A DNA stretch of 64,000 nt from Mediterranea massiliensis (lineage in GTDB: Bacteria; Bacteroidota; Bacteroidia; Bacteroidales; Bacteroidaceae), in assembly GCF_900128475.1 (NCBI RefSeq), contig NZ_LT635838.1, forward strand, positions 684,536 through 748,535, written 5' to 3'. Shown here piece after piece: positions 1 to 64,000 of this stretch; position 1 is the first letter of the stretch, and every line of letters begins with the position of its first letter. A model generated the notes under the pieces. That model did no database searches. It was not told the DNA's origin and saw only the letters and a program-made list of their open reading frames with translations. Both the position numbers and the translations under genes were made by a program.

Positions 1-1344
1 GCACACTACCAGAAGAAGGCGGCCTTTGCCAACTACCTGCCCAAGCTGGACGCAACGGGCACCTACATCCGCAACCAGAAAGAACTGTCGCTGCTGAGCG
101 ACTCGCAGAAAGAGGCGCTGTCCAACCTGGGCACCAACCTGAGCGGCGCCCTGCAGAGCGGCGTGCAGAACCTGATAGCCCAGAACCCGGGCCTGCTGCA
201 GAACCCGCAGTTCGTGCAACTGGTACAGGCCTTCGGGAGCATAGACCTGGCCGGACCGCTGAACCAGGTGGGCAACTCGCTGGTGGACGCCCTGCGCACC
301 GACACGCGCAACATCTTTGCCGGAGCCGTCACCCTGACGCAACCGCTGTACATGGGCGGAAAAATCAGAGCCTACAACAAAATCACCAAATATGCGGAAG
401 AACTGGCCCGCCAGCAACACAGCACGGGCATGCAGGAAGTGATACTGAACACCGACCAGGCCTACTGGCAGGTGGTGTCGCTGGTACACAAGAAGAAGCT
501 GGCCGAAGGCTACCTGGAGCTGCTGAAAAAGCTGGAAAGTGATGTGGACAAGATGATCAACGAAGGCGTGGCCACCAAGGCCGACGGCCTGTCGGTAAAG
601 GTGAAGGTGAACGAGGCCGAAATGACGCTGACCAAGGTGGACGACGGCCTGAGCCTGTCGCGCATGCTGCTGTGCCAGCTGTGCGGACTGGACCTGACGA
701 CGGACATCGTGCTGGAGGACGAGCGGGAAGAGAGCCTGGCAGAAGCCGGAGCGGCCGGCAAGGAGTTCAACATGGAAAGTGTATATGCCACGCGCCCCGA
801 AGTGCGCAGCCTGGAGCTGGCCTCCAAGATCTACGACCAGAAGGTGAACGTGACCCGCTCGGAAATGCTGCCCTCCATCGCCCTGATGGGAAGCTATATC
901 GCCACCAGTCCGTCGGTGCTGAACAGCTTTGAGAAGAAGTTCAAAGGCATGTGGAACGTGGGCGTGATGGTATCGGTACCTCTGTGGCACTGGGGCGAAG
1001 GCATCAATAAGGTGAAGGCGGCCAAGGCGGAAGCCAACATCGCCCGCTTCCAACTGGCGGAAGCCAAGGAAAAAATACAGCTGCAGGTGAACCAGTCGGC
1101 CTTCAAGGTGAACGAGGCGGCCAAGAAACTGGTGATGGCCGAGAAGAACCTGGAGAAGGCGGACGAGAACCTGCGCTACGCCACCCTGGGCTTCGAGGAA
1201 GGGGTGATACCGGCCAGCAACGTGCTGGAAGCCCACACGGCCTGGCTGTCGGCCCAGTCGGAGAAGATCGACGCCCAGATAGACGTGAAGCTGACAGACC
1301 TCTACCTGAAGAGGGCAACGGGAGAACTTATAAATGAAGAATGA
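1..1344 (+). CDS. TolC-family outer membrane efflux protein (5' partial)
   Basis: The reading frame is open from the first base, so the gene starts before the window; 447 residues are visible. The protein is rich in long amphipathic helices with alternating Gln, Ala, Asn, Glu and Leu, and contains the family pattern of an outer membrane segment (AVTLTQPLYMGGKIRAYNK, and later VMVSVPLWHWGEG) followed by helices. This is the TolC/OEP fold, a trimeric channel through the outer membrane and periplasm. It is followed 23 bases later by an HlyD-type adaptor and then by two ABC-2 permeases on the same strand, so it is most likely the exit duct of that exporter. The substrate cannot be told from sequence. 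The missing part should hold the signal peptide. Confidence 0.9.
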   Translation, partial: AHYQKKAAFANYLPKLDATGTYIRNQKELSLLSDSQKEALSNLGTNLSGALQSGVQNLIAQNPGLLQNPQFVQLVQAFGSIDLAGPLNQVGNSLVDALRTDTRNIFAGAVTLTQPLYMGGKIRAYNKITKYAEELARQQHSTGMQEVILNTDQAYWQVVSLVHKKKLAEGYLELLKKLESDVDKMINEGVATKADGLSVKVKVNEAEMTLTKVDDGLSLSRMLLCQLCGLDLTTDIVLEDEREESLAEAGAAGKEFNMESVYATRPEVRSLELASKIYDQKVNVTRSEMLPSIALMGSYIATSPSVLNSFEKKFKGMWNVGVMVSVPLWHWGEGINKVKAAKAEANIARFQLAEAKEKIQLQVNQSAFKVNEAAKKLVMAEKNLEKADENLRYATLGFEEGVIPASNVLEAHTAWLSAQSEKIDAQIDVKLTDLYLKRATGELINEE

Positions 1345-1367
1345 AGAATTAATTTTCAATTATAGAA

Positions 1368-2354
1368 ATGGATACAAAATCGCAAAACAGTAACATGCTG
1401 CTGGCCTTCCTGACACTGGTGGGCGTCATCGCAGTAGTGGCCCTGGCAGGCTTCTTCATGCTGCACAAAGGGCCGGAAATCGTTCAAGGACAAGCAGACG
1501 TCAACGAATACCGCGTATCGAGCAAGGTGCCGGGACGCATCCTGGAGTTCCGCGTGAAGGAGGGACAACAGGTGAAGGCGGGCGACACCCTGGCCCTGCT
1601 GGAGGCACCGGACGTACAGGCCAAGCTGGAACAGGCACGGGCCGCCGAAGCCGCCGCACAGGCACAGAACGAGAAGGCCATCAAGGGAGCACGCCAGGAG
1701 CAGATACAGGGCGCCTACGAGATATGGCAGAAGGCACGTGCGGGGGTAACCATCGCCGAGAAGTCGTACAAACGAGTGAAGAACCTGTACGACCAGGGCG
1801 TGATGTCGGCGCAGAAGCTGGACGAAGTGACGGCGCAGCGTGAGGCGGCCATCGCGACGGAAAAGGCGGCCAAGTCGCAGTATGACATGGCCCGGAACGG
1901 TGCCGAACGCGAGGACAAGGAGGCTGCCGCAGCCCTGGTGCAGCGTGCGCGCGGAGCCGTGGCCGAAGTACAGTCGTACATCCAGGAAACGTACCTCATC
2001 GCCCAGACGGCGGGAGAGGTATCGGAAATCTTTCCCAAGGTGGGCGAGCTGGTGGGAACGGGAGCTCCCATCATGAACATCGCCGTGATGGAAGACATGT
2101 GGGTGAGCTTCAACGTGCGCGAAGACCTGCTGAAGGGACTGACCGTGGGTACGGAGTTCGAAGCCTATGTGCCGGCCCTGGACCGCAACATCCGGCTGAA
2201 GGTATATTATATGAAGGATCTGGGCACCTATGCCGCCTGGAAAGCCACGAAGACCACCGGCCAGTTTGACCTGAAGACGTTCGAAGTGAAGGCCAGTCCG
2301 CTGGAGAAGGTCGAGGGACTGCGGCCGGGAATGAGCGTGGTGCTGGAGAAATGA
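1368..2354 (+). CDS. HlyD/EmrA-family membrane fusion protein
   Basis: This 328-residue protein has one N-terminal membrane anchor at about residues 9-31. A lipoyl-like half motif follows (about 48-75, with SSKVPGRILEFRVKEGQQV), then a long Ala/Gln/Glu-rich coiled-coil hairpin (about 78-205), the second lipoyl half (about 208-240) and a beta-barrel domain. This order is typical of periplasmic adaptor proteins that join an inner-membrane transporter to a TolC channel. It lies between the TolC-like gene and two ABC-2 permease genes and is surely part of the same export unit. The chosen ATG lies 23 bases after the upstream stop and begins directly before the hydrophobic anchor. Confidence 0.92.
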   Translation: MDTKSQNSNMLLAFLTLVGVIAVVALAGFFMLHKGPEIVQGQADVNEYRVSSKVPGRILEFRVKEGQQVKAGDTLALLEAPDVQAKLEQARAAEAAAQAQNEKAIKGARQEQIQGAYEIWQKARAGVTIAEKSYKRVKNLYDQGVMSAQKLDEVTAQREAAIATEKAAKSQYDMARNGAEREDKEAAAALVQRARGAVAEVQSYIQETYLIAQTAGEVSEIFPKVGELVGTGAPIMNIAVMEDMWVSFNVREDLLKGLTVGTEFEAYVPALDRNIRLKVYYMKDLGTYAAWKATKTTGQFDLKTFEVKASPLEKVEGLRPGMSVVLEK

Positions 2355-2497
2355 AGAATGGGGAAAATGAAGAATGAAGAATGAAGAATGAGGAATGAAG
2401 AATGCTGTGATGGAGATCCTTCACTACGTTCAGGATGACCAATACTTTCATTTTCAATTCACAATTCTCAATTTTCAATTATCAATTTTCAATTAAA
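2355..2497. repeat. Low-complexity intergenic inverted repeat
   Basis: The gap between the adaptor and the first permease is filled by GAATGAAGAATGAA-type repeats on the left and their approximate complement (CAATTCTCAATTTTCAATT) on the right, so the region could fold as a long imperfect hairpin. In its middle (about 2408-2440) lies a unit with GAGATCCTTCACTACG and CAGGATGAC, related to the repeats at 43104-43225. Similar sequence recurs at 29600, 30637 and 34767 in this window. Confidence 0.7.
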
Positions 2498-2500
2498 TAA

Positions 2501-3676
2501 ATGAACGCAACAAAATACAAAGCCTTGTGGAACGTGATGAAGCGCGAGGGAAAGCGCCTCGTGTCGCGGCCGCTGTACCTGTTCTGCATGGTGGTGGCTC
2601 CACTGTTCTGCTACGTGTTCTTCACCACCCTGATGGACTCGGGGCTGCCGCAGAACATGCCGGTGGGCGTAGTGGACGAAGACATGACGACCACCTCGCG
2701 ACAACTGGCGCGCAACCTCGACGCCTTCGAGCAGACGGCCGTCGTGGCCCACTATCCCAACGTGACCGAGGCCCGGCAGGCCATGCAGCGGGGCGACATC
2801 TACGGTTTCTACTACATTCCCGACGGCACCACTGCCAAGGCGCAGGCCCAGCGGCAGCCCAAAGTGTCGTTCTACACCAACAACACACTGCTCATTGCCG
2901 GCTCGCTGCTCTACAAGGACATGAAGATGATGAGCGAACTGGCCTCGGGAGCCGCTACCCGCTCGGTGCTCTACGCCAAGGGAGCGACGGAAGACCAGGC
3001 CATGGGATTCCTGCAGCCCATCGTCATCGACACGCACCCGCTGAACAATCCGTGGATCAACTATTCGGTCTACCTGAACAATACGTTTGCACCGGGCGTA
3101 CTGATGCTGCTCATCTTTATGGTGACGGTGTTTTCCATCGGTGTGGAAATCAAGGACCGCACCGCCCGCCAGTGGCTGCGTACCGGCAACAACTCCATCT
3201 GGATATCGCTGGCCGGCAAGCTGCTGCCCCACACCGCCGTGTTCTTCCTGATGGGCATCCTGTACAATGTCTATCTGTACGGGTTCCTGCACTTCCCCTG
3301 CAATAGCGGCATCGGGCCGATGCTCTTTGCCACCCTGTGCCTCGTACTGGCATCGCAGGGCATGGGCATCCTGATGATCGGCGTCCTGCCCACCCTGCGC
3401 CTGGGGCTGAGCTTCGCCTCGCTGTGGGGCGTGCTGTCGTTCTCGATGTGCGGCCTGTCGTTCCCGGCCATGGGCATGCACCCCACGCTGCAGGCACTGG
3501 CCAACCTCTTCCCGCTGCGCCACTACTTCCTGATCTACGTGGACCAGGCGTTGAACGGGTATCCGATGATCTACTCGTGGACCAACTACGTGGCCCTGCT
3601 GCTGTTCATGATGCTGCCGTTCCTCATCGCCCACCGGCTGAAGGCGGCCCTCATTTACTATAAATACGTACCGTGA
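2501..3676 (+). CDS. ABC-2 type transporter permease
   Basis: The protein has 391 residues. It has a cytoplasmic N terminus, one membrane helix at about 27-46, a large extracytoplasmic domain (about 47-200), and five or so hydrophobic helices in the C-terminal half (about 205-380). This is the ABC-2 membrane family with a periplasmic domain, as in YhhJ and YbhS/YbhR. It overlaps the next permease gene by 4 bases (ATGA), so the two are translationally coupled and probably form a heterodimer. No ATP-binding motif is present in either protein, so the nucleotide-binding subunit must be encoded elsewhere or before the window. Confidence 0.9.
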   Translation: MNATKYKALWNVMKREGKRLVSRPLYLFCMVVAPLFCYVFFTTLMDSGLPQNMPVGVVDEDMTTTSRQLARNLDAFEQTAVVAHYPNVTEARQAMQRGDIYGFYYIPDGTTAKAQAQRQPKVSFYTNNTLLIAGSLLYKDMKMMSELASGAATRSVLYAKGATEDQAMGFLQPIVIDTHPLNNPWINYSVYLNNTFAPGVLMLLIFMVTVFSIGVEIKDRTARQWLRTGNNSIWISLAGKLLPHTAVFFLMGILYNVYLYGFLHFPCNSGIGPMLFATLCLVLASQGMGILMIGVLPTLRLGLSFASLWGVLSFSMCGLSFPAMGMHPTLQALANLFPLRHYFLIYVDQALNGYPMIYSWTNYVALLLFMMLPFLIAHRLKAALIYYKYVP

Positions 3677-4926
3677 TGAAAAGAATGACCTTCAGACAAA
3701 GAGTCGTACAAGGCATCTACGACTTGTTCTATATATGGAGACAGGAGTTCCGCACCACCCTGCGCGACCAGGGGGTACTGATCTTCTTCATCCTGGTGCC
3801 GCTGGTCTACCCGCTAATCTACTCGTTCATCTACACCAACGAGACGCTGCGCGACGTGCCCGCCGTGGTAGTGGACTGCTCGCGCAGCTCGCTGAGCCGC
3901 CAGTACGTGCGCATGCTCGACGCCAGCCCCGACATCCGCGTGGTGGCACAGTGTGCCGACATGGAGGAAGCCAAGCTGGCCTTGCGCGAACGTGACGCCT
4001 ACGGCATCGTCTACCTGCCCGAGACCTTCAGCGACGACATCGCCGCCGGACGGCAGACGCAGGTGAGCATCTTCTGCGACATGAGCGGACTGATGTACTA
4101 CAAGGCCATGCTGAGCGCCAACACGGAAGTGTCGCTGGAGATGAACGCGGAAATCAAGATAGCCCGGGCCGGAAACACCACCGACCGGCAGGACGAGATT
4201 ACAGCCTACCCCATCGAATACAAGGACGTGGCGCTGTACAACCCCACCAACGGATTTGCCGCCTTCCTGATACCGGCCGTGCTGATACTGATCATCCAGC
4301 AGACGCTGCTGCTGGGCATCGGCCTGTCGGCAGGAACGGCCCGCGAGAAGAACCAGTTTCGAGACCTGGTGCCCATCAACCGCCACTACAACGGCACGCT
4401 GCGCATCGTCATGGGCAAGGGACTGAGCTACTTCCTGGTGTACACACTGGTGTCGGCCTACGTGCTGTGCGTGGTGCCCTGGCTGTTCAGCCTCAACCAG
4501 ATAGCCCTGCCGGGCGAACTGATTCTGTTCATTCTGCCCTACCTGAGCGCCTGCATCTTCTTTGCCATGACGGCCTCCATCGCCATCCGCAACCGCGAGA
4601 CGTGCATGCTGCTCTTTGTCTTCACCTCGGTGCCGCTGCTGTTTCTGTCGGGCATCTCGTGGCCGGCTTCGGCCATCCCGCCCTTCTGGCGCTACTTCTC
4701 GTACCTGTTCCCGTCGACCTTCGGCATCAACGGATATGTACGCATCAACAGCATGGGCGCCACGCTGAACGAAGTGCAGTGGGAATATCAGGCCCTGTGG
4801 CTGCAGACCGGCATCTACTTCCTGACCACCTGCCTGGTGTACCGCTGGCAGATTATCCGCAGCCGCAGGCACGTAATCGAAGCCTACAGGCGGTACAAGG
4901 CTATGAGGGAAGCGGCCGGCAAATAG
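3673..4926 (+). CDS. ABC-2 type transporter permease, second subunit
   Basis: This 417-residue protein has the same layout as the preceding one. It has a first helix at about 37-55 (ILVPLVYPLIYSFIY), an extracytoplasmic domain to about residue 190, and a run of hydrophobic helices up to about 390, ending in a basic cytoplasmic tail. The start overlaps the stop of the upstream permease by 4 bases. With the TolC-like and HlyD-like proteins it makes a complete envelope-spanning exporter apart from the missing ATPase. It is convergent with the porin gene, only 15 bases away, and no clear terminator hairpin is seen between them. Confidence 0.9.
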   Translation: MMKRMTFRQRVVQGIYDLFYIWRQEFRTTLRDQGVLIFFILVPLVYPLIYSFIYTNETLRDVPAVVVDCSRSSLSRQYVRMLDASPDIRVVAQCADMEEAKLALRERDAYGIVYLPETFSDDIAAGRQTQVSIFCDMSGLMYYKAMLSANTEVSLEMNAEIKIARAGNTTDRQDEITAYPIEYKDVALYNPTNGFAAFLIPAVLILIIQQTLLLGIGLSAGTAREKNQFRDLVPINRHYNGTLRIVMGKGLSYFLVYTLVSAYVLCVVPWLFSLNQIALPGELILFILPYLSACIFFAMTASIAIRNRETCMLLFVFTSVPLLFLSGISWPASAIPPFWRYFSYLFPSTFGINGYVRINSMGATLNEVQWEYQALWLQTGIYFLTTCLVYRWQIIRSRRHVIEAYRRYKAMREAAGK

Positions 4927-4941
4927 AAAGACTGTGCTGAA

Positions 4942-6003
4942 TCAGAAGCGGACCATCAGTTCGAGCACCACCTTGTCCTGCTCGGACTCCTTGGCGATGC
5001 TGCCCGCGGGATAGAAATACTTCTCATAGTTCAGGCGGAGGTCCGTACGGAAAGCCTTGCTGAGACTGAAGGTGATGCCTCCCGTCAGGCGGTGGCGCTT
5101 GTAGTCGGTGACGGTCAGGGCGCCGGTGGCCTCGTCGCGGGTCTGGGCATCGCTTTGGTCGGTCATCATGTCGTAGCGGGCCAGGAAAGACATCTTCTGG
5201 AAAACTTTCTTTAGGGGCAAGTCGTAGTTGATGAAGGCGTCGACCGAATGGACGTCCTGAAAAGCGTTATCAGAATATTGCTTGTAGAGGTATTCACCCT
5301 CGATGTGGAAACGGCCCGCTTCGTAATAGGTACCGATGTCGTAGGAGCGCATCCACACCTCTTCGGGCTTGATGCCTTGGACACTGAGGGTGAAGTTCCA
5401 TCCGTCAGCAGGCAATACCACCGCCTTGGCGGAGTAGTTCACCTCCTTGTGCCACACTTTCTGGTTGGTAAGACCCGTACCGTTGTAGAGTCCGCCCTCC
5501 AGCGTGACCGGCAGGCTGACGGGCAGCTGATAACCCAGCGTGACGCCGACATCGCGCACGTTGCCCACCTGCTTGGCGATGAACGAACGGTTGGCGAAGT
5601 ACTGCTCGTGGGGCGAACGGTGGGCATCGATGGTAAAGGGCACACGCATCTGTCCGGCCGTCACCGTCAGGCCCTTGGCGGGGAACACGCGGGCGTAGGC
5701 GTCGAGCATCTTGATCTGTCCTTCGTCGGATAGGTCTATCTCGGCCTTGTAGGCCACGATGGGAAGAATGTTGCCCGTGAGGCTGACGCGCGCGTTGCGT
5801 ACCTCGAAGCGTCCGGCTCCCATCCCCGTCTGATATTCGTACTTGGCACGGATGGTTCCGTTCACTTTCGGCAGGTAGTCCTTGCCTTCCAGACGTTCCT
5901 TGTCGATTTTCTTTCCGTCTTCATCGTTTCCCGCACTTTGCGCGGAGAGAGTGGTTGCGGCCAGCAGGGCAGCCGTCAGCAGGAGAATGCTCTTCTTCAT
6001 CAT
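4942..6003 (-). CDS. Porin, phosphate-selective porin O/P family
   Basis: The 353-residue product starts with a signal peptide (MKKSILLLTAALLAATTLSA, then Gln). It continues as alternating beta strands with frequent Tyr/Phe at strand ends and finishes with a terminal Phe (LELMVRF), as in outer membrane barrels. The segment with GQMRVPFTIDAHRSP and YFANRSF is characteristic of the Porin_O_P family. It would sit in the outer membrane as a channel, possibly for anions or phosphate, but the solute is not shown by sequence. It is a single gene transcribed divergently from the exonuclease gene; only a weak -7-like match (GAGCTTTG near 6049-6056) was found upstream. Confidence 0.85.
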   Translation of the reverse strand: MMKKSILLLTAALLAATTLSAQSAGNDEDGKKIDKERLEGKDYLPKVNGTIRAKYEYQTGMGAGRFEVRNARVSLTGNILPIVAYKAEIDLSDEGQIKMLDAYARVFPAKGLTVTAGQMRVPFTIDAHRSPHEQYFANRSFIAKQVGNVRDVGVTLGYQLPVSLPVTLEGGLYNGTGLTNQKVWHKEVNYSAKAVVLPADGWNFTLSVQGIKPEEVWMRSYDIGTYYEAGRFHIEGEYLYKQYSDNAFQDVHSVDAFINYDLPLKKVFQKMSFLARYDMMTDQSDAQTRDEATGALTVTDYKRHRLTGGITFSLSKAFRTDLRLNYEKYFYPAGSIAKESEQDKVVLELMVRF

Positions 6004-6155
6004 ATTTTGATCTTGTCTTGAAATGGGTTGTTCACTCGTTTTTCGGCCGCAAAGCTCGGAAATATGCGTTATGGGAATGTGTCATACGTGTTTCGTTTGT
6101 GTTACAGCGGCGGAAGGCGGCCCGGGACAGCCCAAAGAAAAAACTCCGTATTTCG

Positions 6156-6187
6156 TTTGACTATCCGCCCTACTTTCACTATTTTCG
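6156..6187 (+). promoter_or_regulatory. Promoter of the exonuclease gene
   Basis: A TTTG at 6156-6159 is followed after 20 bases by TATTTTCG at 6180-6187, one mismatch from the Bacteroidetes TAnnTTTG element. The start codon follows 23 bases later. Confidence 0.55.
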
Positions 6188-6210
6188 CCCGAAGTTAAAG
6201 AAGAACAAGG

Positions 6211-6705
6211 ATGAAAGACTTTGCAGCCATCGATTTTGAGACGGCCAACGGCGAACGGAGCAGCGTGTGCAGCGTGGGTATCGTCATCGTGCGCGACGGG
6301 GTAATCAAAGAAAAGATCTACCGCCTGATACGCCCCTACCCCAACTACTACAGCTACTGGAACACGCAGGTACACGGACTGACCCGCCGCGACACGGACG
6401 CTGCACCGGAGTTTCCGACGGTTTGGCAGGAAGTGGCCCCGCGGCTGGAAGGACTGCCGCTGGTGGCCCACAACAGTCCCTTCGACGAAGGGTGCCTGCG
6501 GGCGGCGTTCCAGGCTTTCGACATGGGCTATCCCGACTATGCCTTCTATTGCACCTGCCGTGCCTCACGGCGCACCTTCGGGAAGCAGCTGCCCAACCAC
6601 CAGCTGCAGACGGTGGCTGCCCGCTGCGGCTACGACCTGACGCACCACCATCATGCCCTGGCCGATGCCGAGGCCTGTGCCTGCATCGCCCTGGCCATCC
6701 TGTGA
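6211..6705 (+). CDS. DnaQ-like 3'-5' exonuclease
   Basis: This 164-residue protein is a single exonuclease domain of the DEDDh class, as in the DNA polymerase III epsilon subunit. The Exo I motif is AAIDFETANG near the N terminus (Asp and Glu metal ligands). Exo II lies around VAHNSPFDEG, and Exo III is in HHHALADAEAC near the C terminus. There is no polymerase-binding tail or GIY-YIG domain, so it is a stand-alone enzyme, probably trimming DNA or RNA 3' ends in the cytoplasm. It has its own promoter, and mnmA follows 74 bases downstream. Confidence 0.88.
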   Translation: MKDFAAIDFETANGERSSVCSVGIVIVRDGVIKEKIYRLIRPYPNYYSYWNTQVHGLTRRDTDAAPEFPTVWQEVAPRLEGLPLVAHNSPFDEGCLRAAFQAFDMGYPDYAFYCTCRASRRTFGKQLPNHQLQTVAARCGYDLTHHHHALADAEACACIALAIL

Positions 6706-6779
6706 GAAGAGGGGGATGAACCGCATGCCGAAAGATTTTGTTATATAGACTTTCATCCATTTAATAGAAATTACTGCTT

Positions 6780-7856
6780 ATGAACGGACCTGAAAAGAGA
6801 GTTTTGGTGGGCATGAGCGGCGGCATAGACAGCACCGCCACGTGCCTGATGCTGCGCGAGCAGGGCTACGAGATTGTGGGGCTCACCATGTGGGTGTGGG
6901 GCGACGAGCCGGTGGAGGCACGCCGCCTGGCCGAGAGCATGGGCATCGAGCACCACGTGGCCGACGAGCGCGAGGGCTTCCGCCGCACCATTGTACAATA
7001 TTTCATCGACGAATACCGCGCGGGACGCACGCCCAACCCCTGTGTGATGTGCAACCCGCTGTTCAAGTTCCGCATCCTGACGGAGTGGGCCGACCGCCTG
7101 GGTTGTGCCTACATCGCCACGGGCCACTATACGCGGCTGGAAGACAGGAACGGCAAACGCTACATCGTGGCAGGCGACGACGACAAGAAGGATCAGTCGT
7201 ACTTCCTGTGGCGGCTGGGGCAGGACGTGTTGCTCCGCTGCCTCTTCCCCCTGGGCGAATACACCAAGCTGAAGGTGCGCGACTACCTGCGCGACAAGGG
7301 CTACACGCTGAAGGCCGACGAGGGCGAGAGCATGGAGGTGTGCTTCATCAAGGGCGACTACCGCGACTTCCTGCGCGAGCACAGCCCCGAGATAGATACG
7401 GAGGTGGGCAAGGGATGGTTTGTGAACGCCGAGGGCGTGAAGCTGGGCGAGCACAAGGGCTTCCCGTACTACACCATCGGGCAACGCAAGGGGCTGGAGA
7501 TAGCCTTGGGCAAGCCGGCCTACGTGCTGAAAATCAATCCGCAGAAGAACACCGTGATGCTGGGCGATGCCGAACAGCTGAAGACGCGCTACATGCTGGC
7601 CGAGCAGGACTGCCTGACGGACGAGGCGGAGGTGTTCGGAAGCGACTGCCTGACGGTGCGCATACGCTACCGCAGCCGTCCCATTCCCTGCACGGTGAGC
7701 CGCCTGGAGGACGGACGCCTGCTGGTGCACTTCCAGGAAGAGGCATCGGCCATCGCACCCGGCCAGTCGGCGGTGTTCTACATCGGCCGTCGCGTGGTGG
7801 GCGGAGCGTTCATCGCTTCGCAACGGGGAATTGGAATGTTTGTTGAAAATGGATAA
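6780..7856 (+). CDS. mnmA: tRNA-specific 2-thiouridylase MnmA
   Basis: The 358-residue protein makes the 2-thio group of U34 in tRNA for Lys, Glu and Gln. It has the ATP pyrophosphatase loop SGGIDS (residues 13-18), the first catalytic region NPCVMCN (Cys88 and Cys91) and the second catalytic cysteine in SMEVCFI (Cys188). A central domain with [10 protein letters not shown] and a C-terminal beta barrel follow. The second motif is SMEVCFI instead of the usual S-Q-D-V-C-F-I, and the loop has Ile for Val. Bacteroidetes often carry more than one MnmA-like protein, so this may be the divergent paralogue. The subtilase gene follows after 18 bases. Confidence 0.9.
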
Positions 7857-7874
7857 TGGAAAATTGGAAATGAT

Positions 7875-9239
7875 ATGAAACGAATGATTGGGTTATTGGT
7901 TGGCATCCTGACCGTCCTGTCGGCGGGTGCACAACAGGACACGCTGAAGTATCGCATCTGCCTGAAGGACAAGGCGGCTACGGAGTACTCCTTGCAGCGT
8001 CCGGAAGAATTCCTGTCCGCGAAGGCTTTGGAGCGCCGCCACCGCCAGGGGTTGGAGGTGGACTCTACCGACCTGCCTGTATGTCGAAGCTATGTGGACG
8101 AGATACAGCGGCAGGGAGTGAACATCGTGGTGACGGGCAAATGGGAGAACTTCGTGACGGTGTCGTGCAACGACTCGTCGGCCATCGGCCGCATCGCCGC
8201 CCTGCCTTTCGTGCGCTCCGCCGAACGGGTGTGGATGCGCCCTGCCAAGGAGGTGGTGACGCCCCAACGCGACTCGCTGGTGAACCGCCCCGAGAAACAT
8301 CCTGAGAGATACTACGGTGCAGGCGCCGCACAGATACAGCTGAGCCGCGGCGACAAGCTGCACGAGGCGGGCTTCCGCGGGCAGGGGATGACCATTGCCG
8401 TCATCGACGCGGGTTATCACAACGCCGACCGCATCACGGCCTTCGACATGAACCGCGTGCTGGGCGTGAAGGACTTCGTCAATCCTCGTGCCGATATCTT
8501 TGCCGAGCAGAGCCACGGCATGGCCGTGTGGTCGTGCATGGGGTTGAACCGTCCGGAGGTGATGGTGGGCACCGCTCCCGAGGCTTCCTACTGGTTGCTG
8601 CGTAGCGAGGACGACTACTCCGAGAACCTGGTGGAGCAGGACTACTGGTCGGCCGCCGTCGAGTTTGCGGACAGCGTGGGGGTGGACGTCATCAATACGT
8701 CTCTCGGTTATTACACCTTCGATGACCCTTCGAAGAACTATGAGTTCCGTCAGCTGGACGGCCGGTACGCACTGATGTCGCGCCAGGCTTCGCACGTGGC
8801 CGACAAGGGCATGGTGCTGGTGTGCAGCGCGGGCAATGCGGGTGCAGGGCCGTGGAAAAAGATTACCCCTCCGGCCGATGCCGACAATGTGCTGACCGTG
8901 GGAGCGGTGGGAAAGGACGGCGTGCTGGCCACTTTCTCGTCCATCGGCAATACGGCGGACGGACGCATCAAGCCCGATGTGGTGGCCGTGGGCTACAAGG
9001 CCGACGTGATGGGTACCGACGGTAACCTGACGCAGGCCAACGGCACTTCCTTTGCCTCGCCCATTATGTGTGGCATGGTGACCTGCCTGTGGCAGGCCTG
9101 CCCCAAGCTGACGGCCAAGGAGGTAATCGAACTGGTACGTCGTTCGGGCGACCGCGCCGCTTATCCTGACAATATTTATGGCTATGGCGTGCCCGACCTG
9201 TGGCAGGCCTATCAGGAATACCTGTCCCAATCCCGCTGA
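7875..9239 (+). CDS. Subtilisin-like serine peptidase (S8 family), secreted
   Basis: This 454-residue protein begins with a signal peptide (MKRMIGLLVGILTVLSAGAQ). After a propeptide-like region comes the S8 catalytic domain. The aspartate is in AVIDAGYHNAD (Asp178), the histidine in EQSHGMAVWS (His214), the oxyanion asparagine in CSAGNAGAG (Asn321) and the serine in NGTSFASP (Ser392). The triad is complete, so the enzyme should be active in the periplasm or outside the cell. It has no C-terminal sorting domain. The gene ends 2 bases before xseA, so the two are probably co-transcribed, an odd pairing with DNA repair. The natural substrate is unknown. Confidence 0.92.
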   Translation: MKRMIGLLVGILTVLSAGAQQDTLKYRICLKDKAATEYSLQRPEEFLSAKALERRHRQGLEVDSTDLPVCRSYVDEIQRQGVNIVVTGKWENFVTVSCNDSSAIGRIAALPFVRSAERVWMRPAKEVVTPQRDSLVNRPEKHPERYYGAGAAQIQLSRGDKLHEAGFRGQGMTIAVIDAGYHNADRITAFDMNRVLGVKDFVNPRADIFAEQSHGMAVWSCMGLNRPEVMVGTAPEASYWLLRSEDDYSENLVEQDYWSAAVEFADSVGVDVINTSLGYYTFDDPSKNYEFRQLDGRYALMSRQASHVADKGMVLVCSAGNAGAGPWKKITPPADADNVLTVGAVGKDGVLATFSSIGNTADGRIKPDVVAVGYKADVMGTDGNLTQANGTSFASPIMCGMVTCLWQACPKLTAKEVIELVRRSGDRAAYPDNIYGYGVPDLWQAYQEYLSQSR

Positions 9240-9241
9240 CC

Positions 9242-10483
9242 ATGGACGCTTTATCCCTATACGACCTCAACGCCCTGGTGCGTCGAAGCCTGGAGCAGTG
9301 TCTGCCCGATGAATATTGGGTACAGGCCGAGCTGAGCGAGGTGCGCATGCATCCCGCTACGGGGCATTGCTACGTGGAGTTCGTGCAGAAGAACCCGCGG
9401 GGCAACAACCTCGTGGCCAAGGCGCGCGGCGTCATCTGGAGCAACGTCTTCCGCCTGCTCCGTCCCTACTTCGAGGAGAGCACGGGGCAGGCTTTCGAGG
9501 CGGGTATCAAGGTGCTGGTGCAGGTCAGCGTCTCCTTCCACGAGCTCTACGGCTACAGCCTCACCGTGCACGACATCGACCCCACCTATACCCTGGGCGA
9601 CATGGCGCGCCGCCGCCGTGAGATTCTGAAACAGCTCGAAGAGGAAGGCGTACTGACGCTGAACAAGGAGCTGCCCATGCCTGTGCTGCCCCAGCGGGTG
9701 GCCGTCATCTCTTCGCCCACGGCGGCAGGTTATGGCGATTTCCGCCATCAGCTGGAGCACAATCCGCGTGGCTATGCCTTCCAGGTGACCCTCTTTGCCG
9801 CCGCCATGCAGGGCGACCGTGTGGAGGCATCCATTCTCGAGGCGCTGGACGCCATCAACAACCGGGCCGACCGGTTCGACGTGGTGGTCATCATCCGGGG
9901 CGGAGGCGCCACGTCTGACCTCTCGTGCTTCGACACATACCTGCTGGCCGCTGCCTGTGCCCAGTTCCCCCTGCCCATCATCACCGGCATCGGGCACGAA
10001 CGCGACGACACCGTGCTCGACTCCGTGGCCCACGTCCGCGTGAAGACCCCGACCGCCGCCGCCGAATACCTCATCGCCCGTATGGACGAGGCGGCCGACC
10101 ACCTGAACGAACTGGCCGTCCGTCTGCACGAAGGCGTGACCGCCCGCCTGGAGCAGGAGCGCCGGCGTCTGTACCAATGCCGCAACCGCATCCCCGCGTC
10201 GGCCGTCCGCCGCGTGTCGTCCGCCAAGCTGGAGCTGCTCACCGCCCGCAAGGACCTGCACCGCTCGGTGGAGACGCTGCTGGCACGTCACCGTCATCGG
10301 CTGGAACTGCTCCGCCAACGCCTGGCCGACGCTTCGCCCGAGAAGCTTCTGGCCCGTGGCTACAGCCTGACGCTGAAGGACGGGCGGGCCGTGAAGGACG
10401 CCTCCCGGCTGTGCGAGGGCGACGTGCTGGTGACGCAGGTTCATAAGGGAACATTCACTTCAATCGTAAAAAACATCAAATAG
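9242..10483 (+). CDS. xseA: Exodeoxyribonuclease VII large subunit XseA
   Basis: The 413-residue product begins MDALSLYDLNALVRRS; the ATG at 9242 is chosen over one 14 codons upstream because the upstream one lies inside the subtilase gene and the family begins here. An N-terminal OB fold (about residues 1-95) binds single-stranded DNA. The catalytic domain follows, with AVISSPTAAGYGDF and VVIIRGGGATSDLSCFD, then a coiled-coil region and a short C-terminal segment (KLLARGYSL). With XseB it degrades single-stranded DNA in both directions. The xseB gene follows after 10 bases. Confidence 0.96.
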   Translation: MDALSLYDLNALVRRSLEQCLPDEYWVQAELSEVRMHPATGHCYVEFVQKNPRGNNLVAKARGVIWSNVFRLLRPYFEESTGQAFEAGIKVLVQVSVSFHELYGYSLTVHDIDPTYTLGDMARRRREILKQLEEEGVLTLNKELPMPVLPQRVAVISSPTAAGYGDFRHQLEHNPRGYAFQVTLFAAAMQGDRVEASILEALDAINNRADRFDVVVIIRGGGATSDLSCFDTYLLAAACAQFPLPIITGIGHERDDTVLDSVAHVRVKTPTAAAEYLIARMDEAADHLNELAVRLHEGVTARLEQERRRLYQCRNRIPASAVRRVSSAKLELLTARKDLHRSVETLLARHRHRLELLRQRLADASPEKLLARGYSLTLKDGRAVKDASRLCEGDVLVTQVHKGTFTSIVKNIK

Positions 10484-10493
10484 TAATCAAGAT

Positions 10494-10709
10494 ATGCCCG
10501 TACCCAAGAAAAAAGAAACCTACTCGCAGGCCATGGCCCGCCTGGAAAAGATTGTCAACCAGATTGACAACAACGAACTGGAGATTGACCAGCTGGCCGA
10601 GAAAATCAAGGAAGCCAACGAAATCATCGCCTTCTGCGAGAGCAAACTGACGAAAGCCGACCGGGAAATCGAAAAAATACTGGCCGAAAAGCAAGAAAGT
10701 GAAGAATAA
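10494..10709 (+). CDS. xseB: Exodeoxyribonuclease VII small subunit XseB
   Basis: A 71-residue, helical and strongly charged protein with the family pattern YSQAMARLEKIVNQIDNNEL, then a second helix with ANEIIAFCESKLTKADREIE. It binds the large subunit and is needed for its activity. Its position directly after xseA and the usual length make the call safe. Confidence 0.95.
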   Translation: MPVPKKKETYSQAMARLEKIVNQIDNNELEIDQLAEKIKEANEIIAFCESKLTKADREIEKILAEKQESEE

Positions 10710-10713
10710 AGAG

Positions 10714-10721
10714 TATTTTTG
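10714..10721 (+). promoter_or_regulatory. Probable -7 element before the toxin-antitoxin pair
   Basis: TATTTTTG matches the Bacteroidetes TAnnTTTG element 26 bases before the antitoxin start codon. No convincing -33 element is seen at the right distance, so this is a partial match only. Confidence 0.4.
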
Positions 10722-10747
10722 CCTGAGAACAAAAACGTAAGCAAGTT

Positions 10748-10996
10748 ATGAGTACAATGAAGCTGAGGCAACAGGTGTTGCAGGATGTCATTTCCCTGAT
10801 GGACAAGGACTGGGCTATGGATGTGCTTCAAGCCTTTCTGCAAGATTTGAAGGAAAGGGAGAAAGACGGACGTATCCCGGGATTGCCTTATACGGAGGAG
10901 GAACGGAGGGAAGACCTGATACAGGCCGAAAAGGAGATTGTGGAAGGAGAAGTCACTCCATGGGAAACCTTTAAAGAGGAGATGCAGGCATGGTAG
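10748..10996 (+). CDS. Probable antitoxin of a ParE/RelE-type module
   Basis: This 82-residue acidic protein is of no certain family. The second half is rich in Glu (PYTEEERREDLIQAEKEIVE) and ends in Trp, as in the toxin-binding tails of many small antitoxins. It overlaps the next gene, a RelE/ParE-like toxin, by 7 bases, which is the usual arrangement for such pairs. No clear DNA-binding domain can be recognised in the first 40 residues. The antitoxin role is inferred from size, charge and context. A second ATG three codons in is a possible start. Confidence 0.65.
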   Translation: MSTMKLRQQVLQDVISLMDKDWAMDVLQAFLQDLKEREKDGRIPGLPYTEEERREDLIQAEKEIVEGEVTPWETFKEEMQAW

Positions 10997-11307
10997 TTAT
11001 CGTGCGAAACGGAGCGAAGAGGCAAATCCGTGAGATATTCGATTATTATCGTACAGTAGCAAACCGCAAAGTTGCCAAGAAGATTGTTTCTAAGATCAGT
11101 GAAACAATTGATCTGCTGACCGTTCATCCCCATATAGGGGGCATTTTGTCAGATTATGCAGATTTGCCGTTCACATACCGATCCATCGTCGCACATCCGC
11201 ATTATAAGGTCATCTATCGTGTGGAGGATGACAAGGTGATTGTCATATCCGTATGGGATTGCCGTCAGGACCCTTCGGGATTGGACAATGAGCTTCAAGA
11301 GGAATAA
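10990..11307 (+). CDS. RelE/ParE-family toxin
   Basis: The 105-residue basic protein has the ParE/RelE layout: an N-terminal helix pair (AKRQIREIFDYYRTVANRKVAKKIVSK), then IDLLTVHPHIGGIL, and the beta-sheet core with YRSIVAHPHYKVIYRVEDDKVIVISVWDCRQDP. The last part (YKVIYRVE..VIVISVWDCRQ) is the typical end of the fold. Members either cleave ribosome-bound mRNA or poison DNA gyrase; which one applies cannot be told here. The start codon lies inside the upstream antitoxin-like gene, so translation is coupled. The pair is wedged between xseB and ilvE. Confidence 0.85.
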   Translation: MVVIVRNGAKRQIREIFDYYRTVANRKVAKKIVSKISETIDLLTVHPHIGGILSDYADLPFTYRSIVAHPHYKVIYRVEDDKVIVISVWDCRQDPSGLDNELQEE

Positions 11308-11338
11308 TTTGGAAAACAACATATAACATCATAAAATT

Positions 11339-12358
11339 ATGAAAGAAATTGATTGGTCAAATCTGTCCTTCGGATACATGAAGACAGACTACAACGTGAG
11401 AATTTACCATCGTAACGGTCAGTGGGGCGAGCTGGAAGTATGCAGCGAGGAAACCATCCCCATGCACATGGCAGCTACCTGTCTGCACTACGGACAAGAA
11501 GCCTTCGAGGGCCTGAAGGCCTTCAAGGGCAAGGACGGCAAGGTGCGCATCTTCCGCCTGGAGGAGAACGCCGCCCGCCTGCAATCCACCTGCCGCGGCA
11601 TCCTGATGCCCGAACTCTCGACCGAACGTTTCCGCGAGGCCGTGCTCAAGGTCGTGAAGCTGAACGAACGCTTCATCCCGCCCTACGAGAGCGGTGCGTC
11701 GCTCTACATCCGTCCGTTGCTGGTGGGCACAGGGGCACAGGTAGGCGTCAAACCCGCCAATGAGTATCTGTTCCTGATTTTCGTCACGCCCGTAGGCCCG
11801 TACTTCAAGGGCGGATTTGCCACCACTCCCTACGTCATCACGCGCAAGTACGACCGTGCGGCTCCGCTCGGTACCGGTACGTTCAAGGTGGGCGGCAACT
11901 ATGCGGCCAGCCTCCGCGCCAGCAAGGAAGCCCACGAGGGCGGCTACTCTGCTGAGTTCTACCTCGACGCCAAGGAAAAGAAATACATGGACGAATGTGG
12001 TGCCGCCAACTTCTTCGGCATCAAGAACAACACCTACATCACGCCGTTGTCCACCTCTATCCTGCCCAGCATCACCAACAAGAGCCTGATGCAGCTGGCC
12101 GAGGACATGGGCTTGAAGGTAGAGCGTCGTCCTATCCCCGAGGAAGAACTGGCTACGTTCGAAGAGGCGGGTGCCTGCGGTACGGCCGCCGTCATCAGCC
12201 CCATCCAGCGCATCGACGACCCCGAGAACAACCGATCCTACGTCATCTCGAAGGACGGCAAGCCGGGCGAAATCAGTACCAAACTCTATCACAAGCTGCG
12301 TGCCATCCAGTATGGCGACGAGCCCGATGTTCACGGCTGGGTAACGATTGTGGAATGA
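11339..12358 (+). CDS. ilvE: Branched-chain amino acid aminotransferase
   Basis: The 339-residue protein is a class IV PLP aminotransferase of the larger BCAT form. Visible landmarks are LHYGQEAFEGLKAF near the N terminus, RPLLVGTGAQVGV, the PLP lysine in TFKVGGNYAASL (Lys183) and the class signature around KYMDECGAANFFGI. It carries out the last step of Leu, Ile and Val synthesis and the first of their breakdown, using 2-oxoglutarate. Length is normal for the family. It is followed after 11 bases by trmB. Confidence 0.95.
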   Translation: MKEIDWSNLSFGYMKTDYNVRIYHRNGQWGELEVCSEETIPMHMAATCLHYGQEAFEGLKAFKGKDGKVRIFRLEENAARLQSTCRGILMPELSTERFREAVLKVVKLNERFIPPYESGASLYIRPLLVGTGAQVGVKPANEYLFLIFVTPVGPYFKGGFATTPYVITRKYDRAAPLGTGTFKVGGNYAASLRASKEAHEGGYSAEFYLDAKEKKYMDECGAANFFGIKNNTYITPLSTSILPSITNKSLMQLAEDMGLKVERRPIPEEELATFEEAGACGTAAVISPIQRIDDPENNRSYVISKDGKPGEISTKLYHKLRAIQYGDEPDVHGWVTIVE

Positions 12359-12369
12359 CAAACTGATTT

Positions 12370-13128
12370 ATGGGAAAAGGAAAATTAGCGAAATTTGCAG
12401 ATATGGCACGTTATCCACACGTGTTCGAGTATCCCTACTCGGCGGTGGACGACGTGCCATTCGACATGAAAGGCCGGTGGGGCGAGGCGTTCTTCAAGAA
12501 CGACCGCCCCATTGTGCTGGAATTGGGTTGCGGCCGCGGCGAATACACCGTGGGCCTGGGCCGACTCTTCCCCGAGAAGAATTTCATCGGAGTGGATATC
12601 AAGGGGGCTCGCATGTGGACGGGAGCTACCGAGTCGCTGCAGGCGGGCATGACCAACGTGGCCTTCCTGCGCACCAACATCGAAATCATCGACCGCTTCT
12701 TTGCCCCGGGCGAGGTGAGCGAGATATGGCTCACCTTCTCTGACCCGCAGATGAAGAAGGGCACCAAGCGGCTGACGTCCACCTACTTCATGGAACGCTA
12801 CCGCCGCTTCCTCGTGGACGGCGGACTGGTGCACCTCAAGACGGACAGCAACTTCATGTTCACCTACACCAAGTACATGGTGGAGCACAACCACCTGCCC
12901 GTCGAAGTGATGACCGAAGACCTCTACCACTCCGGCCTGGCCGACGAGATACTTGGCATCCGCACCTACTACGAGCAGCAATGGCTGGACCGCGGCCTCA
13001 ACATCAAGTACCTCCGCTTCCGACTGCCGCACGAGGGCATCCTCACGGAACCCGATGTGGAAATCGAGCTGGACGACTACCGGAGCTACAACCGCAGCAA
13101 GCGGAGCGGACTTCAGACAAGCAAATAA
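12370..13128 (+). CDS. trmB: tRNA (guanine-N7-)-methyltransferase TrmB
   Basis: The 252-residue protein methylates G46 of tRNA with S-adenosylmethionine. It has the SAM-binding motif [16 protein letters not shown], the acidic end of strand two in [12 protein letters not shown], and the catalytic region [15 protein letters not shown], where many members have DPWPK. The C-terminal part holds [11 protein letters not shown]. It is slightly longer than E. coli TrmB at its C terminus, which ends in a basic Ser/Arg/Lys tail. It sits between ilvE and apbC, 14 bases before the latter. Confidence 0.93.
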
Positions 13129-13142
13129 AAAACAGATATATT

Positions 13143-14243
13143 ATGACTCTCTATCCGAAACTCATTCTCGACGCACTGGCCACCGTGCGCTATCCGGGCA
13201 ACGGCAAGAACCTTGTCGAAGCCGAAATGGTGGCCGACAACCTGCACATCAACGGCATGAAGGTCAGTTTCTCGCTCATCTTCGAGAAACCCACCGATCC
13301 CTTCATGAAGTCCATGCTGAAATCGGCCGAGACGGCCATCCACACCTACGTGTCCCCCGACGTGGAGGTGACCATCACCACCGAAAGCCGGCAGGCCGCC
13401 CGCCCCGAGCCGGGCAAAATGTTGCCGGGCGTGAAGAACGTCATCGCCGTATCGAGCGGCAAGGGCGGCGTGGGCAAGAGCACCGTGGCCGCCAACCTAG
13501 CCGTGGCCTTGGTGAAGCTGGGCTACAAGGTGGGCCTGCTCGACGCTGACATCTTCGGTCCCTCCGTTCCCAAGATGTTCCAGGTGGAAGACGCCCGTCC
13601 CTACGCCGAACGCATCGATGGTCGCGACCTCATCGTCCCCATCGAGAAGTACGGGCTGAAGCTGCTCTCCATCGGTTTCTTCGTCAACCCCGAACAGGCT
13701 ACCCTGTGGCGTGGCGGCATGGCCAGCAACGCCCTGAAACAACTTGTGGGCGATGCCGACTGGGGCGACCTGGACTACTTCATCCTTGACACCCCTCCGG
13801 GCACGAGTGATATCCACCTGACGCTGCTCCAGACACTTGCCATTACGGGCGCCGTCATCGTCAGCACGCCGCAGCAGGTAGCCCTGGCCGACGCACGCAA
13901 GGGCGTGGACATGTACACCAACGAAAAGGTGAACGTACCCATCCTGGGACTGGTGGAGAACATGGCGTGGTTCACTCCCGCCGAACTGCCGGAGAACAAG
14001 TATTACATCTTCGGCAAGGACGGCTGCAAGCAGCTGGCCGAAGAATTGCACGTGCCGCTGCTGGGACAGATTCCCATCGTGCAGAGCATCTGCGAGAGCG
14101 GCGACAAGGGTACACCCGTAGCTCTTGACTCGGACACCGTCACCGGCCGCGCCTTCCTCCAGCTGGCTGCCGCCGTGGTGCGCCAGGTAGACAAGCGCAA
14201 CGTGGAGATGGAGCCGACACGGATTGTGCAGGTAAAGAAATAA
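13143..14243 (+). CDS. apbC: Mrp/ApbC/NBP35-family iron-sulfur carrier ATPase
   Basis: This 366-residue protein has an N-terminal MIP18/DUF59-like domain (about residues 1-95) and a P-loop ATPase domain with AVSSGKGGVGKSTVAANLA and LDADIFGPSVPKMF. The ATG at 13143 is preferred because the reading frame upstream of it overlaps trmB. Members carry and hand over [4Fe-4S] clusters. The usual CxxC of the family is not seen: the matching region reads NMAWFTPAELPENKYYIFG, with a lone Cys shortly after. Either this subgroup binds clusters differently or it uses other ligands. The gene ends an operon-like run that converges on the M56 peptidase gene. Confidence 0.9.
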   Translation: MTLYPKLILDALATVRYPGNGKNLVEAEMVADNLHINGMKVSFSLIFEKPTDPFMKSMLKSAETAIHTYVSPDVEVTITTESRQAARPEPGKMLPGVKNVIAVSSGKGGVGKSTVAANLAVALVKLGYKVGLLDADIFGPSVPKMFQVEDARPYAERIDGRDLIVPIEKYGLKLLSIGFFVNPEQATLWRGGMASNALKQLVGDADWGDLDYFILDTPPGTSDIHLTLLQTLAITGAVIVSTPQQVALADARKGVDMYTNEKVNVPILGLVENMAWFTPAELPENKYYIFGKDGCKQLAEELHVPLLGQIPIVQSICESGDKGTPVALDSDTVTGRAFLQLAAAVVRQVDKRNVEMEPTRIVQVKK

Positions 14244-14249
14244 AAAAAT

Positions 14250-14379
14250 CACCACAGAGCAACGAGGGCGTTTCTGTTTCACCACAGATTACCCAGATTG
14301 ACGCAGATATTTTGTTCATCTGTGATAATTCGGATAATCCGTGGTGAATATTTTCGGGAGCACCCTGTCCTCTGTGGTG
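14250..14379. repeat. Nested CACCACAGA inverted repeat between convergent genes
   Basis: The space between apbC and the convergent peptidase gene holds two nested inverted repeats. The outer arms are CACCACAGAG (14250-14259) and CTCTGTGGTG (14370-14379). The inner pair runs from CACCACAGATTACCC (from 14280) to GATAATCCGTGGTG (up to 14346). A close relative lies at 31776-31847 after asnS. The position downstream of genes suggests a role as a bidirectional terminator or a REP-like element. Confidence 0.7.
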
Positions 14380-14406
14380 AATCAATTATGTATAAGAGAG
14401 AATTTA

Positions 14407-16368
14407 CTATTGCAGACGGAACGTGATCGGGAAGGAGTACTTCACGTTTACCGGCGTGCCGTCCTTGGTACCGGGTGTCCAGTCGGGCATGGTACCGGCC
14501 ACGCGCAGGGCTTCCGCATCCAGACTGGGGCTGACGCTTTGGACAATTGTGGCGTTGGTCGCTTTTCCTTTGGTGTTGACAATCACCGATACGACGACTC
14601 TTCCCTGTATACCCTTCGCGCGGGCGTCAGCCGGATACTTGACGTTTTTGCTGAGGTATTGCATCAGGCCTGTCATGCCGCCGGGAAATTCGGGCATCTT
14701 GTCCGCGACTTCATATACTTCGCCCGTCACGGGGGCGTCGGGGGTTCGGTAGCCCACTACTATCATCTCGTCTATCTTCTCCACCGGTTCGGAGGGGATG
14801 CGGAACATCACGGGGACCGTATATTTCACTCTGACCGGCTTGCCTTTATGGGTACCCGGTTCCCATCGGGGCATCATCTTGATAACGCGGATGGCTTCAG
14901 CATCCAGGTCGGGATTGACACTTCTCAGTATTTTTACGTCATCGATGCTTCCGTCCTTATCGACAATAAACTGCAGGGTGACGCGTCCCTGCACTCCGGC
15001 CTTGATGGCAGCTTCGGGATAGCGGATGTTTTCGTTCAGATACTGCATCAACGCCTGCATACCTCCGTTGGGGAAGCGGGGCATGTTTTCCACGACTTCG
15101 TAGATTTCATCATCGGCAGTAGAATGCGTAATGTTTGCCGGAATCAACTCAATGACCATCTTCTTGGAATCCATTTGAGCCAAAAATTCAGGTGTACACC
15201 ACCGCATCAACATACTGCCGTCACCTTTGGCATGTTCAAACAGAATACTCGCTTGAGGTGAAGTCACTATATGAAACTCTCCTTGAGCGTTAACCGTACT
15301 TGTGGTAACAGACTGGAACTTCTGGTCGATGATAATTCTAACCTTTCCAATCGGATTGCCCGCTTCGTCTACAATCTTTCCTTTATAGGTCACCAGCTCA
15401 GTTTTCTCCTGTTGTGTCGATGGGGCCCAAAGCTGTGCTTCAGGCGTTTCGGCAGGCGTGACGGTCTCGAAAACTTCAGCTGTAATTCTCTGTGTGGCAC
15501 GTGCCACGGCCTCGATGTTGCTGACAATCATCAGCAGGGCGGCCAGCGGGAGAAACATCAGGTACTTGGTTCTCCCTATTGCTCGGGTTCTTCGTTTGTT
15601 CATCATCATGATACGCTTTTTTAAGGGTAAGACATTGAAACTATTATATATGGTTGCTGCAGCCTTATGATGTGACAAACCCAACAGGTGATATTGGTAG
15701 GTACGCGAGTCGTGGCCGGTCTCCAGAACCTTTTCATCGGCCAGATACTCCAGGTTGGTCCGTATCTCCCGCTTCATGAGCCAGGCAAAGGGATTGAACC
15801 AGCAGACGATGCACGCCAGCTCTCCTATCAGCACGTCGATGGAATGCCATTGGCGGGCATGAGTACACTCATGAGTCAATATCTCGTGCAATTCTTCGGC
15901 AGTATGCGTACCGGGACAGACAAATATCCAGTGGAAGAACGAGAACGGGCCTTCCGGTCGCGGAAGCAGGTGTACGGTAGTCCCGTCTATTTTCTGCGTA
16001 GGGCAACGACGTGCCAAGCGGACGATGCCTGCCAGCTGTACAAGACAACGCACGGCCAGCAGGACTGCCACAGCCCAGTAGGCCATGCCGATACCGTCGG
16101 CCATCAGCAGCTTCCTGTCGGTTTCCGTCTGCACCGTGGGAGTGATTTCCGGCAAGACCACGGTTGCATAGAGGTCGGCCACGGCCACCATCGGTTCCTG
16201 CCGCTCGACCCAGGTCTGGATGTTGAACAGCGGTACCACAGCCGACACGGCAAAGAAGCACAGCAGGGCCGTCCGTCTCCAGACGAAGAACGTATCCTTG
16301 TAGAAAAACAGCCGGTAGAAGGCATAGAACAAGGCAATCGCTACATTGATTTTCAGAAAATAGACCAT
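14407..16368 (-). CDS. M56-family (BlaR1-like) membrane peptidase with two TonB C-terminal domains
   Basis: The 653-residue protein starts with membrane helices at about 5-23, 32-50 and 94-115. These enclose a BlaR1/MecR1-type zinc peptidase with LTHECTHARQWHSID (His166, Glu167, His170) and NLEYLADEKVL. Another helix follows (about 255-275), then a carboxypeptidase-regulatory-like fold (about 310-380). Two TonB C-terminal domains complete it, each with an [I/V]QGRV..V..I and PDWTPG/PRWEPG pattern (about 430-525 and 560-653). It is encoded just after a BlaI-type repressor, so it probably senses an envelope signal and destroys the repressor. No penicillin-binding sensor domain is present; the TonB modules may be the sensor or contact the wall or outer membrane. 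Confidence 0.88.
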   Translation of the reverse strand: MVYFLKINVAIALFYAFYRLFFYKDTFFVWRRTALLCFFAVSAVVPLFNIQTWVERQEPMVAVADLYATVVLPEITPTVQTETDRKLLMADGIGMAYWAVAVLLAVRCLVQLAGIVRLARRCPTQKIDGTTVHLLPRPEGPFSFFHWIFVCPGTHTAEELHEILTHECTHARQWHSIDVLIGELACIVCWFNPFAWLMKREIRTNLEYLADEKVLETGHDSRTYQYHLLGLSHHKAAATIYNSFNVLPLKKRIMMMNKRRTRAIGRTKYLMFLPLAALLMIVSNIEAVARATQRITAEVFETVTPAETPEAQLWAPSTQQEKTELVTYKGKIVDEAGNPIGKVRIIIDQKFQSVTTSTVNAQGEFHIVTSPQASILFEHAKGDGSMLMRWCTPEFLAQMDSKKMVIELIPANITHSTADDEIYEVVENMPRFPNGGMQALMQYLNENIRYPEAAIKAGVQGRVTLQFIVDKDGSIDDVKILRSVNPDLDAEAIRVIKMMPRWEPGTHKGKPVRVKYTVPVMFRIPSEPVEKIDEMIVVGYRTPDAPVTGEVYEVADKMPEFPGGMTGLMQYLSKNVKYPADARAKGIQGRVVVSVIVNTKGKATNATIVQSVSPSLDAEALRVAGTMPDWTPGTKDGTPVNVKYSFPITFRLQ

Positions 16369-16466
16369 CGTATCAGTGGTAAATGGTTAATGAATAATGG
16401 TTAATGACGAGAGATGGAAAGCAGGCTGGCGGTTTGCAATGCGCGCCGCCCACCGTTCACCGCCCA

Positions 16467-16832
16467 TCACTTCTCCTTGCCTTTCTCTATCATCTCAATA
16501 ATATCTTTCAGTTCCCCGGCCGAGATCTTCTGATCTTTGGCGAAGAACGACACCATTTCCTTGTATGAATTGGCAAAATAGTTGCGCACAAAGCCGCTCA
16601 TGAACGTCCGCTTGTACTCACTTTCCGGAATCAGCGGTTTGTAGTAGTAGGCATTTCCCACATGCGACGGCTTCACATACTGTTTCCGCTCCAGGTTCTT
16701 CACTACCGAAGCCACCGTCGTATAGGGAGGTTTCGGTTCGGACATCTCAGCCAGAATGTCTTTGATGCAACAATTCTCCAGTTTCCAGATGTACAACATC
16801 ACATCTTCTTCTTGTTTCGTTAATTTTTCCAT
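16467..16832 (-). CDS. BlaI/MecI/CopY-family transcriptional repressor
   Basis: The 121-residue protein starts MEKLTKQEEDVMLYIWKLE. An upstream in-frame ATG is rejected because the promoter and operator lie between the two. It has the winged-helix DNA-binding domain of the family (IKDILAEMSEPKPPYTTVAS with KNLERKQYV) and a C-terminal dimerisation helix region ending EMIEKGKEK. The cleavage site used by BlaR1-like peptidases is normally in this C-terminal part. The M56 peptidase gene follows 98 bases downstream on the same strand, so the two form a classic sensor-repressor pair. Confidence 0.92.
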   Translation of the reverse strand: MEKLTKQEEDVMLYIWKLENCCIKDILAEMSEPKPPYTTVASVVKNLERKQYVKPSHVGNAYYYKPLIPESEYKRTFMSGFVRNYFANSYKEMVSFFAKDQKISAGELKDIIEMIEKGKEK

Positions 16833-16861
16833 GGAATAAAGTTCTAAAATTGAATTCGCCA

Positions 16862-16891
16862 CAAAGCTACGATTAAATCGTAATATAGCAA
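16862..16891 (-). promoter_or_regulatory. Promoter and operator of the BlaI-like repressor gene
   Basis: On the minus strand TAGCTTTG (plus 16862-16869) matches the TAnnTTTG element exactly. A TTG lies 19 bases upstream (plus 16889-16891). The near-perfect palindrome TACGATTAAATCGTA (16868-16882; 7-bp arms, one central base) overlaps the -7 element and spacer. A dimeric repressor bound there would block RNA polymerase, so this is the likely autoregulatory BlaI-type operator. Confidence 0.75.
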
Positions 16892-17030
16892 TAAGCAGAG
16901 CGTTAATAAGTATAAAAGAGTAGAAAATATTTTCGGGAAGCACAAAGGGCACAAGCTGTTCCTCCCATCAAGCATGACAGAAGACAGCCGGTACAAGCCA
17001 TCACCGGCACTCACGATTTTCCTTGAAAGA

Positions 17031-17062
17031 TTTGCTTTTCTCGTCCGAAATCACTATCTTGG
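17031..17062 (+). promoter_or_regulatory. Promoter of the 282-residue hypothetical gene
   Basis: TTTG at 17031-17034, a 20-base spacer and TATCTTGG at 17055-17062 form a near-consensus Bacteroidetes promoter ending 21 bases before the start codon. Confidence 0.6.
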
Positions 17063-17083
17063 ACAACAGATAAACCGACGGCC

Positions 17084-17932
17084 ATGGCACAACTGAAACT
17101 TCCGCATCTCTCCGACAACGAACAAGCCCTGCTGTACCAGAAACTCAACCAGTACAACCGGGGAAGAGCCTCCTACAAAGAGGCCGGTGCCTACCTGCTC
17201 GTGCTTCCGCGCGAAGGCAAACCCCTGTACACCCTTTGGATTTATGCGCCCCTGCCCAGCCGGCAGTCCATCTTCTACCTCTGCGACCTCTCGGCCAACA
17301 TCCACGAAGCCCTGCGCATGGCCAGCACCCTCTGCTTCTACTCCACCCGCTGCCTGTTTCTCATGGAATACAACGCCAAACGCATGCAAAGCAAAGGCGA
17401 AGACCTGATACCCTTCGGCAAATACCGCGGCCACTTCCTGCACGAGATTCTGAACATCGACCCGGCCTACATCGGCTGGATAGCCTACAAGTTCGAACCC
17501 CGCATCCCCAAGCAGGCTCGCCTCGCCCTTATTGCCCGCATCTACTACACGGCCTATCAGGACATCCAACGCAGGAGAATGTATCAGAAACCTACAGGCA
17601 GCTTCCTCGGAAAAGAGGGGGACAGGCTGGAAAACCTGACACTGACGGTGACCGCCGTACGGATAGAAGACAATCCCTACCGGACCTGCGTACGCAACGG
17701 AACTCCCTTCTTCTACGTCCGCCAGCAGCTCCGGCTGAAGGACGCGGAGGGCAACTGCGTCGCCCTCACCGTCAACGCCCGCACCGCCAGCCGCCACTCG
17801 TGTACACTACCTGCCACGGAGCACGCCTACCAGGTGGGCGAAACCCTGAAAATAGCCTCGGCACGGGTGGCCCGCACCTACATGGTGGGACGTACACCGT
17901 ACACAAGGCTGCACTACGTCCGACTGCTGTAA
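17084..17932 (+). CDS. Hypothetical protein with an ExoX C-terminal-like/DUF3820-like motif
   Basis: The 282-residue cytoplasmic protein is not a known enzyme. Residues 1-95 form an unknown alpha/beta region. In the middle, IPFGKYRGHFLHEI with NIDPAYIGWIAYKF strongly resembles the short module found at the C terminus of exodeoxyribonuclease X-like proteins and in DUF3820 (pattern P-F-G-K-Y-K-G, later D-Y-L-x-W). The last 90 residues (about 185-282) look like a beta-rich, OB-like fold. No exonuclease metal ligands are visible. It has its own promoter and converges with the phosphoesterase gene at only 4 bases. A nucleic-acid related role is a guess from the motif alone. Confidence 0.75.
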   Translation: MAQLKLPHLSDNEQALLYQKLNQYNRGRASYKEAGAYLLVLPREGKPLYTLWIYAPLPSRQSIFYLCDLSANIHEALRMASTLCFYSTRCLFLMEYNAKRMQSKGEDLIPFGKYRGHFLHEILNIDPAYIGWIAYKFEPRIPKQARLALIARIYYTAYQDIQRRRMYQKPTGSFLGKEGDRLENLTLTVTAVRIEDNPYRTCVRNGTPFFYVRQQLRLKDAEGNCVALTVNARTASRHSCTLPATEHAYQVGETLKIASARVARTYMVGRTPYTRLHYVRLL

Positions 17933-17936
17933 CATC

Positions 17937-18926
17937 CTATTTCTTCACGAAGCTGTCGGGATAAGTCGCACGGTTCACCTGCCGCCCGCCAGCCAGGTCA
18001 ATCCACGTATCAAACGTACGCCGGCCTTCCTTCAGCACGATGACACGTGCGCCGTTGGACAGGTGGTTGTAAACGGTGTTTCCGCCCGTATAGCGTCCGT
18101 AGGCCAGCAGGATGCCATGCCACATCACGGCATAGTCGTTGTCATGGTCGTGCCCCACGAAGACGCCCATCACATCGCCCGCCTCCTTCATGGCAGTGAA
18201 CATGCCCGTATTCAAAGCGGGTGCACAAGCTTTCTCCATGCGTGTACCCACCAGAATGGCCCCTTCATCGGAAGCAGCCCGGTTGAATTCGGGTAGCGGA
18301 ATGTGAAAGAAAGACAGGGCTGGCAACGGCTGTCCCCCGTTGGCCTCCGTAAACGCAGCACTCTGGCGGCGGTAGTTCTCCACCTGGTCGAACGTCAGCC
18401 AGTCGTACCCCTTCACATCCTCCAACTTGGAATACGAATGGGAATCGAAGAAATAGAGCACGGCAGCATGACCGCCTTTCCCGTCGGACGACTGCACCGT
18501 CAGCGTATAATCCGGCGAAGCCTGCCCGGCACGGTCGGGCATCAGGCAGCCCGGTACGGAGCGGATGAGGTCGTACAGCTGTGTACGGGTCATGCCCTGC
18601 TCGTCGTCATGATTCCCGAACGTTACAACAAACGGCACCTGATGGGCCGATACCCGTTCGAGCACCGTCCGCATCCCCTTGTCGGCAGGTGCGGCATAGA
18701 TGACGTCGCCCGTCAGCACCACCAAGTCGGGACGCTCCGCCTCCAGCACTTCATCGATACGCTCCAACGCGATGTCCGAGGCCGGATTGCCATACTTGAA
18801 ATGCACGTCGGTAAACTGGACAATCTTGAACTCACCCGCCTGGTTGAACTTCAAGGTAGCGCTCTGGGCATACAGGGTGACCCACCCCATCCCCAGCAGA
18901 AACAGGAAAGACAAAATACGTTTCAT
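17937..18926 (-). CDS. Secreted calcineurin-like metallophosphoesterase
   Basis: The 329-residue product begins with a signal peptide (MKRILSFLFLLGMGWVTLYA); an ATG five codons earlier is possible but adds nothing to the peptide. All metallophosphoesterase motifs are present in order: FTDVHF, VLTGDVIY, FGNHDDE, a lone His in FFHIPLPE and GHDHDND. It therefore should bind two metal ions and hydrolyse phosphoesters in the periplasm or outside. The closest family type is the purple acid phosphatase-like/DcrB-like single-domain group common in Bacteroides. The substrate is unknown. The ispF gene lies 61 bases upstream on the same strand. Confidence 0.9.
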   Translation of the reverse strand: MKRILSFLFLLGMGWVTLYAQSATLKFNQAGEFKIVQFTDVHFKYGNPASDIALERIDEVLEAERPDLVVLTGDVIYAAPADKGMRTVLERVSAHQVPFVVTFGNHDDEQGMTRTQLYDLIRSVPGCLMPDRAGQASPDYTLTVQSSDGKGGHAAVLYFFDSHSYSKLEDVKGYDWLTFDQVENYRRQSAAFTEANGGQPLPALSFFHIPLPEFNRAASDEGAILVGTRMEKACAPALNTGMFTAMKEAGDVMGVFVGHDHDNDYAVMWHGILLAYGRYTGGNTVYNHLSNGARVIVLKEGRRTFDTWIDLAGGRQVNRATYPDSFVKK

Positions 18927-18987
18927 GGGAAAAGAAACCAAAGAAATAAATTATGAATCGTGAACAATAAACGCCGATACCTCAAAC

Positions 18988-19467
18988 CTATTCTTTCACC
19001 ACCAGCACCGTCGCATACGCCGAAATGCCTTCCTCGCGGCCTGTGAAGCCCAGCTTCTCGGTCGTGGTGGCCTTGATGGACACGTCGTCCTCGTCGACCC
19101 CCATCACGCGGGCCAGCGTCTGCTGCATCTCGGGGATGCGTGCCTTCAGCTTGGGGCGTTCGGCACAGACGGTAGCGTCGATGTTTCCCACCGTGTAGCC
19201 CTTGGTGGCAATCAGTTCCACGGTCTTCTTCAGCAGAATCTTGCTGTCGATGTTCTTGAACTCACCGGCCGTATCGGGGAAATGGTAACCGATGTCACGC
19301 ATATTGGCCGCCCCCAACAGGGCATCACAGATGGCATGTATCAGCACGTCGGCATCGCTGTGTCCCAGCAATCCTTTCTCGTGCTCCAGGCGTATGCCGC
19401 CCAACCACAACTCACGGCCTTCCACCAGCTGGTGGACATCGAAGCCGAAACCTACACGTATTTTCAT
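18988..19467 (-). CDS. ispF: 2-C-methyl-D-erythritol 2,4-cyclodiphosphate synthase
   Basis: The 159-residue protein makes the cyclic diphosphate of the non-mevalonate isoprenoid pathway. The start MKIRVGFGFDVHQL is chosen because the metal-binding Asp and His of the family (DVH) are always close to the N terminus. The other landmarks are GHSDADVLIHAICDALLGA, DIGYHFPDT and the C-terminal TTTEKLGFTGREEGI. Length is normal. It is on the same strand as the upstream FAH-family gene, 34 bases away, with a short ATGG-type repeat in the gap. Confidence 0.96.
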   Translation of the reverse strand: MKIRVGFGFDVHQLVEGRELWLGGIRLEHEKGLLGHSDADVLIHAICDALLGAANMRDIGYHFPDTAGEFKNIDSKILLKKTVELIATKGYTVGNIDATVCAERPKLKARIPEMQQTLARVMGVDEDDVSIKATTTEKLGFTGREEGISAYATVLVVKE

Positions 19468-19501
19468 AATGGAAAATGGAGAATGGATCATTGAAAATTC
19501 T

Positions 19502-20119
19502 TCATCGGATATGGAAGTCGAGCAGCTTCTCGTCGCCCAAATACCCCTGCAGATGCTGGCCGATGCTCACCGGCCCCACACCGACCGGCGTACCGGTAAA
19601 GAGCAGGTCGCCTATCTTCAGCGTCATGAAGCGGCTGACGTAGGCGATGATGTCGTCCACGCGAAACAGCATGTCTGCCGTACAGCCGCGCTGCACCGTC
19701 TGTCCGTCGATATCCAGGTGGAAGTCCAGCCGCTGCACGTCGCCCCCCACCTGCTCCAGCGGTACAAAAGTGCCGATGGCCGCCGAGTTGTCGAAGCCCT
19801 TGCAGAGTTCCCACGGATTGCCCGCCTCGCGAAAGCGTCGCTGCAGGTCACGGGCCGTAAAGTCGATGCCCACCGTCACCGCATCGTAATACCGGTGCGC
19901 AAAGCGCGGCGCGATGTGCTTGCCCAGGCGGCAGATGCGCACCACCACCTCGGTCTCATAATGGACCTCGTTCGAGAAGTCGGGAAGGAAAAACGGCTTG
20001 CCATCCTTCAGAATGGCCGAGTCGGGCTTCATGAAGATGACCGGTTCCTTGTTTTCCTGCCGATGCCCCAGCTCCTGGTTGTGCAGGGCATAGTTCATTC
20101 CTACAGCTATAATCTTCAT
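19502..20119 (-). CDS. Fumarylacetoacetate hydrolase-family protein
   Basis: This 205-residue protein is a compact FAH fold, as in acylpyruvase and oxaloacetate decarboxylase/FAHD1. Visible features are MKIIAVGMNYALHNQEL, VIFMKPDSAILKDG, the metal-binding pair in VHYETEVVVRI, VGIDFTARDLQ, and the end LLFTGTPVGVGPVSIG. It should act on 2-oxo acid compounds such as acylpyruvates or oxaloacetate; sequence alone does not decide. The ATG shares one base with the rex stop codon (taATG), so the two are translationally coupled. Confidence 0.9.
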   Translation of the reverse strand: MKIIAVGMNYALHNQELGHRQENKEPVIFMKPDSAILKDGKPFFLPDFSNEVHYETEVVVRICRLGKHIAPRFAHRYYDAVTVGIDFTARDLQRRFREAGNPWELCKGFDNSAAIGTFVPLEQVGGDVQRLDFHLDIDGQTVQRGCTADMLFRVDDIIAYVSRFMTLKIGDLLFTGTPVGVGPVSIGQHLQGYLGDEKLLDFHIR

Positions 20120-20790
20120 TATTTGATTTCATTAAAGTTCAGACGGTTGAACATCACGGCCAGATGGGCATACAGCGACGTGTTCTGTACGACGATGTTC
20201 TCGGGCACCCGGATGCGGAAGGGGGTAAAGTTCCACACGGCCTTGATGCCGCCCTCCACCATGTAGTCCGTAATCTGCTGGGCAATCTCGATGGGTACGG
20301 TCAGCACGCCGATATGCACGTCGTACTCCTTCATCTTCCGGGGGAATTCATCGGTATGAAAAATGGGAATGCCGTTCAGCTTCGTGCCGACCAAAGCGGG
20401 ATTGACGTCAAAAGCCGCCACAATCTCCAGGCCGAAGTGCCGCAGACCGGAGTCGTGGAGCAAGGCGCCTCCCAGACTTCCCACACCGAACAGGAACGCC
20501 TTGTGCAGGTTGGTGAAGCCCAGGAAATCCTCGAGCACGGCAATCAGGGTATCCACCTCATAGCCCACCCGCGTACGTCCCGAAATATTGACATACGAAA
20601 GGTCCTTGGCTATCTGCGAGGCGTCTACATTGATTTCCTTGGATATCTGGGTGGAAGACACATAGCGTTCTCCCTTCTGTTTCAGCAACTTGATATTGGA
20701 AAGATACCACGGAAGACGGCGCAAGGTAGGCTCGGGCACTGTCATACGATTCTTAAGTTGAATTGCCAAGTTCGTGGTCATTCTATTCAT
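20119..20790 (-). CDS. rex: Redox-sensing transcriptional repressor Rex
   Basis: The 223-residue protein senses the NADH/NAD+ ratio. It has an N-terminal winged helix (about 15-75, with PEPTLRRLPWYLSNI and VSSTQISKEINVDASQIAKDL) and a Rossmann domain with AFLFGVGSLGGALL (about 98-111). The family GRTRVGYEVDTLI segment lies between them. The start at 20790 is chosen because a -7 element lies between it and a longer upstream ATG. It controls fermentation and respiration genes in other bacteria; targets here are not visible. It is the first gene of a unit with the FAH-family gene and probably ispF. Confidence 0.95.
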   Translation of the reverse strand: MNRMTTNLAIQLKNRMTVPEPTLRRLPWYLSNIKLLKQKGERYVSSTQISKEINVDASQIAKDLSYVNISGRTRVGYEVDTLIAVLEDFLGFTNLHKAFLFGVGSLGGALLHDSGLRHFGLEIVAAFDVNPALVGTKLNGIPIFHTDEFPRKMKEYDVHIGVLTVPIEIAQQITDYMVEGGIKAVWNFTPFRIRVPENIVVQNTSLYAHLAVMFNRLNFNEIK

Positions 20791-20812
20791 TATAATATCG
20801 TTAATAGTTTGG

Positions 20813-20820
20813 CAAAAGTA
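20813..20820 (-). promoter_or_regulatory. -7 element of the rex promoter
   Basis: On the minus strand TACTTTTG matches TAnnTTTG exactly, 22 bases before the rex start. A -33 TTTG at the correct distance is not obvious, and no clear Rex-type inverted repeat was found. Confidence 0.5.
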
Positions 20821-20942
20821 GTTCTTTTTCCGCAAAAGGCGGATGACAGTTAACATAATTTCCACTTTGAAACAGGTTATCCGATCACAAGGTCCCTTTA
20901 CTTTTTACAGTTTCCGATAGGAGCCGTACCTTATCTAACAAA

Positions 20943-20982
20943 AACTGCCCGCACACCCTCCTCAAAGGATGTACAGGCAGTT
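20943..20982 (-). terminator. Terminator after susD
   Basis: Arms AACTGCC and GGCAGTT enclose an inner stem, and on the minus strand the second arm runs into a T-rich stretch. It follows the susD stop by 26 bases and separates that transcript from rex. Confidence 0.7.
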
Positions 20983-21007
20983 ATGAATTCAGGCAGTCAT
21001 GCCGTCT

Positions 21008-23047
21008 TTATTTCTCTGCTTCCATATTAGGTTTGGTAGGCCATCCCCAAGTCTGGTAAAGGACAGACGTATCAATCGACTCATCTGGCGACAATAGTTC
21101 GATTTCACGAATCGGCATCGGAGAATTATAGTGAGCGTTCATCCAAGTATAACCATTGAAGACAGGATTGCTGCTCTGGATGCGATAAGGACGAACATAC
21201 TTGCTCTCGGCACTGGAAGAGATGTTGGCTTTCTCATTCTCTGGTCCTTCAACAAATGTTACAATATTCTTTTCATCATAACCTTCGCCGTCATAGATTG
21301 CTGTCCGGTACATACTTGTCCAAAAGTTACATCCTTCGGGAATAAAGTAGGAACCAACCAATTGATCCATAGCCGACCAGCGAACAAGATCATCCCAACG
21401 CATGGCCTCACCAATAAACTCACAACGACGTTCACGACGAATGTTGTACAAAGTAGCATCAACCAACTGTCCTTGTGAATAGGCTCCCCAGTCGCCCTTG
21501 GCCTCCTGGGCCATGTCAGTAGCGTTGATGGTCTTATTAAAATCGGCATCCACTCCGGCACGTGTACGGACAGCTTTCCAGTAAAGTTCTGACGTAGCAT
21601 CCAATCTTCCATCTTTCATGTACTGAGCTTCGATGTAGTTCAGATAAGCCTCTACACCACGGAACAAGATCTGGCCGATGGTCCCCTCTGCCTTACCATA
21701 TACGTTTTGGGTCTTGTCAAAGCTTTCGCCCTTACGCATACGGTAACCGGTCATATCACCCATTTCGTTGACACGTTGCGGAACCAGTACCGGCAAGAAC
21801 TTATGCACCTCATCATTGCCAGTAGAAAGGATAGGCAAGTTATTACTTTCACCAAACACGAACAACTGCAGACGTCCGTCTCTGTTTGCTTTCACATTGT
21901 CGAGTGTTTCATCGCCCATATAGGGTTTCTCATCAGAAGCAGCATAAATAGGCAAACCGTCCTCCATCAAGAAGCTCTCAATGTAGCCCTTGAGCAAGCC
22001 ATTATAGGAACCGGTAACAATATAGGCCGACACACCACTGGCAATAGTAGCCGTACCAACCGAACCATAGGCTTTCCACATCAAGACTTCGTCAATCCCT
22101 GAAAGATCCTGGGAAGAGAACATCTCGAAATAGGGATTCCAACCGGTAGAAGGAGACAGAGGATTCTGGTCCAGCACCATAGTATTGGTAGTCAAGGTTG
22201 TAGCATCGGCCACCGCCTTGGCTGCCTCCATAGCCTGCGTCAGCAAGGAATTGACATGCGCATTTACATCCAGCTGATATCCCGGATGTACTTTTTCGCC
22301 CGGCCATCCTTCATCACCCGGTACTCGTCCGGTTCCCTTGTGATATTTCTCATAGGAGGCTTCGTACAACGCCACACGCGACTTAACGAGCAATGCCACC
22401 TGCTTGTTGATTCTGTTGTTTGCTTCAAAACCTTTTTCATGCAACATACTGATTGCTTTATCCAAATCGGAAAGAATAAAATCAGCCACTTCATTACGGG
22501 GCATACGTTTACCATGAGCAATCAGGTCCTCTTTATTGTCCGTCAGTACATCAGTTACAATAGGGTAGTCACCGTAGGTCTTCAAGCGAGAAAAATAGAT
22601 CCAAGCTCTGATAAAATACATCTCACCAATATAATGTCTGGCATCAGCCTCATTGCTTGCCGCATATACACCGGCCTCGTATTTAGGAAGAACGGTCTCA
22701 AAGAAATAGTTACAATAACGGATCAAAGACATACCCAAGTCGCCACTCTGAGAAACTTTCCAATAGTCTTTGGTAAAGCGCGACTGGTTGGCCGCTCCAG
22801 CCACCATATTATCAGTATTGGCGTCACCATTCAGAACACTACCCTGGCTCCATCCTGTCGGATAAGTAAACAGATTGTTATATTGGGATATTGCATACGA
22901 ACCTAATTGGTCTGATGTCTCGAAATATACTTCCGGTGTCACCTGATCCAACGGAGCCAAGTCCAAAAAGTCGTTGCAAGAGGTAGCAAACAGACCTGCA
23001 CCTGCCAGCATATATGCTGCAAAAATGCCTTTATATTTTTTTATCAT
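21008..23047 (-). CDS. SusD/RagB-family nutrient-binding lipoprotein
   Basis: This 679-residue protein starts with a lipoprotein signal (GAGLFATSCNDFLDL; acylated Cys followed by Asn-Asp). The family start pattern LAPLDQVTPEVYFETSDQL is followed by TPR-like helices: YFIRAWIYFSRLKTYGDYPIV, then NEVADFILSDLDKAI. The C-terminal region holds RRERRCEFIGEAMRWDDLVRW. It sits on the cell surface as the lid of the SusC channel and binds an oligosaccharide or peptide. It is longer than many family members (about 500-600). Only 11 bases separate it from susC, and no glycoside hydrolase is adjacent, so the ligand cannot be guessed. Confidence 0.95.
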   Translation of the reverse strand: MIKKYKGIFAAYMLAGAGLFATSCNDFLDLAPLDQVTPEVYFETSDQLGSYAISQYNNLFTYPTGWSQGSVLNGDANTDNMVAGAANQSRFTKDYWKVSQSGDLGMSLIRYCNYFFETVLPKYEAGVYAASNEADARHYIGEMYFIRAWIYFSRLKTYGDYPIVTDVLTDNKEDLIAHGKRMPRNEVADFILSDLDKAISMLHEKGFEANNRINKQVALLVKSRVALYEASYEKYHKGTGRVPGDEGWPGEKVHPGYQLDVNAHVNSLLTQAMEAAKAVADATTLTTNTMVLDQNPLSPSTGWNPYFEMFSSQDLSGIDEVLMWKAYGSVGTATIASGVSAYIVTGSYNGLLKGYIESFLMEDGLPIYAASDEKPYMGDETLDNVKANRDGRLQLFVFGESNNLPILSTGNDEVHKFLPVLVPQRVNEMGDMTGYRMRKGESFDKTQNVYGKAEGTIGQILFRGVEAYLNYIEAQYMKDGRLDATSELYWKAVRTRAGVDADFNKTINATDMAQEAKGDWGAYSQGQLVDATLYNIRRERRCEFIGEAMRWDDLVRWSAMDQLVGSYFIPEGCNFWTSMYRTAIYDGEGYDEKNIVTFVEGPENEKANISSSAESKYVRPYRIQSSNPVFNGYTWMNAHYNSPMPIREIELLSPDESIDTSVLYQTWGWPTKPNMEAEK

Positions 23048-23058
23048 TTGTCTTTTTT

Positions 23059-26000
23059 TTAGAAGTTAATATTTACACCCACAGAAATGACGCGCTGCAA
23101 AGGATAAGTTTTACCAGAATCGCCATACAACGAGCCGATGTTTTCAGGGTCGAAAATCTTACTCATCTGAGTGAACGTAAGCAGGTTATCGCCGGATACA
23201 TATACTCTGACGTTCTCAATACCAGCCTTTCTGGTCAGAGTCTGAGGCAACGTATAACCCAATGTAATATTCTTCAGACGGCAATAAGCACCGTTCTGCA
23301 GATAGCCGGTCTGTGTCTGATGGTTACGGCCAGTCCAGGACGGACGTGCATAATACGCATCAGTATTTTCGGGTGTCCAATAATCCAAGTGTTCAGTGAA
23401 CACATTAGACTGCCACATGCCACCATTCGTACCCCAGAAATAGGTACCGCCCAACCACAGATCACGCTTGGCTGTACCCTGGAAGAACAAGCGCAAATCA
23501 AATCCTTTCCACGCACCATCCAGAGTGATACCGTAATTGTATCTGGGAGTTGAGTTTCCGATTACTCGTCTGTCACCCGGATCGTCTACAGTATTAGAAC
23601 CCGAGTTAACTCTTCCGTCGCCGTCCAAATCAGCGTACATGATATCACCGGCACCCCATCCGCTGCCCAACGAGCTCTGGTCTGTGTTAGCCAGATGCGC
23701 CTGCATTTCTGCATCGCTCTGGGCTATGCCGATTGTCGTATAACCCCAAATCTCGTTCAGCATCTTACCTTCATAATAAGCCTGATTAAGGGACTTGGAA
23801 GGATTCGGGTAGCGTGTAACCTTCTGTTGTGCATCAGACAGATTGAAGTTCACACCATAGGAGAAATCACCTATCTGGTCACGCCAGCCAACCTCTAATT
23901 CAAAACCGTAGGACTTCATATCACAATTGTTCACATCAGGAACCGATGATCCCAGCAAAGAAGAAAGTTCGGGAGCAGGACCAACCATATCCAATGTTTT
24001 ACGCTGGAAATAACCGATGCTACCAGTCAAACGATTGTTCAACAAGGCAAAATCAAGACCGACATCCCAAGAGCGGATGGTTTCCCACGTCATAGACGCA
24101 CTGACGATACCTGGGTTGCTGGCATAACTGGGCAAAGTTCCGTTGATAATCCATGAATAGTTTGTACCTTGAGGCAGAGACTGATAGAAAGGATACCAGT
24201 TGTCGATGTTTGTATTGCCAAGTTCACCCCACGAAGCTCTCAGCTTCAAGGTAGAAATCGTCGTCTTTTCTCCAAAGTCCTCAAAGAAGCTTTCGCGTGC
24301 AATATTCCATCCGGCAGAGAATGAAGGGAAGAAGCCTCATCGTTTGTTGCCTATAAATCTGGAAGAGCCGTCATAACGACCGTTCGCTTCGACCATATAA
24401 CGGTCCTTGTAACTATAGTTGATACGGCCAAAGAAACCGGCTACCGCATTATGGGCATAGCCACCACTGGCGATATCAGCATCCGTAGCGGTGTCCAATG
24501 TAGGAACATCCGATGAAATCAGACCGTCACGCTGTGCTGTAATGTTACGGGTAGTATATTTCTCGGCGTTAAATCCCAACAATACTTTAAAGTAATGCCC
24601 GCTGTCAAAAGTTTTCGAGTAGTCCGTATAAATATTGGTTGCGAAATAGTTCTCTTTATAAGTATATTCCTGAACACGACTCTGTCCCGGTGAATAAGTT
24701 CCGTCACCCATGCCCCATGCCATCGGTTGTTGGTTTCCATTCACGTCCCAATAGTAGACCGGAAGTACTTCCCAATGTTGGTAGGTAGTTTGTGTGCGCA
24801 TGGTACCGTCCACATTGATATGCCAATCCTTGATGGGTTCGAACACAAATGCCAACTGGTTGGTATAATAATCTTTCTGATTCTTGTGACGTCCACCGTT
24901 CTCCATCTGTTCGATTTCACTTTCGTTCATAGGATAGCCATTCGGATCATATGCCGGCTGAATGGGCCATTTTCTGGCAACATTGTGGAAGAACAGACCA
25001 GTCATGTAAGTCGGACGGCTAAAATCTTCACGGGTCCAGCGGGTAGTATACGTCACCTTGGCCCAGCTTGCGAGTTCGGCAGTAATTTTACCATTCATCG
25101 TGTAACGGTTCATTTTGTCTTCACCATGACGGCTCAGACCGTTTTGTCCCAAGAAATTACCGCTAATCATGTATTGCACCTTCTCATTGCCACCACTGAT
25201 GCTAAGGTTGTGCTCCTGAGAAGGCACCCAGCTTTTATAGAACTCATCAAACCAGTTGACATTGTCATAGGCACCTTCGTTCCACTTGGCCCAAACATTG
25301 CCGTTTGCCACAGTAGACTGTTTCAACTTACCGTCCAAATAATCCTTGATATTCTGCATATAAGCATCATTGAAGATAGGAGTTCCACCGTCATTTACAT
25401 TAGCTGCGTTGAACATTTGGGCAAAGCTGTATGAATCAGCCACATCAGGCACACCGATACCGTCATTGAAACGGACATTACCCGAATAGTTCACACGGGT
25501 CTTGCCAGCTTTACCGTTTTTGGTGGTAATAAGGATAACACCAAAAGCCGCTCTTGCACCATAAATAGAAGAAGAAGAGGCGTCTTTCAATACCGAAATG
25601 TTTTCAATGTCATTGGGGTTCAGAGCATTCATATCACCCTCAACACCATCTATCAAGACCAGCGGAGAAGCACTCGAGCCAGAACCGATTGTACCGGCAC
25701 CACGAATGTTGAAACTCATTGTACCATCCAGTGAACCTCCATTATTACTTACGGACATATTCAGACCGGGAATCTGGCCTTGCAGAGCTTGAGAAACGTT
25801 AGCCACCGGACGAGACTGCAACACCTCAGAGTCAACCATAGAAACAGCACCCGTCAAATTCACCTTTTTCTGAGTACCATAACCTACCACTACTACTTCA
25901 TCCAGCATCTGAGCATCTTCCAACAGAGTAATTTTCAAAGGTTGTCCGTTCCACACAATTTCCTGAGAGACATAACCCACAAAAGAGATTTGAAGTGTAG

Positions 26001-26253
26001 CACCCACTTCCACACCTGACAATGAAAAGTCACCATCCAATCCTGTTATAGAACCATTGGTGGTACCTTTCACAACTACAGATGCACCGATCACACTCAA
26101 ACCGGCAGCATCCAACACAACACCCTTACACATTTTGTCCTGTTGCTGAACAATGGCAGACTTAGTGCCATAATCAGGTATTGCACTTACCATGCCCGTA
26201 GTCATAGAGCTTAGGAAAAGCAGCATACCTACTGATTTCGTGATTTTAACCAT
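23059..26253 (-). pseudogene. SusC/RagA-family TonB-dependent receptor, interrupted by in-frame TGA
   Basis: From the ATG at 26253 the frame encodes a signal peptide (KSVGMLLFLSSMTTGMVSA), a carboxypeptidase-like domain (KGVVLDAAGLSVIGASVVV), the TonB box and plug start (DEVVVVGYGTQKKVNLTGAV), and the barrel. Codon 639 is TGA (minus strand; plus 24337-24339), in the sequence FIGNKR-stop-GFFPSFSAGWN. In relatives this place is normally Trp (N-R-W-G-F-F-P-S). Beyond the stop the same frame continues for 425 residues to the normal end (ISVGVNINF). The total of 1064 codons is right for the family. So the gene has a single nonsense change, probably TGG to TGA, and no frameshift. A truncated barrel would not be functional unless the stop is read through or is a sequence error. 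Confidence 0.9.
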
Positions 26254-26343
26254 ATACTTATCTTTAAAAATTAATAAGGTCAACAAACAATCCTTCAGCC
26301 AGAACCGAATAGCACCTTTCAGCTGAAAAAGCATTCATTTTTG

Positions 26344-26351
26344 CAAATATA
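26344..26351 (-). promoter_or_regulatory. -7 element of the susC-susD promoter
   Basis: On the minus strand TATATTTG matches TAnnTTTG, about 90 bases before the susC start, which leaves a leader typical for such operons. It excludes the longer reading frame starting at 26334. No good -33 element is visible. Confidence 0.5.
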
Positions 26352-26463
26352 TATAATTATTTTTACACTACTACTATTTTCACAAGTTTTTTTCAAACTT
26401 TATATTCAAAAGAGGCCGTTTATAGCCATTTCCATTTATTCTAATTTTGTTTAATACAATAGT

Positions 26464-27817
26464 TCGTTAACCATTAGCCTAGCCTAAGCGGCTTTGGCAG
26501 TAAATAAAATGAGTTCTTTGAAAAGTCTGTCAATTAAATGCGTGTCTGGTTCAATCCCAGACACGTGAATAAATCGTTCAAGCATGTAAGCATTGTGTAT
26601 GACTGACTTGCATGATGATATGGAATATTTTATTCCCATCCTCTTACAGGCAGCCTTGGCAAGGTTTATCGCTGCAAGTGATGCATTAAAGTGAAATGCC
26701 AGTTTCCTGAAGTCTGTAGACTGACAGTTTGTTATTCCGGCATATTGCTTGGCATCACGAAAGCAAAATTCGAGTTGGAAACGTGTCCTGTAAAAGTCCA
26801 GAACATCCTGTGCGTTCTGTGTTTCGTCCGTAGAGAAATACAGCTGCCATTTGTCCGTTCCATCCATAGGATACCATACAGCCAGGCTCACAAAGCGTTT
26901 GAGCGCTTTGGAGTATGCTTTCAGTCCGTAAAGTTTACCCTTGTTCACTTTGTACTCGGTACATCTTGTGATGTCCAGATTTTCAAAGTCAATTTTCTCG
27001 TCATGTAATTTTGGACGTCCGCGTTTTCCTGTCCTATTTTCTAAGGTGGGATAAAACAATACGGCATCATTCCTGAAACGGCTTATTACGTGGAAACCGT
27101 TATCGTACAATGGTTTGATGAAAGTTGCCTTTGAAAAGAACGCATCACATACGACTGTGCCAGAAATACGTTTCAGCTGTTCCTGTATGCTGATAAGGTA
27201 AGAGCTGTACCAGTCAACAAGATTCTTCTCACAGCTTTCCAGCGTTGCGTTGTCAGGTGTCTGTACAGAACCCAAAGTCATACATTCATGGTTGTCAACG
27301 TCTATAACTCCAATACCGGTTATTTCCAGTCCGCGTTTGTATTCACCGGCACAACCGGACCAGAAATAGCCAATCCATGGCGTTTTGCTGCCTGATTTTG
27401 GAATGAAAGACGGATCAACGGCTATCGCCTTACGACCACCTTTAAGGTGTTCTCTAATGATGGCTTCATTGAAGGAAAACCAGTCAAAGCCATCATTCTC
27501 AAAATTGTTTCGGTATGTCTGTTCTGAGAAACATCCATATCGTCCCATTTGTAGGAAATTGATGCGGTCAGGTATGGCCATGAACAATTTTATTGCATCC
27601 ATGAATACTTTCTGGAAAGATTTGCTTATATTTACAACTGATTCGAGAGCATTCCTGCACTCGGATTGGTATTGCATAAGGAGTGATTCTTTGGTCATAA
27701 TTAAAAGTGGTGAGATACTTCTAATTTACTAATAATCAACAAATTATGCAATACTTTCATGCTTTATTTTCAGCTATTTATCATATATTTTTCATCACTT
27801 TTCTTACCCCTTAACGA
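26464..27817. mobile_element. IS4-family insertion sequence (approximate limits)
   Basis: The limits are the best short inverted match (TCGTTAA/TTAACGA) flanking the transposase gene. The arms are only 7 bases, their inner sequence diverges, and no direct duplication is seen, so the true ends may differ by tens of bases. Confidence 0.35.
26484..27698 (-). CDS. IS4-family transposase
   Basis: The 404-residue protein is a DDE transposase. The first Asp is in AIAVDPSFIPKSG, the second in GTVVCDAFFSKATF, and the Glu is in YRTRFQLEFCFRDAK, which fits the Y(2)R(3)E(6)K signature of the IS4 family exactly. The frame is intact, so it could be active. It lies about 230 bases upstream of susC in the same orientation. 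Element ends are not certain: TCGTTAA at 26464-26470 and its complement TTAACGA at 27811-27817 are the best candidates for short inverted ends, but no flanking target duplication was found. Confidence 0.88.
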   Translation of the reverse strand: MTKESLLMQYQSECRNALESVVNISKSFQKVFMDAIKLFMAIPDRINFLQMGRYGCFSEQTYRNNFENDGFDWFSFNEAIIREHLKGGRKAIAVDPSFIPKSGSKTPWIGYFWSGCAGEYKRGLEITGIGVIDVDNHECMTLGSVQTPDNATLESCEKNLVDWYSSYLISIQEQLKRISGTVVCDAFFSKATFIKPLYDNGFHVISRFRNDAVLFYPTLENRTGKRGRPKLHDEKIDFENLDITRCTEYKVNKGKLYGLKAYSKALKRFVSLAVWYPMDGTDKWQLYFSTDETQNAQDVLDFYRTRFQLEFCFRDAKQYAGITNCQSTDFRKLAFHFNASLAAINLAKAACKRMGIKYSISSCKSVIHNAYMLERFIHVSGIEPDTHLIDRLFKELILFTAKAA

Positions 27818-28068
27818 TTCATTCTTGACAGTATTTCAATGATCTCTTTAATAATATTGAACTGGCTAACACCGATTCTATTATTTAATTAAATTTATCG
27901 GTAAAAATTTACCGAAGTATTGTTAATAACCACCAATATCATCTTGAAAATATCAAATTTTAACCAATAAGATAAAATTCCTCCTGTATCGAAAAAGGAA
28001 ACATACAAAAACAAATATCAAGACAGAAGTCTGACAGGGAAAGGGCACATCAGAAAAAAAGCAACACC
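27818..28068. other. AT-rich gap between the IS4 element and the SUI1 gene
   Basis: About 250 AT-rich bases without a coding frame of note. A small palindrome, TCGGTAAAAATTTACCGA, lies at 27898-27915. Otherwise nothing is recognised until the promoter at 28069. Confidence 0.5.
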
Positions 28069-28100
28069 ATTGCAAAATAGCCCACAAAATGCTATATTTG
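28069..28100 (+). promoter_or_regulatory. Promoter of the SUI1-family gene
   Basis: ATTG at 28069-28072, a 20-base spacer and TATATTTG at 28093-28100 form a good Bacteroidetes promoter 43 bases before the start codon. Confidence 0.65.
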
Positions 28101-28143
28101 TTCAGACAAAAAGAACAAAAAGTAACCCCAAACAAGAAAAAAA

Positions 28144-28491
28144 ATGAGAAACAACGACTGGAAAGACCGCCTGAACGTGGTCTATTCCACCAATCCCGAC
28201 TTCCGTTATGAGATTAGGGACGAAGAGGAAACCTCCACCCTGCCCCCTTCCCAGCAGAAGCTGCGCGTGCAGCTCGACCGCAAGAACCGCGGCGGCAAGG
28301 TAGTGACCCTCGTCACCGGCTTCACCGGCAGCGACGACGACCTGAAGGAACTAGGGCGGCTGCTGAAGAGCAAGTGCGGCGTAGGCGGCACGGCCAAGGA
28401 CGGCGAGATCATCGTCCAGGGCGACTTCAAGCAGAAAGTGCTGGACCTGCTGAAGCAGGCCGGCTACACACAGACCAAGCCGGTGGGATAA
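28144..28491 (+). CDS. SUI1/YciH-family translation initiation factor homologue
   Basis: This 115-residue protein has a charged N-terminal extension and the eIF1/SUI1 fold: KLRVQLDRKNRGGKVVTLVTG, then LLKSKCGVGGTAKDGEIIVQ and GDFKQKVLDLLKQAGY. In E. coli the homologue YciH affects start-codon selection and acts under stress. It is a single gene with its own promoter and a hairpin after it. It is convergent with tsf. Confidence 0.93.
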   Translation: MRNNDWKDRLNVVYSTNPDFRYEIRDEEETSTLPPSQQKLRVQLDRKNRGGKVVTLVTGFTGSDDDLKELGRLLKSKCGVGGTAKDGEIIVQGDFKQKVLDLLKQAGYTQTKPVG

Positions 28492-28502
28492 ACCCGCAAA
28501 AA

Positions 28503-28532
28503 AAGAGAGCGCATCCGCAGATACGCTCTCTT
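28503..28532. terminator. Bidirectional terminator between the SUI1 gene and tsf
   Basis: A 9-bp stem AAGAGAGCG/CGCTCTCTT with a 12-base loop lies between convergent genes. On the minus strand it is followed by a run of T (complement of 28497-28503), so it should terminate the ribosomal operon well; on the plus strand the T tract is weaker. Confidence 0.8.
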
Positions 28533-28559
28533 CGTTTATTTCGACATCCGGACCGGATA

Positions 28560-29552
28560 TTATTCGGCACGCAGAGTGAAACGCTTGAAGTCTACCACCT
28601 TCAGTTCGGGATCAGCTTCCTTCAGCACTTCTCTTACCGTCTTCTTGGCGTCCATCACGTCTTCCTGGTTCAGCAGGCAGACTTCCTTCAGGAACTTGCC
28701 CAGACGACCCTTGGCAATGTTCTGGATCATCTGTTCGGGCAGGTGGGCAGCCTTTTCGGCAGAAACCGTAGCGATGATTTCCTTTGCCTTGGCTACATCC
28801 TCAGCCGTGATCCAGCCCTTGGCCATGTTGCTTTCCATGTGCTCTTCGCTGTCCACGTGGGCAGGATTGATGCCGGCTTTCTTCAGGGCAGCCTCTACAG
28901 CCTTCTGTACCTGCTCGGCCTTGGTCTTCTCGATAGCCACTTCAATTTCTTTCTGCTTTACGTCCTCGGGCACACCGTCTTCGTCGATGGCGATGGGGTT
29001 CATGGCAGCAATCTGCATAGCTACCTGCTTGCCCAGCTGCTCGTCCACCTTCTTGTTGAAGGCTACGATGGTGCAGAGGCCGTTGCGGTTCATGTGGTTG
29101 TAAACCACTGTGTCGGCACCCTGAACAGTCAGATAACCGTCGAGTTCCATCTTCTCGCCCGTGATACCGCTGCGGTCTGTCACAGCCTGAGCCACCGTTA
29201 CGTCGCCCAGCTGCAGCGCCTTCACTTCGTCCAGCGTCTTGCACTTGTTGGCAACGGCCAGGTCCAGGATGTCCTGAGTCAGTTTCACGAAATCAGCGTT
29301 CTGAGCCACGAAGTCAGTTTCGCACTTCAGGGCGATGATTACGGCAAAGTCGCCGGTTGTCTTAGCCAGCACGCAGCCTTCGGAAGCCTCGCGGTCCGAA
29401 CGCTTGGCAGCTACGGCCTGTCCCTTTTCGCGGATAATCTTCATTGCCTTGTCGAAGTCGCCTTCTGCAGTGGTCAAGGCGTTCTTGCAGTCCATCATAC
29501 CAGCACCGGTCATTTTGCGGAGCTTGGTTATATCAGCCATTGTTACAGCCAT
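28560..29552 (-). CDS. tsf: Translation elongation factor Ts
   Basis: The 330-residue protein recycles EF-Tu by exchanging GDP for GTP. It begins MAVTMADITKLRKMTGAGMMDCKNAL, cut here to the key part: the ITKLRKMTGAGMMDCKNAL segment is the classic EF-Ts start. A coiled region and a repeated core domain follow (ALKCETDFVAQNADFV). Length is as in other Bacteroidetes. It is the last gene of the rplM-rpsI-rpsB-tsf unit and lies 130 bases after rpsB. Confidence 0.97.
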   Translation of the reverse strand: MAVTMADITKLRKMTGAGMMDCKNALTTAEGDFDKAMKIIREKGQAVAAKRSDREASEGCVLAKTTGDFAVIIALKCETDFVAQNADFVKLTQDILDLAVANKCKTLDEVKALQLGDVTVAQAVTDRSGITGEKMELDGYLTVQGADTVVYNHMNRNGLCTIVAFNKKVDEQLGKQVAMQIAAMNPIAIDEDGVPEDVKQKEIEVAIEKTKAEQVQKAVEAALKKAGINPAHVDSEEHMESNMAKGWITAEDVAKAKEIIATVSAEKAAHLPEQMIQNIAKGRLGKFLKEVCLLNQEDVMDAKKTVREVLKEADPELKVVDFKRFTLRAE

Positions 29553-29599
29553 AATTTCTTCTATCGTTTTAAAGTTAATAATACTCTTGTTCAGAAAGC

Positions 29600-29674
29600 A
29601 GTTGAGAGTTGAGAACAGAGAATTGAGAATTGCCGTTTAAAGTAACTCTCAACTTTCAATTCTCAACTCTCAAC
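29600..29674. repeat. GTTGAGAGTTGA-type inverted repeat between rpsB and tsf
   Basis: The left side (GTTGAGAGTTGAGAA) and the right side (TTCTCAACTCTCAAC) can pair across about 75 bases. It is the same low-complexity family as the repeats at 2355, 30637 and 34767. Confidence 0.65.
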
Positions 29675-29682
29675 AATATGTT

Positions 29683-30522
29683 TTAAGCCTCTTCGTCTTC
29701 CTTCATGAAGGCAGCAGCCTTGGAAGCGTTGATAGCTTCTTCGTCCGACTTGTCCAGACGAGCCTTGGCAGCTTTCTTCTTGCCACCCTTGTTGGCAGGA
29801 GCCTCACCGGCAGCTTCCATGTCAATCTTCTCGGCCTTGCGTTCTTCCAGACCTTCCTGCATTGCAGCGCAGCAAGCGTCCAGGATGACCTCAACAGACT
29901 TGGTAGCGTCGTCGTTGGCGGGGATTACGAAGTCTACATTCGTAGGATCGGAGTTCGTGTCCACGATACCGAATACGGGGATACCCAGACGGTTGGCTTC
30001 GCGAACGGCGATGTTTTCCTTCATTACGTCTACCACGAACAGAGCAGACGGCAGACGGGTCAGGTCAGCGATGGAACCCAGAGTCTTGTCCAACTTGGCA
30101 CGCTGACGGGAAATCTGCAGGATTTCTCTCTTGGAGAGGTTCGAGTAAGTACCGTCGTTAGTCAGCTTGTCGATGGTAGCCATCTTCTTAACGGCCTTAC
30201 GGATAGTCGGGAAGTTGGTCAACATACCACCCGGCCAGCGCTCGATTACATAAGGCATGTTTACAGAGGCAGCCTTGTCGGCAACCACCTGCTTAGCTTG
30301 TTTCTTAGTAGCAACAAACAGGACTTTCTTTCCTGATTTGGCGATTTGCTTCAAAGCTTCGGCAGCTTCGTCAATTTTAGCAACCGTCTTGTTGAGGTCA
30401 ATGATATGAATACCATTGCGCTCCATGAAGATATAGGGAGCCATTGCGGGGTTCCACTTTCTTTTCAGGTGACCGAAGTGGCAACCGGCCTCCAGTAATG
30501 TATCAAAATTTGTTCTTGACAT
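29683..30522 (-). CDS. rpsB: 30S ribosomal protein S2
   Basis: The 279-residue protein starts MSRTNFDTLLEAGCHFGHL and holds the family segments WNPAMAPYIFMERNGIHIIDL and DVMKENIAVREANRLGIPVFGIVDTNSDP. It ends in a Lys/Ala-rich tail (NKGGKKKAAKARLDKSDEE) common in this phylum. S2 joins the small subunit late and is near S1. It is preceded by a structured 180-base intergenic region (see the leader at 30565-30628) that may control rpsB-tsf. Confidence 0.98.
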   Translation of the reverse strand: MSRTNFDTLLEAGCHFGHLKRKWNPAMAPYIFMERNGIHIIDLNKTVAKIDEAAEALKQIAKSGKKVLFVATKKQAKQVVADKAASVNMPYVIERWPGGMLTNFPTIRKAVKKMATIDKLTNDGTYSNLSKREILQISRQRAKLDKTLGSIADLTRLPSALFVVDVMKENIAVREANRLGIPVFGIVDTNSDPTNVDFVIPANDDATKSVEVILDACCAAMQEGLEERKAEKIDMEAAGEAPANKGGKKKAAKARLDKSDEEAINASKAAAFMKEDEEA

Positions 30523-30564
30523 TGTCTTTTTAATCTTAAATCGTTTACTTTCTTTTTTGTTTTT

Positions 30565-30628
30565 CTAAACCAACCGCCGGGTAGCCTGGTCCGTAGGGAG
30601 AAGAGTCCCGGTAGTTTAGATGCTAAAC
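30565..30628 (-). promoter_or_regulatory. Structured rpsB leader with two competing stems
   Basis: Read as RNA (minus strand), GUUUAG-CAU-CUAAAC (30628 to 30614) forms a 6-bp hairpin. The same CUAAAC can instead pair with a downstream GUUUAG (30570 to 30565), a pairing extended by CCGGG (30611-30607) with CCCGG (30581-30577). The two folds exclude each other. No T tract follows, so control of translation or stability is more likely than termination. The role as an S2-responsive leader is inference. Confidence 0.5.
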
Positions 30629-30636
30629 GCTTTTTC

Positions 30637-30666
30637 AGTTGAGAGTTGAGAGTTGAAAGTTGAAAA
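30637..30666. repeat. GTTGAGAGTTGAAAG-type repeat before the rpsB leader
   Basis: A short tandem array of GTTGAGA/GTTGAAA units on the plus strand, of the same family as the sequence at 29600-29674. It lies between rpsI and the structured rpsB leader. Confidence 0.5.
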
Positions 30667-30702
30667 TCATGCAACTTGTCCGCCCCAACCAATCTGCAAC
30701 TC

Positions 30703-31089
30703 TTAACGTTTGCTGAACTGGAATCTGCGACGTGCTTTGGGACGACCCGGTTTCTTACGTTCAACAGCACGCGGGTCACGAGTCATGAAGCCTTCGGCAC
30801 GCAGGGCAGCCTTGTCTTCCGGATTGATCTTCACCAGTGCACGGGCGATAGCCAGACGCAGGGCCTGAGACTGGCCGGTGAAACCACCACCGCAGAGGTT
30901 TACTTTGATGTCATACTTTTCAGCTACGCCGAGCTTGTTCAGCGGCTGCTTAACCACGTACTGGAGAATGCTTGAAGGGAAATACACAGCAAGGTCTCTC
31001 TTGTTAATGGTAATTTTTCCAGTACCTTCGCTTACGAAAATACGTGCAATAGCACTTTTACGTCTGCCTAATGCATTTACTACTTCCAT
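30703..31089 (-). CDS. rpsI: 30S ribosomal protein S9
   Basis: The 128-residue protein starts MEVVNALGRRKSAIARIFV; a second ATG directly before it is also possible. The family pattern GGGFTGQSQALRLAIARAL and the basic tail KKPGRPKARRRFQFSKR, which reaches the P-site tRNA, are present. It lies 6 bases after rplM, the usual S9-L13 pairing. Confidence 0.98.
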   Translation of the reverse strand: MEVVNALGRRKSAIARIFVSEGTGKITINKRDLAVYFPSSILQYVVKQPLNKLGVAEKYDIKVNLCGGGFTGQSQALRLAIARALVKINPEDKAALRAEGFMTRDPRAVERKKPGRPKARRRFQFSKR

Positions 31090-31095
31090 CATCTC

Positions 31096-31557
31096 TTATT
31101 TAAGTGCGTTAATATCTATCATTTTGGGGTTCTGAGCCTCATGCTTGTGTTCGCTGCCGGCATATACATACATGTTGCCCAGCAGTTTGGCGCCCAGCTT
31201 GTTCTTGGGGAGCATGCCCTTCACTACCTTTCTCAGCAGCTTGTCCTCGCCGTTCGGTTTGGCCTTCAGGCGGGCGGGGGTCATCTCTCTCTGGCCACCG
31301 GGATAGCCGGTATAGGACAGATAAATCTTGTCGGTCCACTTGTTGCCAGTCATTTTCACTTTGTCGGCATTGATAATGATTACATTATCGCCACAATCTA
31401 CGTGAGGGGTAAAGTTGGGTTTATACTTTCCTCTCAACAGTTTCGCAACTTTTGCGCCCAGACGGCCCAATACCTGGTCTGTAGCGTCAACGATGACCCA
31501 TTCTTTCGTCACCGTAGCTTTGTTTGCAGAAATGGTCTTGTAACTTAAAGTATCCAC
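31096..31557 (-). CDS. rplM: 50S ribosomal protein L13
   Basis: The 153-residue protein has the family segments KEWVIVDATDQVLGRLGAKV, KPNFTPHVDCGDNVIIINAD and MLPKNKLGAKLLGNMYVY. It is the first gene of the rplM-rpsI-rpsB-tsf unit and has a strong promoter about 130 bases upstream. In other bacteria L13 can control its own operon; the long leader here would allow that but does not show it. Confidence 0.98.
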   Translation of the reverse strand: MDTLSYKTISANKATVTKEWVIVDATDQVLGRLGAKVAKLLRGKYKPNFTPHVDCGDNVIIINADKVKMTGNKWTDKIYLSYTGYPGGQREMTPARLKAKPNGEDKLLRKVVKGMLPKNKLGAKLLGNMYVYAGSEHKHEAQNPKMIDINALK

Positions 31558-31683
31558 TCTTAAATGTTTTTTAAAATGTTACTACTAAATGTTTTTCTTC
31601 ACCACCAGCCAACCGCCCCGGACAAAGGTCGATTAACTCGCTATGAATTAATTGCTTATCCTTTTTAGATAATAATCGGCTTG

Positions 31684-31714
31684 CAAAGGTACGGTTTTTC
31701 TGCTAACTGACAAA
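31684..31714 (-). promoter_or_regulatory. Promoter of the rplM-rpsI-rpsB-tsf operon
   Basis: On the minus strand TTTG (plus 31711-31714), a 19-base spacer and TACCTTTG (plus 31684-31691) match the Bacteroidetes consensus. The transcript would start near 31677 and have a leader of about 120 bases, which contains GGCGGTTGG (plus 31609-31617), a motif also present in the rpsB leader. Confidence 0.85.
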
Positions 31715-31775
31715 CGATTTAGTCATTTTTTTGTCTGACAGTCAGAGCAGAAACCATACTTCCACTAAAAACAAT

Positions 31776-31847
31776 CACCACAGATTACACCGATTTCCAC
31801 AGACCGGCACTGCATCCAATCTGTGAAAATCCGCGTAATCTGTGGTG
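31776..31847. repeat. CACCACAGATTAC inverted repeat after asnS
   Basis: Perfect 13-bp arms CACCACAGATTAC (31776-31788) and GTAATCTGTGGTG (31835-31847), with a second inner pair (TCCACAGA/TCTGTGAA). It lies 25 bases downstream of the asnS stop and is a close relative of the element at 14250-14379. It may act as a terminator. Confidence 0.75.
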
Positions 31848-31872
31848 AAGTCTATGCGGAATGCCGTTTCAA

Positions 31873-33276
31873 TCAGAACTCGGCGTTGCGCGGCGTACGC
31901 GGGAAGGGGATTACATCGCGGATGTTGGCCATACCCGTCACGAACAGCAGCAGGCGTTCGAAGCCCAGACCGAAACCGGCATGCGGACACGTGCCATACT
32001 TGCGGGTGTCCAGATACCACCACATGTCCTTCATCGGGATGTGGAGCTCGTTGATGCGGGCCATCAGCTTGTCGTAGTTCTCCTCACGCACACTTCCGCC
32101 GATGATTTCGCCAATCTGCGGGAACAGCACGTCGGTGCCCTGCACGGTCTTGCCGTCCTCGTTCTGCTTCATGTAGAAAGCCTTGATTTCCTTCGGATAG
32201 TCTATCATGATGACCGGCTTCTGGAAGTGCTCCTCTACCAGGTAGCGTTCGTGCTCGCTGGCCAGGTCGCAGCCCCAGTACACGGGGAACTCGAACTTGT
32301 GCCCTTTGGCCACGGCGTCTTCCAGAATCTGAATGCCTTCCGTATAGGGCAGGCGCACAAACTCGGTGTCGACCACCTTCTGCAGGCGCTCTATCAGTCC
32401 CTTGTCCACCATCTTGTTGAGGAACTCCAGGTCGTCACGGCAGTTGTCCAGCGCCCATTTCACACAGAACTTGATGAATTCCTCTTCCAGGTCCATCAGT
32501 TCGGCCAGGTCGGCAAAGGCCACCTCGGGCTCTACCATCCAGAACTCGGCCAGGTGGCGCGGCGTGTTCGAGTTCTCCGCACGGAACGTGGGGCCGAAGG
32601 TATAGATGGCGCCCAGGGCCGTAGCAGCCAGCTCGCCTTCCAGCTGACCGGATACCGTCAGGCTGGTCTGCTTGCCGAAGAAGTCGTCGTCGTAGATGAT
32701 GGAACCGTTCTCGTCCTTCTTCAGGTCGTAGAGGTTCTTCGTGGTCACCTGAAACATCTGGCCGGCTCCTTCGCAGTCCGACGCCGTGATGATGGGCGTG
32801 TGGAAGTAGAAGAAGCCCTTCTGATGGAAGAAGGTGTGGATGGCGATGGCCATGTTGTGGCGGATGCGGAACACGGCGCCGAAGGTATTGGTACGCGGAC
32901 GCAGGTGGGCAATCTCGCGCAGGAACTCCATGGAGTGTCCCTTCTTCTGCAGCGGATACGTGTTGTCGCAGGTGCCCAGCACCTCGATTTCACGGGCCTG
33001 GATTTCCGCCTTCTGTCCGGCGCCCACCGACTCCGTCAGCACGCCGTTCACACTCAGGCAGGCGCCCGTGGTGATGTCCTTCAGCACAGCCTCGTCGAAG
33101 TTGGCCAGGTCGACCACAATCTGTACATTATTTATTGTAGAACCGTCGTTCAGCGCGATAAAGTTTACCTGTTTGCTACCTCTACGGGTGCGTACCCATC
33201 CTTTCACGTTGACCATAGCGCCGAAGTCTTCACGCTTCAGCAGGTCCACAATCTTTGTTCTACTGATCTTTTCCAT
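31873..33276 (-). CDS. asnS: Asparaginyl-tRNA synthetase
   Basis: The 467-residue class II enzyme charges tRNA-Asn. It has an N-terminal OB fold ([20 protein letters not shown]), motif 2 around [20 protein letters not shown] and motif 3 near the C terminus ([15 protein letters not shown]). The final segment [14 protein letters not shown] is typical of AsnRS. It lies 30 bases after the pseudouridine synthase gene and is probably co-transcribed with it. Confidence 0.97.
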
Positions 33277-33306
33277 AACTATACATTTATATATATACTA
33301 TATAAT

Positions 33307-34713
<1,407 letters not shown>

Positions 34714-34766
34714 TTTCTTTTTTATTCGAATAAAATTAAACCTGTTGGCCTCACGGCCTTATTTTA

Positions 34767-34848
34767 ATGGAGAATTGAAAATGGGAAATTGAGAATTGGG
34801 AATTTCAGTAACTGTTCATTTTCAACTTTCCATTTTCCATTTTCCATT
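34767..34848. repeat. AATTGAAAATGG-type inverted repeat between purB and the synthase gene
   Basis: The left half (GAGAATTGAAAATGGG) and right half (TTCAACTTTCCATTTTCC) are roughly complementary, giving a long imperfect hairpin. It belongs to the same low-complexity family as 2355-2497. Confidence 0.65.
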
Positions 34849-34850
34849 AT

Positions 34851-36197
34851 TTACATTCCCGTATAATTGTGCGGAGTGATGGCGCGAAGCTCCTTCTTGA
34901 TGTCTTCGCTCACGTTCAGCTCCTCGATAAAGTTCTTGATGGACGCTTCCGTAATGGCCTGGTTGGTGCGTGTCAGCGCCTTCAGTGCCTCGTACGGATG
35001 CGGATATGCCTCGCGGCGCAGGATGGTCTGTATCGCCTCGGCCACCACGCTCCAGCAGTTGTCCAGGTCGCGGTAGATGGCCGGCTCGTTGAGCAGCAGC
35101 TTGCGCAGGCCCTTCAGCGAGCTCTGGATGGCGATGACTGTGTGTCCGAAGGGCACGCCGATGTTTCTCAGCACCGTCGAGTCCGTCAGGTCGCGCTGCA
35201 GGCGCGACACCGGCAGCTTCACGGCCAGGTGTTCCAGGATGGCGTTGGCCATGCCCAGGTTGCCTTCGGCGTTCTCGAAGTCGATGGGGTTCACCTTGTG
35301 GGGCATGGCGCTCGAGCCCACCTCGCCGGCTTTGATCTTCTGCTTGAAGTATTCCATGGAGATGTATTGCCAGAAGTCGCGGTTCATGTCGATCATGATG
35401 GTGTTGATGCGCTTCATGGCGTCGAACACGGCCGACAGGTTGTCGTAGTTCGATATCTGCGTGGTATATTCCTCGCGCTCCAGTCCCAGCTTCTCGGCCA
35501 CGAAACGGTTGCCGAAGGCCTTCCAGTCGTAGTCGGGATAGGCCACGTGGTGGGCGTTGTAGTTGCCCGTGGCGCCGCCAAACTTGGCCGTCATGGGGCA
35601 CGCCTTCAGCGTGGCCAGCTGGCGTTCCAGGCGGTAGACGAAGACGTTGATTTCCTTGCCCAGGCGGGTAGGCGAAGCGGGTTGTCCGTGTGTCTTGGCC
35701 AGCATGGGGATGTCGGCCCACTCTTCGGCATACGTGCGCAGCTGTCCGATGAGTTCCTCCAGTTGCGGGTAGTACACCTGCTCCAGCGCCTCCTTCACGG
35801 AGAGGGGCACCGAGGTATTGTTGATGTCCTGCGAAGTCAGTCCGAAGTGGATGAATTCCTTGTACTCCTCCAGTCCGCCCAGCTTGTCAAACTGTTCCTT
35901 CAGGAAGTATTCCACGGCCTTCACGTCGTGGTTGGTCACGCTTTCGATGTCCTTGATGCGCTGTGCGTCGGCTTCCGAGAAGTTGCGGTAGATGTTTCTC
36001 AAGGTTTCGAAGATACCTTTGTCCACGCCCTTCAGCTGGGGCAGCGGCAGTTCGCAGAGGGCGATGAAGTACTCCACTTCCACCCGTACGCGGTATCTCA
36101 TCAGTGCGAATTCCGAGAAATAGGCGGCCAAGGCATCCGTCTTGCCCCTATAACGACCGTCAATCGGCGAGATTGCGGTAAGTAAATCCAGTTTCAT
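34851..36197 (-). CDS. purB: Adenylosuccinate lyase
   Basis: The 448-residue enzyme splits adenylosuccinate and SAICAR in purine synthesis. The start MKLDLLTAISPIDGRY is chosen because it is the family start and because a promoter element lies upstream of it. Landmarks are VTNHDVKAVEYFLKE, HFGLTSQDINNTS, KTHGQPASPTRLGKE and the signature GSSAMPHKVNPIDFENAEGN. All are intact. It is the first gene of a possible unit with the pseudouridine synthase gene and asnS. Confidence 0.97.
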   Translation of the reverse strand: MKLDLLTAISPIDGRYRGKTDALAAYFSEFALMRYRVRVEVEYFIALCELPLPQLKGVDKGIFETLRNIYRNFSEADAQRIKDIESVTNHDVKAVEYFLKEQFDKLGGLEEYKEFIHFGLTSQDINNTSVPLSVKEALEQVYYPQLEELIGQLRTYAEEWADIPMLAKTHGQPASPTRLGKEINVFVYRLERQLATLKACPMTAKFGGATGNYNAHHVAYPDYDWKAFGNRFVAEKLGLEREEYTTQISNYDNLSAVFDAMKRINTIMIDMNRDFWQYISMEYFKQKIKAGEVGSSAMPHKVNPIDFENAEGNLGMANAILEHLAVKLPVSRLQRDLTDSTVLRNIGVPFGHTVIAIQSSLKGLRKLLLNEPAIYRDLDNCWSVVAEAIQTILRREAYPHPYEALKALTRTNQAITEASIKNFIEELNVSEDIKKELRAITPHNYTGM

Positions 36198-36233
36198 ACG
36201 TCGTATTTCTATAAAATGATAATTATCAGGCCG

Positions 36234-36241
36234 CAAAATTA
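36234..36241 (-). promoter_or_regulatory. -7 element of the purB promoter
   Basis: On the minus strand TAATTTTG matches TAnnTTTG, 36 bases before the purB start. No clear -33 element is seen. This supports the downstream start codon rather than one at 36275. Confidence 0.5.
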
Positions 36242-36400
36242 CGTCTTTTTTCTGAGTTTTCCATCCCGGAAACATTTTTTATATTACCCGCCGCTTTCCT
36301 TTTGCCGCTTGGGGGCACGGATACCGCGGATTTCACGGATTTTCACGGTTCGGGGCCCGCGGCCTTCCCTGCCCCGCTCCTCTCTTCTGCCCCCTTCCGC

Positions 36401-36534
36401 CGTCATCCCGGCCTCACACTTCTTCCTCCGTCATCCCGGCCTCCGAGCCGGGATCCAGCACCCCGATACGTGCGTCTTCTCTGGATCCCGCATCAAGTGC
36501 GGGATGACAAAGAGGGGAAAGTGCGGGATGACGA
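36401..36534. repeat. REP-like CGTCATCCCG palindromes
   Basis: Several copies of GTCATCCCG lie in both orientations. One runs GTCATCCCGGC, then GCCGGGATCC (from 36430); another runs GGATCCCGCA, then TGCGGGATGAC (36483-36508); a last GTGCGGGATGACG ends at 36533. They form perfect GC-rich hairpins and resemble repetitive extragenic palindromes. The whole gap 36242-36772 has no credible gene. Confidence 0.75.
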
Positions 36535-36562
36535 AGCGGCCAACGACGCCCCACCAAGTAGG

Positions 36563-36612
36563 TAGTTAGCGCGCTAAAGTCCATAGTTAGCGCGCCAAAG
36601 TCCATAGTTAGC
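36563..36612. repeat. Tandem 21-bp repeat, 2.4 copies
   Basis: Two full units (36563-36583 and 36584-36604) and eight bases of a third share the core TAGTTAGCGCGC followed by AAAGTCCA, with one base difference. The unit holds the palindrome GCGCGC. It resembles in size the arrays at 47670-47735 and 57189-57255. Confidence 0.75.
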
Positions 36613-36640
36613 CGGCGGAATGTGGCACTTGGGAAAAAAC

Positions 36641-36670
36641 AAGCCACACGGCCCGAAGGCCGCATGGCTT
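36641..36670 (-). terminator. Terminator of the fimbrial gene cluster
   Basis: AAGCCA and TGGCTT arms with an inner GGCC-CGAA-GGCC hairpin. On the minus strand it is followed by TTTTTT (complement of 36634-36639). It lies about 100 bases after the last fimbrial gene. Confidence 0.75.
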
Positions 36671-36772
36671 GACAAACAAAACAAACAAATGCTCGTTGCA
36701 TTAACAAGCACGTGTCCTCCCGCTTCGCCAAGCGGAGGAGGACGGGGACCACCTCACGGCGGGGATATAAAG

Positions 36773-39700
36773 TCATTCTTGCACATCCTGTACCGGACGA
36801 ACGTAACCTTTTTCTGTATTAGGATTATTTTGCAGGAAAAATTCTTTAGTAGACGGCTTCCAAATGAAACCATCACGGTTTTCGTTGTATGGATTCTGTC
36901 CGTCCATAGAGAAAGCCGTCTGACACATATGAAGTTCATCATTCCATACATCCTCAGGTAACCTTGAAGACAAAATAAGCAGTTCTCGTTGATTGGGAAT
37001 ACGATACCCAGCTGGATAACCATCAAATGTTTGATACCACTGCCATTCGTGATAATTTTTCCTTCCCCAACTAGACTCTGGTGTCGGGAATAGGCTAGAG
37101 TGCATTCTGAACTTTCCGTACGGCAAGTTATTCGCTTCACGTTCGTTGTGTAAGGGTAAGGGACTTACCTCGTAGTTGGTGCGGCGTGCTTTGATGTTCA
37201 GGTTAGTGGCATCAATTAAATAGAAGCCGCTTCCTTCATCTTTGTAAGATATCAAATCTGTCGGGACCTCATCTGGGTCATCAAGGGATAATCCCAAATT
37301 ACGCACGCAACGGTAGGAATAAAGTTCACCATTGTAAGTCTTTGAACTTGATTGCATACCACGGGAAGCACCTTCTTCTGCCCATAATACCCATGAGTCG
37401 TAAGAATAATAATCCTCACCCCATATTCCTCCCCAGTGCCAAGTCGCAGTAAGTGAGCTAGACGTATAGTGCCAACGTACAGTATTATCACGGTCTGCCG
37501 GGTTGCTGGGATAGAGACGTGATTTGTCGTCGAGTGCGTATTCACCCAGATAAATATCCGTGAGTTGGTCTATCGCCGCGAGATACCAGCGGATTTCATT
37601 GGCTTGTATGATGTTGTCGCCGTTCAGGTCACGGTTGCGCAGCATACAAGCGTATAGTGCATTGTTGTAGTTACTGTTCAATGCGTAGTGGTCATCCGTG
37701 TTCAGTACGTCTGTCCAGTGTAATGTGTTCGTGTGATTGGGTCCAAGAATGATGTTCAGCGTGTTCAATCGTCCGTTTCTACTGTCGGTTTCAATTTGAA
37801 TATTACGATTATCGAGACCACATTGCATGCGTCCCGTCTCCATCACCGACTCCAATCCCCAAGCGGTTGTCAATTCAGTTTTGTCCACGTTGAAGATGGT
37901 GCTGATGGAGCGTTGCTTGAAGGTGAAGGTGGAGTTCACGACTCTGGAATTACCATCTGGACTCATTTGTGACCCTTGTGCAATGATGTGCAACTGGCGG
38001 TCTTCCTTATCGGTGGTGAGTTTCCACAACGAGCGGTTGTCTTCTCCCGGTGTATTATCTATGGGATGGTTGAAGTAGAGGTGCTCGTCGACGAAGACGG
38101 TGATGGCCACTTTCGTCTCTTTGTCCTCCGTGTCGGTGTAGAAAATGGTTGAATTCGGGTCTTCGGCCTCTGCCTGCAGGCGGCGGATCAGCTGGTTCAC
38201 GTCGAGCAGGCGTGCATTGGGGTAAGAGGTATAATAGGGTGCAGACTCGTTATTAGCAGTTCCAGTCATCGGGAACGGGTCGTTGTAGTTCTGGTCGCCC
38301 GGGTATTTCACGAAGTGTTCATTGTCCACGCCATAGTCGGCATTGATAGCAAACTTTACCCAGCGGTAGTCACGCATGCTTTCTTCAATATTCTTATCAT
38401 CGTCAGTGGCATCGTGTATGCCGCGGCTGAAGGGAGTGTTCACGCTCCACTTCATGTCCGTACCGATGGCTTTCTTGTTCAGCTTGATGAGGCGGCGGTC
38501 GTAATGGGAGTCAAACTCGAAGATGTCGGTGGTACTGTACACCACGTCGCCCTCGTAGCCGGGTCGTCCATCCGTTCCATTCGTAACCTCCACGATAATG
38601 TCGTTGACACCACGTATTGTTACGTTATAGGTATAGAAGCTGTTGCGTTTGGTGTCGTAATCATTAGGATTGAGAGGCACGTTGATGGTTTGTCCGTCTT
38701 TGTCTTTATAGGATGTCATGTAACCCAGATGTATGATAAAGCGCACGTCGGCGTTGACCAACATGTTATCATTGTCTACGTAAGAAAGTGTTCCCGTCAT
38801 TTCCACGTAGGTGGAGTTGGCATTAGCATTGGCGAAGGTGCGGTTGCCGTTGTCGTCCAAGCCTTTTCCGGTGTCCCACGCATCACGCTGTGCATAGTCT
38901 GAAACGGATTGGAGTGGTGTTTTCTTGTTTTCGGGCATGTAGAACACGAAGCTGCCGCCGTCGTACAAGTTGGCATCGGTCGCGTTGGGGGTGATTTCTT
39001 CGAACGGTGTAGCCGAGGTGTTGAAGTAGATGGCATCATCGCTCTCGTAATCACCAGTTTCAGCTTCCAGGATATACGATTGAAGCGGTACCCGCTTCAC
39101 TGTCCATTCTTTAGGTAAAAACGAAAAATTACTCCAATTTTTCTCCGAAGGAGGATCCGTCTTTACAATGAATTTCACCTTAGCATCGGTACGTTTGAGC
39201 TGGATCGTATAATTCAACTCTTCCCCTTGTTCACTGCCAACAATGTCTATGGAAGTACTTCCGCTCTCATTATCTTCGGCATACCCGGTCATCATAAAAA
39301 GAGCACCCCGATAAACTGACTGGCTGTTCATGGTCATGACAAACTGTTTCAGAGTGTTCAAATCGTTTATTTCATCCAATTGGGCACTGGTCACATTGTA
39401 AGCCGTACCAGTACTGTTAGTAGTAATATTGGCAATGGCTACAATGGAAGCCCCTTGAAGCGAACCGCAGACAAAATCCAATGTACCTTTTCCATTAGAA
39501 AGATTATCTCCTTCGGGATTCAATCCGTCATTAAATGTAAACAAATTACTGGTACGTGGTGTACCTTCCATATTTCGAAGCAGCGGTTGCCGTTGCCCAG
39601 CCGAATTAAACACGAAAAGGTATATATTTTCGATTCTGTTTTCATATTCTGATGTTTGCTCGGTACGGGTTAAAATAATACTCTCCTGCGATACGTACCC

Positions 39701-39841
39701 TAAAGAGACCCTAGTGGGAATACCTTCTTCTACAGGTCGGTTGGAATGAAAAAGTATTTCATCCTGACATCCGATTAGAATCAAAGCCATGACCATAAGA
39801 GATGCAGCGAGATGCCTGCCAGATTTACCCATTGTTTTCAT
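36773..39841 (-). CDS. Large fimbrial tip-like lipoprotein (DUF4906-type)
   Basis: The 1022-residue protein begins with a lipoprotein signal (SLMVMALILIGCQDE; acylated Cys). An N-terminal Mfa-like region follows (IENIYLFVFNSAGQRQPLL, DAKVKFIVKT), then long beta-rich domains. The C-terminal segment holds IIQANEIRWYLAAIDQL and GYRIPNQRELLILS, as in DUF4906 and other tip proteins of Bacteroidales fimbriae. It is the last gene of the cluster, the usual place for a tip or adhesin subunit. It should be exported, lipidated, and then assembled at the outer surface. The ligand is unknown. Confidence 0.8.
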   Translation of the reverse strand: MKTMGKSGRHLAASLMVMALILIGCQDEILFHSNRPVEEGIPTRVSLGYVSQESIILTRTEQTSEYENRIENIYLFVFNSAGQRQPLLRNMEGTPRTSNLFTFNDGLNPEGDNLSNGKGTLDFVCGSLQGASIVAIANITTNSTGTAYNVTSAQLDEINDLNTLKQFVMTMNSQSVYRGALFMMTGYAEDNESGSTSIDIVGSEQGEELNYTIQLKRTDAKVKFIVKTDPPSEKNWSNFSFLPKEWTVKRVPLQSYILEAETGDYESDDAIYFNTSATPFEEITPNATDANLYDGGSFVFYMPENKKTPLQSVSDYAQRDAWDTGKGLDDNGNRTFANANANSTYVEMTGTLSYVDNDNMLVNADVRFIIHLGYMTSYKDKDGQTINVPLNPNDYDTKRNSFYTYNVTIRGVNDIIVEVTNGTDGRPGYEGDVVYSTTDIFEFDSHYDRRLIKLNKKAIGTDMKWSVNTPFSRGIHDATDDDKNIEESMRDYRWVKFAINADYGVDNEHFVKYPGDQNYNDPFPMTGTANNESAPYYTSYPNARLLDVNQLIRRLQAEAEDPNSTIFYTDTEDKETKVAITVFVDEHLYFNHPIDNTPGEDNRSLWKLTTDKEDRQLHIIAQGSQMSPDGNSRVVNSTFTFKQRSISTIFNVDKTELTTAWGLESVMETGRMQCGLDNRNIQIETDSRNGRLNTLNIILGPNHTNTLHWTDVLNTDDHYALNSNYNNALYACMLRNRDLNGDNIIQANEIRWYLAAIDQLTDIYLGEYALDDKSRLYPSNPADRDNTVRWHYTSSSLTATWHWGGIWGEDYYSYDSWVLWAEEGASRGMQSSSKTYNGELYSYRCVRNLGLSLDDPDEVPTDLISYKDEGSGFYLIDATNLNIKARRTNYEVSPLPLHNEREANNLPYGKFRMHSSLFPTPESSWGRKNYHEWQWYQTFDGYPAGYRIPNQRELLILSSRLPEDVWNDELHMCQTAFSMDGQNPYNENRDGFIWKPSTKEFFLQNNPNTEKGYVRPVQDVQE

Positions 39842-39855
39842 AACGATTCCGTATA

Positions 39856-40893
39856 TTAATTGAACGATGGAACATTAACCTCATTTTCTTCCCAAGGCAC
39901 GAAACTATACAAAATATTGATTGTGGCACTGGCTGTAATACGTGCCAAAATATTAAATTGTGTATTACGTACCATGGAGTTTATGTCCGAGCCTATCAGA
40001 GAAGGAGAATACTCTTTATAACTTGTAGCAAGTGACAATGTATAGGGATTCGGACCTGTAGGATTTTTATAGGCGAAATTAGGATAGATATAGACAGGCT
40101 GCCAATCGGTTGCTGCACCAACTGCCAATACGACATCCAATGTTTCTATTTCATCTTTGGGATATCGCAAATCCGTGTATATAGTCGATTCCGGAATGTC
40201 AAGCTGAGATTGACGGAACAAGAATACACGGTCACTGATAAAAGAACCGAATTTTACCCACCTCAGTGTCAAATTATCGCTGGTTGCATTTTCTATTGTG
40301 AGGTGTAGCTTCACTACGGTACGCTCCAGTTTAATGGATATGGCTTGCATATCCGAAGTAATCTCAATACCTTCAGCTTTACCGCTCATGGGTAGGCCAT
40401 GTTCGGCTATCTCTTCGTATCTTTTAGGAAAATGCGTCCAACCTTCGTCAAGCAATAACAGTTTGCTGTCGTTGATATACGCCGGAGTCATCAAAATATC
40501 ATTAGTATATTCGATGCCGATACTTTCCTCATTGGCAATAAGGTAGATGCTGGCTTTCCCTACAGGAATATTCTCCAAAGTTAGACTGGGGGATAATGTG
40601 GCAGATGTGGGAGAGGTGTTCCCATCTATTACATGCTTTTGGTTATAAAGTATTTTCCTATCCTCTGGGGCAGCAGCATCCGAGATGACAAGTGCGCGCA
40701 ACGTACGTATTCCTTCGTAGGGTAGCACGTTAGGGTCGTCTTCCCGTGTTGATACACCGATAGTCTGTGTACCGATGTTCAGTGTCAGCGTCACCATCTT
40801 GTCGTTGCCGCCCGGCAGGCTTTCTTCCTGCTGACATGCCACAAAAACAGCGATACACAATAGCAACGGAATGGATTGAATTATTTTGTTCAT
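39856..40893 (-). CDS. Fimbrial minor subunit lipoprotein (FimA/Mfa-like)
   Basis: The 345-residue protein has a lipoprotein signal (SIPLLLCIAVFVACQQE). It has an N-terminal beta domain with IRTLRALVISDAAAPED and IPVGKASIYLIANEES, typical of fimbrial subunits of the P. gingivalis FimA/Mfa1 superfamily. The conserved pattern SIKLERTVVKLHLTIENAT precedes the C-terminal domain. The last residues (INILYSFVPWEENEVNVPSF) resemble the final strands of such subunits. It lies 14 bases before the tip-like gene and 43 bases after a fimbrillin gene. Which minor role it plays (tip adaptor or anchor) is not clear. Confidence 0.75.
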   Translation of the reverse strand: MNKIIQSIPLLLCIAVFVACQQEESLPGGNDKMVTLTLNIGTQTIGVSTREDDPNVLPYEGIRTLRALVISDAAAPEDRKILYNQKHVIDGNTSPTSATLSPSLTLENIPVGKASIYLIANEESIGIEYTNDILMTPAYINDSKLLLLDEGWTHFPKRYEEIAEHGLPMSGKAEGIEITSDMQAISIKLERTVVKLHLTIENATSDNLTLRWVKFGSFISDRVFLFRQSQLDIPESTIYTDLRYPKDEIETLDVVLAVGAATDWQPVYIYPNFAYKNPTGPNPYTLSLATSYKEYSPSLIGSDINSMVRNTQFNILARITASATINILYSFVPWEENEVNVPSFN

Positions 40894-40936
40894 AGCTTCA
40901 GTATGCTTTTAATATTCTTGATTGGCTGGTTGAAAC

Positions 40937-41884
40937 TTACCATTCTACCGTGTAATTCTTTTCGATCCAATTGGTTACTTCTACCACCAGTGTAACATTT
41001 GTCGCATTGCGGGAAATGTTGATGCGATAGTTGTAGCGTTTTCCTTTCTCCCATGCAGTGACGGAGCTTGTTTTTAGCTTGATAGAGGCGGACTTGGATG
41101 TAGTGTCGCCTATAGTGTATTGGTAAGAAAAATCGAGGGTCGCATTATCGCTGAGCGACTTGTGTGGGGGCAACAATAGGTCGCCTCCAAAAAGAAAATA
41201 GTCTTGAGTATCATTGGCCGGGATAGAGAGACTTTCTGTTTCAAAAGAGGGAGCATTTACATCGCTAATACCCCCAAAATCCCATTCATTTCCGTTGAGG
41301 CTTCCTATATGACTAATTCCGTATAACTGGGCATTGCTGATGTTTACGGCGTCACCTTCGGATGTAACTATGATGTTCACCCGCGCCAGTTCGTGATTAA
41401 ACGTCAACGCTACAGGTGCAGGATTACTGCCGTTTCCAGTCGCCGTAGCCGTCATCAGGTCCACAGCCTCCGATCCCGTCTTGGAGCAGTCGAAGTTTGT
41501 GACGGTGATGGTACCGTAAGAACTTACATCTGCCTTTACGTCTGTCGGATATACTGCATAAAAGTTATAAGTTTTTCCAGCCGACCAGTAACGCGTACCG
41601 CCAGTATAGTTCCATGCGCCATTGCTTTCGGTCACTGTCTCACCATCAAATACATTAGTAGCGTTTATCGATGATGCGTTGTCACCGTATCCTCCCCATA
41701 CGCTGAAACTGCTTCCATCGGGCAGCGACGTACCGGTGACCGCCGCGCGCGTCTCCGCCGCAGGCATGAAGCTGATGGCGGGGGCGTCTGTCATAGGCTC
41801 ATCGCTGAGGGTGCTGGTGCACGAGGCTACCGTCAAGAGCAGGAGGAGGGACAAAGCCCCAAACGTTACTGGAATGCGTTTCAT
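40937..41884 (-). CDS. Fimbrillin-family protein (Mfa_like_1)
   Basis: This 315-residue lipoprotein precursor (ALSLLLLLTVASCTS) has the Bacteroides fimbrillin pattern. AISFMPAAETRAAV follows the Cys, then SVWGGYGD, TRYWSAGKTYNFYAVYP in the first domain, and LTFNHELARVNIIV at the start of the second. The protein ends KRYNYRINISRN followed by VTNWIEKNYTVEW. These proteins are shaft or accessory subunits of fimbriae, cut near an Arg before polymerisation. It is paralogous to the next gene upstream, with low identity by eye. Confidence 0.85.
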   Translation of the reverse strand: MKRIPVTFGALSLLLLLTVASCTSTLSDEPMTDAPAISFMPAAETRAAVTGTSLPDGSSFSVWGGYGDNASSINATNVFDGETVTESNGAWNYTGGTRYWSAGKTYNFYAVYPTDVKADVSSYGTITVTNFDCSKTGSEAVDLMTATATGNGSNPAPVALTFNHELARVNIIVTSEGDAVNISNAQLYGISHIGSLNGNEWDFGGISDVNAPSFETESLSIPANDTQDYFLFGGDLLLPPHKSLSDNATLDFSYQYTIGDTTSKSASIKLKTSSVTAWEKGKRYNYRINISRNATNVTLVVEVTNWIEKNYTVEW

Positions 41885-41992
41885 ATCGTTGTCTTGGTTT
41901 TGGTTTCAATTTTTAGCTTTTGTCCGAAAGAACAAAGCTGTGTAGTGCCCGTGCGGGCGGCCAAGCACGCACGGGCTGTGAGAAAGAGGTTA

Positions 41993-43036
41993 TTAAGGAA
42001 CAACAGTAGTTACAGGATTGTCAATATCACTTGCATCCTTCCAATCTTCTACTGTAGCAGTAAACTCAATTTCTTTATTTGTAAGTGTATCATCAATCAT
42101 ATCCGCTGTAATTTTTGTGGAATATTTGTAACGATATCCTGCTGTCCATTTGTTTGATTCAGGATCGTTTATACCATCGCCAGTTTGTTTTGTGAACGAC
42201 AGATTGGCTGTAAAATTCTGGCTCTTTGGCTGGCTATCAGGATTGTTGCCATCTTTCAAAGTTGCCGTAAACGTAACGGTAATATAATCAGAAGTAGTCG
42301 GAAGATCCTGAGGAATAACAAGCTTGGACTGCATCTTTGTTCTAGCAGGAGTCAAATCACCATCAGCGATATCAACACCATCTTTAAAATCTTCATATAT
42401 ATAACCACCTTTGGTTGCTCCATCAGTTTTCCAAGTAATTGCTCCAGCAGTATTGATTGAACCTTCTGTTTTGTTGATAGCTCCGTTTATATTAACATTA
42501 GATATCTTCAACTCATAAGCATCAGCGGCATCAGTGGTAAACTCAAAAGCCACTTGCGCCAGCATGTGTTTGAAGTTAAGCTCTACTGCTCCCTGAGCAG
42601 TAGCATCAGAAACAGGACCTACTTGAGCAGGAACACAAGCTATTAGATCATACGTATCTACTGGCGTATAAGCCGGGAAGGTCAACGTTTGGTTTACAGC
42701 ATCAAAACTGACATTATCAATCTTGCCGCCAGTACCATTTGCATAAGCACCAAAACGATAGTAGTTACCATCCTGCCAATAATACTTAGAGTCTCCTGTT
42801 TCATTCTTATAAGCCGTGCCTGTCCAAGAGTTTCCATCAGTACCAAAATTTCCGAACACATAGAATTCTGATGAAGCCAAACTTCCCGAAGGCACTTCAG
42901 TTACCGCTTTTGTGTTGTTATTCACAAATGTGTTAAACTGAATAGAGCGGCCTTCAGCCACCTCCAACACTTCATTCTGTGTACAGCTTGCGAGTGCTGC
43001 TACAGCTACTCCAAGCAAAAGCAAACTTTTTCTCAT
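41993..43036 (-). CDS. Fimbrillin-family protein, probable major shaft subunit
   Basis: The 347-residue precursor has a lipoprotein signal (LLLLGVAVAALASCTQ), then VLEVAEGRSIQFNTFVNN, FYVFGNFG, SKYYWQDGNYYRFGAYA, LNFKHMLAQVAFEF and a final TATVEDWKD. This is the most typical fimbrillin of the cluster. It is preceded by a 191-base gap, while other genes in the cluster are closer, so it may have its own promoter and higher expression, as expected of a main shaft subunit. That last point is inference. Confidence 0.88.
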   Translation of the reverse strand: MRKSLLLLGVAVAALASCTQNEVLEVAEGRSIQFNTFVNNNTKAVTEVPSGSLASSEFYVFGNFGTDGNSWTGTAYKNETGDSKYYWQDGNYYRFGAYANGTGGKIDNVSFDAVNQTLTFPAYTPVDTYDLIACVPAQVGPVSDATAQGAVELNFKHMLAQVAFEFTTDAADAYELKISNVNINGAINKTEGSINTAGAITWKTDGATKGGYIYEDFKDGVDIADGDLTPARTKMQSKLVIPQDLPTTSDYITVTFTATLKDGNNPDSQPKSQNFTANLSFTKQTGDGINDPESNKWTAGYRYKYSTKITADMIDDTLTNKEIEFTATVEDWKDASDIDNPVTTVVP

Positions 43037-43103
43037 ACTCTAATAATTTTAAGTAAAACAATTATTTAATAAAACTAATTCATTTCATATTCATTCAATG
43101 CAC

Positions 43104-43225
43104 GAGATGCTTCGACTGCGCTCAGCATGACAAACAATTCTATTTATGAGATGCCTCGACTATGCTCAGCATGACAAACTGGCTGTACTCGGCATAACAA
43201 ACCAACTACATCCGACATGACAGAC
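43104..43225. repeat. Degenerate tandem repeat with CTCAGCATGACAAAC core
   Basis: Two clear 32-base copies (43104-43135 and 43148-43179; GAGATGCxTCGACT then GCTCAGCATGACAAAC) and two decayed copies (43181-43202 and 43207-43225) lie between the DUF5119 and main fimbrillin genes. A related unit is inside 2355-2497. This looks like a mobile intergenic repeat. Confidence 0.7.
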
Positions 43226-43227
43226 CG

Positions 43228-44265
43228 CTAATTCAGCGGCAGCGGGATGTCGATGTAGTCGCCCCAGCCGTCCACACTGACGTCGAAACCACCGCTACCA
43301 CCGCCACCGTCTTCATCGGAAACCTCGATGCCGTCCACGGTGATGACACCGCCGCGAGGCTGTCCGTTCACCTGGTCGGTGACGTCGAACTCATAGCTGA
43401 GCATCTTACCGTTGAGCAGGCGCACCTCAAGGTTCAGCAGGTAGTGGGCCGCCGAGCCGTCGGCACGCGTATAGTGGTCGCCCGGATAGTTGGGTACCCC
43501 GAAACTCTGCATCTGTGCTTCGGCGCCCCAGGAAGTGAGCGTACCGTCGAAGAGAACGGTAGCAGCTGCATCGCCCGTATGCCCGTCACTCAGATAGACA
43601 CTTTCAGCCATACCGGCCAGGGCACCACGGACCAAGGCCACGTATTGCAGTCCGTGAGTAAATTCATAACGGATGTAGTAAGTATAGGTCAGCGGGTGCA
43701 TGGTGATAGGATAGTTCACGGGGTCGAGCGTGCGTTCGGCCGTATAGGCCTCATCGTAGCAGCCGTACAGCTGGTCGGGCTGGTTGACGGTGCGTTCGCC
43801 GGCATGCAGCTCCTGCAGGCTGGCACGGGTGACACTGCGCGTGGTGGCCTGTGCTGTAGCCGAAGTGGTGAGCTGGTCGAAGACGATATATTCGGTATCG
43901 TTATTGTAGAGCAATATGTCGTGGGTGCCTTCGGCCATGGAAAGACGGCCTCCTTCGGCAGGCAGGTTGCTTTCGCTGTAGGTACCATCGGTGTGGTAGA
44001 CCACTGCACGGATGCCCTCGGCCGCTTCGGGACGAAACTCTTCGTATAAGCGTTCCCACTCCTCGAGCCACAACTCCTCCCAGTCGAAGTTGTAAGTACG
44101 TTCCCACTCCAGTTCCCATTCGGCAACAAGATCTATCTTGACGCTGTAGGAATGTTCATCGTGGTTGTAGCACAGGTCCTTGCGACAGCCAGCAGCAGTC
44201 AGCAGGAGCATGGCCAGGAGTGAGGGGTAGGCCCAATTCCATATTTTCAGCTGATAGTTCTTCAT
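43228..44265 (-). CDS. DUF5119 fimbrial-cluster lipoprotein
   Basis: The 345-residue protein starts MKNYQLKIWNWAYPS; a longer frame upstream overlaps the DUF3575 gene and is rejected. A lipoprotein signal ends in LLTAAGCRKDLCYNH, and the CRKDLCYNHDEH pattern with a following VKIDLVAEWE is typical of DUF5119. The body is beta-rich, like FimB/Mfa2 anchor subunits, and it ends in a Gly/Asp-rich segment. It probably caps or anchors the fimbria in the outer membrane. It overlaps the DUF3575 gene by 4 bases (ATGA). Confidence 0.82.
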   Translation of the reverse strand: MKNYQLKIWNWAYPSLLAMLLLTAAGCRKDLCYNHDEHSYSVKIDLVAEWELEWERTYNFDWEELWLEEWERLYEEFRPEAAEGIRAVVYHTDGTYSESNLPAEGGRLSMAEGTHDILLYNNDTEYIVFDQLTTSATAQATTRSVTRASLQELHAGERTVNQPDQLYGCYDEAYTAERTLDPVNYPITMHPLTYTYYIRYEFTHGLQYVALVRGALAGMAESVYLSDGHTGDAAATVLFDGTLTSWGAEAQMQSFGVPNYPGDHYTRADGSAAHYLLNLEVRLLNGKMLSYEFDVTDQVNGQPRGGVITVDGIEVSDEDGGGGSGGFDVSVDGWGDYIDIPLPLN

Positions 44266-44975
44266 TTCCTGCCTCCTTTCTCCGTCCAGCGGCCAATGTT
44301 CCAAACGAAAGCAAATTTCAGTTTCAGCGGGCCGAAGTAATGGGTACGGTCGGTCTGCTGGTAGACGTAGTGCCCGTCCAGTGGCAGGTATTCCGCGTAC
44401 TTCAGGTGGGCATAGCCCAGGCCGACGCCCGCCTCGAAGGCGAAGTATTTGCCCACAGGGAACATGTAGCCGTAGCTGAGGCCCACCATGCCACCCTCGC
44501 CACGGTAGCCACGTCCGCCGTCCTCCAGGTCGTACCAGCCCGCTCCGCCGAAGAGGCCGAAGTAGTGGCCCCGGCGGGGACCCTGCGGGCGGAACCACCA
44601 GCGCACTTCGGGCACGATGGTGGCCAGCTGGTAGTAGCGGTGCCTGCCGTTGTTGTGCCACCAGGCCATGTTGCCCTCGATGGCGGCCGACCAGCGTTCG
44701 TTGAAGCGGTATTCCACCTCGAGCGAGGGCATGAGCAGGACGTCGTACAGGAGATTGGACTTGATGTACCAGGGCGTAGGCAGGTAATGCCTGTCCCGCG
44801 CGGCTTCCAGGTCCATCGTCCTTATGCTGTCCGATTCCGAAGGATGGGTATATGACTTGACGGACTGCCTGCCTGCCAACTGCTGGGCAAACAGCACACC
44901 ACCGCCCAGCAGCCACCACATGACAGCGAGCAGGCAGAAGCCGAAACGATTTATCAGGATGTTTCCGTCGTTCAT
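44262..44975 (-). CDS. DUF3575 outer membrane beta-barrel protein
   Basis: The 237-residue protein has a signal sequence (LLAVMWWLLGGGVLFA) and a barrel of alternating strands with WYIKSNLLYDVLLMPSLEVE, EGNMAWWHNN and GYMFPVGKYFAFEAGVGLG, the DUF3575 pattern. Such proteins are regularly encoded first in Bacteroidales fimbrial clusters and probably serve in the outer membrane during assembly. It is coupled to the DUF5119 gene by a 4-base overlap. It lies 140 bases downstream of the AraC-type regulator. Confidence 0.85.
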   Translation of the reverse strand: MNDGNILINRFGFCLLAVMWWLLGGGVLFAQQLAGRQSVKSYTHPSESDSIRTMDLEAARDRHYLPTPWYIKSNLLYDVLLMPSLEVEYRFNERWSAAIEGNMAWWHNNGRHRYYQLATIVPEVRWWFRPQGPRRGHYFGLFGGAGWYDLEDGGRGYRGEGGMVGLSYGYMFPVGKYFAFEAGVGLGYAHLKYAEYLPLDGHYVYQQTDRTHYFGPLKLKFAFVWNIGRWTEKGGRK

Positions 44976-45114
44976 TCCGTCAAATTATTTTTCTATAAGA
45001 CAAAAGATTTTTCTAAATTATCCCAGGGCATTCTCCGCCCAGATTGCAAAATAATGAATTAGACATTTACGACTCGCGTCATTTTCAAAAAAGGGATGCG
45101 CCAAAAACGCAAAA

Positions 45115-46212
45115 TCAATCACTACCCGTCTCTGCGGGCATCATGCGACTGCGTATATAGTCTGTGGGCGAAAGCCCGACGTATTTCTTGAAACACCGCA
45201 GGGCCGTCTCGCGCGAGCGGAAACCGACGCGGAAGAAGGCGTCCTGCACGCTGGCTACCTGGCCCGCATCGGCCTCTTTCAGGAAGTCGGCAATGCGGCG
45301 GCGATTCATCATGTCCGAAAAATTCTTGTATCCGCATTCCTGGATGGCCTTGGACAAGTAGCTGCGGTTCGTGTTCAGCCGCAGGGCCAGGTCGGAGAGG
45401 TCCAGGTCGGGGTCCCGCCAGATGGGTTCGCTATCCAACAATGACGTCAGGCGTCCGAGAAGCGGACTGGAAGCAGGCTCTTCCGACGGTGCCGGCAGCA
45501 CCTCGGGGACATCGGCCGCCACAGACTCCGACACTTCACGCGGTGACTCGAAACGGACAAACAGCTCCTGATAGGTGACTGAAACCGCGACCGCCATGCA
45601 CACCACCAAATGAACACAGCTGGCCAGCGGAGAACCCGTCAGCATGAACAGGAAGAAACAGACGCTGATCAGCATCACCTTGAGGATGTACGTATAGATC
45701 CACCGGTGACACACACGGCTTTTCTTCCTGTTATAGGGAATGTAGAGCAGCAGAAGCGCATAGAACAGGATGACGACAAACAGGATGCAGAACCGGTACC
45801 AGACGTTGAACTCGCCAAAATACCGCCATACATCCATAAAGGAATAGAGTTCGCGCGAATAGGGGACCAGCAGGAACTGCACGGTGCTGAGCAACAGGCC
45901 GGGGAGGAAAAACAACAACCCCCGCTTCCACGTGAGCCATCCGCTGCAGACGGCTTCCATGGGATACAAGTAGAGCAGCATGATGGCCCACAGGCCACCC
46001 GCCAAATTTACTGCAGGAAGGATGCGGTCCGCGATAGGCTCTCCGGCCTCCACCATCAGCAGGCGGACCAGAAACAGCAACCCGGCCACAATCCACACCC
46101 ACGACAGACAGAGCCTGGAGCGGTCACCGCTCCGGCGCCGGGCCTACAGCACGCCACCACACAACAAAAAAGAACAAATACTCCAACAGAGAAGTACTTT
46201 CAATTCATCCAT
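45115..46212 (-). pseudogene. Membrane-bound AraC-type regulator, interrupted by in-frame TAG near the start
   Basis: The frame from ATG 46212 gives 22 residues of a hydrophobic start (MDELKVLLCWSIC and on), then TAG at codon 23 (plus 46144-46146). It continues in the same frame as ARRRSGDRSRLCLSW and on to the end. The rest holds several membrane helices to about residue 190 and a C-terminal AraC/XylS DNA-binding domain (LALRLNTNRSYLSKAIQECG; DAFFRVGFRSRETALRCFKK). The later part is intact from a GTG at 46098, which would still give 327 residues. So the gene is either inactivated, restarts inside, or holds a sequence error. Its place before the fimbrial genes suggests it controls them. Confidence 0.75.
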
Positions 46213-46401
46213 AGTCAAATTATAGCTTAGCTTAACTTGTTTTGTTTGCAAAACCCGTCACCGGATTTGTTTATTGCCCACTCACTGACGTTCATACAGG
46301 AATATTGAAGGTTGCCTTCCCCGGAGCCTGCCACATGGCATTCTAATTCGCAAAGGTCACCTATACCCCGCATCAACCGCCCAATATTATTTTTGAGCGT
46401 G

Positions 46402-46409
46402 CAAAGGTA
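46402..46409 (-). promoter_or_regulatory. Possible -7 element upstream of the AraC-type regulator
   Basis: On the minus strand TACCTTTG matches the consensus and would give a leader of about 185 bases before ATG 46212. The nearest TTG upstream is 27 bases away, longer than usual. The IS982 element is inserted about 60 bases further upstream. Confidence 0.35.
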
Positions 46410-46462
46410 TATATTTTTTATGATAAAATATTAATTCAACGCACTCATTCAAGTTTATTAAC

Positions 46463-47496
46463 TATATTAACGTGAGTTCGAAATAAAAATAAATATATTT
46501 CAGTGATAATTAGAAACATAGCGATAAAAGTATTAAATTTATAGTGCTGAATTATAAGATTTAAACGATTACCACTATGTTTCCAGAGTCTAAAGTTACA
46601 GAGATTTATTGTATGGCTGATGATTTTTGCAAGGAATTTACATTGCAACAGGAAAAATATATGATTGAGGATAAGAAAACCAGGCATCGTAACAAACCTA
46701 ACCGTATGAATGATGCTGAGATTATGGTTATTCTAATCCTGTTTCACTCCGGTGGTTTCCGCTGTTTCAAGCATTACTACAAGGAATATGTCTGTAAACA
46801 TCTGAAACACCTTTTTCCGCGTCAGGTGTCCTACAACCGTTTTGTTGAACTGGAGAAGGAAATACTGCTTCCCCTGACCATTTTCATCAAGAAAGTCCTG
46901 CTGGGAACCTGTACCGGCATCAGTTTTGTCGACTCCACTCCTTTACGTGTCTGCCGTAACCAAAGAATCCTTATTCATAAAACATTTGAAGGACTTGCCG
47001 AGCGTGGAAAATGTTCTATGGAATGGTTCTTCGGATTCAAACTACATCTGATAATCAATGACAAAGGGGAAATTCTCAATTTTATGTTTACTCCTGGAAA
47101 CGTGGATGACCAGCAGGGTAAGTTTCTGGAAAACATCAAAGGAAAACTATGTGCCGACAAGGGATATATTGGCCAGGCTCTGTTCGAGAACCTTTTCCTT
47201 AATGGCATTCAGCCTGTCACTAAAGTTAAAAACAATATGAAGAACTCGCTGATGAGCATTGCCGACAAGATCCTGCTCAGAAAAAGGGCCTTGATTGAAA
47301 CGGTTAATGACGAGCTGAAGAACATTGCACAGATAGAACACTCTAGACATCGTTCGTTCAATAACTTTATAGCCAACTCTTTGTCGGCTATAGCAGCATA
47401 TTGCTTTTTTGAAAAGAAGCCCGCCATTGATGTAAACTTTGTCAATGACGGACAACTGTCCATTTTCTAATTTTATATCGAACTCACGTTATATTA
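46463..47496. mobile_element. IS982-family insertion sequence with 7-bp target duplication
   Basis: The element spans 46470-47489 (1020 bases). Its ends are inverted repeats: ACGTGAGTTCGAAATAAAA on the left and the complement ACGTGAGTTCGATATAAAA on the right, 18 of 19 matching. The target sequence TATATTA is duplicated directly outside both ends (46463-46469 and 47490-47496). Clean ends and an intact transposase show a recent insertion. Confidence 0.92.
46577..47470 (+). CDS. IS982-family transposase
   Basis: The 297-residue protein has the family pattern: RNKPNRMNDAEIMVILILFH near the N terminus, the catalytic Asp in GISFVDSTPLRVCRN, a second in FTPGNVDDQQ with LCADKGYIGQAL, and Glu in RALIETVNDELKN. 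IAQIEHSRHRSFNNF closes the typical C-terminal part. The frame is complete and all acidic residues are present, so it is probably active. Confidence 0.93.
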   Translation: MFPESKVTEIYCMADDFCKEFTLQQEKYMIEDKKTRHRNKPNRMNDAEIMVILILFHSGGFRCFKHYYKEYVCKHLKHLFPRQVSYNRFVELEKEILLPLTIFIKKVLLGTCTGISFVDSTPLRVCRNQRILIHKTFEGLAERGKCSMEWFFGFKLHLIINDKGEILNFMFTPGNVDDQQGKFLENIKGKLCADKGYIGQALFENLFLNGIQPVTKVKNNMKNSLMSIADKILLRKRALIETVNDELKNIAQIEHSRHRSFNNFIANSLSAIAAYCFFEKKPAIDVNFVNDGQLSIF

Positions 47497-47790
47497 ACAA
47501 ACAGATTTGTTAAATTAACCGAAAAGCACATTTCCAGCACATTTGAGCCCACAAAACGGGGAGAAACCGGGCGGAATTCATCTCACAAATCAGAACAAAT
47601 AACGGTAGAATTCAACAATATGTACAAGAAAGCAGTTTACACTCTGACAGAAAAACAGATATCACAGGATTTGTCCGGCTTAAATGAAAGATTTACCCAG
47701 CTTAAACGAACTGTTTGTCCAGCTTAAACGAACGTTTTTACGTTGATCCACGGTTTGCCCGCCCGGCTGCAGCCGAAGGTACGGAGAAAA
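47497..47790. other. Gap between IS982 and the tRNA-Val genes
   Basis: About 300 bases without a credible coding frame. The only structure seen is the tandem repeat at 47670-47735, followed by the GC-rich stretch before the tRNA terminator. Confidence 0.5.
47670..47735. repeat. Three tandem 22-bp repeats with CAGCTTAAACGAA core
   Basis: Units at 47670-47691, 47692-47713 and 47714-47735 are exactly 22 bases each, in the form TTTGTCC followed by AGCTTAAACGAAC. The first unit is the most diverged. There are no spacers, so this is not a CRISPR array. Confidence 0.8.
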
Positions 47791-47796
47791 CAAAAA

Positions 47797-47826
47797 AAGC
47801 CGCAAACCTCGTAAGGAATGCGGCTT
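47797..47826 (-). terminator. Terminator of the tRNA-Val operon
   Basis: Arms AAGCCGCA and TGCGGCTT with an inner CCT/AGG pairing. On the minus strand a run of seven T follows (complement of 47792-47798). Confidence 0.85.
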
Positions 47827-47836
47827 CTGAGGGCGT

Positions 47837-47910
47837 GGGCGTTGACGGATTCGAACCGCCGACCCTCTGCTTGTAAGGCAGATGCTCTGAACCAGCTGAG
47901 CTAAACGCCC
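47837..47910 (-). tRNA. tRNA-Val (anticodon TAC), copy 3 in transcript order
   Basis: The minus strand folds as a 74-base tRNA: acceptor GGGCGTT/AACGCCC, D arm TAGCTCAGCTGG, anticodon loop CTTACAA (anticodon TAC) and T arm with GGTTCGAATCC. The CCA end is not encoded. It is identical to the two upstream copies over the mature sequence. Confidence 0.97.
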
Positions 47911-47943
47911 TCTCAAACAAAAAATGAAGATATATGAAAAAGT

Positions 47944-48017
47944 GGGCGTTGACGGATTCGAACCGCCGACCCTCTGCTTGTAAGGCAGATGCTCTGAACC
48001 AGCTGAGCTAAACGCCC
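47944..48017 (-). tRNA. tRNA-Val (anticodon TAC), copy 2
   Basis: Same 74-base sequence and fold as its neighbours, with anticodon TAC. It is separated from them by 33 and 35 bases. Confidence 0.97.
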
Positions 48018-48052
48018 GTTTTGAACAACGAAAGTGAAGAATCGATTTGTGT

Positions 48053-48126
48053 GGGCGTTGACGGATTCGAACCGCCGACCCTCTGCTTGTAAGGCAGATG
48101 CTCTGAACCAGCTGAGCTAAACGCCC
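48053..48126 (-). tRNA. tRNA-Val (anticodon TAC), copy 1 (promoter-proximal)
   Basis: Same 74-base sequence and fold, anticodon TAC. It lies about 25 bases after the promoter at 48151-48181 and is first in the three-gene transcript. Confidence 0.97.
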
Positions 48127-48150
48127 GTCACTTTCGTTTCAAAAGCGCTG

Positions 48151-48181
48151 CAAAGGTACGACTATTTTTGATACCTGCAAA
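48151..48181 (-). promoter_or_regulatory. Promoter of the tRNA-Val operon
   Basis: On the minus strand TTTG (plus 48178-48181), a 19-base spacer and TACCTTTG (plus 48151-48158) match the Bacteroidetes consensus fully. Confidence 0.88.
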
Positions 48182-48233
48182 CATTCGAAGAACTTTTTTC
48201 TGAAAAAACATGATTCACGGAGTTACACCCGCC

Positions 48234-48258
48234 TGTAGGGACGCACCACGGTGCGTCC
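48234..48258. repeat. GGACGCACC palindrome
   Basis: GGACGCACCACGGTGCGTCC is a near-perfect 20-base palindrome. A closely related one lies at 48282-48307, so the pair may be copies of one mobile palindrome. Confidence 0.7.
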
Positions 48259-48281
48259 GCAATGCCCCAAGACATAAAAAA

Positions 48282-48307
48282 TAGGGACGCACCATGGTAC
48301 GTCCCTA
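48282..48307 (-). terminator. Palindrome after carB, possible terminator
   Basis: TAGGGACGCACC and GGTACGTCCCTA form a long hairpin 16 bases after the carB stop, and on the minus strand a short T-rich stretch (complement of 48274-48281) follows. It belongs to the same repeat family as 48234-48258. Confidence 0.6.
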
Positions 48308-48322
48308 CAGAAAGTTCATCAT

Positions 48323-51300
48323 TTACTTATACTCCTGCCAGCTCTTGATCTGGATATCCTCCAGCTTCATGGTGCAGAAGGCCTCGATGAAGGCACTGGC
48401 CAGGCGGGCGTTGGTGATCAACGGGATGTTGTGGTCGATGGCCCCGCGACGGATCCGGTAGCCGTTGGTCAGCTCGCGCTTGGTGTGGTTCTTGGGGATG
48501 TTGACGATGAGGTCGAACTTGTGTTCGGAAATCATCTTCATCACGTTGTTCTCGGCATGCGGACGCTCGTCGGGCCAGAACACCGGAATGGTGTCTACCC
48601 CATGGGCGTTGAGGAAGGCTGCCGTACCGGCCGTGGCATAAATCTTGTAGCCCTTGGAGTAGAGCATGCGGCTGGCGTCGAGCAGGTCGACCTTGGACTT
48701 CATGGCGCCGCTGGAGAACATCACGCCCTTCTCGGGAGAAGGAATCTTGAAGCCGGTGGCAATCATGGCGTTGAGCAGGGCCTCGGAGAAGTCATCGCCC
48801 AGACAGCCCACCTCGCCGGTAGACGACATGTCGACACCCAGCACGGGGTCGGCCTTGTGCAGGCGCGAGAAGGAGAACTGCGAGGCCTTCACGCCGATCC
48901 AGTCGATGTCATAGGCCGACTTGTCGGGCTTGGTATAGGGAGCGTCGAGCATGATGCGGGTGGCGGTCTCGATGAAGTTGCGCTTCAGCACCTTGCTGAC
49001 GAAGGGGAACGAACGCGAGGCGCGGAGGTTGCACTCGATGACCTTGACCTCGTTGTTGCGGGCCAGGTACTGGATGTTGAACGGACCGGAGATGTTCAGC
49101 TCCTTAGCTATCTGGCGGCTGATCTTCTTGATGCGGCGGGCCGTGGCGAAGTAGATCTTCTGGGCGGGGAACACCAGCGTGGCGTCGCCGGAGTGTACGC
49201 CGGCAAACTCGACGTGCTCGGAGATGGCGTATTCGACAATCTCACCGTTCTGTGCCACGGCGTCGAACTCGATTTCCTTGGTGTTCTGCAGGAACTGCGA
49301 CACGACGACGGGGTATTCTTTGGACACCTCGGCGGCCATCTTGAGGAACTCCTGCAGTTCGTCTTCATCGTAGCAGACATTCATGGCCGCTCCCGAGAGG
49401 ACGTAGGACGGACGCACCAGGACGGGATAGCCCACCTTGGCGACAAAGCCCTTGACGTCTTCAAGGCTGGTCAGCTCCTGCCAGGCGGGCTGGTCGATGC
49501 CCAGCTGGTCGAGCATGTGGGAGAACTTGTTGCGGTTCTCGGCACGGTCGATGGAGACGGGCGACGTACCCAGCACGGGCACCGACTGGCGGTAGAGCTT
49601 CATGGCCAGGTTGTTCGGTATCTGGCCGCCCACGGAAACAATGACGCCGCGCGGCTGCTCGAGGTCGATGACGTCGAGCACGCGCTCGAACGACAGCTCG
49701 TCGAAGTAGAGGCGGTCGCACATGTCGTAGTCGGTGGACACAGTCTCGGGGTTGTAGTTGATCATGATGGACTTGTAGCCCAGCTTGCGGGCCGTCTGGA
49801 TGGCGTTGACCGAGCACCAGTCGAACTCCACGCTGGAGCCGATGCGGTAGGCGCCCGAGCCGAGCACGACGACGGACTTCTCGTTCTTGTAGTAGTTCAC
49901 GTCGTATCCCTCGACAGCGTAGGTCATGTAGAGGTAGTTGGTGAGCTCGGGATGCTCGCTGGCCACGGTGTTGATGCGCTTCACGGCCGGCAGGATGCCC
50001 AGCTCCTTGCGCCGGGCGCGCACCTGGAGGTTTTCCTTCTCCATGTTGCCCGTGGGATGGAGCACGAAGCGGGCTATCTGGAAGTCGGAGAAGCCCAGCA
50101 CCTTGGCTTGGCGCAGCACGTCGGCGGGGATGTCTTCCACCTTATTATATTGGGAAAGCGTGTGCTTGTAGTCGACGATGTTCTTCAGCTTGCCCAGGAA
50201 CCAGGGATCGATCTTGGTCAGCTCGTAGATGCGGTCGATGGTGTAGCCTTCCTCCAACGCCTGGGCGATGGCAAAGATGCGCAGGTCGGTCGGATGGGAC
50301 AGCTCGTGGTCGAGGTCGTCGAAGCGGGTGCCTTCGTTGCCCACGAAGCCGTGCATGCCCTGCCCGATCATGCGCAGGCCCTTCTGGATAATCTCCTCGA
50401 AGGAGCGGCCGATGGACATGATTTCGCCCACGGACTTCATGCTGGAACCGATCTCGCGGCTCACGCCGACAAACTTCGTCAGGTCCCAGCGGGGTATCTT
50501 GCAGATGAGGTAGTCGAGCTGCGGAGCGACGTAGGCGGAGTTGGGCGTGCCCATCTCGCCGATCTGGTCGAGCGTGTAGCCCAGGGCAATCTTGGCGGCC
50601 ACGAAAGCCAGCGGATAACCGGTGGCCTTGGACGCCAAGGCCGACGAACGGCTCAGGCGGGCGTTGACCTCGATGACGCGGTAGTCGTTGGTTTCGGCGT
50701 TGAAGGCATACTGGATGTTGCACTCGCCCACGATGTTCAGGTGGCGGACACACTGACGCGACAGGGCCTTCAGTGTCTCTACCTGCTCGTCGGTGAGCGA
50801 ACAGGTGGGCGCCACCACGATGCTCTCGCCCGTGTGGATGCCCAGGGGGTCGAAGTTCTCCATGCTGGCCACGGTGAAGCAGTGGTCGTTGGCGTCGCGG
50901 ATCACCTCGAACTCAATCTCCTTCCAGCCCTTGAGCGACTCTTCCACCAGAATCTGCTTGGAGAAGGTGAACGAGCTCTCGGCCAGCTTCAGGAACGATT
51001 CCTCGTCGGGACAGATGCCGCTGCCCTGCCCGCCCAGGGCATAGGCCGAACGCACCATGACGGGATAGCCTATCTCGCGGGCAGCCTCGAGGGCAGCCTT
51101 CATACTCTCCACGGCATGGCTCTTGGGGGTCTTCATCGGGATTTCGTCGAGCTTCTTCACGAAGAGGTCGCGGTCTTCGGTGTTCATGATGGCCTCCACG
51201 GAGGTACCCAGGACGCGCACGCCATACTGCTGGAGTACGCCTTTCTGATAGAGTTCCGTGCCGCAGTTGAGCGCCGTCTGTCCGCCGAAGGCCAGCAGGA

Positions 51301-51550
51301 TGCCGTCGGGGCGCTCCTTCTTGATAATCTGTTCCACAAAATAGGGGGTCACCGGCAGGAAGTACACCTGGTCGGCGATGCCTTCGGAAGTCTGGATGGT
51401 GGCGATGTTGGGGTTCACCAGCACGGAGCTGATGCCTTCTTCGCGCAAGGCTTTCAGCGCCTGCGAACCGGAGTAGTCGAACTCTCCGGCCTGGCCGATC
51501 TTGAGCGCACCAGAACCCAAGACAAGCACTTTCTTCAAATCGTTCTTCAT
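48323..51550 (-). CDS. carB: Carbamoyl-phosphate synthase large subunit
   Basis: The 1075-residue enzyme makes carbamoyl phosphate for pyrimidine and arginine synthesis. It has the two homologous ATP-grasp halves. The first starts KKVLVLGSGALKIGQAGEFDYSG and holds VMVRSAYALGGQGSG and ECNIQYAFN. The second starts VVVLGSGAYRIGSSVEFDWC and holds VLVRPSYVLSGAAMNV and GPFNIQYLA. A C-terminal allosteric MGS domain follows. All key segments are intact and the length is standard. The small-subunit gene carA, often directly upstream, is not there; an unrelated AT-rich cluster is. Confidence 0.97.
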   Translation of the reverse strand: MKNDLKKVLVLGSGALKIGQAGEFDYSGSQALKALREEGISSVLVNPNIATIQTSEGIADQVYFLPVTPYFVEQIIKKERPDGILLAFGGQTALNCGTELYQKGVLQQYGVRVLGTSVEAIMNTEDRDLFVKKLDEIPMKTPKSHAVESMKAALEAAREIGYPVMVRSAYALGGQGSGICPDEESFLKLAESSFTFSKQILVEESLKGWKEIEFEVIRDANDHCFTVASMENFDPLGIHTGESIVVAPTCSLTDEQVETLKALSRQCVRHLNIVGECNIQYAFNAETNDYRVIEVNARLSRSSALASKATGYPLAFVAAKIALGYTLDQIGEMGTPNSAYVAPQLDYLICKIPRWDLTKFVGVSREIGSSMKSVGEIMSIGRSFEEIIQKGLRMIGQGMHGFVGNEGTRFDDLDHELSHPTDLRIFAIAQALEEGYTIDRIYELTKIDPWFLGKLKNIVDYKHTLSQYNKVEDIPADVLRQAKVLGFSDFQIARFVLHPTGNMEKENLQVRARRKELGILPAVKRINTVASEHPELTNYLYMTYAVEGYDVNYYKNEKSVVVLGSGAYRIGSSVEFDWCSVNAIQTARKLGYKSIMINYNPETVSTDYDMCDRLYFDELSFERVLDVIDLEQPRGVIVSVGGQIPNNLAMKLYRQSVPVLGTSPVSIDRAENRNKFSHMLDQLGIDQPAWQELTSLEDVKGFVAKVGYPVLVRPSYVLSGAAMNVCYDEDELQEFLKMAAEVSKEYPVVVSQFLQNTKEIEFDAVAQNGEIVEYAISEHVEFAGVHSGDATLVFPAQKIYFATARRIKKISRQIAKELNISGPFNIQYLARNNEVKVIECNLRASRSFPFVSKVLKRNFIETATRIMLDAPYTKPDKSAYDIDWIGVKASQFSFSRLHKADPVLGVDMSSTGEVGCLGDDFSEALLNAMIATGFKIPSPEKGVMFSSGAMKSKVDLLDASRMLYSKGYKIYATAGTAAFLNAHGVDTIPVFWPDERPHAENNVMKMISEHKFDLIVNIPKNHTKRELTNGYRIRRGAIDHNIPLITNARLASAFIEAFCTMKLEDIQIKSWQEYK

Positions 51551-51902
51551 TGTTTCTCTTTATAAGTTGTTTTAAATCGTCTTTAAATCGCTTTTGAAAG
51601 CTGTCTGAATAAAAAAAATGCGCCACCCGACAACGGACAACGCATTTTCCAAAGGACTAAATATCTTTCCGGAGAGGGAAAAGCTTTCGGCCGGCGAATA
51701 AAATTCGTCTGAACAATGATAAAAACCGGTTTCCGTTTCCCTTCCTTGCATAAACGTATGGATATTTCTACAAAGAAACGATTTATTCGGGAAACGAGCA
51801 AATAATCCATAGCTGTTTTTAAACACAATACGAACGACTAACAAATATTCCGGCAATCAAGAAGAATATACTATTCCATGCTTAAATTATATAAAAAACA
51901 AG
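51551..51902. other. carB leader region and gap to the envelope cluster
   Basis: No credible gene is seen. The region holds the hairpin at 51615-51648 and an AT-rich stretch next to the upstream cluster. No full Bacteroidetes promoter for carB was found here, so its transcription start is unclear. Confidence 0.5.
51615..51648 (-). terminator. Intrinsic terminator upstream of carB
   Basis: Arms AAAATGCG and CGCATTTT around an 18-base loop, followed on the minus strand by eight T (complement of 51611-51618). It either ends the transcript of the upstream envelope cluster or acts as an attenuator 65 bases before carB. Confidence 0.75.
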
Positions 51903-53387
51903 TCATGATAATAAAATAATTTTAGCTTTCGTATTATCCATCTTAGGCATCGTTGCCCCAACAGGAGCCCCTATATAAGTAGGATCACATATCACATAAC
52001 GCTTACCATTTATAGTCACATAATCTCCTGTCACAACATCATCAAAATGTACAGCAGTTGCAAGATGACCAGGATAATAGATTAATACAACTTCAAGTTC
52101 CAACAGATCTCTCACTAAACGTGAAAACAAAATTGAACGGTCTTCGCAATCACAATATGGATAATAAAGGGTTTCGTCTGCAAAAAAAGCTCGATCGTAC
52201 CCCCATACTTTATCATCATACTCATAAACGAAAGCAGTCTGAACAAAGTTCAGCAATCTATTTACAGCTTCCAATTGTCCCTTACCTTGAATCGCCTTCT
52301 GCAATGATGGATATAAAGTAGACTTTGCCTGATTACTCAAAGGAGTATTGGCATACATAGCCCAACGCGTTCCAAAATCATTATTAATAATTGAAGTTGG
52401 ATAAGAATTTAAAAAAGCCAATAAATTCTCATTAGTTACGACGTTAGCCTTCATATCGCCATACTTCTCCGATTGCAACTTCCTAACAGCAGAGCTCTTA
52501 ACGCCGAATTTTTGTTCTGTCTGAATCTGCAAAGAAAGAGGTTTTTCTTCTGGGAAAGCCGCATCACAAATATAAAGCTGTTCCAAAGTACAATTAAAAG
52601 GATAGAACATTTCTCCGTCAATCGTCCAATATGGTTTATCATAAATCATATGTTTACTAGCATACAATAAAAATAATTGTTCACCGGCACTGGCAAGCCT
52701 CATTTTGTACCCGGACTGACAATACAAAAAAGCAGTCAATAAAACAGCTTCATTATGCCTACCCTTAAAACAAGATTGAGACAATTCATTCAACATTAAC
52801 AAATAAGCCCAATCACACAATTCATAGCGTGAACGAATTTCCAAACAATCATACAAAGTATTATCATATACACCCGAAGCCAAATAATTCCATACTTTAG
52901 CGATATCACGTTCTTCACAGCGTTGCAAAACAAATTGTCCCTTATTATCCAACCGGACCTTTAACTTTGTATTAAAAAACGTAAAATCAAACCATGTATC
53001 CATCGGTTCCGGTTTTTCCTCTATCGGAGTAATTGGAGTGGGTTGGGGATCTGGTTCAACAACAGGTATCACCTCATCAAACGGCAATGGACGGTCTTCT
53101 AAATTTTCATCCTTATCCTCTTCAGGATAAACGACAGGAGGGACCAATTCATCTTCTTCAGGAATAGGTACACCCTTTAACGCATTAAACTCACGCCAGC
53201 TTTTTTCCAGCAATGCAGCATATTCTTCATTTATGCGTTTTCGAAAATTTTCGAAATCCTGTTCATGAGCACTCTTGAACGCAGAATATTCACTATTCAA
53301 TTTGCTCTTAAACTCCTCAAAGCTTCCTTGTGCCCTTCCTTCAATGAAAGATAGGACAAGTAACAATATAAAAATAATATTTTTCAT
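51903..53387 (-). CDS. Secreted transglutaminase-like protein of unknown function
   Basis: The 494-residue protein starts with a signal peptide (IIFILLLVLSFIEGRA), then a charged, probably coiled region (about 20-70) and a Pro/Glu/Asp-rich linker (about 73-128). The C-terminal half has a possible transglutaminase-like triad: Cys in YPYCDCEDRSILFSRLVRD, His in YYPGHLATAVHFDD and Asp in YVICDPTYIG. The pattern C-x-D/E-D-R-S...G-H...D-P-T-Y is that of bacterial transglutaminase-like peptidases. It is the last gene of a four-gene cluster and lies 6 bases after the PEGA-barrel gene. Codon use is AT rich. The function is unknown. Confidence 0.75.
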   Translation of the reverse strand: MKNIIFILLLVLSFIEGRAQGSFEEFKSKLNSEYSAFKSAHEQDFENFRKRINEEYAALLEKSWREFNALKGVPIPEEDELVPPVVYPEEDKDENLEDRPLPFDEVIPVVEPDPQPTPITPIEEKPEPMDTWFDFTFFNTKLKVRLDNKGQFVLQRCEERDIAKVWNYLASGVYDNTLYDCLEIRSRYELCDWAYLLMLNELSQSCFKGRHNEAVLLTAFLYCQSGYKMRLASAGEQLFLLYASKHMIYDKPYWTIDGEMFYPFNCTLEQLYICDAAFPEEKPLSLQIQTEQKFGVKSSAVRKLQSEKYGDMKANVVTNENLLAFLNSYPTSIINNDFGTRWAMYANTPLSNQAKSTLYPSLQKAIQGKGQLEAVNRLLNFVQTAFVYEYDDKVWGYDRAFFADETLYYPYCDCEDRSILFSRLVRDLLELEVVLIYYPGHLATAVHFDDVVTGDYVTINGKRYVICDPTYIGAPVGATMPKMDNTKAKIILLS

Positions 53388-53393
53388 CTTCGC

Positions 53394-55112
53394 TTAATAG
53401 GAACTACCACTAAACATCCAAGAAATAGTTAGTGACAATTTGTTTTGAATAGTTTTAAACTCTCCCTGATCAGAATAAAACTTGTGATCACTTAATCCCT
53501 TTGAATACTGTGCATTCACCTGAATTTTACCTACTCGAAAACCAACCCCAATTTCTGCCGATGCGTTAAAACGATTGGGCCAGCCATCCAAGCCATAATA
53601 TTCAGTTGAAGGTTCAGAGTTTTCATATTCAGTAGAGCTGAAACTAGCATAAAGTCCATAATCAAGGCCAATACCGCCATGAATAGCCAAAGCCACCTTA
53701 TTGGCAAAAGGTAAGCGATAGTAAGCATGGATTGGCATATACAAACAATGTTCTTGGAAATGATCCATATATCCTTGTTCTTTCATTTCTTCGTTCCAAG
53801 ACATATAATATTCATAAAACAAACCAGAGTAGAGTCCCAATCCCCAACTGAAACAAGGTTGAAAGTGCAATCCCACCTGAAGGCCATGCAACCTCTTATT
53901 TTCTCTTCCCCACACATCTTCTTTCAATCTGGCTCCCTCACCGCTTGTCACCCATTGCTTAGTTACATATCCCATAGAAAATCCCACAGGGGAAGCATCA
54001 TATTCTCTCTGCCAAGGCCATACGAACGAGTTTCTTGCAGGAATCTTAAATTCTTGCTCAACATCCATATTTCTCGAAACGCGGATTGTTCGTTTCTTGC
54101 CGTTTCCTCCATACGTCATATTCATGATATATTTTTTCCCTACAGGTTTGGTCAATTGATATGATGATTGCCTGGGTCTTTCCAATTCTCCATCAATATA
54201 CAAATCAGCATCAACCTTACTGCCATTATAGGTTGCGAAAACCTCAAATGTTTTTTTCTCAATAGGTTCCAATACAATACGATCCTCCACCAGTTCATTT
54301 ACAGTAAAATCTCTTGCATCCGTTTCATCTGCATTTAACCGAGCTTCCACGCGATACGAAGCATATTTCAAAGTAAGTTTCATTGGAGTTTTACCGACAT
54401 ATTCATCATTCAAATACAAATCAGCACCACTCGGATCACTTACAAATTCAATTTCTTTATCTTTACGAAAATCATACTTAAACATCGTACTATAATCAGA
54501 CACCTCTATGAGTGTATCTGCAATCATTTGACCATCAATACTAATAACGAGTTTATGAGTACCTAAAGGAACCCCACTGATCGTTGCAGGCGTAGTAGCA
54601 CTTTTTTTCAAATCAACTAAAGACACAGTTGCATTGTCTGGCTGAGTAATGATAGTTATAGGTAAAGTTTTATTATTTTTCATCACTACATCATAAATAC
54701 GCTTGGGCTCCAAGCGCAAATCAGACAAGCGATTACTTTTCCCATATCCTTCCAGCGAAGCTTCCATGGAAGCAGCATTTGATGGAGTTACAAAAACCCA
54801 AATTTCACTTTTCTGCTCATCCAACCGATTTACCCGAGAACGAATTGGAGCATTATAGCCAAAATCAAAGTTTACCATTTGTGCATCAGCCTTCGGCATA
54901 TTTTCAAAAGAAATTCTCACCAAAGCACAATCCTTATCTCCATTAACATCTTTAGGCCAGTCATCAATAAAATGAGCGCTCAAATTATCCATTCCACCAA
55001 AAGACCTTGATTCATTAAAAGAATGCAACACCAGTTGAGTCGTATTAGCCTCCTGACCAACTATGACATTGGCCATAAGCACAACTATGAAAAACAAAAT
55101 ATTTCTTTTCAT
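53394..55112 (-). CDS. PEGA-domain protein with C-terminal outer membrane barrel
   Basis: This 572-residue protein has a signal peptide (MKRNILFFIVVLMANVIVG). The N-terminal part (to about 140) is of unknown fold. Several PEGA-like beta modules follow, for example TIITQPDNATVSLVD with GVPLGTHKLVISIDG, and FVSDPSGADLYLNDEYVGKTP. From about residue 385 the sequence becomes an outer membrane barrel with aromatic strand ends, closing with LSLTISWMFSG. It could hold a surface or periplasmic binding module to the outer membrane. It is preceded 15 bases upstream by the LPP20-like gene and is AT rich. An ATG three codons earlier is also possible. Confidence 0.75.
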   Translation of the reverse strand: MKRNILFFIVVLMANVIVGQEANTTQLVLHSFNESRSFGGMDNLSAHFIDDWPKDVNGDKDCALVRISFENMPKADAQMVNFDFGYNAPIRSRVNRLDEQKSEIWVFVTPSNAASMEASLEGYGKSNRLSDLRLEPKRIYDVVMKNNKTLPITIITQPDNATVSLVDLKKSATTPATISGVPLGTHKLVISIDGQMIADTLIEVSDYSTMFKYDFRKDKEIEFVSDPSGADLYLNDEYVGKTPMKLTLKYASYRVEARLNADETDARDFTVNELVEDRIVLEPIEKKTFEVFATYNGSKVDADLYIDGELERPRQSSYQLTKPVGKKYIMNMTYGGNGKKRTIRVSRNMDVEQEFKIPARNSFVWPWQREYDASPVGFSMGYVTKQWVTSGEGARLKEDVWGRENKRLHGLQVGLHFQPCFSWGLGLYSGLFYEYYMSWNEEMKEQGYMDHFQEHCLYMPIHAYYRLPFANKVALAIHGGIGLDYGLYASFSSTEYENSEPSTEYYGLDGWPNRFNASAEIGVGFRVGKIQVNAQYSKGLSDHKFYSDQGEFKTIQNKLSLTISWMFSGSSY

Positions 55113-55127
55113 GCCATACATCTTTTT

Positions 55128-57041
55128 TTAAAACTTAAATTTACTCATAAATTCTTCAATGCTCATCATATCTGATTTGTCAGGTTGCCACATCCTGACA
55201 TGAATAATGGGCAGTTCCTTGGATGCATCCAATACAAGTGTCAAATATCCCTGATCTGAATATACAGGAGAATTATAAATTTGACGAATTTGTATTACAA
55301 ACGCTGTTGCGGGTGGTAAACTAGGAGCATTAATTACCTGCGTCACATTATCTTCAAAAGTCAGATGAACATATTCTCGTTCATTAAAATGCGTACGCAG
55401 CTTTTCTATAAACTGCTTCTTGTTCAACCGCGTATAACGAATATCATTTTTTCCAAAATCAACTGGCAAACCTTCAACCTGTGCCTTAGGTGCCGTTTTC
55501 AGCATAGTTCCGGTTATGATGATAGCATCATCTGAAAATATCTTGTCAAGATAATCTATACGCTGCAATAAATAAGCAGTCTGATAATCCTCCATAAACT
55601 GCAAAATAGTATACCGAGACACTTCAGGCCACGTAGAAGCCGCATTGAAGATATCATCTTCGGCCTTTTTTGTCAGCGCCAGTGCCAGCGATTGAATTTT
55701 TTTAGTTTTCTCATCAAATCGAAACGTAAGTTTCTCCATAAACGACCGCCCATTACTAAAGCGAATTTTCACTTTACAATCTTTCCCCAGGACCTGCCCG
55801 TTTGCCCGTACAAAATGATATTGCTGATTGGATCCAACTAATGTAATTCGCCCCGTATACTTCAAAAGTTGTTCAAAAAGTTTATAACCTTCCGACGTAA
55901 AATAAGCAAATGCACATTCTGGATTACATTGTTTAATAGCAGATTCCACAGCCTTCATAGCCGCTTGGAAAGAAGCATCATCCTCTACGCCTTCAACCTC
56001 AATCCGTTTTTTTACCTGAATAGTCTCCGTTGCTACAGCTGCAACAGAGGGTTCCAAAGCCATTGAAGAGGTAAATCCCTCCTTCTCATACTTCTTAGCC
56101 ATCTTCACAGTACCCTTCCGGGCATTTACTTTCACAGGAATCTCAACAAAAGCATTTTCTATTACAGGAGCACTCATTTCAGAAAAAATAGTTCTTAACT
56201 CTGTATCGAGATTCTCGCCTTGCTTACGAAAACTGTATTCATAGCGAACCTGTACTTTCTCATTTACAGGCAACGACAATAATTCCAACTCCGCCACTCC
56301 ATCTCTTACAGTCAAAGGCCCCACGAAAGATTGCCCATCAAAATAATCCAACTGAAGGCTTGAAACAGCTTTACCATCATAAATAAAAGTTCCTTGTAAA
56401 TAATAGCGATTGTCCCGTTCTATACAATCTTCTATTTTTACCTTCAAATGTGATAAAACCGATTTGATTTTTATTGGTAAGAAAACAAGACAATTTACAC
56501 TTTCACCATTAAAATCGGCATATACTGCATCGCGATTTGATCTGGCCAGCATCAACGCCCAATAATAATTACGAAGAGCATCATCTATTTGCAAATCTCG
56601 TTCTGCCAATTTACCAGTTTCCACAAAATCCAAGATTTTGTTCTTACGTCTTTCGAACATTTTGTCAACTTCATTTTTTTCTACCCAACGGAACACCCTG
56701 GCACCAGGTTCAGGATGCAGCACCATCATATGCACATTTTGCAAAGAAGCAAATGAAAACGACTTAACACTCCCCTCCTGGGTATAACTGGAATAACTCA
56801 CGCCATCTGCTGTCTGTCCGCTATTATCTACTTCCTGAGTTTTGGATGATACACTTACTGAAATCTGGTTAATAATCTGCGATAAAGCATCCCGACTAGC
56901 ATCATCAATTGTAGCTCCCTGCCCTTCAGCATACCAATAATTAGAACTAGATTTAATTTGTTGAATATCTACTTGTGCATGTCCGTAAACATGCACAAGT
57001 AGATAAACACAGATTAGCATAACAATCCTGCCTGCATTCAT
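55128..57041 (-). CDS. Large secreted protein with N-terminal LPP20-like domain
   Basis: The 637-residue product begins with a signal peptide (IVMLICVYLLVHVYGHAQ). An N-terminal region with YWYAEGQGATIDDASRDALS and QISVSVSS follows, which is the LPP20 lipoprotein-like pattern (periplasmic proteins). The middle part is unknown, with repeated aromatic-rich stretches. The last 230 residues hold two segments resembling the NTF2-like or nuclear-transport fold, with DDAIIITGTML and RTHFNEREYVHLTFEDN. The start at 57041 is chosen because the upstream part of the frame overlaps a small gene. It lies 1 base after that gene and 15 bases before the PEGA gene. Confidence 0.72.
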   Translation of the reverse strand: MNAGRIVMLICVYLLVHVYGHAQVDIQQIKSSSNYWYAEGQGATIDDASRDALSQIINQISVSVSSKTQEVDNSGQTADGVSYSSYTQEGSVKSFSFASLQNVHMMVLHPEPGARVFRWVEKNEVDKMFERRKNKILDFVETGKLAERDLQIDDALRNYYWALMLARSNRDAVYADFNGESVNCLVFLPIKIKSVLSHLKVKIEDCIERDNRYYLQGTFIYDGKAVSSLQLDYFDGQSFVGPLTVRDGVAELELLSLPVNEKVQVRYEYSFRKQGENLDTELRTIFSEMSAPVIENAFVEIPVKVNARKGTVKMAKKYEKEGFTSSMALEPSVAAVATETIQVKKRIEVEGVEDDASFQAAMKAVESAIKQCNPECAFAYFTSEGYKLFEQLLKYTGRITLVGSNQQYHFVRANGQVLGKDCKVKIRFSNGRSFMEKLTFRFDEKTKKIQSLALALTKKAEDDIFNAASTWPEVSRYTILQFMEDYQTAYLLQRIDYLDKIFSDDAIIITGTMLKTAPKAQVEGLPVDFGKNDIRYTRLNKKQFIEKLRTHFNEREYVHLTFEDNVTQVINAPSLPPATAFVIQIRQIYNSPVYSDQGYLTLVLDASKELPIIHVRMWQPDKSDMMSIEEFMSKFKF

Positions 57042-57042
57042 A

Positions 57043-57174
57043 TCATTTACCCTTAGATTGTTTAGCAAGTTCTTCTTGAATTTTTTTCTCAAACTGCTGG
57101 AATTGATATTCCATCTTAATCCGCTCTTCATCAGGAATTTGCTGTCTTATTTTATCCACAATTTTATTAGCCAT
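57043..57174 (-). CDS. Small 43-residue protein, first gene of the envelope cluster
   Basis: This short frame starts MANKIVDKIRQQIPDEERIK and ends in KQSKGK. It is highly charged and likely helical, with no signal peptide or membrane segment. It ends 1 base before the start of the LPP20-like gene. Tight spacing, a sensible start, and a frame that explains the space between the repeat region and the next gene support it as real. The function is unknown. Confidence 0.55.
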   Translation of the reverse strand: MANKIVDKIRQQIPDEERIKMEYQFQQFEKKIQEELAKQSKGK

Positions 57175-57188
57175 TTATAATCCGCAAA

Positions 57189-57255
57189 ACGAAATGTTTC
57201 GACTTTTGGGAACGAAACGTTCTTTTTCCCAAAACGAAACGTTCTTTTTTTCGCA
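57189..57255. repeat. Three tandem ACGAAACGTTC repeats upstream of the envelope cluster
   Basis: Units at 57189-57211 (23 bases, diverged), 57212-57233 and 57234-57255 (22 bases each) share ACGAAACGTTCTTTTT. Each holds a GAACGAAACGTTC-like palindrome. They lie directly before the start of the 43-residue gene, so they may be regulator sites or a mobile repeat. Confidence 0.7.
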
Positions 57256-57309
57256 CCCCTACCCTGCCCTTTTCCGCTTAATTTCTCACTTCTAATTATT
57301 ACTAAGAAA

Positions 57310-57341
57310 TTTGGTAATCTCGCCAAAAATCGCTACATTTG
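57310..57341 (+). promoter_or_regulatory. Promoter pointing towards the phage-tail gene terminus
   Basis: TTTG at 57310-57313, a 20-base spacer and TACATTTG at 57334-57341 match the Bacteroidetes consensus. No credible plus-strand gene follows, so it may drive a short RNA. Confidence 0.65.
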
Positions 57342-57347
57342 TATAGT

Positions 57348-57493
57348 ATAAATTGGTGTGTTGTGCACTCTCTCACACATACTAAAGCACTATCAAATTT
57401 CATTTTCTTAAAACATTTTCGACCGGCTTACGCCGGTATTTATAATAACACGAACGGTGTTCGGAAACCATCCGAACACCGTTCTTTCGTTTT
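57348..57493 (+). ncRNA. Candidate small RNA with promoter and terminator hairpin
   Basis: A transcript from the promoter at 57310-57341 would start near 57348. It would pass a small hairpin (ACCGGC-TTAC-GCCGGT, 57422-57437) and end at the 14-bp hairpin 57452-57484, which is followed by TTTCGTTTT. The total would be about 145 bases. It is antisense to nothing known. No family was recognised. Confidence 0.35.
57452..57484. repeat. Perfect 14-bp inverted repeat just after the tail protein gene
   Basis: Arms GAACGGTGTTCGGA (57452-57465) and TCCGAACACCGTTC (57471-57484) flank a 5-base loop. It lies 42 bases beyond the stop codon of the large tail-like gene. DGR target genes carry a hairpin or cruciform at this place, needed for retargeting; a plain terminator for a plus-strand RNA is the alternative. 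Confidence 0.85.
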
Positions 57494-57526
57494 AGTCGCT
57501 TCGCTCCACGCTTTGGCGCTTTGCGC

Positions 57527-60500
57527 TTACAACACTTCGCGAATCGCTTTATACGCTTCCACGCTTTCCGCCCGAACGAGTTTGCCGCGGAAGGCCAGAC
57601 GCGAGCCGACACCCGCATTCGAATGCGAAGCATCGTTATTCGCATTCGCATACGACACACCGCCATTCGCATACGCATCGCTGTACCCGCGAGAGACCAC
57701 ACGGCTGGCTGCGGTACTTATCCAGTATTTATCGCAATAATATGTACTGGACGAGCCGTTAGCTGTTCCTACCGGTACGATATCCATGTATTTACCATGG
57801 GCAACACCTGTTATCCACTGGTCACTGGTCGTTTTACCCTTCACCCAACGCACCGTGCCGTCCGGCATCCAAATACGCCATTTACCTTGGTTGCCACTAT
57901 CGTTGGGTAAATCAACACCGTCCATCATCTCGTACTTATGGCCGTAGATGTCCTCATAGCCCAGACAACTGATATTGTTTACCTGAGTCACGGTCGGAGA
58001 ACCATACTCGTCCTGCCCACGATACCAAGCGTACTGGTGGATAGAACCGTCCACGATGGAATTCGTGATCTTGTCGTTTATTTTATACGCTTCGTCATAA
58101 CCGATCGTATCCTGCATACCATAACCGGCTGTACCGCCCGTGATACGATTGTTCGTATGCTGACCGCCTCCGCACTGTTCCTGGCTGTCACGACGGCCAT
58201 ATCTTGCGTAAAACAAGTTCGCTATACGGGAGTGCATCAACGCGTCTATCTGTTGCATACCGCGCTGAACCGAGTAATAATGAAAGTCGATCCAGTTCAT
58301 GCTGGCCGTCGTGGAATTACCCGTTATGCATGAACGCAACTTGCTACCTACCACGCTACTGCCTACTACCGCACAAAGATGTTCCTCGTTGGCCACCCAA
58401 TCGGGCTCCATATCCTCGATCTTGTCGGAGTTGGAAAGAACCACCTTGTCAAACTCGGCCGTGTTCAGGATCGAGAAGTGCAAGGCCGTGGCGTCCTCCG
58501 GAACATCCGATATCAAGTACATGCCGGCCTCGAACTTCAGACCGATCGTAGGGACCACGATGGTTTTGACCACGTTTCCGGAGCCGTCAACAAATAGACT
58601 GCCGACCAAACCCGTACCGGGAACACTCGGAAAACGTACACGCTTATAGCCTTGTACATCCACCTTGCAGACTGAATAGGTCTTGTCCGTGCTATAAGAA
58701 TCCTTCAACGTGGGTTTGCCACTCAAAAGTTTGCGCTCTGTAAGGAAACCGCCCTGCGTGTCTTTGATGTCGTCCAACGTCAGCACCGTCACATCCGGAA
58801 CAGGAGGCATATCGTCAGGGCCGTTGGAACTGTAACAGCTGTAATATTTCTCGTTCAGGTAGTCATTGACACCTTTCGACCAAAAGAACGGTTCGTACAT
58901 CATCCAGTCGCCCTCGCTGCTGTCAAGTTTGGCTGCGCTGCCATCGTAGTATTTATTACTGCTGGTATCATCCAACGGACAATAGGTCATCTCGCCGTCC
59001 GGATTGTTCACGTCAACCGTCTGGCCCGCCATCTCCACTTTACGGCTCGTGGGCTTTTTCGTCACCTTGGCAAGCACACGGTGGCGCTTCTTGAGGATCG
59101 CCGCCACGTGGGCATTCATGACGTAAGTATTGCCATACTTATAACCGGTCTCGTTGTCCGGGTTGGAAATGTTGGCATCGTCCGGAGCGCTTTCGTCCGA
59201 CTCGATGATGCTGTAGGCCGGTTGTACGATCTCCAGTTCCGGATACCGCTCACGATACCGGTCGGCCTGTTCGTCATCCATGTACTTTGTCAGGCAGAGC
59301 CTGCCACGCAATCCGGAATGACGGTTGTCTATCGCTCCGGTGGAGGTATAAGTACCATAATCGTAGTATTTCCCGAGCAGCCTGCCGTCATCCTCCATAT
59401 CGATGTCAAGGACAAAACGCTCCAGTTTACCGCTACCGTTCAACTTGGCCTGATGAAGACGTTCCAGCATGGCAAACCCGTCAATGCCCGGACAACCCAT
59501 GAACCGGTAGCCTCGCACGTTACCGATGCCATCCAGTACCAATCCGCTCTCTGCCAACCTGGGAAGATATTCCAGAAACAGTTCCTCTATCGTTTCCGGC
59601 AAGCATAACTGCACAACAGGCGCACCGGTGGCAAGTTTCACGCGGGTAAGCCCCGTGCCTCTCACGTCCAGCTTCTTCAACCGTCCCTGCCAGCTCAAGT
59701 CCAAGGTCGTCACGTTGCCGTTATCGCCATTCCGTGCCAGCAGGTTGTTGCGCATATTAAGCTCTTCCAGAAGAAGCATGCCGTTCGTAGAGGCCATGAA
59801 TGAACCGTTACGATAACCGCTGGCTTTCTCCACGCTCATGTCAAGTTTAACCAATGAGGTAAGCAAGCCGAAATTGAATCCGATGGCGAACGCGTCCTCA
59901 TGCCACACCAGCTCCTTGATTTTGGCCGCGCCGATAATCTTCAGCGGGTCGTTCTCACCGAAGGCACGGGCCAGCTGCAGGGAGTGGAGCACGTCCGCAT
60001 CCACCACGCCGCTGTCGGCCTGAACGCCGTTGCTAGTGGAAAGCTGCACGCGGTACGGGATGGTCAGCCGGTACTGCATCAGCTTCAGTTTGTATGCCTT
60101 GTCCAGCGATGCCGTACTCTGGTAGAACTGGGCGCCCAGCGTAGAGACATAACCGTACTCCACCTGCTTCAGGTCATACCTGCGCTGGATGAAATAGTTA
60201 CGGTGAGCTTTCAACGAACCCTTCAGACCGTAGATCTGCGGATACGTCTGTTTGGCACCGTCAGCCCCCACCGGCATCTCGTTCAGGAACGGATACACAT
60301 ACTTGAAGATGCCTGATTTGTTGTACAGCCGGCTGCACCACTTCTTCATCTGCTCGGTGTCGAAATGGTCAACGGCCTTCTGGATGCTGAAGGCACTCAT
60401 GAAGCTGGTACCGCCGTTCACACCCCTGGTCATCACTTCCTCCAGCAGATTGCCCATATTGCCCAGTATCAGGTTCCACAGCCAGCTGTTGTGTCCCTGC

Positions 60501-63500
60501 ATCACATAGGCCCCGTCCCGCTTCGTCTGCCGGTTGTCGTCATACTTCCCGGTCAGGAACGACTTGTTGTCCGAACCCAGCTGGCAGTCACCGTCGTAAT
60601 AGGTTATCCACCACATCACGCCGTCCCATGTCCGCACCAGCATATTTTTCGCCAGCTGGTCCACACCCAGGTTGAACTGTACATACAGGTAGTAGGCGGC
60701 CAGGTTGGGAAGGTTGAAATACTTCCCGGCTTCCGCCTTGAAGGTCGGGCTCACCCATTTGGCCGTCGGGAACTTGTTGCCGTCATCCTCATAGTCCACC
60801 CCGTCAAAGGTGTGCGTCTCCTTGTTATAGGCCAGATTCTTGCCGGCAGGCGTTTCCCTCACGCATTTATAGAGGAAACTCATCATGCGGTCAAGCGCCT
60901 TGTACATCTTGTCGTACTTGTCACCGGTGCCCAGGTGTTCCTTGATGTTCGGTTCTTCTTCGGCATCGCCTCCGCCATCGTTCCAGAACACGTCTTTCGG
61001 ATGGTTGAACTCGAAACCGCCGTCAAAGTTGAAATCCATGAAGTCCGTATGGTCGGGCTCCGTGGACGGCAGCCAGCGGAACAGGCACAGGTCGTTCGAG
61101 TTGTTCAACGTCTCGATGCAGATGGGCAGGTATTCCTTCGGCCGGTCGCCGTTCGCCTGCAGGTAGTTCAGCGTATCACCGGTCCCCCACTGTTCTTCGC
61201 CGATGGTCTTGTCCTGGCCGAATATCGGGTAGCTGTCGCTCTTCTCGTTGTTCATGTTGTACTGGCCGTAGTAGGTCAGATCCTCATCCACACTCTTTGC
61301 CACAAACAGGTCACAGGGCAAGCCGTCAATGGCCGAGCGTATGTCTTCCTTGCACGTATCCACATGGTCGGCGGCATACTGCTGGGCAGGGGTCAGGATA
61401 CCCATTTCCTTCATGCCGTCATGGATGAACTTCGCGCCACCGGTGTTGGTGGTCATGGAGGAGTCCGAAAAGTCACACTTCGCACAGGCGAGTTTTGCCC
61501 CCACCGAGTTGTCCCGCAGTCGGAACAGGTTCTTCTTACCCTCCGTAGCTGTCGGGTTGCTCTGCTGCCCGTTACCGTCTATCTCGCCGTAGCTCATCCG
61601 TGCCGTGTAACCGCTGGCTGTCTTCTGGAAGTAGAAGCGCAGGTTCTTGCGGGCATAGTTCACTGAACTGGTACCCTGGATACGCAGATAAATGTCACGG
61701 GCTATCCAGTCCAGCGCCCGGTTCTCACCGTTGTAGAATCTAACTTCCCGGCACAGCTTGTTGGCCTTCTTGTTGTTCAGCTGGGCCAGCGCGTCCATCA
61801 CGTTCAGCGTGTCGCTCTCGCTTGGCACCTCACTGCCCACGCTGCCCGTGCCTATCAGTACCAGGATCGAGTTCCGCCGCTTCTTCATCAGTCCCATCAG
61901 CTTCTCCATGCTCACCGTGTCCCCCTCGTTCAGCACGCGGTTGTCCTCATCCAGCGAGCGCACGCCCGGTTCCCCGTCGGCATCCTCCAGATGATTGCGG
62001 TCCACGATGTAGTTGTTAAGCACCTCGTCCGAGGTCAGCGCCTTGTTATAGATGCGCACGCTCTTCACGTTCAGGTCAGCCCCCTCCGATTTAAACTCCA
62101 GCTGGCTCCGGATGTCGAAGCTCACCTTGTCCAGCCACTTCGAGGCGGCCGACTCCTCCCCGTTCACATAGAAGCCGATCAGCGTCCGCTGCTCGTTGGT
62201 CTCCACGTCCGGGTAGAACACGTAAGTGATACGGATATTCTTACCGGGTTCAAACTTCGTACCCACCGAGTCCTCATAGCGCAGGACCTGACCGGCATCC
62301 ATCGCCTCCGTCACCACGCCGGTAAGGAACTTCGCCTCCTCCGGGGTCACCACCAGCCCGTAACGGTTGCCGTTTTGCAGGGTGCCCAGACAGGTGATCA
62401 GCTCCGCGTCGGTGTCAGTCACGTTGGCCGTGCTGTATTCTATCTCCAACGTCATGCCCACGTCGCGGATGGCAAAACCCTCGGGCTTGTCCGCCTCGTT
62501 GAACGGGCGATAACCGCCGTCTGCCGTCAGTGTCATGCCCGCACCGCCGGCCAGCAGCAGGCGGTCCTTGTGCCAGCCGCTTCCTGCGCCGTATTCGTTC
62601 ACGCTCCACAGCACATCACGGAATTCCATCCGTTTGTCCCCGCTCACCCAGCTTTCCGGGTTGTTTTCCGTGTTGCTTCGCCCGAAGGCATCGAACGTGC
62701 ACACGGCATCCGGTGCCAGCGTGGCTTCAATGTCGGGGTGCGATGTGGTGTTCACCTGCACCTCAAGCACGGCATCACCGCACGACACACGGTAATCCAG
62801 CGGTTCCACGTTCACGTTCGTACGCCCGTAGCTGCCGGTCTCACCGCGCTGCAGCAGGTCTTCCTTCACCACACTGCCCCGGCTGGTCACTTTCACACGG
62901 GCCGTGTACGCATCCCTGTCATAGCCGGCATACGTGAAGTTCCACGCCGTGAACTGCTCGGCCTCCAGTACGGGGTGCTTCCAGTCACGCTGGAACCCTG
63001 CCGCCCGGTGGTTGAACATCATGCCGGCATAGGCCGTCACACCTTCCTCGGCTTTCAGCAGGGTCAGGTAGTGTATCTCGCTCACCACGCCGGAGTTCTC
63101 GTGCAGCGCATAGGCTTCCACCACGTTCATGCCCTCCCGCATTTCACTCAGCGCAACGGTGACGTTCTTCTGCTGGACACCGGAACCGGCTGACAGGCCA
63201 AGCGTATAGGGCTGCCCGCCGTTGATACGGTAGTAGATGTTCTTCTCGCCACTCGTTCCCTTAGCTGTAAATGGGATGTTCACGTCGTTCCGGTATCCCC
63301 CGTCAGCCAGTCCGTTCCCAACCGAATAAGTGGTACTTAGTTCCATAGCCACCATCGTCACCCTGGCGGTAGCGGTTTTCATCAGCGTACCGCCATCATA
63401 ACCGGCCTGCGCCTCCACCTGCACGGTGTAGGTCGTGGCATCCTTCAGGTAAGGCGACGCGTCAAAAGTATAGCTCTGACCGGCCGTAACGCCGACAAAC

Positions 63501-64000
63501 TCCGCATCCTGGAATTCCGAAAGGACCGTGGAGCCACGTTTTACGACCACCTTGGCCTTCAGGTCGCTGTAGCCACTCACCTCGCCGCCACCGGCCGTGC
63601 CCACGCCAACGGCATATCTCACCACGAAACCGGTACCCAACGACAAATACTGGGAAGCGGGCAAGGAGGAACCCGAAGCATCGGTCAGGTCTATATTCAC
63701 CACCACCTTGTCATCGTCGCTATACTTGGAAAAGCGCACCTCCCTGTCGCTTTCCCCGCCTTCGCCATCCTTCTGCGTGACTGTCATCACGTACTGAGTG
63801 CCGTCCTCGCTGTCCGTCACGTCGATATTCGTCACGGTACCCACCAGCGAGGCGAACACCGCGCCGCTCGTGGGGGCTTTCGTCTCACCGGCGGCCAGCT
63901 CCTCCGTAGGGGTGGCCTTGTCATCAATACTTTTGATATAGTTCTCCACCAACCGGCCGCTCACCGGAAGATTACCCGTGGATTCGTCACCGGACCAATC
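57527..64000 (-). CDS. Very large phage-tail-like protein, putative DGR target (5' partial)
   Basis: At least 2157 residues are visible; the frame is open to the window end (DWSGDESTGNLPVSGRL and on). Domains by position: Ig-like and beta-rich modules (64.0-62.7 kb); a LamG/concanavalin-like region (about 62.6-62.0 kb). A CotH-kinase-like region runs from about 61.7 to 60.55 kb, with QGTSSVNYARKNLRF and later TWDGVMWWITYYDGDCQLG. A leucine-rich-repeat-like part lies at about 59.9-59.45 kb (LTTLDLSWQGRLKKLDVRG-like). The C-terminal C-type-lectin-like domain lies at about 58.2-57.55 kb, with GKWRIWMPDGTVRWV and ending GVGSRLAFRGKLV. This last pattern is typical of proteins diversified by reverse-transcriptase systems. 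It probably is a receptor-binding tail protein of a Bacteroides prophage. Confidence 0.8.
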   Translation of the reverse strand, partial: DWSGDESTGNLPVSGRLVENYIKSIDDKATPTEELAAGETKAPTSGAVFASLVGTVTNIDVTDSEDGTQYVMTVTQKDGEGGESDREVRFSKYSDDDKVVVNIDLTDASGSSLPASQYLSLGTGFVVRYAVGVGTAGGGEVSGYSDLKAKVVVKRGSTVLSEFQDAEFVGVTAGQSYTFDASPYLKDATTYTVQVEAQAGYDGGTLMKTATARVTMVAMELSTTYSVGNGLADGGYRNDVNIPFTAKGTSGEKNIYYRINGGQPYTLGLSAGSGVQQKNVTVALSEMREGMNVVEAYALHENSGVVSEIHYLTLLKAEEGVTAYAGMMFNHRAAGFQRDWKHPVLEAEQFTAWNFTYAGYDRDAYTARVKVTSRGSVVKEDLLQRGETGSYGRTNVNVEPLDYRVSCGDAVLEVQVNTTSHPDIEATLAPDAVCTFDAFGRSNTENNPESWVSGDKRMEFRDVLWSVNEYGAGSGWHKDRLLLAGGAGMTLTADGGYRPFNEADKPEGFAIRDVGMTLEIEYSTANVTDTDAELITCLGTLQNGNRYGLVVTPEEAKFLTGVVTEAMDAGQVLRYEDSVGTKFEPGKNIRITYVFYPDVETNEQRTLIGFYVNGEESAASKWLDKVSFDIRSQLEFKSEGADLNVKSVRIYNKALTSDEVLNNYIVDRNHLEDADGEPGVRSLDEDNRVLNEGDTVSMEKLMGLMKKRRNSILVLIGTGSVGSEVPSESDTLNVMDALAQLNNKKANKLCREVRFYNGENRALDWIARDIYLRIQGTSSVNYARKNLRFYFQKTASGYTARMSYGEIDGNGQQSNPTATEGKKNLFRLRDNSVGAKLACAKCDFSDSSMTTNTGGAKFIHDGMKEMGILTPAQQYAADHVDTCKEDIRSAIDGLPCDLFVAKSVDEDLTYYGQYNMNNEKSDSYPIFGQDKTIGEEQWGTGDTLNYLQANGDRPKEYLPICIETLNNSNDLCLFRWLPSTEPDHTDFMDFNFDGGFEFNHPKDVFWNDGGGDAEEEPNIKEHLGTGDKYDKMYKALDRMMSFLYKCVRETPAGKNLAYNKETHTFDGVDYEDDGNKFPTAKWVSPTFKAEAGKYFNLPNLAAYYLYVQFNLGVDQLAKNMLVRTWDGVMWWITYYDGDCQLGSDNKSFLTGKYDDNRQTKRDGAYVMQGHNSWLWNLILGNMGNLLEEVMTRGVNGGTSFMSAFSIQKAVDHFDTEQMKKWCSRLYNKSGIFKYVYPFLNEMPVGADGAKQTYPQIYGLKGSLKAHRNYFIQRRYDLKQVEYGYVSTLGAQFYQSTASLDKAYKLKLMQYRLTIPYRVQLSTSNGVQADSGVVDADVLHSLQLARAFGENDPLKIIGAAKIKELVWHEDAFAIGFNFGLLTSLVKLDMSVEKASGYRNGSFMASTNGMLLLEELNMRNNLLARNGDNGNVTTLDLSWQGRLKKLDVRGTGLTRVKLATGAPVVQLCLPETIEELFLEYLPRLAESGLVLDGIGNVRGYRFMGCPGIDGFAMLERLHQAKLNGSGKLERFVLDIDMEDDGRLLGKYYDYGTYTSTGAIDNRHSGLRGRLCLTKYMDDEQADRYRERYPELEIVQPAYSIIESDESAPDDANISNPDNETGYKYGNTYVMNAHVAAILKKRHRVLAKVTKKPTSRKVEMAGQTVDVNNPDGEMTYCPLDDTSSNKYYDGSAAKLDSSEGDWMMYEPFFWSKGVNDYLNEKYYSCYSSNGPDDMPPVPDVTVLTLDDIKDTQGGFLTERKLLSGKPTLKDSYSTDKTYSVCKVDVQGYKRVRFPSVPGTGLVGSLFVDGSGNVVKTIVVPTIGLKFEAGMYLISDVPEDATALHFSILNTAEFDKVVLSNSDKIEDMEPDWVANEEHLCAVVGSSVVGSKLRSCITGNSTTASMNWIDFHYYSVQRGMQQIDALMHSRIANLFYARYGRRDSQEQCGGGQHTNNRITGGTAGYGMQDTIGYDEAYKINDKITNSIVDGSIHQYAWYRGQDEYGSPTVTQVNNISCLGYEDIYGHKYEMMDGVDLPNDSGNQGKWRIWMPDGTVRWVKGKTTSDQWITGVAHGKYMDIVPVGTANGSSSTYYCDKYWISTAASRVVSRGYSDAYANGGVSYANANNDASHSNAGVGSRLAFRGKLVRAESVEAYKAIREVL
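57617..57685 (-). other. Putative DGR variable region
   Basis: The 23 codons before GVGSRLAFRG are dominated by NAY codons (Tyr, Asp, Asn, His: for example TAC, GAT, TAT, AAT, AAC, CAT) alternating with GCG, TCG and GGN. First-base variation of AAY codons is what adenine mutagenesis produces. The reverse transcriptase and template repeat are not in the window. Confidence 0.6.

Follow-up and report, generated by a model that had tools for sequence, protein, structure and literature searches.

Gene content of the locus and insertion of a Mu-like prophage

The window, by which we mean the whole stretch of 64,000 nucleotides analyzed here from Mediterranea massiliensis, carries on its minus strand three large, tightly packed ORFs that run in the same direction (window ORF list). 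They encode an exported transglutaminase-fold protein of 494 aa (51903-53387; assigned from the ORF, alignment and a predicted model), an exported PEGA protein of 575 aa with a C-terminal outer-membrane β-barrel (53394-55121; Pfam) and a large exported LPP20-domain protein of 637 aa (55128-57041; ORF, Pfam and predicted models). The length of the last assumes a start at the ATG of position 57041, whereas the mechanical ORF begins at 57131. A fourth ORF of 43 residues (57043-57174) precedes them, and the gaps among the four are 1, 6 and 6 bases. The GC content of the region 51903-57176 is 37.7%, compared with 60.6% for the downstream carB gene. Inspection by eye revealed a hydrophobic N-terminal export signal in each of the three large proteins. 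The preliminary description of the large genes as real, co-directional, closely spaced and low in GC, with three exported products, was therefore accurate. None of the three proteins matched NCBIfam at E≤0.1.

The 43-residue charged protein, which had been counted as the fourth member of the cluster, turned out to be the tail of a broken lipoprotein gene. Its ORF aligns with residues 164-202 of a lipoprotein that is intact and 208 aa long (22/39 identical, E 9e-11). When this lipoprotein was used as a tblastn query, residues 164-202 aligned at 57174-57058 and residues 1-164 at 98750-98244 on the same strand (E 1e-42; coordinates above 64,000 continue the numbering of the window), and these were the only two matches better than E 0.1 in the whole genome. 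The first 169 codons of a small LPP20-like lipoprotein of ~200 residues (98244-98750; G000:C24:782779-783285) are located 41 kb from the orphaned C-terminal tail (57043-57176, minus strand), on the same contig and strand, and they end within the very ATG codon that opens the 43-residue ORF. This ORF does have its own ATG and ends one base ahead of the next start, as a separate small regulatory protein might; however, its alignment to the lipoprotein C-terminus and the position of the N-terminal part led us to rule out an independent gene, and the regulatory reading is improbable in the extreme. As judged from the sequence, the ‘four-gene cluster’ of the preliminary description, right as to its three large genes, is a four-gene operon whose first gene is broken, because a virus jumped into it.

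The virus is a Mu-like, transposable prophage of 41,067 bp inserted after codon 169 of the lipoprotein gene. Its left part occupies 57177-64000 and continues to 98243 beyond the window, as delimited by the junctions and PHROG matches. A 5-bp target-site duplication, AAATG, is present at both junctions (57172-57176 and 98244-98248), which fits transposition and not integration at a long att site. We rejected a site-specific prophage flanked by a long att repeat, as the longest word common to the junction regions is 10 bases and lies off the junction. In addition to the 5-bp duplication, the element has the other hallmarks of a Mu-like transposable phage, namely MuA-like (phrog_310, 1.3e-53) and MuB-like (phrog_296, 1.3e-38) transposition genes and a Portal_Mu match (5.4e-74). 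Two copies of AACGAAACGTT (57211-57243, plus strand) lie near one prophage end and a third, inverted, near the other (98130); they resemble transposase sites by position only.

The phage-like gene adjoining the cluster (57527-63964, minus strand) extends past the window end to 64048, encodes 2173 aa in all and matches PHROG families of unknown function. The adjacency was noted correctly in the preliminary description, but the gene belongs to the end of the 41-kb inserted prophage. It is the target of a diversity-generating retroelement, which comprises a variable repeat (57595-57704, minus strand), a template repeat (83491-83600) and, 213 bp downstream of the latter, a reverse transcriptase gene (83814-85115; phrog_1423, 2.2e-117). 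A repeat search inside each of the two retroelement regions separately yielded nothing, and a script then found the template. The two repeats differ at 14 of 110 positions, with 10 of the 14 mismatches at the 27 template adenines, so the changes in the variable repeat are adenine-directed. According to two articles on the hankyphage (Bacteroides phage p00; PMC12135933, PMC11960936), that phage resembles the window prophage: the two are transposable, 41-43 kb long, equipped with MuA/MuB and a retroelement, and hosted by Bacteroidales. In a comparison confined to MuA, however, the window prophage shares just 28.8% identity with p00 over 31% of the length; the closest record, at 77.8%, is MT837734.1, a faecal phage fragment that carries no annotation.

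Domain composition of the encoded proteins

Cys 21, the lipobox residue, is present in no fewer than 90% of the 27 small LPP20-like lipoproteins related to the split gene product. Six of the 27 match the LPP20 Pfam family at E≤0.1, a threshold at which the window's own N-terminal fragment gave no LPP20 match, and the profile of the small lipoproteins matched the LPP20 domain of the large protein (93.6%). The large protein itself scores 18.7 bits against LPP20, below the cut-off of 25.9, and the fold is supported by scans of its relatives and by predicted models: 33 of 40 members carry the domain at E≤0.1, with a best value of 4.4e-8, and the family profile matches the LPP20-family protein 4kzs with an E-value of 7.7e-6. 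The N-terminal LPP20 domain is followed by further folded parts and a C-terminal NTF2-like domain. Thus, the large and some of the small cassette proteins share their domain with the LPP20 family (PF02169; 4kzs, FlgP, FlgT). In PMC12222027, the basal-disk rings are described as formed by FlgP, and FlgT as forming outer-membrane-associated rings; no flagellar context was observed for the cassette. The large protein also differs from the family in its NTF2-like domain and in that the lipobox is replaced by an ordinary signal peptide, which by eye ends in AQ and has no lipobox cysteine.

Structural matches of the C-terminal region of the large protein include Helicobacter pylori Csd6 (Z 13.4) and Bdellovibrio Bd1075 (Z 12.4), and Cds6_C was matched in Pfam by 11 of 40 members. 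Csd6 and Bd1075 presumably act in cell wall and cell shape, and the cassette could by analogy be a cell-wall or cell-shape system in which NTF2-like domains position a wall-modifying complex. Many unrelated NTF2-like folds reach the same score, however, and the four genes showed no domain of a peptidoglycan enzyme, which makes such a role rather improbable. For the PEGA protein, both domains were assigned above the Pfam cut-offs (PEGA, E 2.5e-12; OMP_b-brl_2, E 1.8e-7).

The transglutaminase-fold enzyme consists of a signal peptide, an N-terminal helix with an 11-residue aromatic repeat, a proline-rich linker, a middle domain and a C-terminal Cys-His-Asp domain. The triad that had been proposed from the sequence was borne out by the alignment: its residues are C414, H441 and D468, in that order, of which the first two are invariant in 29 of 29 members and the third is conserved in 27, with Glu in the other two. 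The window enzyme scores 14 bits against Transglut_core (PF01841), under the cut-off of 23, and here again the fold is supported by scans of relatives and by predicted models. Of the nine Pfam families that the 29 members matched at E≤0.1, only Transglut_core recurred (15/29, best 0.0022), and Peptidase_C93 was absent. The model of the window enzyme (pLDDT 90.5) has LapG as its best fold match (Z 10.2, rmsd 3.5, 136 residues, 15% identity); other superfamily members align with it at Z 8-9.1. Foldseek returned no match for the enzyme at E≤0.001 (best E 3.1e-3), and when its profile was searched against solved sequences, no LapG chain appeared at E≤10, the best hit (E 0.43) being unrelated.

LapG (PDB 4u65, 4fgo) is the calcium-dependent cysteine protease that acts in the periplasm as part of the Lap system, and like the window enzyme it is exported and combines a transglutaminase-like fold with a Cys-His-Asp triad. 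The window enzyme differs in having an additional 330-residue N-terminal part, which contains the aromatic repeat, and in its neighbors, the LPP20 and PEGA proteins. An alternative that deserves consideration is a true crosslinking transglutaminase that links PEGA or LPP20 proteins either with one another or with the envelope. The recurrent Transglut_core match and the alignment of transglutaminase 2, transglutaminase 3 and factor XIII at about Z 8-9 over ~147 residues would agree with this activity, but the hydrolases LapG and PNGase align equally well or slightly better, and the Transglut_core score of the window enzyme is under the Pfam cut-off. We regard crosslinking as unlikely. From the preliminary suggestion of a system that builds, crosslinks or processes something at the outer membrane, crosslinking is thus not favored over proteolysis on the basis of the modeled folds, although LapG is ahead of PNGase, transglutaminase 2 and factor XIII by only about 1-1.5 Z.

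Recurrence of the gene set in Bacteroidales

As had been proposed for a check, the gene order was followed in other genomes. The large LPP20 gene, the PEGA gene and the enzyme gene occur in this order in 20 of 80 named loci of Bacteroidales, where the enzyme was required within three genes after PEGA, 17 loci limited by contig ends were kept in the count and some of the same loci had also supplied the neighborhood profiles. In 19 of these 20 loci, a small LPP20-like gene is located directly upstream. One of the 20 (L189) has an enzyme ORF of merely 201 residues, and a further locus (L169), in which the order is present but the LPP20 ORF is split, was left uncounted. Four of 33 transglutaminase-like loci (L019, L033, L035, L049) were dropped from the neighborhood count, as our simple gene caller gave no usable enzyme ORF. 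Pairwise distances of the three proteins correlate over 20 loci (the window and 19 others) with r of 0.78-0.90 (0/2000 permutations), which may partly reflect shared species history. An estimate of chance adjacency, which assumes 1.2 enzyme genes per 3000 genes, was not taken as evidence. A conserved fifth gene was not conspicuous in the neighborhoods of the cassette loci. Comparison of these loci indicates that the intact operon recurs across Bacteroidales, with Parabacteroides acidifaciens and Bacteroides muris among the species that have it.

The enzyme and other cassette genes are also found apart, an observation that had been named in advance as speaking against a dedicated system and that applies by half. 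Matches to the enzyme family at E≤0.001, a few of them weak, were found for 74 of 295 genomes; the enzyme is present in 26 of 33 genomes with a large-LPP20 match and in 48 of 262 without one, and the transglutaminase-like gene is therefore not exclusive to the set. A second locus in the same genome (L016) encodes another member of the enzyme family, 33% identical, and three genes upstream of it lies a small LPP20-like gene. It represents a lipoprotein - DUF5683-like - BACON-repeat surface protein - transglutaminase-like cluster, in which the places of the PEGA barrel and large LPP20 proteins are taken by a CarboxypepD_reg/BACON protein and by a gene from another cluster; the DUF5683 match comes from the L018 relative of that gene rather than from L016. 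DUF1573 has four matches in this genome.

Carriage of the cassette on plasmids was rejected, as the large LPP20 protein had no match in 72,556 plasmid records. Among 50,697 phage records, the enzyme matched one (33.5%), an unannotated 4-kb faecal contig that may be bacterial, and a search of IMG/VR with exact peptide patterns, whose reach is limited to close relatives, yielded nothing. The possibility of an anti-phage defense system next to a phage gene, raised in the preliminary description, would fit the sporadic distribution and the atypically low GC. However, none of the four proteins matched PADLOC at E≤1, and the phage gene is part of the inserted prophage, so that we dismissed this role as highly improbable. 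What stands of the proposed dedicated envelope system is the envelope set itself and its gene order, which is kept in other Bacteroidales; the 43-residue protein and the link to defense do not. The statement that no described system with this set was known agrees with our searches, as no description of the four-gene LPP20/PEGA/transglutaminase set was found among the titles and abstract openings listed for the open-access literature; the one paper that combined LPP20 with PEGA concerns H. pylori genomes.

Proposed function and effect of the insertion

The operon would encode, in order, a small LPP20-like lipoprotein, a large exported LPP20/NTF2 protein, a PEGA protein with an outer-membrane barrel and an exported transglutaminase-fold enzyme. 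We suggest that both LPP20-domain proteins and the barrel may assemble into a complex at the periplasmic face of the outer membrane. The fourth protein may be a LapG-type Cys-His-Asp peptidase that acts on a partner by trimming or releasing it; the likeliest partner would be the PEGA protein or a surface protein that the PEGA protein holds. Our main reading, to which we assign a probability of about 40%, is that the prophage-split envelope operon encodes such an outer-membrane complex with a LapG-like processing protease and is silenced in this strain. More tentatively, and at clearly longer odds, the cassette could be a widespread and undescribed proteolysis module of the Bacteroidales outer membrane, in which LPP20 proteins would make up a platform beneath that membrane for a LapG-like protease, held in place by its aromatic-repeat helix, that cuts a PEGA-type or other β-sandwich surface protein. 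By analogy, the cut might release or activate the surface protein as Lap does for adhesins, the partners being unrelated.

The prophage may cut the operon off from its native promoter, which would leave the cassette silent or poorly expressed. Upstream of the N-terminal lipoprotein fragment there is one match to a loose Bacteroidales promoter pattern, and none ahead of the tail. The reading frames downstream of the insertion are intact, and loss of function through polarity is therefore not visible in the sequence. The prophage probably silences the envelope cassette in this strain.

Alternatively, the prophage could act as a genetic switch, with transposition into and out of the lipoprotein gene turning the cassette off and on, perhaps favored since the cassette is exposed to phages. 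Insertion into the first gene of the operon with the other frames left intact would suit a switch, as would the random insertion, with gene disruption or polar effects, that is reported for the hankyphage in a commentary (PMC11960936). Only a single insertion in a single genome was found, however. Mu-type phages, moreover, excise imprecisely as a rule, and we give a switch very little credence.

The enzyme family is common in Bacteroidales and the four-gene set is present in records of several families, yet a description of it was not found in the open-access literature that we searched. The locus also illustrates that a prophage end can make a broken gene resemble a small novel gene. The split is a natural insertion mutant made by a retroelement-bearing transposable phage, and it provides a concrete case of the disruption proposed for hankyphages. 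If the protease reading is true, gut Bacteroidales would own a surface-processing system.

A lipoprotein gene split by a Mu-like prophage

The three large genes of the set lie on the minus strand within 51903-57174, separated by gaps of 6 bases, and encode the large LPP20 protein (55128-57041), a PEGA and outer-membrane barrel protein (53394-55121) and a transglutaminase-fold enzyme (51903-53387). Both domains of the middle product exceeded their Pfam cut-offs, and the LPP20 and Transglut_core matches of the other two were under cut-off. Scans of relatives returned LPP20 in 33/40 (E≤0.1), PEGA in 20/22 (E≤0.001) and Transglut_core, weakly, in 15/29 (E≤0.1). The proteins of the set carry export signals, as judged by eye. 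The GC content is 37.7% in the cluster, 60.6% in the adjoining carB and 51.6% in the prophage as a whole. Lower GC also occurs at 26001-28000 and 39001-43000 (37-50% per kb), with mostly 45-60% elsewhere in the window. Three tandem tRNA-Val(tac) genes (47835-48126) lie downstream of carB; mobile elements commonly land at tRNA genes.

Upstream of the first large gene, a 43-codon ORF (57043-57174, minus strand) stops one base ahead of it. The preliminary description had counted this ORF as a gene of the cluster. Close relatives of the cluster have a lipoprotein gene of some 200 codons ahead of the large LPP20 gene. An intact 208-residue copy, from locus L112, matched the window's genome at two places on the minus strand: 98750-98244 in window-extended coordinates (residues 1-164; E 1e-42) and 57174-57058 (residues 164-202; E 9e-11). 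A whole-genome search returned the same two places, with a third match at E 0.125. The 41,067-bp insert between the two parts has AAATG at both ends, with the junctions ...GAAATG/TACGGGG on one side and ...GGATTAT/AAATGGC on the other (slashes mark the junctions), and an 11-base word recurs close to both ends. Its products include a transposase of MuA type, a MuB-like protein and a Mu portal. A Mu-like prophage has transposed into the lipoprotein gene, and by the split alignment and the prophage junctions the ORF is a fragment of that gene rather than a gene of its own. A loose Bacteroidales promoter pattern had its sole match in three examined stretches upstream of the detached N-terminal fragment; therefore, the remaining operon genes of this strain are probably cut off from their promoter.

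The phage-like gene noted earlier beside the cluster lies inside the prophage and is the target of the prophage's own diversity-generating retroelement. Repeat comparison placed the variable repeat at 57595-57704 and the template repeat at 83491-83600 (window-extended), the template and the reverse transcriptase gene together spanning 83491-85115. The repeats differ at 14 of 110 positions, 10 of them template adenines. The target gene matched only PHROG families of unknown function, and the phage gene next upstream partially matched a tail fibre family. The closest MuA record was an unannotated faecal phage contig (77.8%), whereas the hankyphage MuA is only 28.8% identical over 31%. A commentary (PMC11960936) on the hankyphage, whose original paper is PMC12135933, presents it as inserting randomly, with insertions that may disrupt genes or act polarly. 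Of 100 genomes examined, 4 besides the window's own matched the prophage MuA at E≤1e-30. A second MuA-like transposase gene, 44% identical, is carried by a different contig of the window's genome (G000:C21:164097-165995, L244) and perhaps marks a second Mu-like prophage.

Conservation of the gene order in Bacteroidales

From a GTDB genome scan with the large LPP20 family, we analyzed the best 80 of 512 confirmed loci. In 20 of these best 80 of 512, the PEGA gene comes immediately after the LPP20 gene, and the enzyme, on the same strand, at most three genes later; 19 of the 20 also have a small LPP20-like gene directly upstream, the exception being Barnesiella. The other carriers include Bacteroides muris, Prevotella, Candidatus Amulumruptor, Muribaculaceae, Parabacteroides acidifaciens and Alistipes. 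With order disregarded, among the same best 80 of 512 a PEGA gene (61 loci) or the enzyme (31) lies within four genes of the large LPP20 gene, and the small LPP20-like gene within three (46). Pairwise distances for each of the three proteins, compared over 20 loci (the window plus 19 more), correlate at 0.78-0.90, with 0 of 2000 permutations as high; this correlation may stem in part from common species history. In an even draw of 295 Bacteroidales genomes, the large LPP20 protein matched in 33, some matches covering the C-terminal part only, and the enzyme in 74. The enzyme was found in 26/33 genomes with an LPP20 match versus 48/262 others (Fisher P 6e-12).

Against a strict unit, every gene of the set is also found apart, and PEGA proteins are numerous and repeated within some loci. 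Counting outward from the enzyme in 29 usable loci of 33 (in four the gene caller gave no enzyme ORF), a small LPP20-like gene lay on the enzyme's strand no more than five genes away in 19/29. One or more of the three partners occurred in 21/29, the PEGA gene in only 3/29 and the large LPP20 gene in 7/29.

In a Prevotellaceae locus (L200:4003-8985), the large LPP20 gene follows that of a 1660-residue PARCEL-repeat surface protein, and very large genes precede it in L206 and L213 too; the products are possible substrates. In loci L136, L138 and L143, which have a 1000-residue gene family, a short protein is related to the C-terminal part of the large LPP20 protein; the L136 copy matches Tubulin_2 (E 8.3e-46), and these loci seem to represent a different system.

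Predicted folds and the catalytic triad

The model of the large LPP20 protein (pLDDT 84.6) has an N-terminal LPP20 domain (profile match to 4kzs, E 7.7e-6). Its C-terminal domain is NTF2-like, and the many matches (best Z 14.2) include Csd6 and Bd1075. By predicted secondary structure, the region ahead of that domain may be another NTF2-like one. According to PMC12222027, FlgP has a fold in common with Helicobacter pylori Lpp20 and FlgT and builds the flagellar basal disk's concentric rings, FlgT forms outer-membrane-associated rings, and ring formation is linked to an insert.

For the enzyme (mean pLDDT 90.5), a Foldseek search by itself returned nothing at E≤0.001. The best fold match of its C-terminal 160 residues was LapG (Z 10.2, rmsd 3.5, 136 residues, 15% identity), followed by PNGase, transglutaminase 2 and a Parabacteroides putative protease (Z 9.0-9.1). 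Cys414 and His441 are invariant in 29/29 members, and Asp468 is present in 27/29, with Glu in the other two. The catalytic cysteine is set in D-C-E-D in 29/29; the LapG cysteine probably adjoins a comparable calcium-binding stretch. The LapG literature describes calcium binding near the active site (eLife, PMC4359373) and presents LapG as a cysteine protease of the periplasm that has a C-H-D triad and is inactive in its C135A form (PMC3032545).

The mature N-terminus of the enzyme contains an aromatic 11-residue repeat common to the family, located at residues 22-64 (53196-53324, minus strand). At lag 11 the family shows 146 aromatic pairs, compared with 2 at lag 10 and 1 at lag 12, and 2000 shuffles gave a lag-11 mean of 31 and maximum of 51, the members being related; the window enzyme alone has 6 against 0 and 0. 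Such a helix would fit oligomerization or lying on a membrane.

A putative outer-membrane assembly and its enzyme

A second enzyme-family locus of the same genome, L016 (8440-14163), comprises a small LPP20-like gene, a gene with a DUF5683-matching relative in L018, a CarboxypepD_reg/BACON protein and a transglutaminase-like enzyme. Transposase-like ORFs at 46577-47470 and L016:4389-5294, identical in their first 60 residues, lie 3 to 5 kb from each enzyme-family locus and probably represent a multi-copy insertion sequence.

No Pfam, NCBIfam or PADLOC model names the set in scans of its proteins, and we found no description of it in open-access literature on LPP20, PEGA, transglutaminase and Bacteroides/Bacteroidetes. 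We rate it as known protein families in a conserved arrangement undescribed in the literature searched. The lipoprotein, the large LPP20 protein and the PEGA barrel would assemble at the periplasmic face of the outer membrane, where the enzyme would act on a partner. We weakly prefer a LapG-like peptidase over a crosslinker, because LapG is the best fold match, by a margin of about 1 Z, and because the family also adjoins the BACON-repeat beta-sandwich surface protein in L016, which would be a natural substrate of the enzyme.
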